DNA from: Neolentinus lepideus HHB14362 ss-1
Taxonomy: Eukaryota > Basidiomycota > Agaricomycetes > Gloeophyllales > Gloeophyllaceae
Assembly: GCA_001632425.1 (NCBI GenBank)
Contig: KV425683.1
Coordinates: forward strand, 1,159-47,569
DNA: 46,411 nt
Reading direction: 5' to 3'
Shown here in pieces: positions 1 through 46,411 of the stretch (positions are counted from its first letter, which is position 1; every line of letters begins with the position of its first letter). A program made the position numbers and the translations under genes. The notes beneath the pieces were generated by a model that was not told where the DNA came from, searched no databases, and worked only from the letters and a program-made list of their open reading frames with translations.

Positions 1-153
1 CCAGGCATGCCATGCACATGCCGTGCATGTTGGCATGTTGGCTGCTTTTGGGATGGCATGCCAGTGGATTACCCATTTGGGCGAGTGCATGATCCATATA
101 AGGAAATGGCATGGGGCAGCGAAGGGTTCGCTGCCATGTTTATAGTGTTAGGA
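1..153. repeat. dispersed 153-bp repeat, copy 1 (cut by window edge)
   Basis: Nearly identical to 45066-45218. The shared block ends sharply at 'gtgttagga' in both copies, after which they differ. It is rich in GGCATG/CATGCC steps and holds a perfect hairpin (GGCAGCGAA, 3-nt loop, TTCGCTGCC). An ORF crosses it but also occurs in the other copy as a by-product, so I do not call a gene. Bases 154-401 hold no feature I recognise apart from the 3' flank of the next gene. Confidence 0.85.
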
Positions 154-401
154 CGTTATCAAAGATTCGAAGTCGAAGGAGACAAAAACGAAGTCAATAA
201 CATTGATACTGTCATGATGTCATACAAAGTATACTGTTAATGTAGGAATAATAGTGGAATTAAATAAACATACAAAACTGTAACGGCAACGGAAAGCGAT
301 GATACAGCAGTAGGCTACAGCATTGGAGAAACAACAAATGAGCTAAACCAGGATCAGCGACGACAAATTGATGTCCCATGCAACGGCTCAGATTATGTGC
401 C

Positions 402-3400
402 CTATTGATGGAGCATGGGTGGCAAGGAAAGGTGGGCTGGCAGCGGTGGCGGAATGCCAGTAGAAGCACATGCCTTACCCAGGCTTTCACGGAGATCATT
501 GCACCTCCTTTTTTGAGCTGGGAGTCGATGGCCATCAATAAACACAACTACGTATAATTGGTTATGAAGTGCCACTCACAGGGGGAGGGCCACAGAGCGT
601 TCAACACGTAAAGAGGAACCAGGAATGACTTTGCCAACTCGAGCGCATGCACTAGGGTTCGATTGCGAGTCCACAAAGATAAACACCTGATATCGAAACG
701 ACCATTAGAAGTGCTGTCCACTGCTGAAGTAGCGGTACTTACGTAGCAACTTGGTTTGCGAACCATGTTACGCCAAATGGCCTCCTTGTCAGCAAATGCC
801 CGTCAAGCTCAGAGAGGTGGTGGATGGCGACCTTGATCTGCTTCGCGAGCTGCTCTTGGTAATGCACTACAGAGAATCCAGTCAAGCACTTGGCCTAGCG
901 ATAAGACATTAGACGATCGAGACGTATGCCACTCCTCCGCGTGCTTCCGGCTAAACATCGAGTTTGTATCGCTACTCAAACCTTGTAAGCTAGACAACGT
1001 AGACGTGAGGTGTCGTTGGAACGTACATCTCAGAAGATGGCACCAACCGGCGTAAAGTGAGAGTAATGGTTAACCGCGTGCTATCCACAAAGTACGAATA
1101 TGTTAAATTGACTACCACGCAAAGATAACGTAAAGCTGAAAACTGACTTGTAAACCAACTCTCTGCACGTATGTATGAGAGCCGTGTCCATATTGCATAT
1201 GTGCCGATCAATAGCATCGGAGATTGCATCTGCTTCGCCCCATGCTTGAACAGTAAACTCGACTCGGCGGCCGTCGTCTTCTCCGACGCTTGTATCTCGT
1301 AGTACCTGGCATGCGTTCCACAGGAGCATGCAGCAGCAATGTAGAGCCCAAATAAACTCCTTCAGAGATTGACCCGTATTGTGTACAGGGCTGCGGCTGA
1401 GCACCTCACCCGGGAAAAGAAGCTTGTACTGTGGCAGATCCAATGGATCAACGGCCTAGCATAAATCAAACAACAACGCCGCTCACATTGGCTGGTTCTG
1501 TGAGGAAAAAATTCGGCTGCTTCTCCTGGTTGAACGTGCATCGCGACACGTACTCGGACGCCAGACTCAGCGCACTCCAGCACAGCCTCCTGCACTCCTC
1601 TCTCTTCACCTCCGCATCGCTCCAATTCTGCTCCCACACCGGCGTCGAGGTCCACGCGTACGTGAGCTGCTCCGCCGGATCTTCTTGCGGGCGACATAGA
1701 CACTCCTTCATGGGCGGGTATCGCGAAGAGCGGTACACAACCGGCACCGCGCCACGTACAAATGTCGACACATCCGGCTCGTGTGCATCGAGGGCAGTGA
1801 GATTCAGCGTCCGGATGATCGAGTCCAGGAAGGAGAGCGACTCAGCAAGACGCTCCGACGAGGACTGTGGGTGCGCCGATGACTCGAAGATAGCACACAA
1901 CTAATCGATGAGCATCGATCGAGTCGATCCCAGGGAAAAAGAAGCAGGGCGTCATCAGCATCATGATGAACATGCCGAAATACAGAGATTTAGGCAAGCG
2001 CACGTACCAGAGCAGCGGCAGCAAGCCCCGGATCAATCCACTGCGAGCTCCACGAGTTCTCTAGCGCATTCTGCGCAGCCTGGCGGAACCATAGCGCGCG
2101 GTTGCGGCCGCTCGCGCCCAGTTCGATCTCGCTGGCCTTGAGCAGCGTCGCGACAGCTAGCGCGGCGTAGATGAGCGCGGGCTGCATACGGCCGCGTTCC
2201 GCAGGGTCGTTCAGGGATCGGACTAAGAGGGGGACGTTGATGAAGGATAAGAGGAGGTTGGTTGTGTTGAATCTACCATCCTCTTCGTGTCAGACTTGGA
2301 CTTTCCTATTACTGTGGATGATGAGCTGGACTTACAGAAAGCTTAGATCCTCAATGATGTTCTTCGCTCTATTGGTGTAGTTCTGAAGAGTGAGCAACGT
2401 CATGGGAATATCCATCAAAGTCACACTCACGATTGATCCTGGGAGGACGAATACGTCTCTACGAGCTCATCCCACCACGTCTTACGTGAATATTCCCCTG
2501 CCGTGATCGTCGGAGACACTTTCATTTCCGCGTGCGGCGACGAGCGGTGGACACTACTGACATCCATCGCGTGCACAAGCCCTTCTGGTCCTCAACTTCG
2601 TACGAGCTCCGCCGGTACGCGTTATAGGATGGCTGCCAACACATCAATGATCGCGTCAGCGTGTCGTTATCGTAATCAGAATCGAATTCCCCAGACCAGA
2701 CCAATCGCCGCCATCAACGGTCACTTGTCATTTGTCTAGGTGACAGAACTCACCTTAACGTGATGAGACTCGGGAGAACCGACGCCCGGGACGGGCAGCT
2801 CGAGCACGGTCGGAGACGGAACGTGCAAAAGCGGATTCGTGTGCTCCATCTTGAGCGGCGGCGAACGCCGCTCGCCCGCACTTTCCTTCACGCTCGTCTC
2901 GGGCGTGCCCTCGACCTTCCTCTTCTTCTTCGGCCCGCTCTCTTCTGCAGGCCGCTTCTTGCACGACCGCTGTCTCGTGCCGGGGTGCTTATCTGGCCCG
3001 CGCCGCTTGGGCACCGGGTCGTACTCACACTCGTTCCCGCGCTTCACGCAGTTATGGCACATCGGCCGCGTCGAGTCGCACCGAATCTTGCGCCCGCGGC
3101 TATGCAAAAAGAAAAAATTACGGGATCGGTTGATGGGATGACGGGTCATTACTGTATAGCGACGTACCATTGATGGCATGCAACGACGGCCGATGAGCTC
3201 GGCTTGCGGGTCTCTCTGACCGTTGAGGTGCTCGATGCTGGCTCATCGCCCCGGAATTGGGGAGACGTAGCGGCTCGGGATGTATCCGAACTCGCAAGGG
3301 GAGCTACAGAGTGGATAAGTTTATGATATGAGCTACTATGGGGCTCTGGGAGCCGTCTATCATGGTAACTATACGAGTACTCCATGATGGCGGGGTTAGG

Positions 3401-3505
3401 TGGCGGCAAACGCGGGAGCGAGCCCGATTGGTTGAAAGACATCAGGAGTGAGCGGTCAGGTGAGGGGGGCTGTGGTCGATGAGTTGAATGGAGACTGCTG
3501 GGCAT
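402..3505 (-). CDS. Zn(II)2Cys6 fungal transcription factor, multi-exon
   Basis: Nuclear DNA-binding regulator of the fungal binuclear zinc cluster class. Exon 1 (3168-3505) joins exon 2 (from 3099) in the middle of a Cys codon and restores ACHQCRGRKIRC followed by DSTRPMCHNCVKRGNEC, a perfect C-x2-C-x6-C-x6-C-x2-C-x6-C cluster. A basic segment (KKKRKVEG) that could be a nuclear signal follows. Later exons carry the fungal-specific regulatory domain as in agaricomycete relatives: KTWWDELVETYSS near 2480, FINVPLLVRSLNDP near 2240, MQPALIYAALAVATLLKASE near 2170, EECRRLCWSA near 1590, LSLWTRNRTLVHALEL near 660. The last intron is 518-579 and the last exon 402-517 ends CASTGIPPPLP then HQ-stop. 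It looks complete. The start at 3505 is the first ATG of the open frame; an ATG at 3442 is an alternative. Target genes are unknown. Confidence 0.88.
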
Positions 3506-3689
3506 ACCTCAATTTTAAAAGACACGAGACCATTCACGCACTGAATGCGACCGTATACGGCAGCGAAATAGTCTCTCCCTGTCGTAGTCATGATCTGCAA
3601 TGCACAGGTAACGAAAAAAGAACACACCTGTTTGGGCCTCGTTCGTCGCAATACTGCTGGGACTCCATCGGAAGTCCAAGACCGTCGAG

Positions 3690-3850
3690 AGAAATGGCAG
3701 GTGGAGGACTGAGAGCATTATGCGCTATCACTAGACGGCGAGTCTCCGTGTCGATGCCGGTGGCGAACAAGAACAGTTGGGGCCCGCGGCCAGACAGCAT
3801 AGAATACAATAAACGTTTGACTATTGTATTGAGTAGCGATCGGTCTGCAA
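3690..3850. repeat. segment homologous to 13890-14050
   Basis: Shares 'cactagac..gagtc..cgtgtc..tggcgaac' and 'cagacag..at' runs with 13890-14050, and both segments end in the same 30-bp palindrome. Coding content is uncertain. The rest of 3506-4010 holds the 5' flank of the regulator gene and nothing else I recognise. Confidence 0.55.
3802..3831. repeat. 30-bp dyad (intergenic)
   Basis: Left arm GAATACAAT, 12-nt spacer, right arm ATTGTATTG. The inner arms AATACAATA/TATTGTATT are perfectly complementary. It lies about 300 bp upstream of the Zn2Cys6 gene start. Confidence 0.75.
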
Positions 3851-4013
3851 AACATCCGATGCCAGCCTAGAAAAAACTACAAGTGAGAAATAGAAAATTA
3901 AGATTATGTTCGGTCACCGAATGCCAATCCACAATCAATCAGACACCAGAAACCAAGGGAAGCAATTCAAGAAGGGCCTTGTACAACGTGGGAGACATAA
4001 ATGCCCGTAGCAT

Positions 4014-4092
4014 CGCAAGTCCCTGGCGGGGATTGAACCGCCTCTATCCGTCGACGTACGACGTTCACGTGTTATCCGTTGCACTATCCTGG
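4014..4092 (-). other. tRNA-like sequence, probably a relic
   Basis: On the minus strand there is a D-arm-like GTGCAACGGATAACAC, then an anticodon-like hairpin CGTCG/CGACG, then a T-arm-like GGCGGTTCAATCCCCGCC. The T loop would have 8 rather than 7 bases, and the 5' strand of the acceptor stem does not pair with AGGGACT. I therefore see a degenerate tRNA, perhaps an Arg type, or a mimic. Confidence 0.3.
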
Positions 4093-4166
4093 CCATCTTT
4101 CGTGCGACCATAAGGCGCTCATACACTTGACTGCGCGAGTTCGAATCCCACGCAGGCCATTGGCAC
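4086..4166 (+). other. second tRNA-like sequence, probably a relic
   Basis: On the plus strand a D-arm-like ACCATAAGGCGCTC is followed by a box-B-like GAGTTCGAATCCC, and terminal TGGCC/GGCCA can pair. The T stem has mismatches and no clear anticodon stem forms. It overlaps the tail of the minus-strand tRNA-like sequence. Confidence 0.3.
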
Positions 4167-4315
4167 TAGTAGTTCTTTAACGGTGTATACGGCATTACAT
4201 ACATCAAGGGTATGTTCGCGGAGCTGTTTTCACTTACGTCGATGCTGCTGATCTCAAGAGGTCTCCTCACAGTGGCCTGACCAGGCCACGACTTTCGAGG
4301 TGAACAAGATCTTTC

Positions 4316-5570
4316 ATGTCGAAAGTATACCACGACGTGCTCGTACCGACACTTACGGGAAGAGTACACGGGGTTGGGCGACTTTTCGTGAGTTTACCTT
4401 GGTCCTTATGTTTTGGAAGTATAACTCATCCCTACCATGGACTAGGATAGGCACAGCGCCTTCCTCTATCACATTTGCAGACTCATTCAGGGCGATGCCT
4501 GGTTCCGTCTGACAAAGGACAGCCTCGGTTGTGGTGTCACCCATCGCGTCCCTTACGACAGCCCCGTGCTCGCGAGAACCCCGTCTCCGCCCTCAATCCT
4601 GTCTTCATGTTCAAGGTACGCAGTGCCGTTGTCCATGCCGCGCTCACTGCAACGTGAGTTTCCTGTTACACACGCACTGCTCCAGTCTCACCTTTCTTCT
4701 CTCCAGAGGCCTAAATGACAAGTTTATCTACGTCGACGCCAACACCCGCTTCCAGATTCTCGAGACCATGATGGTATTCCCCCACGCCGACAACAAGCAA
4801 GACACCCCCTTTATCCCGATGAGCCTGTCCTCTCATCTCACCAGTTCCTCGACACGACCATCCCATCTGCCGCGACTTTAAGGACCGCCTCATCAAGCTC
4901 CTCTGACCCTCGCCGCCGCCGCTGCAACGCCCACCTCACCTCCCCCCACCCCAACTTGTTGCTTACCTCGTGCCGTTCGTCTGCATGGCAATCAGGCCTC
5001 TCGCGCAATTGCACGAGGACTCCAAATACGTTTTGGCTGTCAAGCCCCGTCCGGACGAGGTGAGCAACGAGTATGTGTCACTACCAACAAATCTCAACTC
5101 TTTCCAGGCTGTCGACAACAACCTTCCGTACATCGCAACCCAGATGCTGGTCTACAAAGAACAAGATTGGGTGGGTAGCGCACCCAAAGCACGAGGATGC
5201 CGCATACGGATTCAAGCACGCGGGGCGCTTCAAGAAGGCGTCGGACATGATCTTCGGGCTCGCGCTGTCACTCAGTGCGGAGACGTACCTCGCGGCGCAA
5301 GTTGACGCAGCGTGGGTCGGGCGAGGGGCGCGTGTACGGGCTGCAGTACCAGCACCACCACGAGGGAAGGGAGGGGGAGGATGGCTGCCATGGCGCCGGC
5401 GGAGCATGCGGAGGTGTGGGAGGACCTCGCGGAGAAGGCGCTGTTGGTGGCGATCGAGGAGGTGTGGGCGACGAATGGGAGGGAGGGGGGACGCAGAGTC
5501 GAGGAGGTTGTATCGACTGCGGGCAGTGATTCTGCATGGCTGCAGAGAAATAGAATGGAGAATTGACCGT
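4316..5570 (+). CDS. unrecognised multi-exon protein
   Basis: A chain of plus-strand exons that I cannot assign to a family. The first begins MSKVYHDVLVPTLTGRVHG and stops at a GTGAGT donor near 4390. After CTAG near 4445 a second reads HSAFLYHICRLIQGDAWFRL. Later segments read LNDKFIYVDANTRFQILETM (about 4710), FLDTTIPSAATL (about 4845), AVDNNLPYIATQMLVYKEQD (about 5110) and HEDAAYGFKHAGRFKKASDM (about 5200). The last open stretch, AEHAEVWEDLAEKALLVAIE, ends at a TGA near 5564. Exon joins are only partly clear and frames shift between segments, so this could be a diverged gene or an early pseudogene. The neighbours give no functional hint. A perfect 8-bp-arm palindrome (GTGGCCTG..CAGGCCAC, 4272-4289) lies just upstream. 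Confidence 0.4.
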
Positions 5571-5577
5571 TGTATTT
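5548..5577. repeat. 30-bp dyad at a gene 3' end
   Basis: Left arm AAATAGAAT, 12-nt spacer, right arm GTTGTATTT. It spans the stop codon of the plus-strand gene that ends near 5566. Confidence 0.6.
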
Positions 5578-5794
5578 TAGTTCCGTCCCACTTAAAGAAT
5601 GCTTATGCTCGTAGAAGGGGTGACTGAGGTCAGATTGGCAAGAGAGTGACTACGACAACTTCCTACTAGACTCGACGGTCTAACTACGACAACGTCCGTA
5701 AACATAGATGAGTCCGAACGAGAGCATAAGTCCATAAAGGAGGGGCATGGGATGCATAGGATGTTATACGTACGAGTGAAGAAAAGGAAAAAAT

Positions 5795-6924
5795 CTAATC
5801 GGTGTTGGCACCCTGCTCAGGGCCACGCTGGGCAGGTATATCGTCGGTATCAGCAGTCGCCTGCGCGGCCGCGGTCCTCGCAGCTGCCGCCTCAACGCGC
5901 CGGTGCTGCTTGTCCTTCAGCATACTCCTCTTCCGCTCCCTCCTCCTCTCCGCGACTTTCTTCTTCCGATCCGCCCTGTCCCGGTCACGTTGAGCGTGAA
6001 ACTCCGTCCTAGCATGACCGAGCTCGCGAACATGCTCCTCGCTTGGGACGAGGGGAGCATAGTTCTGCTCTGGGCCGGTCTTCACAGCGTCGAGGAAATG
6101 CTGCATGATGAGCGTTTTATCGTAGGGAGATATCTTGCCGAAAGCGATACCGGTAAGGTGTTCCTCAGAGATCTCCTCCGGGGCGGCCTGGCGGAATTCT
6201 TCTTTGACGAAATGGAGTCGTGCATTGGCACTCAAGCACTTGAAGTGCATCGGGACATATTTCAGGCCACAGACACCCTGGAATTGCAATTGTTAGCCTG
6301 CAACGAGAAGATCCGACTAAATAAACATACATCGACTGTTGAAGTGCTCTGCGCGCGCAGAAGGACCAGGGGGCACTTCGTGGCGGTAGAACCCGTAATC
6401 CTCTGGTTCTTAGTTGCGGCAACATTCTTGGCCTGTCGAGCTAAGAGCTTTTCTTCTTCCGACATTATAGCACCGTCTGAAACATTTATGTTTAGTAACC
6501 CGTCAGTATAAGAAAGAGGGCACTCACGGCAACCGCCCTTGCAGACGGAGTCACTGGCTGTCTCGGGATTCCAGATGACAAGGCGGGAGGGTTCCTGTTG
6601 GCGCGCCTGGTTCAGCAGCCGTTTCCTGTACCCGCAAGAACTCGGGCGGCACTGAGTCGTCTCTTCCGCGATGTTCTCGACGTGGCCACGGGCATTCTTG
6701 CCAACTCGAGCCTTGCGAACAGGCACGTCGGTTTCGGGTGCATTGACGGATATGTTCCTCTTGTACCGCCCGTAATCTGACAGCTTCTTCTTTGAGCTAG
6801 GTGCAGTGAGCTGCTTCCGAACAATGTTTCGCAACTTCGGATTTTCGCGAGGGTTGCCCACAGACCGACCGGTGCGCTCACGCGTGGACTGGGTTTTTTT
6901 GCTGGCCTTTCGAAGACGAGCCAT
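5795..6924 (-). CDS. unrecognised basic protein, two or three exons
   Basis: Starts MARLRKASKKTQSTRERTG. The 53-nt intron 6278-6330 (GTATGT to CCAG) joins SQSTVD-like exon sequence to GVCGLKYVPMHFKCLSANAR. The protein ends in a charged, probably helical segment (RADRKKKVAERRRERKRSML) and then DDIPAQRGPEQGANTD. A second probable intron lies at about 6476-6526: GTGAGT to TTTCAG, 51 nt, with a TACTAAA branch-like site. It has no stop and a length divisible by three, so spliced and retained forms would both be in frame. Spliced, the joint reads KGGCRDGAIMSEEEKLLARQ. I know no domain here. The Lys/Arg-rich ends suggest a nuclear or nucleolar protein, but this is a guess. Confidence 0.7.
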
Positions 6925-7164
6925 GTCGAGTAGAAGTAAAACACTAGAGAATTTTTTAAATGCACTAGTACCTGTCGAAAATATCGGACTGTCGAAACTG
7001 TTCAGCAGAGCATATTTAAAAACCTACGGTCAGGACCCCACTCGTCAGACGACTCAACCGAGAGTAACCGAGGGCACATCAAAGACGATGCAGCCACTCG
7101 CCAGCCGCAGAAGCTCTCGATCTTGCGCCCCAAATGCAATGGTGGATCCGAGCTCTTAGCCGAC

Positions 7165-7670
7165 GATTAGTGTTGTGCACGGCCCGGCCCGGCCCAAAAG
7201 CCGGGGATTCGGCTCGGCCTCAGATGGCTCCAGCTCAGCCAAACCTCAGGCCGAGCCGTCTATAGCGGGCCCGGCCCGGCTCCGGCCCAGGCCGCGGCCT
7301 CGAGTAAAGAAAGTAGGATAGCCTACGAGAGTGCGAAAAATGTCAGGAATCTATGTGAAGCTGTAGGCTTGGTCAAAAACATCATTTGCTCGATGGTAAT
7401 GGCTGGTTTTGCCCGATAAGAATGACCACAGCACTATATATGAATACATTATTGTGGTGTGACTCGATCACTGAATGTTCTTCAGTATCGACTTCAGCAT
7501 AGGCATGCAAATTGTCGCACTACGACTTCAGATGTGTCATGCGCATAGATTAATGAGTATATACGATCTCCGTAAGCAGTACAGCTACCGTTACAGATAG
7601 TAATCGAAGCCGCGGCCTAGTCGGCTCGGCCCGGCTGGCATGACCTCCAGGCTGGGCCCTACCGACAATA
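7165..7670. mobile_element. GC-rich palindromic transposon remnant (hAT-like end)
   Basis: TAGTGTTGTGCACGG followed by GGCCC repeats at 7166-7200 resembles the ends of hAT-type non-autonomous elements. Inverted GGCCCGGCCC / GGCTCGGCC blocks recur at 7230-7300 and 7605-7665 (CCGCGGCCTAG, CGGCTCGGCCCGG). The DNA between them is AT-rich and non-coding. No clean terminal repeat or target duplication is visible. From 6925 to 7160 and from 7670 to 8130 I see nothing else I can name. Confidence 0.35.
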
Positions 7671-8139
7671 ACCAAGGCCACAATGAAGGCGAAAAATGAT
7701 GCTGTTGCTTCAACCACAGAAGTGCCCCGTTGTGATGCTCGGATTCATATAGTAAGGCTGCTGTTTTCCCTTCGGCCGTGAGGTTGTCGATTTTGTTTGC
7801 TGCTGCCATTGCCAAGTTGTGTACGAAACCTGTAGTATCTAGCCGCAGATCCCCGCGCTCACAGAACTAGTTGACACCATCTTGCAGCCTGTTGTCCTGC
7901 CTCGCCCGAAGTCAGTGTGCATTCACACCTCATTTCCGAGACTGAACCATACTCAATCTCTTATCACAGCTCGACGAAGATGTATGAACACCCTGATCAC
8001 ACTCGCTTCAGGGCATCGTGTGCCTAACCCGGAAACAAGTGCTGTGGAGTGTTCTTTGGAATGAACACCGTAGATCCTGAGTGTTCATTTGAGTATCCAG
8101 AGTGATCGCTAGCTAACCTCTGATGCTTCCTCTCAGATG

Positions 8140-9300
8140 GGTATAGAGAACACGCACATCCTCATACAAGTGCTGGTGAACAAGCTCAAGATGATGAAGA
8201 ACGTGAATGGTCTTGTTGCCGTGACCGGCGTTGAGTTCTCACAGAATGGCTAAACCTATTACATGCATGCAGACAAGGAGGCCTTTGTCGCTGCTGGGTG
8301 AGATCGTTCAAATTGTTACCTCTGTGATTACCAACATGATACGTTGCAGCAGTTTGAAGAGTTCCCACCTGCCCAAGCATTCGGGCTTTGGCCAGCCTGC
8401 ACTCCTGCAGAAACTTGACATTCCCCTTGTCCTTGACTTGCCCGGGCTTGGTGAGCACGACTAGGAGCACTGCTTTATTGGAACAAGATGGGGTGAGAGT
8501 CGCATCTTTTACAACCTTGACCAAATTGATTTACAGAGCTTCGTGATGAACCCTCCTTGAAGACCTTGGATGTTCTTCAGGCAGCGAGACCCAGAGGTCA
8601 CTGCCGAGCACCTTGAACTTAAGTGCGCTTCACAGCAATGTTTAAACAGGTAACACAATGCTAATGCCAGGGCCCACCCAGCAAACCCACACAAGGGTTC
8701 TTCACCATGGGCATAGTGGGTTTCTGCTTCGTCCCGCTGCAGATGCTCTCGAAGTGTGCAGATGAGATCTTCAAGGCTGCCAAGGCCAAGATATGGCAGA
8801 ACATGGACAAACACCAGCCTGGCCTGCAAGCGCAGGACAAGATTCAAAGGGAGCGGTTAGATCAGCTGGCACCCAGGTGTGAAATGATACATTTCCCTGG
8901 ATTTCTGTCAAGGCCGAGTAAGTCTAAAGTTGGAGTGGAGGGTGACTGATGGAGACATTCCCAGACCTGCCGAAGGAGGGGAAGAAAGATATCATGGTGT
9001 TGTCTTTGATGAACCATTGGTTCTCGAGAGGAACGATCGTGAGTGGTTCAAGTGCCTGCTTAGGATGTGCGCACTGACCAGTCAAGACAAAAGCTCCAGG
9101 TACAGCTAGACTCATAGATATGACTGTAGCGATGGTGTACACAATCACCGAACAAGGTGCACTGTATCGTGTGATGGGTGAATTACAATCCTTGCTAACA
9201 TGTTGCCTTGTAGCTGTGGATGTCATCAAGGGGCTTGCCTGAGTTTATATGGACCGTTCGGGAGAGGCACAGACTGGAAGGACACCATCAGGAAAAAAGT
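8140..9300 (+). pseudogene. cluster of possible exons, unrecognised, decayed
   Basis: Short open blocks bordered by splice-like sites: MGIENTHILIQVLVNKLKMM from 8140, MLSKCADEIFKAAKAKIWQN near 8735, LPKEGKKDIMVLSLMNHWFS near 8965 followed by GTGAGT, and LWMSSRGLPEFIWTVRERHR near 9222 after CTTGTAG. Frames are broken by stops between blocks. The protein type is unknown to me. Bases 9300-9960 hold nothing I can support. Confidence 0.3.
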
Positions 9301-9969
9301 ATCTGAGCTGTAGCTCCGGCTTCAGATCTAAGACAACTGTAGGCGGCACAGATGTCTATGTATGTCTACAGCACACTACGGGTCTACCAGTAGCTACTCG
9401 GGCTACTGCCGGGAGATCTGAGCATAGACTTGTACTCACGTGTTGAAAATATTGGTATAAGCAAGATTAGGCTGGCAAATATGCCACTCTGATCCATTCT
9501 TACTTAGAGCATGGCTCCTTGTGAGATATTGCATCTGTCTAAGCATCTCCAGTAAGCCCTCAGATGTGGTGTGACATGATCATGTGACCATGTTAATGTC
9601 AGCGTGCATCTCTGAGTCTCTTCCACGCTCACTCAAACACCTTCCCGAGTCACTGTCAATGCATGTCGCTACCAATGGCCACGGGAATGAGGAAGTCAGA
9701 CTCAGCGATGATACCAGAATTGACAAGTTGAGCAGCTGAGCAAAGAGTCTTCACAAGCATTGAGGAAATGTCCAGGTGTGCCCACTAAGTCCTTTCAGTT
9801 TGAAAGGTCTGTTCCCATTCACGATCAATCATGTTCGTATACAGATCCTCAAGCACACCCTGCTAGTCAAGCATCTGGGTTGCTATAGCCCCTTGGGGCT
9901 GTGACATGGGACAGAGAACGACGTGCTGGGTAGATGGGCAGACATCACAGTGAGCTATTTTTTTGCTCA

Positions 9970-10495
9970 CCACTTGCCTAGGCAGATATGTCCGAGATAA
10001 TGTAAAGCCCCTGCTCAAGGCCTTGGCAATGACTATCCTGCACCACCCCGTATCCACCTACATCTACCGCTCTGTCCCCTTGCTCAGCTCTGACATCCCC
10101 GTCGAGGAAGACTACAACCCCCACCACTTCTACCCCGTCCGTCTCGGTGAGGTCTTCCAAGACTCATATGAGGTCATCGCAGAGCTCGTGTATGGCAGCA
10201 ACTCCACAGTCTGGCTTGCCTGTGACCTCCTCTGGTATGTCCCCCACATATATATCCTCTCCCTCCTATCCACCCCATCTAATCAGACCGCTGTGGCTCT
10301 TCTAGCGCTACCGCCTCAGCAGCGTCTACCCACCCACGTTGCTCAAGATGGTGGTGTGCATGTTGTGTGCACTGGATTACTTGCATACGGAGTGTCAGAT
10401 CATTCACACTGGTTTGTCCTCCCTTTCCCTGCCTCCCTCACCCACTAACCCCTGAATGTAGACATCAATCCCATGTTCTGCGTTAGCTGTCTGGA
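9970..10495 (+). pseudogene. SRPK-type protein kinase relic
   Basis: Reads VEEDYNPHHFYPVRLGEVF followed by SYEVIAELVYGSNSTVWLAC, the glycine-rich loop region of SR-protein-kinase-like enzymes (family form: YPV-x-GEVF then GYGxxSTVWLARD). After about 100 nt in another frame comes LLKMVVCMLCALDYLHTECQ then IIHT, an intron (GTTTGT to TGTAG), and DINPMFCV, the degenerate catalytic loop (family form HTDIKPDN). The loop Lys is Asn and the text stops there. The ATP-site lysine region and the whole C-lobe are missing. This is a decayed fragment, not a working kinase. Confidence 0.75.
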
Positions 10496-10499
10496 GTAT

Positions 10500-11896
10500 A
10501 GTAGATACATAAAATGTGTACTAGTAGTAGTGTACATAATAAGAATATGATTTGAGTATTCATTTGCATGCATGTCGTATCCGGAGGACCAGACTAGGAG
10601 TGAGCAGTATTCTGATGCTACCAAGCTATGGTGAGCTACATGGTGCTACTGAGTTCTGGCATCTGCCTATATATGACTAAATGCCCAGGGGGTAACTACT
10701 GGGCTATATGGCCCATATGACCTACATAAAGCTATAAAGCCAAGTCATTTTTTCCTGATGATGGGTTTATTTATATTGGAAATGTAATCCATCGTCTACA
10801 CCGTTTCTCTACTTAGATGCCAGAACATATGTTTACCTCATGTGAATAATGGAACTGACTTGGGAGATACTGTGCCACTCCACCTCCACGCACCTCGTAT
10901 GAGGTGTTCAGTATAACCCTCATGTCCGTGGTCAATGTTTCTAGACAATGATCCAGATGCTGTTGGGTATGTCAATATGTTCGGTAGTGGTGAGGAAGCC
11001 ACAACAGCACAGGATATATACCATAAGCTGGAATAGGAGCATCACTAAAGACAGCCATCAAGCCAGCGAGCACCTCTATGGAGATATCTACCATGCAACA
11101 TTCAACAGAGACATTTATGACTGACAAGCTTAACTACTTGGGTTTGGTGGTGGGAATATTACTTGGCCTTCACCGCGACACATTCAAGTATGAAGGGAGT
11201 GGCAAAGGGGTCCTGGTGTTTAGATATGTCATATTTAAATATAACAGAACATCAACTATTGTATTGAATGTTCATCCTGTCCTTGCATATGTAAATCCGT
11301 TGCCTAGTACCCAATTGTGAGTGACATCACAACAGTGATAGACCCCTCATTACAGATATCCTGGTGGTGCTGAATGAACCTCTTCATCCTCGTGATCTGG
11401 TCTGTTGAGCAAGCACCAAAGACAACCCTTCTGATTCCACGTATCTTGCTTGGGCCTGAGATCGGTCTCTATTTGGTAATATTAATGGCTATGGAAAAAA
11501 TGCTACAACATTGGATAATGGCAGGGCAGTATGACATACATGGCACCCAACTGTACCAGTACATTTTATTCTATCAACTACTCATGTTGACTATTGGCCT
11601 TGACATATGTAAAGATTCTTTTCACCTTCCATGCACTGCCAAGCTGCCAAGCCATGCTGGGTGCAGTCGGAGGAGGATGGGAGTGAGTTAATGGATGAGG
11701 ATGATGTGAGCATGGCTGCAGAGAGGATGTTGGGCAAGATTGTAAAGGAGAAGTATAATACGGACTATTATATCTTAGGTGAGTACTTGGTGAAGGATGA
11801 TAGCAAGGCACGAATGGGTTACGTAGACAAGGTCCCAGTGGGCATGAGGCTGTTTAAATCATGTTGAATGCAGAGCACCTGGTGAGCTGGGTCATT
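10500..11896. other. non-coding or decayed stretch
   Basis: AT-rich with scattered short ORFs, the longest reading SELMDEDDVSMAAERMLGKI near 11700. No family is recognisable. It may hold the lost C-lobe of the kinase relic, but no kinase motif (DFG, APE) can be found. A 30-bp dyad sits at 11237-11266. Confidence 0.4.
11237..11266. repeat. 30-bp dyad
   Basis: Left arm AAATATAAC, 12-nt spacer, right arm ATTGTATTG, in the decayed stretch downstream of the kinase relic. Confidence 0.65.
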
Positions 11897-12105
11897 TGTG
11901 AAGAAATAACCCAGAGACGATTCAAACACAGGTGTGCTTGCCCCAAGTGGTCAGTTGCCTGAAGGGCAATCACATACTGTGCAAACTAGAAATTACAAGT
12001 TTATATACAATTTCTCTTATCATTCCCAATATGGGTGTCTCTGGTGCCCCACCCCCTCAACCACATCCTCGCACATCAGCTCAGCCTGAAACCTGAATTC
12101 CAACA
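11897..12105 (-). mobile_element. Copia-type LTR, copy a
   Basis: On the minus strand it starts TGTTGGAATTC and ends TTATTTCTTCACA (5'-TG...CA-3'). It contains a TATATAAAC box and is preceded by GGGGAGTG, a polypurine tract placed as in Copia elements. The length is 209 bp. The element body would lie at higher coordinates. Confidence 0.7.
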
Positions 12106-12490
12106 CACTCCCCTGAGCACAGTGGACAAGCATACTGAATGCACTCCCTGATGCCCAGCACTCTCTGAATCCTCACAGCATATCCCCAGTCACCCAACTC
12201 TGACATCCAGTCGATGGTCCATGCTTGTGACAAGCTACGATGGGCGGCCCTTAGGTGTAAGGTGGTGCAAACAACATGTGATGATTCAAAAAGCTCTCCA
12301 ATAACTCCCTGGCATCCCAGTGACCCAACATCAACATCCCCGTGATGGCAATAGGCTTTGGCCCCCATAAGGCAATTTTTCCACCCATCGAGTGGGCATT
12401 CGCAATGCACTTTGGCCCTCAGATGGGCTGTTCCTCAACATGACGATACTTCAGCCCATCAAACAGGTGTCTCATGACACTTCAGCCCTC
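12106..12490 (-). mobile_element. 3' internal remnant of the Copia-like element
   Basis: Matches 13160-13305 over its first ~145 bp (the block with 'atgcccagcactc' and 'ccagt/ccagc..atggtccatgcttgtga'), so both LTRs have the same neighbour on the body side. No intact reverse transcriptase, integrase or RNase H motif can be read. Bases 12490-12768 hold no recognised feature. Confidence 0.5.
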
Positions 12491-12768
12491 GAGCGGGCAA
12501 TTCAGGGTGACAACAAGAGAATGAACAGATGGCGATGGCGGCAATGAATGGTGGCAGATTCAGCCCTGGCAGCAGGTATACAGTCAGCAATAGCGGTGGT
12601 GACGGCAGCGTAGGGTAGTAGGTAGTCAGACCTGGCCAGCATAGTCAACAAATAACACATTTTTAGTATACAAACATGCGACCAGCAACACAGCGAGTGG
12701 CAGGCTTTCAGCTGCCCCCGAGTAGCCTCATTAGTATTTAGACCCCCCAACAAGGTTGATGTGATTGA

Positions 12769-12939
12769 GGAGAAATAACCCAGAGACAATTCAAATGCGA
12801 AGGGCAATCATATACCATACAAACTAGAAATTACAAGTTTATATACAATTTCTCTTATCATTCCCAATATGGGTGCCTCTGGCGCCCCCCCTTCGACCAC
12901 ATCCTCGCACATGAGCTCAACCTGAAACCCAAATTCCAA
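12769..12939 (-). mobile_element. Copia-type LTR, copy b, truncated
   Basis: Same LTR as copy a, with an internal deletion (the 'gcttgccccaagtgg' block is missing) and cut off at TTGGAATTT. It abuts copy c after about 15 bp. Confidence 0.65.
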
Positions 12940-12953
12940 GAATTTGTGTTTTA

Positions 12954-13159
12954 TGTGAAGAAATAACACAAGAATCGATATGATGGGCACACTTGCCCCA
13001 AGTGGTTGGCTGCCTAGAGGGCAATCACATAGTATACAAGCTAGAAAACTACAAGCTTATATACAATTTTGCTTATCATTCCCAATATGGGCACCTCCAG
13101 CATCCCCCTCATGGCCACATGTGAGCTTGCAAACTCACACAAAAATCTGAATTCCAACA
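12954..13159 (-). mobile_element. Copia-type LTR, copy c
   Basis: 206 bp, minus strand, TGTTGGAATTC to TTATTTCTTCACA, preceded by a GGGGGAGTG polypurine tract. Diverged from copies a and b. Confidence 0.7.
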
Positions 13160-13480
13160 CACTCCCCCAAGTGGAGTGAGTGAGCATCCTAAATGCACTC
13201 CCCGATGCCCAGCACTCCCTGAATCCTCATGGCATACCCCCGGTCACCCAACTCCGATATCCAGCTGATAGTCCATGCTTGTGATGAGTTATGATGGGTG
13301 GCCCATAGGCATAAGGGGGCGGTGATAGACAGACAACAATTCCAAAACAGAGTCCTGCGACAGTGCTGGAGTGGCAAGAGATGCTCACAACATCTGGACT
13401 TGCTACGTCCAATGAGCGCCAAGGTATTGTGAGGTCGAACGGAATGTCAGATCAGCGGGGATGCATCAGGAAGACCTATA
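13160..13480 (-). mobile_element. second Copia-like 3' internal remnant
   Basis: Shares the 'gatgcccagcactccctgaatcctca' region with 12140-12175 (split here for length; two runs). Beyond 13305 it is unique. No coding domain is visible. Bases 13480-13890 contain short ORFs only. Confidence 0.45.
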
Positions 13481-13889
13481 TGAGTGACTCAGCATGTTTT
13501 GGCACTTGATAGAGGCACCAAGGCTGCCATTCGTAGCTGTCACACTGGTAGACCGAGTTCTGCAACTTGTGAAGATCATTGTGTTGTATGGAATGGGAGT
13601 GGTGGCGAATAAGCATTGTCAATGCCATTATGCCATTGGTTCCACCTTTCGAATGCATAAGCACAATTTTGAAATATCAGAGTATCCTGAGTCATCAAAT
13701 AGAGTCCAACTCTATAGCATCGGAAGGACTGCAGCACGGTGAAGTACCTAACACTTGGCAGTGACATCAGTGGCAAGAGGCACAAGTCCTCGGGGCTCAC
13801 TGATGTATTGAGTCATGGTTCAGTGAACTCTCAGAGACACCTCGGTGATCGCGGCACTTTCCACACTGTGTTGAACATACCGAAAATGC

Positions 13890-14050
13890 ATTTTCAGAGG
13901 CTAGCAATGCTGGAGGCCTATCAGCAGCACTAGACAGTAAGTCACTGTGTCTAGGCTGGTGGTGAACGAGAACAACTTGTGTAACTGAGGCCCAGACAGT
14001 ATGAAATACAATAAATACTTGACTTTTGTATTTAATAATGTGCAACCACT
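13890..14050. repeat. segment homologous to 3690-3850, with 30-bp dyad
   Basis: The dyad at 14004-14033 has arms AAATACAAT and TTTGTATTT around a 12-nt spacer. The flanking 'cccagacagtatg' matches 'gccagacagcata' at 3790-3801. Bases 14050-14500 hold no gene that I can see. Confidence 0.6.
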
Positions 14051-14477
14051 AGCTCAGCTCAAAGTGCAGGGCTCAGGCTCAGGTCAGGGCTTATGAATTT
14101 CAAGCACCGACCTCATAGAGCAATTCCTGACAATCAAATCCTCAGTTCTGGTAGATCTTTTGGTGTTCCATGACATAGCGAGTGTATTTGACTCTCATAG
14201 AGCCCAGATATTGCTTACCAAATTGTATACAAAGGTAGCAGATAACTGCTAATATCTGGCCATAGATATAATAGAGCTTACTCTTTGCATCACCTTAGAA
14301 ACACAGGTAGACTGTATTGCAATGAATATATGCAAAGACCTGTGACACTCCACTCCATCAAATCAGAGTTATGAATATATGACATCATCATATCACTTTG
14401 AAAATACAGGTAGATAGTTTTGCAACCAATAAATGCAAAGACATGTGCCACTCCGCTCCACAAAATCGGAGTTGTGA

Positions 14478-14545
14478 ATATATGATATCATTGGAGTTGC
14501 CAAATAAATAGGATGGTCTGTGCACAGACCCAGCTTATATATATA
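14478..14545 (+). promoter_or_regulatory. shared promoter block, family copy A
   Basis: Contains a CRE-like TGATATCAT (14483), GGTCTGTGCAC (14515-14525) and TATATATATA (14536-14545), 58 nt before the ATG. The same order recurs before the copies at 15831 and 17.7 kb, and more weakly before 20116. Confidence 0.6.
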
Positions 14546-14602
14546 GCTGGGAGGGTGGCATGTAATAGTAAAATCTTGCATACTACCAACCTTTCAGTGA
14601 TC

Positions 14603-15202
14603 ATGTCTGAGACTCCTGCATGCATTGTAATCCCTGACTATGATTGGGACTACCTCTGTGACTGGTGTGGTATGTGCCTGAATAGTCTCATTAATGTTAT
14701 GGCTGCTGATCAAGCTACAGGGAAGAGTGTTGCTGTCTACTCTGAATTGGATCATGAAGAGGAGGAAGCCCCACTTGTGCTTATTTCATATGTGGAGGCC
14801 TGTGATAGAAATGTGTGTGCTTCTCACATTGTTTTCATTGATATATCCTTTGACTCTTTCTATCAGGGACGAAGCTTCCAAAAGGAAGTATTTGCACACT
14901 GGGATTGTGTCCCTTGCTTTGACAGAGTCTTCTACATCAAGCCAGAGTTTAGGTGTTCCATCAATGTCAGTCTCCAGAAGTCTCACCTCAAGAACCTAAG
15001 CTTGAAGGAGCTAGATGATGATGATGATATTAATTATGTTTTTATTGGGCTTGAGTGGAGTCGGGATGGACGAACCATAGGCTACCCAATCAAGAGCATG
15101 GAACAGAGACTGGATGAGATGGAAGTATGGCGTGGGAGGGCCATAATTGCTTACCATAGGAAAAGAGAGTATCGTGCCTTACCTTGGCCTCCAAAGGAGT
15201 AG
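14603..15202 (+). CDS. small acidic WCGMC/HWDCVP-family protein, copy A (apparently intact)
   Basis: Unrecognised family of four local copies. Copy A starts MSETPACIVIPDYDWDYLCD, then WCGMC, an acidic loop (LDHEEEEAPLVL), HWDCVP, FYIKPEFRCSINVSLQKSHL, an acidic run (ELDDDDD), then SMEQRLDEMEVWRGRAI and REYRALPWPP near the C-terminus. Codons 14813-14866 (GTGTGT to ATCAG, 54 nt) are probably an intron, because copies B and C have GTGAGT/GTGAGC introns at the same point. The spliced product is about 181 aa and the unspliced one 199 aa; both are in frame. There is no signal peptide or membrane segment. The CxxC pattern might bind metal, but this is inference. It is the only copy without a frame break. 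Confidence 0.72.
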   Translation: MSETPACIVIPDYDWDYLCDWCGMCLNSLINVMAADQATGKSVAVYSELDHEEEEAPLVLISYVEACDRNVCASHIVFIDISFDSFYQGRSFQKEVFAHWDCVPCFDRVFYIKPEFRCSINVSLQKSHLKNLSLKELDDDDDINYVFIGLEWSRDGRTIGYPIKSMEQRLDEMEVWRGRAIIAYHRKREYRALPWPPKE

Positions 15203-15732
15203 AAAGCCTATGACCTAGAATATTGTCAAAATACTGCTTGAGCATGTACAAAATGCTGTATTTTCAAAAGAGCCTTGTTTAGTAAAATGATGAGAATATA
15301 TACATAACAACACGAAAAGAAATATAAAACAGATCCTAGGAGAATTATGAGAGACACACCAAAACACCAAGAGGGATATAGGGCATATCAAAGTCCTGTG
15401 TGCAATTCCCCCCAAAGGGCACATTGTGCTTTTAGCCACCAATGATGTAATGTCACATGTTTCACAGAGTGCCAGTCACAACTTCACTGCCAATCATATG
15501 CCTTCTATCAGTTTCCGCAGTCTTCCATGTTTTGCAAGTCTATCTCACCTTTGCATGCTCCACATTTTATTGCTGTTATTACAGAACCCCATGGAACAGT
15601 GAGAACTGAGCTAGTGATTTCACGAACCTAACAAGGCATACAGTACTGTATTCTCAGTCTGACTGATTTTTTGGGATGCAATGAGATATCCAAGACACAT
15701 GTATCAATGATGTCGTTTGTTGACATCGCAAT

Positions 15733-15782
15733 TTAAACCAAACAGACCAGATGGTCTGTGCACTGAGCCAAAGTATATATAA
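15733..15782 (+). promoter_or_regulatory. shared promoter block, family copy C
   Basis: GGTCTGTGCAC at 15753-15763 and TATATATAA at about 15774-15782, preceded by a TGACATC element at 15721. The arrangement matches copy A. The stretch 15203-15720 holds no recognised gene. Confidence 0.55.
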
Positions 15783-15830
15783 TGGAGGGTGGGACATGTT
15801 ACCCCTCATCACACTGAGGTACCACCCACT

Positions 15831-16408
15831 ATGTCTGAGCCTATTGCACATATTGTAATTGCAGATTGCAACTGGAGCCATATCTGTGGCTGGTGTGGTA
15901 TGGCCTGTGTGACATGATCAGTATGATGTTACTGACCCAGGAAAAGGTAATAGGGCAGCTGCAAATCCTGAGGGTGATTTCAAGGATAAGGGAAGCCCAC
16001 TGGTAATAATTGAATCTGAGGAGGATTGGGATGAGATTGTGAGCTTTCTGCCTTGTTAATTGATCTATATATGCTGACTCATGGTCACAGGGACTACCCT
16101 TCTACAAAAAAGTCTATAATCATTGGGATTGCATCCCATACCAACACAGAAAGCTATATATTAAAAAAGAGTTCAGGTACAAGACTGGTATCAGTCTGGA
16201 GAAAGGGCACCTCACGAGACTCAACCTGGAGGAGCTGGACAATGTCCACCCTGTTCTTACTGAGATAGAGCAGAGTCGGGATAGAAGAAACATAGAAATG
16301 TCTACAAAGACAATGGAACAGAGACTGGGTGAGATGAGAGCTTATCATGATAAGCAAGTGATAGCACATGGTGGGATGTTGGACAGTGCTTGGGCATGGG
16401 AGGCTTAA
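15831..16408 (+). pseudogene. WCGMC-family copy C, decayed
   Basis: Starts MSEPIAHIVIADCNWSHICG then WCGMAC, and then meets stops (TGA at about 15918). Homology resumes with a GTGAGC...TCACAG intron near 16035, then NHWDCIP, KLYIKKEFRYKTGISLEKGH, and TMEQRLGEMRAYH. The order of motifs is that of copy A. The conserved tail REY..LPWPP is lost. Confidence 0.7.
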
Positions 16409-16409
16409 C

Positions 16410-17640
16410 TTAAAAATCTGATGTGTCTGAAGTTATATCCACACAAACATTTGTTCTCCATACAATTGACGATTAGTAAGAAGCAACAGTGGAAAAATAC
16501 AATGGATCATATTCTATTGTATTTATTAATCAATCTTGTAGATACAAGAGTGTATGGTCCAATTGCACTAACTGAATAAAGGGCACAACCTTCATTCATG
16601 CCTGGTTTGACAAGGTTATTATAATCTCCTAAGTCTGAGGCTACTTCATCTACTAAATCATGTGGTATGCATACAAGACAAAAATGTATCTGAAAACATA
16701 CTGTCAATAAGGATGTAGGGCTACGAAAAGGAATATAGGGACAAAGGTGAGTTCAAAGGGGAAGCTGACAGGACAATGTATAATAGTCCTATGCACAATT
16801 TGGGATATGATACAACTGCATAGGATTATGTGGAGGCACGATGGAGATTGGGGTAGAATGCTAAGCAGTCAGAGGGTTGGTAGGTCAGAGGAGTAGGGGA
16901 GATACTCAGCTACTTTTCATTGGATCTCTACATCCACTCGATGGGACTCTGAAAGCTCTGGACTATGGGGAGGGAAACTGGCCATCTCTATGATGCACTC
17001 TGTACTATGAGATGGCACCATGGCTCATCCTACTCCACAATGTGGGAGAGCCTTGGCAGCCTGCTATTTGCAACACCTGTCACTTTTAAGCCATTGCGAA
17101 CACAGGGGTGGTAAAGTGCAAGATAAAATGAACATCAGAAAGTGTGCATTTGGAGGTGCCACAAGGTGTGAAGAATGCCCATGCATCACAGTGCACATCA
17201 GAAGCTGGGGAGTTTTTGGTAACATCAGGGTGGAAAATAGAAACTCCAGAAAATAGCCATAAGCAGTAATATTGTAAACAAGCATTGGGAATGTCGTAAG
17301 AAGGCATTTTGGGGGGCCCAGAGAGCTTGAGGTCATATTACCATGTGAGAAGTGATCTTTCTACTATATGTGCTCACTTTGTTGTGGGGCCATGGAAGCA
17401 GGGAGAGGTACAAATAGCTGGAGTCAAGAAAATACAGAAGTAAAGATTGGTGGCCTTCTATGCAAACTGGAAACCAAATATAGACAGGTCATGTGACTTG
17501 ATTACTTACTTGTATCTCTTTGTAACCTGAGAAATTGTACCTATACCAGGCGAGAAGGAGTAGGTACTTCATGGTCCATACCTGGAGATACCATGCAGAC
17601 CCATGGATACTATCTAGATGTCAACAAATGACATCATCAT
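16410..17640. other. no supported gene
   Basis: Short ORFs in both strands without recognisable motifs. A 30-bp dyad (arms AAATACAAT/ATTGTATTT) lies at 16495-16524, about 90 bp after the stop of copy C. Confidence 0.5.
16495..16524. repeat. 30-bp dyad, perfect arms
   Basis: AAATACAAT / 12-nt spacer / ATTGTATTT; the two 9-bp arms are exactly complementary. Confidence 0.8.
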
Positions 17641-17659
17641 TGTGACCAAACAATGTAGG

Positions 17660-18340
17660 TGGTCTGTGCGCCCTCCATTGGGCTATATAAGTATCACCTA
17701 TCTGGTCTGTTATCTGCCAAAATCAGTCTCAGATGAGCAGGATACAGTTCTCCATCCATATTGATTATGCTTCCAAGAGCTGCAGTTGTACTGGACAATA
17801 TGGTGAGTGGTACTCTTCAGTTTAGCCACAATGCTAAGCATGAGGCTAGGTCCCCTAGTCATATGCCAGATGCAGGAGGCCAAGGAAGAAACATTGTATT
17901 TGAAAAAGGAGGAAGTCTCTCTCAGTACTAAGGTGTGGGGTGTTATTATTTGGATACCTCCCATTCTGAGAGATGTCAATACAGGAAGAGCCCAAGTGCA
18001 TCCATACCTACTCACACTGGGTTTGTGTGCCATCCTATGAGAAAGTCAAATTCCTTGATGTGGACCAGTGCAGTCTGTTTCGGATGGCAGTAGAAGAGAA
18101 GTGTGTCCAGAACCTTGGCTGTGGCAACTTGAATCAGCCATACAAAAAAGAACTACTGGTGACCTTGCAAGATGCCCTGGTGAGTACTCTATTGCTCTGG
18201 TGGATGGAGGTTGATGTAAACATATTTTCAGTACAAATGGGTTATCCAACTTCCTTCTGAGGATGAGGTGGAAGACATGGTCTGGACTGACAATGAAAGT
18301 GATGATGGTGCAAGGTCTAAAATATTGGAGGAATAGGAGG
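17660..18340 (+). pseudogene. WCGMC-family copy D, strongly decayed
   Basis: Promoter block with GGTCTGTGC (17661-17669) and CTATATAAG (17683). The start Met and WCGMC region are lost. The relic reads IQEEPKCIHTYSHWVCVPSY (compare HSHWDCVPSQ in copy B), then KVKFLDVDQCSLFRMAVEEK. It ends in an acidic tail, DEVEDMVWTDNESDDG, after an intron-like break at 18180-18228. Stops interrupt the first half. Confidence 0.5.
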
Positions 18341-18349
18341 GACAGAGTC

Positions 18350-19990
18350 CACATTATAGAGGGTGGTACATCATGATGGATAGGATGCATGACTACTTGC
18401 ATGCATTGCCATCAGTGCTGTTACCATCTATTGTTATTTCCTGATATTTAAATCCATGAGTTGTGAGTCCTGCAGAGGTGCTTGTTTTGAGTACTAGGAT
18501 AGGTTGTATCTTTCAACACCCATCATTTGCCAAGACAGAGAAGTGAAGCATTGGTATAAGACCCTTACCAATTCCTGGTGAGGTATCTACCTATATAGTT
18601 TCCACGTATTTATCTTGAGTATATTCAATCCATGTAAAAATCAGATACTCGTTTTGGACTTCTCATTCATGGTGGTATGACCTGAAGCTTTTTGAGCCTT
18701 GCAAATTCATTTTTTATGTTTTTCAATACCTCGTAAAGTTTCTGACATTTTCTGAAGCTTTACAACTATTATGCAGGTTCTGATATTTTCCCAATGCTTT
18801 CCCGTTATTCCTGATGCTTTTGGTGTTTGCCAGATATTTATGGTTTGTTCTAATGCTTTTACGTACTTTGTGATGCATTGAAATATTTCTCACTTTATCT
18901 ATTGATTTATGACACTCTGTTTGTGCACAGCCACTGTGAAGAGCTTATGTTGAAGTGACCACACATTCCCAATGGTGTTTTTGTGTGTTTCTTGGATAGA
19001 GCCCTCTACTTTAGATTGCTTTTGGTCTTGTCGTTTTGCGTTCTCATCCATGGAAAGAAATGGAGCTTAGAAATAGTGAAATATAATTAGCAATGGCCTG
19101 TTGTATTTAGTAGTAGTATTTGCAACATAAAGCAAAAATGTCTCCTTTTATGATGTTAGAATATATTCAGTACTTGTGTCGAACCCAAAGTCATCATCAG
19201 GATATCCTTTCTCATCTGCATCAAGTAAATTATACAGGTTGAGCTCCTGTTGCATCTCAGACATGAGAGACACCTTGCTGGCACTAGTGCCAGAACTGCA
19301 GCCATGGACAAGTCAGATACAGTTGATATAGATCGATCAGAGGATATCTACAAATACAGAGCCAGATTCTGATTGGCTGATAATAATAACATCTACATGA
19401 GAAGGTTGTCCATTTGCCAGATGAATAGACAGTTGGTGGCTTTCTGCCATGGTGGTGAAGATGACTTTGGCAACCAGTTATTAAACTGTACAACACTGCA
19501 TCCAATAGGCCGAAGACATACCTTTTGGCCTATTATCACTGTTGCTGGAGATGTCAATGTGAAATCATTATAATACCAGGGTGTTTTCAGAGATCATGCC
19601 AGATCATTGTACATTTAGCACTGGGGGTACTATGTTGAGAATGATAAGAAATCTGCATTTAAAGGACATATTTACTTGTTGCACCATATGTGGTTGCCTG
19701 AAGGGCAGTCAACTACCTGGGCAAGCTCACCCTTCATATTGATCTGTGGTTTGTTTCTTCAAAAGGGATGTAAAAATTTTGGCTACTTATTTAAAGGATC
19801 CTGGTGGGCCCCTGACACAGACAACACAAAAAGATTCATATTAGCCACTCAGGATTATTACTTCTTTTGGGCCTTAATGTGGTAATCTAGAGAGAATAGT
19901 CGCTGTTACATGCCAAGGAATGATGCATCCAAAGTATAAACATAATGGGGAGATTGTACTGGTGTTTGCTTATTTTGATGAGGGCAACAG
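18350..19990. other. AT-rich stretch without supported gene
   Basis: 18640-18880 is T-rich with loosely repeated 'ctgatgcttttgg'/'ctaatgctttta' words, possibly an old diverged tandem repeat. A 30-bp dyad is at 19079-19108. ORFs in 19140-19900 have no recognisable motifs. Confidence 0.4.
19079..19108. repeat. 30-bp dyad
   Basis: Left arm AAATATAAT, 12-nt spacer, right arm GTTGTATTT. Confidence 0.65.
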
Positions 19991-20115
19991 ATGACATCAT
20001 GAATCAAATATGTGGAGCTGGGCGGTGCACACTCCACTGCATACACATATATATAGACCTGGGTCTGAGTGCGCTCCATCCCTATATATCACCCAAGTTC
20101 CTGTCATCTCCAGTT

Positions 20116-20703
20116 ATGTCAGAGCCTCCTGCATGCCTTGTAGTGGCAGAGTATGATTGGGAGTATCCCTGTGCATGGTGTGGTATGTGTCAGGCAGATA
20201 TTGTTTCTATGGCCCTTGCTGATGGACAAAGGCCATGATGTTGGCATCTACCATGTGGACACTGATGATACTGAAGGCCCACTGACACTTATTCATTGGG
20301 ATGAAAAGTGGGATAATGAGGTGAGTTGCATAAGCTTTATTTGATCCATGGATTTTCTCAGATCCTTGTTCAGAGTAAAAGCTTCAATATGAAGGAATAT
20401 CATTCTCACTGGGACTGTGTGCCATCTCAGTGGAGGATTTTCTACATCAAGGAGGAGTACAAGCAGTTGTCAGGTGTCTCTGTGGACAAGAGCCACCTTA
20501 CCAACCTCACCCTAGGACTGGAGGAGGAAGATGATTTAAAGTATCTCTTTACTACATTGGAGTGGGACCTGGATCGCAAGAACATTGGCTATCCTGCCAA
20601 GAGTATGGAGCAGAGGCTAGAGGAGAAGGGGATTGAAAGGGGAAAGTCTATCATTGGGGTACACAGGAGGCGGGAGTATAAGGCATTTACTTGGCCTCCC
20701 TAA
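20116..20703 (+). pseudogene. WCGMC-family copy B, one frameshift
   Basis: Starts MSEPPACLVVAEYDWEYPCA then WCGMC, closely matching copy A. A single-base frameshift at about 20220-20235 (near GATGGACAAAGG) moves to the frame KGHDVGIYHVDTDDTEGPLT. The intron is 44 nt or so (about 20321-20362), GTGAGT to TCTCAG. Downstream text: HSHWDCVPSQWRIFYIKEEY, then SMEQRLEEKGIERGKSIIG and REYKAFTWPP-stop. Apart from the frameshift the copy looks functional, so a sequencing error or a recent mutation is possible. A TATATATA box is at about 20047-20055. Confidence 0.75.
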
Positions 20704-21746
20704 GCTTAGAAGGGATTTGCTATAGAGCTTTGAATCAAATGCGTTACATCTATGTTTCTGGATTCAATTGCAGATGGTCTTGGAAGTTCACTTCATTTGC
20801 TGGATTCCCACATTTATTGGACAAGTGTCACATACCAAATAGCTAAATACACTAGGTGCTAGGGTACTGTATTCCTAGCATGTTCCTATAAATGCGGTGT
20901 TTGTGCATGTTGATGGGAACACACACGCACAACAAACTGCATGAACAAAACAGATGATAGCCTGCAAAGGATACTGTGGTTGACTAGATGGGAGAGATGC
21001 ACTAGAGGAAATGAAGAAGTGCAGAAGGGAAATAGAATGATTGTAGCTAAATAATAGTTTGACTGCAACTTGCACTTGCCATGGCCTCAGCCTCTCAGTT
21101 CTTGTAGGTTATAATGATAAGGGTGAGAAAATATTAACAGATAATTGGAGACCCGAGATCTGGGAGGATGAAATATGTGATCCTATGGATTGTACCTGGG
21201 GATGAAAATACTGAGGCTGATGCAAGGGGGCGTGAAACATTGACAGCCCTTGTGTATATGGCAATTGTGGTTTTCGCTGGAAGACCAGTGGCTGTAAAAG
21301 GCCTTGAGCGCTGTCAGTATAGAGGCCTCAGTTTGGGCAAGATTTTCACAGGTGTTGTAGTAAGTAGGGATCTGTGAATACAGAGTGAGGGGCAGGGAGA
21401 AAAGCACAAGTGGCACAGTCTCAAGTTATAGCTAACCTAGTTGACATATGGAAATAACCAAAAGCACAAGATCTCATCATATGACAAGAGAATGAAGTGG
21501 CATTGCAAGATCTGATACTATATTCATGTCCTGATGCAGCTCAAATGCAAAAGGGGATGCTCCAACATATTCAACTAAGCATCTCATAAGGGTAGTTGAG
21601 AGAATGTATTTGATAGCTGGCTCCAGCTATTACCATCCTATTCCAAAACTTAGAAGCAGACTGAGAGGCATGTTGACATTAAAGTACATAAAAAGTGATA
21701 GCATGTGGGAAGCATATTCATAATTCATGGAAAAGCCTGTTGAGAC
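20704..21746. other. 3' flank of the ParB-like gene; no supported gene
   Basis: 20915-20960 ('gaacacacac..cacaacaaac..gaacaaaacagatgata') resembles 28522-28565, which lies downstream of the shortened ParB-gene copy, so the 3' flank is part of the repeated unit. An ORF at 21168-21377 has no motif that I know. Confidence 0.4.
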
Positions 21747-24700
21747 CTAGTTGGCAGGAGATACCAGGCGTCTTCTCTTGTGAGACCTCTCCTCTGCCTC
21801 CTCTTCCACAGAGCTGTGGTTTTGGTCTGACTGGGTATCTACAGGAGAGCACACTGCACCCAAGTACTCATGAGATAGATGGACCAGTCTGGAAAAGGAG
21901 TCAGGCTTACCTCTCAAAGTAAAATTCACCCTTAGGAAAAATCCCAATACTTCTATGAGCCTTTCAGGATCATCAGCCATGACTTGGAGTGTCTGGGGAG
22001 ATCTGAAAAGTGTGTAGCGGTGAAGGACAGCTGTATAGGCTTCCTTGGGGTTTGGGAGTTTTTTCACACATGCATGGACAGGATCTTTAGTCAGTCCAAG
22101 TACACCAAGGAGACATCTCCAAGCATCACCAAATTCCTGAGGGAATGCCTCACCCTCAGGAATGGCATACAGCTCTTCCTCATCCCATGCGACTGGTTCA
22201 GGGCATCGGAGAGGCATGAATTTGATAGGATATGGATTGATGTCCCGGAAAAAGCATCTGTGGATAAGCTTATTTGCTGCAGTGCCTGTAAGTATGAGGA
22301 GGTTGATTTGGAGGTATTATCACATACCATAGATCTCCCCCCAGAGGGAGAAGTGTGTCTTGAGATTATGAAGCTGGGTCTTATCTGCAAAGTCATCAGT
22401 GAATATGAGAATTATTTTTCTGGTGGTTGCAACTCACAGATGGAGTCCTTGTTCATTTGGTATGTTTTGTAGACTCCCTCCACCACCATCCATCTCAGTT
22501 GTTGAACCACAGCAGGGGGTAATTCTTCTGTCTCCACTTCAAAATACTTGTCTGTCATAGAGTCAGGAATGTGAATGTAAAACCTCAACGGTTGGCTTAC
22601 ACTTGTGTGGTCTGCGGAAGCCAGGAATTTCACCTGTTCATGGGAGGTTAGTGAAACATGAGGTGATCCATGACATAGACTCACCCATTGGCACATTCTC
22701 TCCTATAGCATAGAAGGTTGCAATGAGTTGGTGATGTCAAGATACCACTAAACTCACCAAACACAGAGGAACACAAGATCATCTGGATGTTATTTTCCAT
22801 CTGCTGAGGATCATCCCCATTCTGAGGAGACTGCACAAGAGTATCTAACAGTCCAGCAGGACATCAGTGTTATAGATTGGTAGTGTTTGTCTTGGAATCA
22901 TACCTAATGTGGAAGGCCCATCAGCAACCATGGTCTTCTCCTCTGGCTCATCAGTCTCTGTACAGACACTGAGTAAAGTGTATGTCTACAGTATCATGAT
23001 GCTCACTGGACCGTGTGCCCTGAGACAGTGCTGCAGAGAAGATTTGAATGAGAATAATATAGGGCAGCCACTATCATATTGGACTCACAGATTGCTTCCT
23101 CAGCATTAACTTCACCCTGAAGCTCCCTCTGAATATCTTTATCCATTTGATCATCATATGTCATCTCTGGATTCACTGTGTCGCATGATATTAGCAGGGA
23201 GAGGTACAACTAATGGACGAGGCCAGGACTGACCTGAAGGGTTGATTCCTAGTTCCTCCTGGATATCTGGGGTAATCAGTTTCATGGTATTGCCTTGTGA
23301 GGGTGGAGGGTCAGAGTGTGTGGGGTTTACAACCTCTTGGGACTTGGGAGCCTTCTGTCTTCTCCTCCCTCCTTTAGATGCCACTCCCTTACCCTTGTCC
23401 TTGGTGACCTGACCTTTAGTCTTAGCAGTGGACTTGGTAGCCTTCCTCCCCCCTCCAGATCCTACACTTTTGCCCTTGTCCTTGGTAATCTGATGAGGTG
23501 CTGCCTTGGCCAGGCGCTGTTTCAAAGGGATGTCCTCCTCAGTGTCACTGGACTCCATAATCTGGGGAGACTTGGGGGCTTGCTTCTCCTTATACTGAAC
23601 AGACAGTGGCATGTCCTCTTCAGAATCACTAGACTGAATGAACTCTGAAGACTTGAATTCCTTCTGCTTTCCCTTCCCACCTCTAGCCACCACACTCTCC
23701 CTTTTGCTCTTTGTGACTTGGCCAGCCCCAGACTGCATGTTCTTTGATGAAGTGGAAGAGCTCGAGTGTCTAGATGTGGAAGTTATGGAGACTGACCCTT
23801 GAGCACTGGATTTCTGATCTACAGCTGTGTGAGATGCTGAGGAGGTTCCTGTAGATGTGGAAGATGCATTAGGACCAATCGTGGTGGTCGCCTGCTTCAT
23901 CCTGGCCAGGAGATTATCATTGAATAGTTTGCGCTTTAGGTTTTGCTTGAGTGCAGGAGGTGGAGGTGGAGCAGGAACCAATATAACAGGATTCTCCTCA
24001 AGGTCCTCCTCATCCACCTTGAAGTATGCCCTCACTTGCTCATCAGTTGCAACTGGAAGGGTTGGAATGTCATTCTGGGTTCGCCACCACTTTACTTGAG
24101 ACTGGATGTCATCAGGTGGAGGTATAGTCTTGTTCCCTGTGTAGAAGATATTTTCTTTCACAAAGTAGGAAATGGCCGCCTCCAGAAGAATCCATCAGCA
24201 AATAAAATAGGTGATTAACTGGTGTATTTACTCACAGAGGTAAACCCCTCCAGTGCCAGGGCCATCTCTGGGTGCAAGGCAAGACTTCCATCTTCAGTTG
24301 GGATGCCACCAAGGCCAAGCTTGATGAACTGGGAAGAGAATGACTTGAGAGCCTTGGATTGAGAGAACTGGAGCTCCAAGCTTTCAGATATGCCAATAGC
24401 CATGTTGGAGTCCATAATAGGCTGAGTGATAATGGAATTATCCAGAAAGCCATCCCAGAAGTACCCAGACATGGATGCATCAGGATACAGTGTTCTGATA
24501 ATTGAAAACACATGTTTCCTAAGCTCCCATGCAGCACCATGCTGATAATAATATGAGAGAGCCTCATTGTGCACATACAGCAGCTTGCCCAGCTTCTCTG
24601 CTTTTGTGGTATCACGTAGACCCACTTGAGCTGCATTGGGAATGATGAGGGTGTAGACACTGTGTTCAAATGCAGGACCAATAGCATCCCAGACATCACT

Positions 24701-27367
24701 CTCCATGAGATGTTTAGCTGCATTCAGATATTTTTCTCCATGACTGGTCTTGTATTTTGCAAGGAGAGCAGCATCCCTTTCAAGATCCTCTAGCCAAGAT
24801 GGACTGTATCCCTTGTTGAACATATCCAGATCAATACCCAAGACATTGTGTCCCAGCCTGGCCCCCTTGATAAGCTCAATGGCATCAGGGATAAAGCCAG
24901 ATTCCTCGCTACCATTCCCAGCTGGCCTATACTGGTGATCAAGCCAGCTCCCAAGAGGGTGAGGAAATTTGACCCCATTGGGAGCCTGTCGCTTTATTTG
25001 AGTGCTGAACCAGGGAGCCCTTTTCATGAATACTTGGAGTTGAGTGATGAGGTTATCCCTCTCTTGGAAGAAGAGGCAGCATATCTGTACAAAGAAGTCA
25101 GAAATTCTGTGCACTATATGATCAAGGTAGAGTCACCTTTGAAAAGAATAATTGTGCTTTCTCTACACTCCAGTGGTGATGTTTGATAAGATTCTCCCAG
25201 ACCCCATCCCAGGCACCATACCACTCTCTAGCCCCTTTAGCATCCCATTGTGCATCACAGAATGGTTCTAGTTGATAGGCTTGCTGCATGATTGAAATAC
25301 AAAATATGATCACCCATTATATTTTGGTATGCCAAGGCTAGTTGGGGACTCACCATTGCCAACCATCCCTGCCCTAGAATCATCTGCTGGTCTAAATAGG
25401 ACACCCACTCACCACAAAGAAGTGGTGTGTGAGGACTAAACCAGTACTCATCCTCAAAGATGCCTCCATCTACCACCCACTGAAGTTTGTTCCACATATG
25501 ATTGAGAGTCTGCCTCCCCAGATCTGAAAGTGCTTTCCCACACTGCAGCTCCTCCTCAATAATCTCCTTGAGACTCTTGCGATATAATGTAAATGCTTCC
25601 TGGTAAACCTGGAGGCGTGTAGCTGCGACTTTGGGATGTGCATGATAGCCAGATATTACAGGATGGAGGTGATCATGGAACAGTTTCTGGGACTTGTCCA
25701 AGATAGGACCAAGGGCTTCGTACTGTGGTATGGCAGTCTGGATTATGGCCTTGGAGTCATTGAGCACTCGAGACTTGAGCTCTGAGGTCAACTTGGATGG
25801 ATCATCAGGAAAGGCTATCACATCCCTAGGATCACTGAGAAATGTGTTAAGATCCAGAAGCTCCTCTATTGCACATGCAAAGAGCTAGGGTAGAAGTGAG
25901 GATCACACTCTGCTGTTATCAAATAGTTTATCATGACTTACTGTGCCTCTAGCCTCCCGCACGCAGGCTCCCCATCCACTACAAGAGAAGAATGGACTTT
26001 GCTGTAGTGGCATCCACTGGTACAAGCGCATGAGCATTGACCTGAACTTGGGCTCCCTCAAGAGAGCATGCAGGCTCTTGTCTTCATGGCTTTTTATAAG
26101 TGATGCCACAGTGTTGTCCAGGTGGGTAGAGGTGGCACTGCCAGCTGTCTCATCCTTCTGAATGGCGATGCGAATGACATTGAGAGAGCGAATGAGGACA
26201 TCAGTTGCATCATCCTGCTCATGAGGGAGGGAGCGGTTGGAAGTCAAAGCATCTGCAAGCAAGGCTGACTGGTCATGTCGCTGGAGCTTGTCTGATAGAC
26301 AAATATGATAAATGATTACTTGTTATATTCCAGACCAGTGAAAAGGGGCTCAACACATACCCAAATCAATGATCTGCACCAACCAGGTGCTCTCTCTCTC
26401 CAGATTATCCTTGGCATCCCAGAACTGTGCTTGCAAATCTTTCCGCAAGTCATCAGTAAGCCTTGGCTTGCTGAGCCTCTTGGTAAGTGCAGCAATGGAC
26501 TTTTCATGATCCTCAATTGTCTTCCTGATAGCCTCCCTGCGATGTTGACCGGCAAGCAGATAGGCAAGACCATCTTTCTTAAGCCAAGTGAGTCTCTCAG
26601 CATCTTTGCCTTGCTGAATGTCTAATGGTACAACAGGTGAGCCATTTAAATGTAGGAGAAGAGGAAAAAAATTAAATTTACCTTGCTTAGAGACCAATGT
26701 GCTCTGGTCCAGGAGATCCTTCTTGACTGCAATAGTCATAGCATGGGCCAAGTGGTGGTTGAGAATACCATCAACTTCAAATGCATTCCACAGAGCTGTG
26801 AGTGCTTTGGGTGTGATCATGCGAGGATTGTAGGGGCTAGGCTGAATCTCAGGCCCCTCTCCACCATCATTGTTGCCAATGAGTGACAGGAGAGCATATC
26901 CTAGCGTAATCTTCTCCAGGTCTGCCTCAACAGCCTTGTGGGCATCATGAGCTTGTGCCCGAGTAGTAGCAGCCTGTGCCTAAAAATACAGAATGGGGTC
27001 ACTTATGATATTCCACCTAGACGCAGACATGACTCACAGCAATCTCTACCACAGTGGTGGGGATCTTATTCTGATATGTAACAAGGGTCAGCTATCCCAT
27101 TAAATATGAACAGATGTCACCTTCTTGCTATTCGCAGAAGGGCCCTTGGATTTGCCCCCCTATTGAGATACCAAATATAAAGAATGGTTACCCATTGTAT
27201 TTTTGGTGGAGAATGACAGCTGACCTTTTTCTAGATTAAAACATGAGGTGAGTACATGTGAGGATGTCTTGTACACTTCAGGAACTCACAGCTTGGACCA
27301 CAGGAGTGGAGGTGTTCTTTTTGTTTGTGTTTATTTGGTTCATGTCATTGTTGTTCTGTCCAGCCAT
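21747..27367 (-). CDS. large ParB/Srx-like-domain protein of a repeated unit
   Basis: Multi-exon gene starting MAGQNNNDMNQINTNKKN (exon 1, 27290-27367). Exon 26682-26979 reads NPRMITPKALTALWNAFEVD then GIL. After the 60-nt intron 26622-26681 come WLKKDGLAYLLAGQHRREAI. The order NPR, ITPxAL, GIL and GxHRxxA is that of ParB/sulfiredoxin-fold N-terminal domains (nucleotide-binding GxHR loop). The long middle (about 26.3-24.2 kb) has no recognised fold: LFACAIEELLDLNTFLSDP, QAYQLEPFCDAQWDAKGARE, WLEDLERDAALLAKYKTSHG. Next comes ISESLELQFSQSKALKSFSS, then a Ser/Lys-rich region with repeated CK2-type SSDSEEDMPL / SSDTEEDIPL and KDKGKG motifs. The C-terminal block contains VAWDEEELYAIPEGEAFP and HRYTLFRSPQTLQVMADDP and ends KRRRLVSPAN. 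I traced about 1.2 kb-residues without an unavoidable stop. Function is unknown; DNA binding or partitioning is inference. Confidence 0.72.
24200..24229. repeat. 30-bp dyad inside intron (donor side)
   Basis: On the minus strand it directly follows the donor GTGAGT: arms AAATACACC / TATTTTATTT-type. The intron of the shortened paralog carries a dyad at the same place (30783-30812). Confidence 0.7.
25295..25324. repeat. 30-bp dyad inside intron (acceptor side)
   Basis: Arms AAATACAAA / ATTATATTT with the centre TGATCA. On the minus strand it ends 11 nt before the CAG acceptor. Confidence 0.75.
26301..26330. repeat. 30-bp dyad inside intron (acceptor side)
   Basis: Arms AAATATGAT / GTTATATTC. 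On the minus strand it is followed by GTCTATCAG, the acceptor. Confidence 0.65.
26984..27013. repeat. 30-bp dyad inside intron (acceptor side)
   Basis: Arms AAATACAGA / ATGATATTC. The minus-strand end TGTATTT runs into the TTAG acceptor. Confidence 0.65.
27173..27202. repeat. 30-bp dyad inside intron (acceptor side)
   Basis: Arms AAATATAAA / ATTGTATTT. On the minus strand it is followed by GGTATCTCAATAG. Confidence 0.75.
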
Positions 27368-27560
27368 GATGAAGAGAGATGAAATTAAAGCTTCAATATT
27401 CTGGTTTCCAAATAAGGAAGGTAGTGGTTGAAGGTCAAGGAGCAGAGAAATAAAGTTTGATCATCTCGCTTTATTTATATATGAGGTGTCAACCAAATAC
27501 AAATAAATATAAACACTGTCATGTGATTTGTATATTATATAATTCTTATAAATATAACTA
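27368..27560 (-). promoter_or_regulatory. 5' flank of the ParB-like gene, shared with two other copies
   Basis: Homologous to 31059-31260 and 34434-34660: shared words 'ggaaggta/gatggttgaa', 'aaccaaatacaaa' and 'atcatgtgat'. A TTTATATA box lies at about 27471. It is the 5' flank and probable promoter of all three ParB-type copies. Confidence 0.65.
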
Positions 27561-27664
27561 CAGTATTTATAGCAGTACCCATGGATACTGTGAGTGCCTC
27601 CAGTCCATCAAGCACTCCCCTGAGGCAGGGGCAGTCTGGCCAATCTTTTTATGTAATCGCAGGA

Positions 27665-28115
27665 TGGTCTTTAGCTTATGTAAAGATATTCGATAATATT
27701 GGGTAGTCATGTCCTATTGGATGAGGCTCCTGTGACAACCCCCTAGTCATGGCTGAGGTGGGTGGTGCGCAAGTGCTGCCCACTGACAGTCAGGACCGGG
27801 AATCTAATATAAGTCAGTCCCATGGGGTGTCAATGGGTACTGCTGCTAGTAAGGCATGATTAGCTAAGATTATCTAATATCTTTACCTAAGCCATGGGAT
27901 AATCCCTTGTCATATATAAGAGCTTGCAGCAGTAACTCTGGACACCCTGGAGGACCAACATATACTGTATTAGATGCCTGGGCCTGACTGTCGGTGGGTG
28001 GCACTTGCATGCTGTCCACCTCGGCTAGGACCCATGGATACCTTTTGAGGCTGGAGCCACGAGCCAATGGAGCATGATTACCAAGATTACATAACATCAT
28101 TAGTAAGCCAAGTAC
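27665..28115. mobile_element. nested MITE-like inverted repeat
   Basis: Arms at about 27745-27850 and 27925-28050 are imperfect inverted copies (left 'aagtgctgcccactgacag', right complement 'aagtgccacccaccgacag'). A roughly 40-bp end sequence ('gcatgatta..aagatta..taatatctttac..taagcc') occurs three times: inverted at about 27670-27712 and direct at 27857-27898 and 28068-28112. Non-coding. This fits a MITE with one end duplicated, or two nested insertions. Confidence 0.65.
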
Positions 28116-28160
28116 TGACTTGCCTTGACATATAGTGATGAGTTATCTTTATCTCATGGG

Positions 28161-28190
28161 AAATACAATGAATTATCGACTATCTTATTC
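28161..28190. repeat. 30-bp dyad, degenerate right arm
   Basis: Arms AAATACAAT / ATCTTATTC in the non-coding stretch 28116-28988, which otherwise has no supported gene. Confidence 0.5.
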
Positions 28191-28988
28191 CAGCCACAGA
28201 CCTGTGACATCAAAGCAACCTCAAAACATACTTTACCCATTCAAATTGGTGTACATTTCTGAATTAAATGTTATGGTACAGCTACCAGAAGTGAAAAAGA
28301 TGTTCTTGGGAATTGATTATCCAGCAATCAGTCAAGGACATGTGAATCACATTTTGATCAATGCTAAAATGCAAACTATGTCAAGCATGCAACAAGGCAG
28401 TATTCATGGCAGTGTGTTCAAATCTGAATCAGTCAAGTGTTGCAAGAGGTTGGGTCTGAAGTGAGCAGCAGCCAATGGAGGGAGATAGTGTTTGATGGCT
28501 GCAGTGACTCATTCACAGTGACGAGAACACACACAACACAAACCATACAAACAAAAGAAATGATATCTGATGAGGGGGTTACAGGGTGAGATGCTGGGAG
28601 CACACCAGTACACCATTGAAGGTGCAAGGTGGTTAAGCTGGGTGATGGGTGGCAGAAACTAGTCTGCAATGAGTGCACAACCAAGGTGGACTAGTGGGAA
28701 AAGATGCTGATATGCATGGACACACAATGAAACCCATGAAGAAGAGACCTAAAGCCAGACACAAGCACAAAGCAACCACCAACCCCTTGGTGTCAGATAG
28801 GTGTGAGGTCTGGGGTAATGAACGGTATGTAGATAGTTCAGAGGGGATCAGAGTAGATGAGACATATATGTGGGGCTAAAGGGAGGTTGGTGCAGGGTCA
28901 CTATCCTGTGGCAGTCTGGTTCTAGATAGACAATGCTAGACACTATGTAGTGCTATACACATGGCATGATATGAGTGCTATATGAGGC

Positions 28989-31058
28989 TCAGAGAATATC
29001 TTTCTGTAACAATAGCATGGTTGATGAGAGACTAATCCTCCACTCAATCTCTTTTGGGGTCCATAGGAGAGCCAACTGCAAGCAAAGGGATGTGAGATGA
29101 GCCCAGCAGGATGGAAATCCAAAACACTTGCCCTTCAGTGCATGATTTATCAGCAAAAAGCCTGTGAGAGTCTTGATGAGCTCTGGAATATTGTCTGCCA
29201 TGATGTCAAGTGCCTGGGGTGATCTATAAAGAGTGTAGCGGTGGAGGAGTGCAAGGTAAGGTTTGTTGGGACTAGGCAGCTTTTTGATGCATGGATACTC
29301 TTGTTCCCTGGTGACTCCAATGCTTCCAAACAGATGCTTCCAAGCCCTTGTGAACTCTGCCTCTGGCTCTTTCCCATCAGGGATATAATGGAAGTGAGTA
29401 TCATCCCATGACACAGGGACAAGGCACCTGATAGGGATGGATGCGATATCAAAGCGTTGCTGGTCCTTGAAGTATGACTTGTGAATAATGACATTAGCTG
29501 TTATGTCCATAAGTCTAAGGGGCACATAAATGACAGGAAGGCTCACCCTGATGCTCTCCCCAGAAGCAGAATTTGGGGCAGATATTAAGAAGCTGTGGCA
29601 TGCCTGTGGAGATGTGAGGGGATGTGAGTCCTATTCTTAAGCAGACAATACTTACCCAGTGGGTCAATGTCCTTTTGGTATGTCCTGTAGATAGCTTGCA
29701 CTACCATCCATCTCAACTGCCTCACCGTGGATGGTGAAGGAGATTCACCCTTAGCCTCAAATGGATTGTCTAGTGGTTGATAAGCACTGCAAAGTATTTT
29801 ATGGATTATAGGGGCTCACAGTCCTTGGGTCTGCATATTATGGCCATGTCACCTATATGAATGGAGTCAGCAGTGTAGAGTAACCAGGGCTCTTGTAGAC
29901 TTGCCAAAGGGGATGTTTTTACCTACATTGTGGCTGGTGTATGAGTAAATTAGAGACCGAGAAGCATTTGCACTGACCGAAGATCGAGGTTCTCAAAATG
30001 GCAGCAATATGGTGGTTTGCCTGTTGATCATCATTTGCATTTTGAGGCTGCTGCATAGTGAGGCCTGAAGAGATGGTGAATTGGTATAGCTGGTTATCAC
30101 ACTTGTTATTGAGCTCATACCTGATGTGATGATGCCAATAGCAGCCACATCCTCATCCACATTCAAATCCTGCTCATCTGCTTGTTGTAGGGTACCTGCG
30201 GGCTCTCTGTGAGGAAATAGTTTGCTCTCATACCATATTGCTCACCTGATTGGGTATCACCTGCAGTATTGAAGTCCTCCTGCATCGCTTTTGTCACATG
30301 TTTTCTGGAAGTATCCTGTGATATAAGAGGTATAGCAGGCTTATATGCTTCCTGTATCAGGGAATGATCCCCCTCTGCACTACTGTTCCCTACAACTTTA
30401 GGGGACTTGCATGCCTTCTTGCGAGAGGTGGATTCAGAGGTAGTAGAATCTGAGACAGGTGAGTCTGTCTTGATAGTGATGGTGGTGGTAGCCTGCTTCA
30501 GACTAGCAAGGAGATTTTCATGGATTTGCTTCCTCTTTAGGTTCTTGTGAACATCATGAGGTGGAGGTCCCAATATATCACTGTCTTCCTGAGAGCCCCT
30601 CTTGAAGTAGGCGCTGACCTGCTCAGCAGTCGCTGCTTGAAGCTGGGGTATGTTATTTTGGTCTAGCCACTGCTGGACATGATCCTGAGTAACCTCTCTA
30701 GCATGAGCAGTCTTGATACCATCATGGAGCATATTTTCCCTTATAAAATAAGACACTGTGGCCTGCAAGAGAGACCATGAGAAAATAAAACAAGGTATCA
30801 TCCATTGTATTGACTGACAGTGGTAAAATTGTTCAGGGCCTGGGCAATATCTGGATGCAAGATCACCTGGCCATCTTCTGTGGAGATCTGACCATGGCCA
30901 GTCTTTTCAAATTGGGAATAGACCACATTCAGTGCCTCTGCCTGAGATATCTGGAGAGTAGCACTCTCAGAGATGTCAATGCCTGCACTGATACTCTCAA
31001 AAGTGTGAGCCTTTGGTTTGTTTGGACTTGTTTGGTTGATCTTGATGTTGCTCCTCAT
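28989..31058 (-). pseudogene. shortened ParB-unit gene, ParB-like and middle regions deleted
   Basis: Starts MRSNIKINQTSPNKPKAHTF and goes directly to ISESATLQISQAEALNVVYS, which aligns to the full copy's ISESLELQFSQSKALKSFSS. The whole ParB-like domain and about 550 following residues are missing. It continues through an intron (GTCAGT to TTGCAG, with a dyad at its donor), SYFIRENMLHDGIKTAHARE, a Lys/Ser-rich linker, and the C-terminal block IKKLPSPNKPYLALLHRYTL then YRSPQALDIMADN. The end (EIEWRISLSSTMLLLQKDIL) differs from the full copy. The reading frame is mostly preserved, so a shorter protein may be made. I class it as pseudogene/derivative because core regions are missing. Confidence 0.65.
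30783..30812. repeat. 30-bp dyad inside intron (donor side)
   Basis: Arms AAATAAAAC / ATTGTATTG. On the minus strand it follows GTCAGT directly. Confidence 0.7.
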
Positions 31059-31259
31059 TGTATGACAGATAAGGGCTTGGCTTCAAGGATGCTGGTTTCT
31101 AAATGTGGAAGGTGATGGTTGAAAGTCAAGGGGCAAAGGAGTGAGATTCAATTAACAGTCTTATATAAAATGAGAACCAAATACAAACAAGTACAAACAT
31201 AATCATGTGATCATCTTATATAAGATACAACATAATATCTATGACATAATTGCCATCAC

Positions 31260-31410
31260 ACCTCTGGCACAGCCACAGAGAAATACAATGAATTTCCAGT
31301 TATTGTATTTGGTTGGACAATCACGCTCATTGACTGTCTTACTGGTATAAAACCAGATTGGTATGAGGTCAAGAGAGGTAATGGGTATCAGAGGGTGCAG
31401 ATAACCATGA
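31260..31410 (-). pseudogene. 3'-end remnant of the recombinase/RecQ gene
   Basis: Text LIPIWFYTSKTVNERD matches the helicase C-terminus LIWFYTSVKQSTKRL. DNA homology to 34672-34820 is clear ('ataaaaccagat', 'gggtgcagataaccatg') and includes the 30-bp dyad at 31281-31310. Homology stops near 31410. It shows that a helicase once lay upstream of the shortened ParB-unit gene. Confidence 0.75.
31281..31310. repeat. 30-bp dyad, perfect arms
   Basis: AAATACAAT / 12-nt spacer / ATTGTATTT, orthologous in position to 34672-34701. Confidence 0.8.
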
Positions 31411-31559
31411 TTTTCTGATTCAACTGAATAGAAGATGTACTGGCCCTTTCCTGATTGATCACACATGAGTCTTTCTCTGGAACTAAAGGTGCATGGACAA
31501 TGTCTCTACTGAACAGAAGGTGCACTGATCTGTTCTTGTCTGAACCCTCCTATAGGGAT

Positions 31560-32107
31560 TTCTGATATGCTGATGTGGATGAGTGAGGAGGGATGTTCTG
31601 GGAATCTACTTCTTGTCTTTCTACGACAATGCGTCTCTATCTTATATACAGTGTATCACGTGGACTCTACACTAGATGCAAGCCTCTGAATCCATTCAAT
31701 CCAGGGCTGGGTGGTGTAGTGGCAACCACCCTTCCCAGCTCACACATGTCGCTTCCTTGACAATGGCAGGGGGTCACAGGTTTGAGCCAGCCCTGGAGCA
31801 GTACTGGCACTACTATTTCATTCAGCCACATGGGGGGTTTTAGTGGGTATTTCTGAATGGTCGAGTCCCACACTACCTATCTAGGTGTGTGTAAAAATGT
31901 ATTTCTCCCTCGGTGCAAGCTGTCACCTGGTGTCAGTTGTGTCCAAGATAAACATACTGGCATTACAGTAATTAATGCTTGTGTGGCATAAAGGGATTAT
32001 CATGGGGGTGGGGGGTGGAGTGGGGTTTAGCACAGTTCATTGCCCTAATAACATTGTAGGATGACCTACAATCCCACATCCCAAAAAAAAACCCTCTGAA
32101 TCCAACA
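31560..32107 (-). mobile_element. Copia-like LTR split by a SINE
   Basis: On the minus strand TAGGGAGG (polypurine tract) is followed by TGTTGGATTCAGAGG at 32107. Past the inserted SINE the LTR continues at 31683 with TGCATCTAGTGTAGAGTCC and a TATATAAGATAG box at about 31640-31650. The 3' edge is uncertain (about 31560). The family differs from the 11.9-13.2 kb LTRs. Confidence 0.5.
31695..32092 (+). mobile_element. tRNA-derived SINE with target duplication and poly-A
   Basis: Flanked by the 12-bp direct repeat CCTCTGAATCCA (31683-31694 and 32093-32104). The head has a Pol III A-box-like GTGGTGTAGTGGCAACC (31711) and B-box-like GGTTTGAGCC (31790). The tail ends in nine A (32083-32091). All marks of LINE-driven retroposition are present. 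It is about 398 bp and non-coding. Confidence 0.75.
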
Positions 32108-34250
32108 CCTCCCTATTCTGCAAGTTGAATATCATTCAAACTTACACCTCTCCACACTGGCCCAACTCTAGCAGTCTGTGATCCTGAAAATACTGATGTT
32201 TCACTTGAACACACCTTTCCACCACATGAGCACTCTTATAGCAACCAGCTCAGATCAAGGGCACTACCTTCACCTGTCACCTATCAGAAAGTAGTGATTA
32301 GATTGTGCATAGCCTCTTCATTGCTAACTCATAAAGTAGCAGTGCTCTCCTCTATCTGTGTGGAAGAGACCTATCTTCCATGAATGACATGTTATGGAAG
32401 CATCCGTAAGATGTACCCGAAGACCAGTCAATGTTATGGACAGTTCAGTAGTGTGCATTACCAGATGCGAAAGGGCAGTTAACATTATGACCATAGAGGA
32501 TGTGCCATGAGGCTCAGTCCATTCCTCAACACCTCAGGAGTGCTGAGGATGTGGGTGCATTCAACAGTTGACAGGACCAGGTGGGTGTAGGAGTCATTAG
32601 TGGGAGGACATGCATAGGTACATGACGTGATAAGTCTTAGAAATGGTGTGTGGTGTGAAGGAGTGTCATTGTTGTGACAGGATAAAGGTGACTAGAACAA
32701 GGAGGACAAGTTCATCCCCTCCCTCCCCTGGTAGCTCATAATGGGACTCTGTCTCTAGTCTCCATCTGTATAACTCAGTGCCTACCTCTAAAAAGATGTC
32801 TTTTGATGTCTCTCATGCTCTAAGGCAACTTGCTCAAGTTTACTTTGACTTTTCCACAGTGAGTTGGTCTAACCAAGTCTCATCTAATTACTGCGAGTGG
32901 ATGCTGTACCTGCTTCACCTTAGTAGTGCTCATGACCTGAGTGTCCGCTGATAGGCCCCGTTGGCTTCTGACCCCAGAAAACATGATTTAGGGCGATTCT
33001 GTGCACTTCATGGGAATGGTGACTTAGCGACTCAATAGCGCACTGTTGGTACTCTGTGCACTAGTGACCCTATGCACCAGCAACAAGGCTCTCAGCTCTT
33101 TGGTGCACTTAGGATGGCTCCTCGGTAGCTTGGTCAGTCAAACATCATTCAGTCAAGTCATCAGCATTTCGGCATGCATCGCCTGGCATTGTTACTGCAG
33201 TCTGAACTGAGGCAGTGTCTCAGGGTGCCTTTCCATATGGCATACAGCCCGCCATTGTTTCAGATCAGCGCTAGTTCTATTGGTGCAACTTTCCTTATGT
33301 GTGCAGTGCGCATTGACACATGGCACGACTATGGCTATCACGACACCGCCGCACCACAGAGCGGCCCTGCCCTTTATCCCTCTTTCAGCAGGATCACTCT
33401 AGCATCGGCAGCATAGCCTGCCCACGGATCATCAAAGAGGTGCACTCTAATGCAAAGTCAAGACACGGAACAACATGCATACTAGAGTTGGTCGCATGGG
33501 GTACTGGTCGAGGAGTGCATGTGGATTAGGAGCAAGGCAGTACAAGTTGTATGGATGTGAGGCTGAGCAGAGGCACAACTCACAGTAGTAGGTAGATAGG
33601 ATCAGACATAGAGCAGTCACTCTCTTGTATTTAAGCCATTACTCTACTGTTTGTACAACAAGTTATCTTCACCACACTCTTCAGATTTCAGTCTTGCGTC
33701 AGAGTTTCTTCTAAGTCTGTCTTGCGACTCGCGTTTAGGTACTCTTGCATACCTCTGACTTCACCCAGAGATAGTGACAGAGTATGCCAGCGTAGCGTTG
33801 CTGTTTGTAAGCAATCCCTTATAAGTCCCTTTCTCTTAGACAGCCCCGTGCGCTGTAGCATAGTGCTAACCAGAGTCTATATACGTCCGAGTTAGAGATA
33901 GCGACTACAAGTAGCGCTCCCCTATAGAGCACCGAAGACCATACAGCACCAAGTAGGAGGAGCATCGTATAGCACCTACACAGCGCCGTGCACATAGCGC
34001 TACATAGTGCATAGCATCGCCTTCTATCCTCAGACTGCCGCCGAGTAGCAACTTGGCACCAACCTCCCTTTAGCCCCAACTATACGTCTCACCTACACCC
34101 ATCCCCTCTGAACTATATTACCCTTCGTTACCCCAGGCCTTGCAGCCATCTGACACCAAGGGCTTTGGTATTTGCTTTGTGGTTGTGTCTACCCTTTAGG
34201 TCTCATTTCTGCAGGTTTCATCGTGTGTCTGTGCATATCACCATGTACAT
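32108..34250. other. degraded retroelement body and unexplained stretch
   Basis: By orientation, 32108 onward should be the body of the split Copia-like element, but no protease, integrase, RT or RNase H motif is readable. 33620-34080 ('cttgtatttaagcc' then many 'agcac/agcgc' words) looks like another LTR-type sequence without clear ends. Nothing else can be supported. Confidence 0.35.
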
Positions 34251-34253
34251 CAG

Positions 34254-34433
34254 TCAGTGGCCAGTCTTTGAAAACTGGGAATAGACCACATTGAGTGCTT
34301 TGGCCTGGGATATCTGGAGAGCAGCACTCTCAGAGTTGTCATTGCCTCCATTGATCACATCACTCTCAAGAGTGGGAGCCTTTAATTTGTTTGCACTTGT
34401 TTGGTTTATCTTGCTGTTGCTTGCCACTGTATG
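34254..34433 (-). pseudogene. third ParB-unit copy, 5' fragment with the same deletion
   Basis: Reads SNSKINQTSANKLKAPTLES, then ESAALQISQAKALNVVYSQF and SKTGH. It carries the same N-terminus-to-ISES joint as the copy at 31058. The start ATG is replaced by GTG, and the copy is cut at 34254 by unrelated DNA. Its 5' flank (34434-34671) matches those at 27368 and 31059. Confidence 0.72.
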
Positions 34434-34671
34434 ATAGATGACAGGTATGCTGCAGTCATGCTCATTTCTAAATGGGGAAGGTAGTGGTTGAAGATGATGG
34501 GGCAAAGAAGTAAGATTCAACTGACAGTACTTATATAAAGTGAGAAATAGATACAAACCTGGGTAAACATAATCATGTGATGGGCATATTACATAAGATC
34601 AAGACAAGCATGTAGCATGCAACATAATATCCATGGAATAATGACAGAAGACCTCTAGCACAGCTACAGAG

Positions 34672-34701
34672 AAATACAATGAGCTATCAGTTATTGTATT
34701 T
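34672..34701. repeat. 30-bp dyad overlapping the helicase stop codon
   Basis: AAATACAAT / ATTGTATTT, perfect 9-bp arms. On the minus strand two of the three bases of the helicase stop codon TAA fall inside the outer edge of the right arm. Confidence 0.8.
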
Positions 34702-37700
34702 AAGTGGACAGTCTTTTAGTTGACTGTTTAACTGATGTATAAAACCAGATCAGAACATTGCAGAGATTGGTAGGGTAATGGGTGTTGGAGGGTGCAGATA
34801 ACCATGTTTGAAAAGAGTCAACTGAGCTGTCTTTAACACCATGCTCTGCCAACACTGCTTGTCTCATCTCAGGCACACACATGATGTGGAAACCCAATGG
34901 CAGCATAACATTTGGGTGCTGACATGCTGCTTCTGAGCCTCTTGTAAAGGTTGGATGCAGAACATCGTCAAGCTGTGGGACATGGCATTTGAAGCAGATG
35001 GAACCATGCTTCTTTAAGTCATATTTGATGCACTTCTTCAAGGCCCTGTACTGGGGGAGGGTGAAGGGGAATCCTTGGCTCAGAATGGCTGGACAGTCTT
35101 CAATGTCATGCTTTGGATGCTCTTCTTCCTTGACCAGCCTACATAGCACACAACAGGCATTCAAGAACTCCAGGGCCTCATGAACCGCCTGTATCCTACC
35201 ACCAAACTGCATGATCCTCTCAATCTTCCTCCTCTTAGCCTCACTAGCAGCCTCATCAAATGGGGAGTCTGAGCTGTCAAGAGTTCTTTTGGTAACAGTG
35301 GCTGCAGGAGGACACACATCTTTGGTTTTGCGCTGACAGATAATGCACCACTGAGCAGACTGGTATCCTTTGCAGGTGTCTCCCTCCCCATCACAGAAGT
35401 GGGTGAGTCCTTGGCGTAGACATGTGTTCCTGGAGAGACTTTGGAGCCAGTTATACATTGCCAGTTGACCTTTGTGATCTGTCCCTGTCACAGAGGGTGC
35501 AGGTGTGTTGTATGTTGTATGAGGCAGGACCAATGAGATGGCTGGCATGCCATCACGTCCACCACGACCACTTTCTTGCAGAAAGCTGATCATTTCGCGA
35601 GGAGATCCAGCATGGATGACCATACGGACATGTTTGTAGTCATTGCCAGCACCAAAAGCCTGAGTGCACACCATGACCTTGCTTGCACCACTCAGCCACC
35701 TCTTGTGCATTTGTTGTCGCTCCTGGTTGGTGAGGGTTGCTTGGTAAAATTCATAGCCCAGTTTTTTTGCCAATGCTTCACCCTGGGTTTTAAAGGGCAC
35801 AAAGATGAGCACCCTATCTGGTTCTTGTAAATCTGGGCCATAGATTTCTAGGACCTCCTTGACATAATCATGGATTTCAGGCATGCGACGGGGGTTCTCA
35901 AGAACATACTGGATTTCAGGGCGCACAGTGGATGTCCGGATGACAATGGTGTTATTAGGCATAAGTCCAAATGCATTTATGAGTGATGGCTGGGAAGCAG
36001 GGCTGACAGTGGCAGATAGTGCAACCAACTGCATTGAGAACTGCCTGAGCTCATAGGAATTCCGCAAAGCTGGCCTGTAGTCACTGGAGATGATAGCCTC
36101 ATGTGCTTCATCATAGACCATTCGGACCACCTTTCTACGCTCATGTAGCTCTGCAAGAGCTTGTGTCCATGATGCCATTTGTGCACGATCAGCTGACACC
36201 AGAACTAGGTTCTTTTGACCAGACAGATGGGTGCTTTCTGCTGAAAATACTTCATATGGAACCCTCATATCCCTGAGCCTGAGCTCATAATCGTCCATGA
36301 GTGATTGAAGCGGTATGACTCCCACTGTGACTGCATCTTCAAGCAGGGTGGGGATGATCATGAGCATTGACTTGCCAGAGCCAGTAGCCATAACTGTGAG
36401 AACATCATTTTTCAGGTTGAGGACTGCAGAAAGTGCATCCTTTTGACCAGAAGAAGTCCATGTGGCCTCTGGTTTTCCAAGGAGAGTACGCAGACATTGC
36501 AATGCTTGCTGGAGAGTAGGTGACATGGAAGCATTGGAGAGTTCTGGAAGGATTGTTTTTCCTTTCGCAGATGCGCCTGCATGTGTTACAGCCATTCTGT
36601 TGAAGGGTGTGGGATGGGCTGATGTGGATGTGAACCAAACAGGATTAAGTGAGGTAGCAGGTATTGAAGAGGCTGGTTTCACTAGTCTCTGCAGTGATGA
36701 TATGTTCTGGGGTGGTGCCTGCAAGTGTTCCAACTGAATGTTTAATATAAAAGTAGATGACATATTGTATTCATGACTCACAATACTTGTTATATGGGGT
36801 GAACCAGCCGAGGCAGTAGAGGATGGCTTCATGGAAAACATACCAAAATGGAAAGGTGCAGTGGTGGTTGGCAAGGGTCCCTAGTAATGAGGGTAAACAT
36901 TGCACTATGTTGCGTAACTAGCAATACTTACTGAAATCCTAGGTGACACATTAGATTCGAGCACCTCCTGGGACTGACTGGATGGCACAGAAGAGATGGA
37001 AACAGCTGTGGAGGTTGGTCCAGTGTTGCATGTGGGAAGGCACAATGTGGAAGAGGACTGATAAATTACATGAATGAGATACAATAGATAATCATCCACT
37101 GTATTTTTACTCACCTGACAAGATAATTCACTCTCAGCAAGATGGGTGTGAGGAGCCATATTCTGATTCAGCAATGGGGTAAGAACTTGAACCAGTTCCT
37201 GGAGCACTTCAGGTACTGGAGTGATCTTGGAGATGGCTGGTGGTGCATACTTGGAAAAATCACAAGATCTTGCTTTGTGATAGGGCAAGACCACACCACC
37301 TGGAACCACTTTACAGGTGTTGTGCCATCGTGTGCTGGCATCCAGGAATAGTGGAATGAGATCTTCAGGCATGCTGGCAAGTGCAAATTGGCTGAGTCCA
37401 TAGATCCTATTCTCAGTGTCTGCATTATGTCCTGCCTGCAGGACATCTGCACTCTCCTGTATCTCCTCCTGTAGGAGATCAAACATCTCTTTGCAGTGCT
37501 TCCTTTTCCAGCTTGTGCTAACATGCCTCCAAGGATTGATGCCAAGCTGGATACCAAGGACTGGAAGAGAGAAGTCCCCCATGATGCTGGTGAGAATGTG
37601 GGATTCAAATGCCTTGCAATTGTTAACAAAGAGATGTTCTGCATATAGCTTCTTGATATCCACCCTGTCAGGATAAAGGATGTGCACAAGGAAAGCTGCA

Positions 37701-39998
37701 AAGGGTCACACAATAGCCAGGTTTTGAATCATCAGATCAGCAGTAAAGGCATCCAGAGCATGTGGCAGGAGCCTGTCACTGCCAGTTAGTCCACCTGTCT
37801 TGTGATACAGTGTGACAATGGAAATGTATGGTCCAAATGCCAAAAGGTTCCGTGCCGCTCGTGTCTTGGTATTTTTAAAAGTCATTGATGTGATCTCGGT
37901 TCCACGTGCAGGAGCACCACTGAGCATTTCACAGCGAGCCATAAGTATGCCCTCAAAGGTGGCATATTTTGCCAGCCATCCCCGCATAGTATCTCTATTC
38001 CACTCCCAGCCTTGACCATAATTGATTTTGAATAGGAAGCAGTCTCTTGTCTTAGCATTGTCCATAACTGCATGGAGGAGGATTTCTGTATCTGCAAAGA
38101 CAGGATTTCTTTGATCACTCAAAAAAGAGTAGCCCACATCAGTGTTGACCAGGTCATCAACAACATCCTTCCAATCTAGGCTGGGAATAGGCAAGCCACA
38201 AAGGACATCCTGCTGCCATGTCTGTATAGCTGCATCCTCTGTCCTTGAAAAGATGCTCTGGAGATCCTCTTGGGTAATCTTGGTACCTCTGTACAGCATA
38301 GAAGTATAATCAATACGGTCTGTCCAATAGACCCTTGGCTGTGATGTGGTCTTCAAGGCAATGGCAGCAGCCCTATGCTGCAAGGACCGCAATGTGTTGA
38401 AAGGTGATTGGACCTTCTCTGTAAACCAACAGGATAGTGCCTTACAACCCAGGTCATCATCTCCATGATATAGCTCCTCAGCAACTGTCTTGATTCGTGT
38501 GAGGAAAAAGAGACGCATGCAGTACTCAAGCCTGGCAATGATAGGTGTGACATCCCTAGCATCTGCATGTCCACCATCAGGCCTAAGGGTAGATAGGGCA
38601 AGGAGGCGGACAGTGGGACAAGGAATATGATTTCTCTCAGAGGGCAGCCACTTGATCATCCAGATGTGGCCAAGTACTGCATCCAAGGCAACCAGTCCAT
38701 CTTTATCCTCTGCAGGATTGCTCAACCAGGTAGCCAGTGTTTGGAGTGCCTGACCCAGTGCAATAGGTATTGGGACCTGATATTTATCCTTGGGTCGCAG
38801 GAGAAATGCAAGTAATCGGATGACAGGAGAGATGTACTGTCTGAGGGTGCTATTTTGTTGCATCTTGTGAAATGGTGTGTTATTGATGCCACTAGAGCAT
38901 GATGTCAATTGAAAATGGAATAGACGACCTTGTAGTATAGTTGACTCACGTCTTGGCAGGGTCTGGGGTGTTTAGAACTTGGAGAACAAGTTCATCAGTA
39001 TGGTTGATAAGGTTGGTGGCCCTCTCCATGTATGCCAGAACCAGATGAGGTAAATCAGGATATTCATCTTTTCTTGGTGTGGAGATAAGATGGCAAAGCT
39101 CGCTGATGTTATATCCTTGGACATGCTCATGCCATCTGGTTGTCAACAGCCAAGGGCTTACCATTCTGGCATTGATATCTCTATCTTCAGCCACCTCTGT
39201 TCCTGCCATCTCCATCTGGGCAGTAGTGATCATTTGCTCCCAGGGTGTATCTGGTGATGAAATGGGCTTTTCCACCTTGCAGTAGATACTGCTTGACCCA
39301 GCACCAGTAGTGAGCCTTTGTGCCTTGCATGCAGTGAACTGGAGTGGAGGTGGCAAATCAGGGTGGATATCACTGTAGTGTTGTAGCATTGACTTCCGGT
39401 TCAGCCTGATCTTGGAACACTGATTGCATAGAAAGCCATCATGCACTTTGAGTCCTTGGATTTCTTGGACAACCAAGCCATCAGTTATCCTGGGTAGAGA
39501 CTGTTCAACTTCCAGCTCATCCAAAACATCAAGCAGCATGTCTTCATCTAGATATTTGGCAAGTGCTGCATGGTTGGCGTGGATATGACCAGGAATATGG
39601 TCTCGTACAATAGCAACCATACAAGTCTTGCAGCAGACTGCATGGATGGAGCTATTCACAACAAGGTCCAAGGAGTCCAGAAAGGGGTGAGTGATGATTT
39701 GCTATCAAAAGACTGAGTTCAGGTGACAATGATTTATAATATAAGCTTACATTATCATCTACCACCTTTTTAAAGCCAACAGAGGATGATTCCAAGATTT
39801 CAGAAGCAGCTGGGTGATTGTCCTTCCTGTGCTGTAAATACAAAAGATGATCCCCTATTATATTCTTCAGACTATAACCTTCTAATGGGTACTTACACCA
39901 CATGACTTTTGATGATGGTCTCTTGCCCCCCTGGTTGAGAATAACTCTCGACAGAATTTGCATCTGGATGGTGCAGTATTTCTATTGGCAGTTGCCAT
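34700..39998 (-). CDS. zinc finger / tyrosine recombinase-like / RecQ helicase fusion, one in-frame TGA
   Basis: Seven exons: 39897-39998, 39751-39831, 38950-39701, 37115-38891, 36932-37057, 36782-36880, 34700-36733. All joins keep frame, giving 1657 codons with stop. Residues 1-34 hold CKFCRELFSTRGARDHHQKSC. Two further C2H2-like fingers follow (CCKTCMVAIVRDHIPGHIHANH and FLCNQCSKIRLNRKSMLQHY, given as separate pieces). Residues about 630-815 look like a tyrosine recombinase: R641 in GAPARGTE, K676 in YHKTG, R767-H768 in NPWRH, H800 in QAGHN, Y809 in ENRIYGLS; the first box-II His is Asn. RecQ helicase: ATGSGKS 1095-1101, DEAH 1187-1190, LSAT, QESGRGGRDG 1365-1374, a Cys zinc site (THFCDGEGDTC..WCIIC) and a further Cys/His tail. 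Codon 707 is TGA where relatives have Arg (xRPFAAFL). Telomere-linked RecQ genes are the nearest known parallel; mobility is inference. Confidence 0.87.
36743..36772. repeat. 30-bp dyad inside intron (donor side)
   Basis: In intron 36734-36781. On the minus strand it follows GTGAGTCAT; arms GAATACAAT / TTTATATTA. Confidence 0.65.
37077..37106. repeat. 30-bp dyad inside intron (donor side)
   Basis: In intron 37058-37114. On the minus strand it follows GTGAGTAA; arms AAATACAGT / ATTGTATCT. Confidence 0.75.
39836..39865. repeat. 30-bp dyad inside intron (acceptor side)
   Basis: In intron 39832-39896. On the minus strand it ends in TTTGTATTT, which runs into the ACAG acceptor. Confidence 0.75.
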
Positions 39999-41340
39999 AG
40001 CAACCAAGATTACCAGTGAATAGGCTGTCAAATAGGTAAATGGTTGTAGGGAGGAAAGAAGGGGTGGGAAAATTCACTGGCCATCCCCCCCTTATATACA
40101 TATCAGTGAGGACTTTGAATCTGAGTTTAAATTTTCTAGTGCAGCCACATCAGGTCTAGACCCTTCCTAATTATAGTGTGGGCTCGTAGAGAGGTTAAAG
40201 TTTACTTGACACAAATAGAATACCTGGCCAATAACAAAGATCCTGGAAGATATATGTCATATTATATTTGGTTATAAAGTGGCTAATGTGGAACTGGATA
40301 TTGCTTCCTAAAGTCCATAAAGTGTTTTGAACAGAGAGTAATGAATGTAAAAATATAAGGTTAAATTGCTACAATATGTAACTATGATGCTCAGCCCCTA
40401 TTGGGGGGTCCTAGTCCTACCACAGTTCAGCACAGCATGCTTCTGGTGTCTTTTGCCATTTAAAGGTCAGCTTCAGTTCACAGTGATGACTCTAAGTCTT
40501 GGTCTGTGATCAGCTTAGCATAGTTCAGGCAGCAGCCCCTTGCCTGATTTGGACAGGTGAGTTGTGCTGGCATAATGGAAACTTGTCAGTAGGTCAGTGA
40601 AGGCTGGGGGGTCATTAGCTAAGTAAATACATACTAATATCATGTTTAGTCTGTTGTATAAAAGTGTTTGAGCATTATATTGGATTTTATAAGCTGGAGC
40701 TCCCTTACACGGGTGCTTGCATACAGGTTTGTCGTTGTGGGAATTTAGGTTCAAGTGATCTGATTGGTTGATGGCTCTAGCTATAATAAGATTTGTAGTT
40801 GACTACAATATTATGTAACTGGAAAGGAAGTCAGGGTCATGGCTTGGACAGGTTTGGAACTGGTCTTTGATGGTTAATTAGATCTGATGGACTGGTCTGA
40901 GCCATCAGCCATTCATCCAACACTCTGGCACAAATCACAGTCCTGTGCTGTGTCATGGTCACACTATGTGGTTCATCCTGTGTATATACTGTTCATAATT
41001 GGATTATATAACATTGTGCATCCAAATCCATATGCCTCAATTCCATATCTCCTCAAGTTTTGACTCTATCAAAAATCAATCTGCTGCTTGCTGAAACAAG
41101 CATGTGCACCAGAAAAATTACAGTTTGGGGATTTTTTTGTCATGTTACATAATTGTCATACAAAAGTGATGACTAAGTGCCAAAACCCACACATGGATGC
41201 TCATCAGTCAGTGTATCAGTCAAACTTTTCAATAGCACCTCATCATGATACTCAACAGAGGTGGACTCAACACTTAATAGTTAGTTTTTGCCATAAAGCA
41301 ATACAAGTTGTATCACACTTGATCATGCACTAAATATAGA
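39999..41340. other. 5' flank of the fusion gene and AT-rich DNA, no supported gene
   Basis: CTTATATAC at about 40092-40100 could be the TATA region, some 95 bp upstream of the start at 39998. The rest holds short ORFs only. Confidence 0.4.
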
Positions 41341-41344
41341 AGAC

Positions 41345-42650
41345 AACAGCTTATAATAGTCATAGCTAGATGCATAAACTCATCCATCACTTGTACTAGC
41401 TTGTATACCATGAGACACCTTGTATAGACTGTGGACGAGGTCGCATCTATAGCACATAGTTGGGAGTTTCTCTGCCCAGAAACATCTGGTAAGTGTGGGA
41501 ATTACTTTCCATATCTGGATGACCCTTGCCTTGACTATACGTTAGTTCAGTTTGTGACCTGAACACACACAACTTGGGATGTCCTAGTGAAGCTTCTGAT
41601 ATCATGACAATGACTTTAGTGCAACAACGTGGCCAGGAGGGTCCACGACAGGGGCCTCAACCACAACATTGTTGAGGAGCTCTCACCATCTCATGGAGCA
41701 TGATGGTAGCAGCAGAGCATGGCTTTAAGGAATGATGGGAGTGTGGAGGAAATATGACAAGTCATGACTTGTTCTATTCTCCCTTTTCCCATTGACACAA
41801 GATGGCCCACAACAACCACCTCAGAGATGACCTTATCCAGGCTCTCTCTGGGAATGTGGTGGTGGGGGCTGTATGCTCTTTTTCCTCATGAATATGACAG
41901 ACAATTGCCTCTTGCATTTCCGGTACAATGGTGGTTGTGATGTCCCGAGTGAAGGTCTACTGTGGTGGTCTGGCCTCAAATATAACCGATGATCCCTTAT
42001 CGTATTTGGTTAATATAGAATCCAATGCCTTTGTCTACACCCATGAAGCCTCGTTCTCCACCAGAAGGTCCGTATGGACTCCTCTGAAATCCAACTACCA
42101 TCAGCCTCTGCACAGCACTGGGATTCTCAACAAAGGACTGCCTTTGTATATGACCTACTCCTGGCTGACAAGATGTGGTACTTGGGACAGTGGGAGCACC
42201 AAGAAAGGAGAACTGGATCTCAGAATGAGGGAAGAGGCTCTGTGGGATGAAACAAGCCAGTCACATCAGGAGACCTAGAGCCTGGCTGGATGTGGAAAGG
42301 ACATGGCTAGTCTGGCTGTGAGCCCTGCTCAAAGGCTTATACCTACAGGAAGTGGGTCTGACACCTCTTCTCTGTGGCATTGTTATCTTTTGGAGTGATC
42401 CATGGTCTCACTGTCACATCTGTGTTACATTTCGGAATACCAGTGCTCCACATGTTGGCCGTACCACCGATTCGAGTATAGAGATGGTGGGAGTCCTTAT
42501 TACTGATGCTGAGGGAGTTGCAGAAGTATTGGCAGGTGAAGAGCAGTGGATTCGATGGAGGTCGAGATGGGTCTGTGACAGCAGCCTCAAAGAGGATGTT
42601 ATTGAGTCCCAGTCACTACTGATGTGGTGGTACTGAGGAGGAGAAGATTG
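41345..42650 (+). repeat. duplicated block D1 (homologous to D2)
   Basis: Matches 44510-44570 plus 45320-46350: shared words 'cccagaaacatctgg', 'gggaattactttcc' and 'ttatccaggc', and the 'cttttggagtgatccatggtc' region near 42390 / 46210 (the last is 21 bases with variants in between). D1 has a dyad at 41978-42007. ORFs inside have no recognised domain. Similarity resumes at 42925-42980 with 46360-46411. Confidence 0.75.
41978..42007. repeat. 30-bp dyad in D1
   Basis: Arms AAATATAAC / ATCGTATTT; equivalent position to 45844-45873 in D2. Confidence 0.65.
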
Positions 42651-43079
42651 CATCAGCAGTTGCGTTTGATGTGAAGAGGAACCCCAAGGCAGCCTCTGCA
42701 GAACCCATCCTCTGGGTCAAGGACTCCCGGCTTGTGCACATGTGCTCTGGGGAGCATGTTCAGTGGTTGATGCAGGCATGGATTCGAGAGCAGGCTGGGG
42801 TGCAGCAATGACCTGTGGCAGATGATGACGGTGTGCTGGAAGAGTCTGGAATCCATCGGTATCTGTGATGGTCTGGCAAATATCGGTCATGGCCCATGGG
42901 AAAGCCGGTAGTATTTGGAGGCTGCAGTTGAGGCAAAGGCACCAGCGAGATGTGAGGCCGAGTTGCAACTGATGTGTATGGCCTTATAGACAGATGGAAA
43001 TGTCCCCCCACAAAGTCAGAACACGATGGGTTGTTGACTCACCTCTTGAGAGACAAGCGTGGACCGGTTCCTTTCCCTG

Positions 43080-43500
43080 TCTTATTGGAACTTAGTTGCA
43101 GCATTCATTCCAGGGTGTGACCACCCGACTCAAGTGAATCGCCCATGAATTGACTTGAGCAGGGGGATGCGAAGCCATGCACACTCGGCCAGGGGGTGCT
43201 GGTGGACAAGCTCTGCTTGGATCCTTTCCATGCATTATCCATAGCATCCCTTTCAGGGTGTTACAAGGAATCCTGAGTGAATCACCTGTGAATTGACTTT
43301 GGCCGGTGGATGCCAAGCTTGATGCAGTGAATGGGAGAGCACAGTGGCCACTGAGGGACAAGCATGGATTGGATCCCATCTTAGGGTGGTCACGGTGACT
43401 ATTCCAAGGCCTGGGAGCAAAGCCACAGTAAATAACCTGTGATTTGACTGTGCCATGCCAAGTCAGAAAGCCAGGCCTCTGGGCAATGTGGTGCTAGAGG
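43080..43500. repeat. three diverged tandem units of about 150-170 bp
   Basis: Each unit has 'agggtg', 'gtgaatcgcc/cacctg', 'tgaattgactt' or 'tgatttgactg', and a '(a)ccaag' tail: about 43090-43240, 43250-43400 and 43380-43500. Non-coding. Confidence 0.55.
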
Positions 43501-44145
43501 GCCAAGCACTCACTGGACAAGGTGCAGGCTTGAGTCCACCTGGATCACAGCATGTGACTCAGTGGGTATGGTCAATATCAATGTCTAGCAGTGGCTGTTG
43601 GAGGCTGGTGTGATTGGGTGGAAATGCGGTGAGGATCCGTGGGAGTCTGGGAGGGATGGCTGTTGTGGCTTTGCAGCGTATCCATGGTTGATGAGGGTGT
43701 GTGATAACCAAATCTGAAATTGTCCCTAATGTCATCGGGCAGCTGCTCACACTCAAAGTCCAAAGCCAGACATCGAAATGAACCACTTCATATAATAGAA
43801 CTGTACCCACACCTGTCCACCTGTCCAGTTTCATCTGTCAGACACTTGGCTGCCAAGGGACAAGCACTCACTGGATAAGGTGCGGGCATGAATCAATGTT
43901 GATCATGGCACGTTATTCAATGGGTACCTTAAATATCAATGTCTGGCAGTTGCTGTTGGAGGCTGGCAGGATTGGGTGGAAATGCCATGCGGATTGGGAG
44001 GGGTCTGGCTGTGGTGGCTGTGCAATGTATGCCGTGTTGGTGAGGGTTTGTGATAATGGGATCTGGAGTTGTCCCCAAAGCCATTGGGCTGCTGCTCACA
44101 CTCAAAGTCAAAAGCCAGATATTGAAATGAACGGCTTTATATAAT
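43499..44145. repeat. tandem duplication of about 300 bp, offset about 358 bp
   Basis: 43501-43805 and 43859-44145 share 'caagcactcactgga', 'aatatcaatgtct', 'gctgttggaggctgg', 'ttgggtggaaatgc' and 'ctgctcacactcaaagtc'. The unit head (GGTGCTAGAGGGC then GGCTTGAGTCC) resembles Pol III A and B boxes, so a tRNA-SINE ancestry is possible. Non-coding. Confidence 0.6.
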
Positions 44146-44706
44146 CATTGGAATTCTACTTTGTAAATTCATCTTTCATAGTCAAGGTTACATGTACGAC
44201 TGTGCACACATGTGCTCATACCCATTTTTGTTGCTTTCTGCTTATCATTTTGACATGTCCTGTCATTTTGAGCTACGCACTGTCGCGGCTCCTTTCCGTT
44301 GTACCCAAACAATATCGTACTTATACCGTAGCATAGCTATCTTGTACAGCATCGTGTTTGCAAAGGGACACCCCTGTTTTACTCTTGTACTCATCCTGGC
44401 CAAGTGCACCCATTTTTGCTCACGAAAATCTCACAATAATACCACTGTACCCACACTTGTCCAGTGCTGTTTGGCTGAATAGCACAAGGAGACATACCCA
44501 ATGCATCATGCGAGATCAGGCACTGCATACCAAAGGAAACAGCTCATAATATTCATAGCTGGACTCTGGTGAGTATCATACCAAGACAGATATATGGTAT
44601 GAGGCTAGATCTAGTACTGAACATAGAAGCAAGCCGCTGATGAAGGATGGATTCTGCATGAGATGGGTGGCAATGTATTACATGGCATGAGAATGTATCC
44701 AGCATC

Positions 44707-44736
44707 TGATACGAGAAGGTCTAACTCATTGTATTC
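44707..44736. repeat. possible degenerate 30-bp dyad
   Basis: Left arm TGATACGAG (5 of 9 consensus positions), 12-nt spacer, right arm ATTGTATTC. Confidence 0.35.
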
Positions 44737-44759
44737 TTGGGTAGTTTTGGATGAGTTGC

Positions 44760-45060
44760 TGGGCATGGCATGATGCGAGCAGCATCCAAGATGGCATGGC
44801 ATGGCATGATTCTGATGGCATGTTGATGGCATGGCATGATACCAGCGGCATGTAGTATGGCATGATGGCATGGCATGGCATGGCATGATGGCATGGGTAT
44901 TCATGAGAAAAGGAAAGAATGGCATGATTGGCATGATGCGAATGGCATGTTGATGGCATGGCATGATACCAGCGGCATGTAGTATGGCATGATGGCATGG
45001 CATGGCATGGCATGACGGCATGAAGTGCATGCAAGAATGGCATGGAATACGCAAAGTCGG
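44760..45060. repeat. GGCATG satellite with an 80-bp repeated unit
   Basis: Runs of GGCATG. The block 'ggcatgttgatggcatgg' ... 'ataccagcggcatgtagtat' occurs at about 44817-44895 and again at about 44943-45020, nearly identical. On the minus strand this gives an artefactual Met/Pro/Cys/His-rich ORF. Confidence 0.85.
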
Positions 45061-45065
45061 TCATG

Positions 45066-45218
45066 CCAGGCATGCCATGCACATGCCGTGCATGTTGGCA
45101 TGTTGGCTGCTTTTGGAATGGCATGCCGGTGGATTACCCATTTGGGCGAGTGCATGATCCATATAAGGAAATGGCATGGGGCAGCGAAGGGTTCGCTGCC
45201 GTGTTTATAGTGTTAGGA
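45066..45218. repeat. dispersed 153-bp repeat, copy 2
   Basis: Near-identical to 1-153, with the same hairpin. It lies directly after the GGCATG satellite. Confidence 0.85.
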
Positions 45219-45750
45219 TCCCAATGTTGTCATTGCAGAACTCTACTGTCTGCACAGCCAAAAGCTCTACGTCACTGGACTTAGCACCAGTCCATCATCC
45301 ACAAGCACATGTCCATCCCATACACTTGTCCATTGCTTGTACTAGCTCATGTACCGCTGGACAGACCGCTGATGAGGTAGCATTGGTAGCATGTGGTTTC
45401 TCTTCCCAGAAACATCTGGAGAGCGTGGGAATTACTTTCCATATCTGGATGATCCTTGCCTTGACTCTACATTAGCTCGGTTGGTGACCCACTTTTCCAA
45501 TGCATGCAACTCGGAAGGAAATACGATCAGTCATGACTTGTTCTATTCTCTCTTTTCTCGCAGATACAAGAAACAACTGCCTCAAAGATGACATTATCCA
45601 GGCCCTCTCTGGGAATGTTGTGGTGGGTGCAAGTCTGGATGACCATTTCAAGGAGCATGACAGTGGTGGTTAGGCACAGGTTTATGCAAGGTTATATATA
45701 CAGAGTCACGACAGTGTGGGTCATGACTTTTCGGATGCTCCCTTTCCTCA

Positions 45751-45780
45751 AAATACAACACATGATCACCACTTGTATTT
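45751..45780. repeat. 30-bp dyad in D2
   Basis: Arms AAATACAAC / CTTGTATTT around a TGATCA centre. The corresponding D1 site (about 41890-41920) is nearly unrecognisable. Confidence 0.75.
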
Positions 45781-45843
45781 GCGGTACTATTGTGGCTGCA
45801 ACATTAGTAAGGGTCTAGTGTGGTGGTCAGAATCTCTGGCCTC

Positions 45844-45873
45844 AAATACGATGGAACATTCCTGATTATATTT
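45844..45873. repeat. 30-bp dyad in D2
   Basis: Arms AAATACGAT / ATTATATTT. Confidence 0.65.
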
Positions 45874-46411
45874 GATTGACATGGAATCCGATGCCTGCCT
45901 GTGCCTATGAAGCATCCAGTATAGAGCCCTTTCACATCTTGGCCTCCGCACTGCACTGGGATTCTCAACCCATTCCAGGCTGACGAGATGGGGTACATGG
46001 GACACTGTGAGCACCAGGAAAGGAGAACTGGATCTCATAATTAGAGAAGAGGCTCTACGGGGTGAAACAAGCTAGTCACATCTGGAGACCTGCTATGCTC
46101 GAGAGCCTGGCTGGATACATTGCAGTGGCTGGACCTGGCTGTGAGCTCTACTCAAAGGCTTATACCTACAGGGAGTGTGGTCTGACACCTCTTCTCTGCA
46201 GCATTGTCATCTTTTGGAGTGATCCATGGTCCACATTGGCTGTACCACAGATGCGAGTATACAGACTGTGGGAGTCCTTGTTACTGACACTGAGAGAGTT
46301 GTGGATTTGATGGAGGACCAGAGGGGTCAGTGATAGCAGCCTCGAGGAGGATGTCATTGAGGCTGCAGTTGAGTCAAAGGCACCACCGAAATGCAAGGCC
46401 AAGTCCCAACC

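Follow-up and report, generated by a model that had tools for sequence, protein, structure and literature searches.

Introduction

Telomere-linked RecQ helicases of fungi include tlh in fission yeast, UTASa in Ustilago and MoTLH in Magnaporthe, and they occur in multiple, nearly identical copies spread over chromosome ends. Why RecQ helicase genes neighbour telomeres in several fungi is, to our knowledge, an open question. In Starship elements a large recombinase, the captain, which has been linked to DUF3435 (PF11917), drives the element. Among Crypton-derived genes, those of the DUF3504 group lack most of the R-H-R-Y tetrad and many carry extra DNA-binding domains, and the words "helicase" and "RecQ" do not occur in the main text of the study that describes them (Kojima and Jurka 2011, PMC3212892).

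Here we analyze a gene of Neolentinus lepideus HHB14362 ss-1 in a window of 46,411 nucleotides (contig KV425683.1), and we favour, at a probability of roughly 60%, its reading as a subtelomeric RecQ helicase gene of the telomere-linked kind, whose middle part is recombinase-like in an unproven sense. The telomere-linked label presumes membership in that family. Like tlh, UTASa and MoTLH, it is a RecQ-family gene with a long N-terminal extension that lies in subtelomeric repeats; in contrast to them, it is present in this assembly, among the matches listed, as one copy plus one relic of a 3' end, where those genes are multiplied almost unchanged at a number of chromosome ends.

Gene structure and predicted domains

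The features of the gene are the following:

34700..39998, minus strand: gene, seven exons and 1656 codons, with one in-frame TGA read through (spliced translation and open frames)
39998-39897, 39831-39751, 39701-38950, 38891-37115, 37057-36932, 36880-36782 and 36733-34700, minus strand: exons
37706..37708, minus strand: in-frame TGA, codon 707 (open frames and spliced translation)
39897..39962, minus strand: first Cys2His2-like finger, residues 13-34 (pattern)
39363..39656, minus strand: OrsD domain (PF12013), residues about 77-174, containing the second and third finger patterns
37400..37906, minus strand: proposed recombinase-like stretch R641...K676...R767...H800...Y809 (motif reading, fold unproven)
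35288..36451, minus strand: predicted RecQ-family helicase, residues about 1074-1461 (TIGR00614, PDB matches, motifs)
35336..35422, minus strand: C-terminal Cys cluster, residues 1417-1445 (pattern)

The first-pass annotation had proposed a seven-exon frame of 1656 residues without phase conflict that joins C2H2-like fingers, a recombinase-like core and a RecQ helicase with a zinc tail. The spliced translation reproduced this model, with six GT-AG introns of 48-65 nt that all have a GTRAG donor (6/6), and the five proposed catalytic residues lie in the joined frame at the positions given for them; what had been overlooked is the TGA at codon 707, which falls between K676 and R767 and divides exon 4 into just two open pieces that meet there. 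Motif, Pfam, TIGR00614 and PDB matches agree that fingers and a RecQ-family helicase share one gene frame. In the N-terminal part three Cys2His2-like patterns begin at residues 13, 85 and 153, and exon 3 matches the OrsD family above its cut-off (E 2.7e-8, 34.7 bits against 26.6), this being the only OrsD match in the assembly; the domain is here fused to a RecQ helicase. The C-terminal part can be assigned to the RecQ helicases on its motifs (ATGSGKS, DEAH, SAT, QESGRGGRDG) and its matches, namely TIGR00614 (E 1.3e-43; its 149.5 bits are under that model's curated cut-off of 219.8) and PDB entries that include helicases named RecQ, Q1, BLM and WRN. The top PDB entry is 1oyw (E 1.5e-24), named ATP-dependent DNA helicase, which we take to be E. 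coli RecQ, and the Cys cluster that starts at residue 1417 presumably corresponds to the zinc-binding tail of such enzymes, as had been suggested.

Subtelomeric location

The gene is surrounded by repeats that place it in a subtelomeric region:

1..153, plus strand: telomere-adjacent repeat, leftmost in the readable part of the contig, 98% identical to 45066-45218
41466..46404, plus strand: subtelomeric direct repeats with a unit of about 3.8 kb, present as a full copy and a second one that the contig end truncates
33585..34240, plus strand: 3' flank of the gene, with a further copy at C108:4276-4932 (88%)
30895..31413, minus strand: relic of a second copy's 3' end, comprising the 3' flank and about the last 36 codons (76% DNA identity)
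7700..46411, no strand: CpG-depleted stretch, observed/expected mostly below 0.5 and often 0.1-0.2, running to the contig end

Positions 89-153 of the telomere-adjacent repeat match C134:57-121, and on contig C134 the repeat directly follows (CCCTAA)n. A second telomere-adjacent repeat (45066-45218) lies inside the direct repeats, so the gene is flanked by this repeat on both sides. About 1.5 kb separate the gene from the direct repeats, and the telomere-adjacent portion of these borders (CCCTAA)n elsewhere in the assembly, on a different contig. Furthermore, 42463-45217 is shared in pieces with C108. A hand count of matches reaching the repeat end, with the full self match excluded, gave at least 23. 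The minus-strand matches, at least six, all lie no more than 350 bases from the right end of a contig. Of the 17 plus-strand matches listed, 15 begin in the first 10.2 kb of their contig, the two others being both on C108, at 12.9 and 19.7 kb (among the contigs with plus-strand repeats, lengths were taken for those other than C115, C28, C125, C122, C26 and C111). The parallel with telomere-linked helicases drawn in the first-pass annotation gains support from these repeats. Against it, the window has no telomere repeat array (the first 1158 bases of the contig read N), and judging by the direction of the repeats the telomere would be to the left, at a distance of 34 kb.

According to our preferred reading of a telomere-linked RecQ gene, the N-terminal fingers and OrsD domain would probably bind DNA at chromosome-end repeats and the C-terminal RecQ motor would unwind it there. 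This unwinding may aid recombination between subtelomeric arrays, by which chromosome ends, and the gene as well, could be maintained or spread. The middle part would probably be a very diverged, perhaps non-catalytic, domain of tyrosine-recombinase type or another DNA-binding domain.

Selection on the reading frame and the in-frame stop

CpG sites within the gene are distributed very unevenly over the codon. Their observed/expected ratios by codon phase are 0.49, 0.05 and 0.07 (32, 5 and 8 sites; Fisher p 7.7e-12), that is, 32 CpGs in arginine codons against 66 expected and 13 in the other codon phases against 213 expected, and nine CGA codons are retained. Since CpG was kept in arginine codons and hardly in the other phases, the frame has long been under purifying selection, although this test does not imply present use. 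The contrast is found in residues 312-599 (p 4.6e-5), in residues 600-850 (6 vs 2 sites, p 1.3e-3) and in the helicase (p 2.5e-6), and does not reach significance when residues 1-311, 708-850 and 851-979 are each analyzed separately. Eight of nine control frames from the same genome have no such contrast, and the ninth, a tyrosine recombinase frame (L012), shows it mildly (odds ratio 2.6, p 6.5e-4). As a point against our preferred reading, a number of further contig ends with these repeats have no CpG depletion or a much weaker one (0.64-1.06). That a frame was kept while the surrounding CpG was nearly wiped out is a strong sign that it was once of use to the fungus or to the gene itself.

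The allele sequenced here would give only a truncated protein unless the TGA is skipped or read through. It is possible, and we propose it tentatively, that the locus is a pseudogene, that is, a once-useful telomere-linked gene that died through this TGA in decaying DNA, and the CpG desert around it and the truncated second copy 3.3 kb away are consistent with this. On the other hand, no further in-frame stop was found across the 1656 codons, and the retained CGA codons and arginine CpGs speak against this reading; the TGA looks recent. We consider it doubtful that the gene is intact and that the TGA reflects a sequencing or assembly error or unusual splicing. A lone stop in a long, otherwise open frame would fit such an explanation, and seven phase-consistent GT-AG pairs could remove it, but the GTRAG donor common to the six accepted introns is absent from all seven (0/7). 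In the list of open frames, retention of intron 4 or intron 6 leaves the frame open. These alternatives, like that of a mobile element considered below, are partly compatible with a telomere-linked gene, and their probabilities need not sum to one.

The middle part and the tyrosine recombinases

The middle part had also been annotated as a tyrosine-recombinase-like catalytic core. R641, K676, R767, H800 and Y809 do occur in order, a set of the R-H-R-Y type seen in Cryptons, with H-x8-Y spacing as in XerD and with N in place of H in the HxxR motif. A strict motif pattern was found in 2 of 200,000 shuffles and in 20 of 41 real recombinases, the pattern having been written with the sequence in view. 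The reference set of 41 aligned tyrosine recombinases comprised 35 sequences of bacterial or phage origin (E. coli, phages lambda and P1, further bacteria), with some near-identical pairs among them (one of 30 bacterial loci, L130, was dropped as too short at 84 aa), and six from this genome (L008, L010-L013 and L015; the near copies L009 and L014 were omitted).

Unbiased scores did not exceed those of shuffled sequences. With hmmsearch and three recombinase profiles, out of 2000 shuffles 285, 105 and 46 did as well as exon 4, and each profile gave higher scores to unrelated frames of the window; with hhalign, residues 560-830 scored 12.9, 11.2 and 19.6 against 26.3, 24.8 and 24.6 for the best of 200 shuffles. 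Motif blocks were tried first as long blocks, where the score was reached by 3134/5000 shuffles and 41/116 real frames, and then as short blocks. Using all 41 rows, 313/5000 shuffles and 1/91 E. coli frames reached the short-block score and the best placement was elsewhere; using bacterial rows it fell on the proposed residues, with 944/5000 shuffles and 7/91 E. coli frames as high. In the leave-one-out version of the bacterial-row test 35/35 recombinases outscored the middle part. When the blocks are ranked individually, the H..Y block comes first and box I second among 577 windows, both with all rows and with the bacterial ones; for these two row sets box II is at ranks 17 and 22 (of 577), and the K block, anchored on K676, at 32 and 12 (of 580). 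The six fungal rows put the four blocks at ranks 31 to 368.

Recombinase family profiles, including those relevant to Cryptons, had no match in exon 4, at a power that is low for a lone diverged sequence. PF00589 had none at the gene, and the true recombinases of this genome are also below its cut-off. PF11917, the Starship captain family, was absent from exon 4; elsewhere in the genome, on a different contig, it had a single match under the threshold. A PDB sequence search with exon 4 returned a single unrelated entry, 2gbo (E 2.2 and 0.81), and tblastn of residues 500-903 returned one plasmid match (E 10, a glycosyl hydrolase) and none in phages; scans of viral contigs found no relative, four matches in one scan looking like chance. 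These single-sequence negatives carry limited power, because a true recombinase of this genome (L011) reaches Cre in PDB only at E 0.11; another, L012, gives only chance matches in phages. AlphaFold models of the middle part made without relatives (mean pLDDT 34.5 and 33.7) are too low for a fold reading. The identity of this part as a tyrosine recombinase is thus not supported and stands as an unproven lead, the motif reading having failed the unbiased tests.

An active or recent mobile element resembling Cryptons or Starship captains, in which a working recombinase cuts and joins DNA with the aid of the helicase fused to it, as had been put forward, is unlikely: the ordered residues, the bacterial block placement, the top-ranked H..Y block and box I and the insensitivity of the searches are in its favour, and against it stand the after-the-fact motif pattern, the shuffle results, the poor ranks of the remaining blocks, the lack of a family match, the stop between K676 and R767, and a single copy where Crypton or Starship elements would be expected in several. 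In this regard, the 33.8-Mb assembly yielded neither a further exon 4 nor another OrsD match nor a near copy of the helicase (copy counts are lower bounds, and chromosome ends assemble badly), and no repeat pair marking element ends stands out around the gene, a direct repeat of a few bases being indistinguishable from chance. It seems quite improbable, too, that the gene encodes a single chromosome-end enzyme whose zinc fingers would find subtelomeric repeats, whose RecQ part would open them and whose diverged tyrosine recombinase would cut and join them, spreading it between ends by site-specific recombination. If true, a recombinase module fused to a telomere-linked RecQ would offer a direct, testable mechanism.

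Lastly, kinship of the middle part with the genome's own tyrosine recombinases (L008-L015) was considered and rejected, as exon 4, used as a query in a protein search, matched nothing but itself. In our reading, L008-L011 come after reverse-transcriptase/RNase-H-like frames, and we take them to be of Ngaro/DIRS type.

Gene structure and domains

The gene, its domains and its genomic place are established, and the gene is most likely a telomere-linked RecQ helicase. Rebuilding the exons from splice sites on the minus strand gave introns of 48-65 nt (donors GTAAGT, GTAAGC, GTGAGT, GTGAGT, GTAAGT and GTGAGT) and a spliced frame of 1656 codons; the gene model is real. The seven-exon structure of the first-pass annotation was thus recovered, but that annotation had overlooked an in-frame TGA, and exon 4 is open solely as two adjoining frames:

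34700..39998, minus strand: the seven-exon gene
37115..38891, minus strand: exon 4
37706..38971 and 36905..37705: the two open frames covering exon 4
37706..37708, minus strand: TGA, codon 707

Seven GT-AG pairs could bridge the TGA in phase, none of them with the GTRAG donor found in the six accepted introns.

The claim that zinc fingers and a helicase are encoded together was borne out, and at the level of sequence their union in a single gene is real. Exon 3 matches OrsD (PF12013; 34.7 bits, cut-off 26.6), three Cys2His2-like patterns lie at residues 13, 85 and 153, and the last exon matches the RecQ family TIGR00614 (E 1.3e-43; 149.5 bits, below the model's curated cut-off of 219.8), with the helicase motifs ATGSGKS, DEAH, SAT and QESGRGGRDG. 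Additionally, a Cys cluster starts at residue 1417, and the last exon matched 105 PDB sequences, the top one being 1oyw (1.5e-24), which we take to be E. coli RecQ.

Subtelomeric location and proposed function

The window is almost the whole of a 47,569-base contig whose bases 1-1158 read N, and its positions 1-153 and 45066-45218 are copies of one repeat (98% identical). With 40000-46411 as query, at least 23 matches besides the full self match extend to the end of this repeat, all figures being hand-counted lower bounds. Among the matches listed, those on the minus strand (at least 6) all lie within 350 bases of a contig's right end, and 15 of the 17 on the plus strand (at least 17) begin no more than 10.2 kb from where their contig starts, the total lengths of these plus-strand contigs being known for all but six; the remaining two are on contig C108, at 12.9 and 19.7 kb. 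Contig C134 has the repeat immediately after (CCCTAA)n, the sole four-unit telomere match in the assembly. Past the 5' end of the gene, direct repeats of a roughly 3.8-kb unit begin at about 41.5 kb, the second copy truncated by the contig edge, and the 3' flank (33585-34240) also occurs on C108 (88%). These telomere-adjacent repeats, the 3.8 kb repeats and the shared flank place the gene in subtelomeric DNA. In addition, 30895-31413 carries a relic (76%) of the 3' flank together with about the last 36 codons.

A multicopy transposon is disfavoured, since exon 4, OrsD and the gene's RecQ helicase each have one copy in the assembly, a count to be read knowing that chromosome ends assemble poorly. 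The subtelomeric place gives the earlier parallel with telomere-linked helicases firmer grounds. Judging from the domain families, the fingers would locate chromosome-end repeats and the RecQ motor would unwind them; unwinding may increase recombination among chromosome ends, which would maintain the repeat arrays and the gene itself.

CpG decay and selection on the frame

The leftmost 7.5 kb of the window has ordinary CpG, and at about 7.7 kb the observed/expected ratio drops sharply from about 1.0; from there to the contig end (7700-46411) most values lie below 0.5, many of them at 0.1-0.2, with TpG/CpA in excess, whereas 14 further loci of the genome, recombinase loci among them, have 0.66-1.13. 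C108 shows similar decay in part near its repeats (0.15-0.31 in several 1-kb steps). Other contig ends with repeats have 0.64-1.06, so the decay is not a universal chromosome-end mark.

Within the gene, 32 CpG were kept against 66 expected at codon positions 1-2 (arginine codons), versus 5 against 93 and 8 against 120 in phases 2 and 3 (Fisher p 7.7e-12). CpG was thus lost mainly at sites cheap for the protein: the frame stood under purifying selection during CpG loss. Part by part, residues 312-599, residues 600-850 and the helicase each show a significant contrast; residues 1-311, residues 708-850 alone and the linker 851-979 do not. Eight of nine control frames lacked it, the recombinase locus L012 showing a mild one (odds ratio 2.6); among eight further frames of the CpG-poor region, seven had the same sign, with small numbers, the exception being 30166-30906. 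Because the frame was selected while CpG disappeared, the stop at 707 is probably young relative to CpG loss.

The middle part of the protein

A tyrosine recombinase core had been proposed in exon 4; R641, K676, R767, H800 and Y809 are placed as described, but the recombinase nature is unproven. Translated through the stop, exon 4 has no match at E up to 10 in Pfam and PHROGs or at E up to 1 in NCBIfam, and its sole PDB-sequence match, 2gbo (E 2.2 and 0.81), is unrelated. Against profiles from 41 recombinases (35 bacterial or phage, six from this genome) with clean R, K, HxxR, H/W and Y columns, neither hmmsearch, hhalign nor two block tests separated exon 4 from its own shuffles. With the bacterial rows, the top placement in the second block test did fall on the proposed residues, with box I at R641, R-x-L-P following K676, box II at R767 and the H..Y block at H800..Y809; 944 of 5000 shuffles equalled or beat its score, and all 35 true recombinases outscored it in leave-one-out (lowest 36.6 versus 18.9). 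With all 41 rows the top placement lay elsewhere, its score reached by 313 of 5000 shuffles. With all or bacterial rows, the H..Y block ranked first and box I second of 577 windows, box II (N instead of the first His) 17 and 22, and the block anchored on K676 32 and 12 of 580; when the six fungal rows were used, the four blocks took ranks from 31 to 368. A motif pattern written with the sequence in view was found in 2 of 200,000 shuffles and 20 of the 41 recombinases.

These negative searches have limited power, because true recombinases of the same genome also match weakly: they fall below the PF00589 cut-off, and one reached Cre in PDB only at E 0.11. Two AlphaFold predictions without relatives were of low confidence (pLDDT 34.5 and 33.7). 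Similar stretches ('RH' and 'QAGHS...Y') in mushroom proteins offer a lead only. Taken together, the middle part is possibly a recombinase.

Neighbouring genes and other elements

Other features of the window were:

2739..3242: fungal Zn2Cys6 cluster domain (PF00172, E 3.5e-7)
21747..26979 and 28989..30986, minus strand: large gene in two diverged copies arranged in tandem
40430..40913: dispersed repeat of about 480 bp, just upstream of the helicase gene
44788..45022: GGCATG-rich minisatellite

Of the tandem gene's open frames, four lack any Pfam match at 0.1 and one has sub-threshold matches only; one exon has no second occurrence elsewhere in the genome, and one carries a LAGQHRREAI stretch, presumably ParB-like. 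Elsewhere in the genome, the tyrosine recombinases at loci L008-L011 adjoin reverse-transcriptase/RNase-H-like frames and those at L012-L015 are of a second type, CpG being 0.66-1.13 across all eight. Among the matches listed, the dispersed repeat has copies on contigs C9, C23, C107, C18, C50, C46 and C3, with partial ones on C13 and C11. The minisatellite adjoins the telomere-adjacent repeat.
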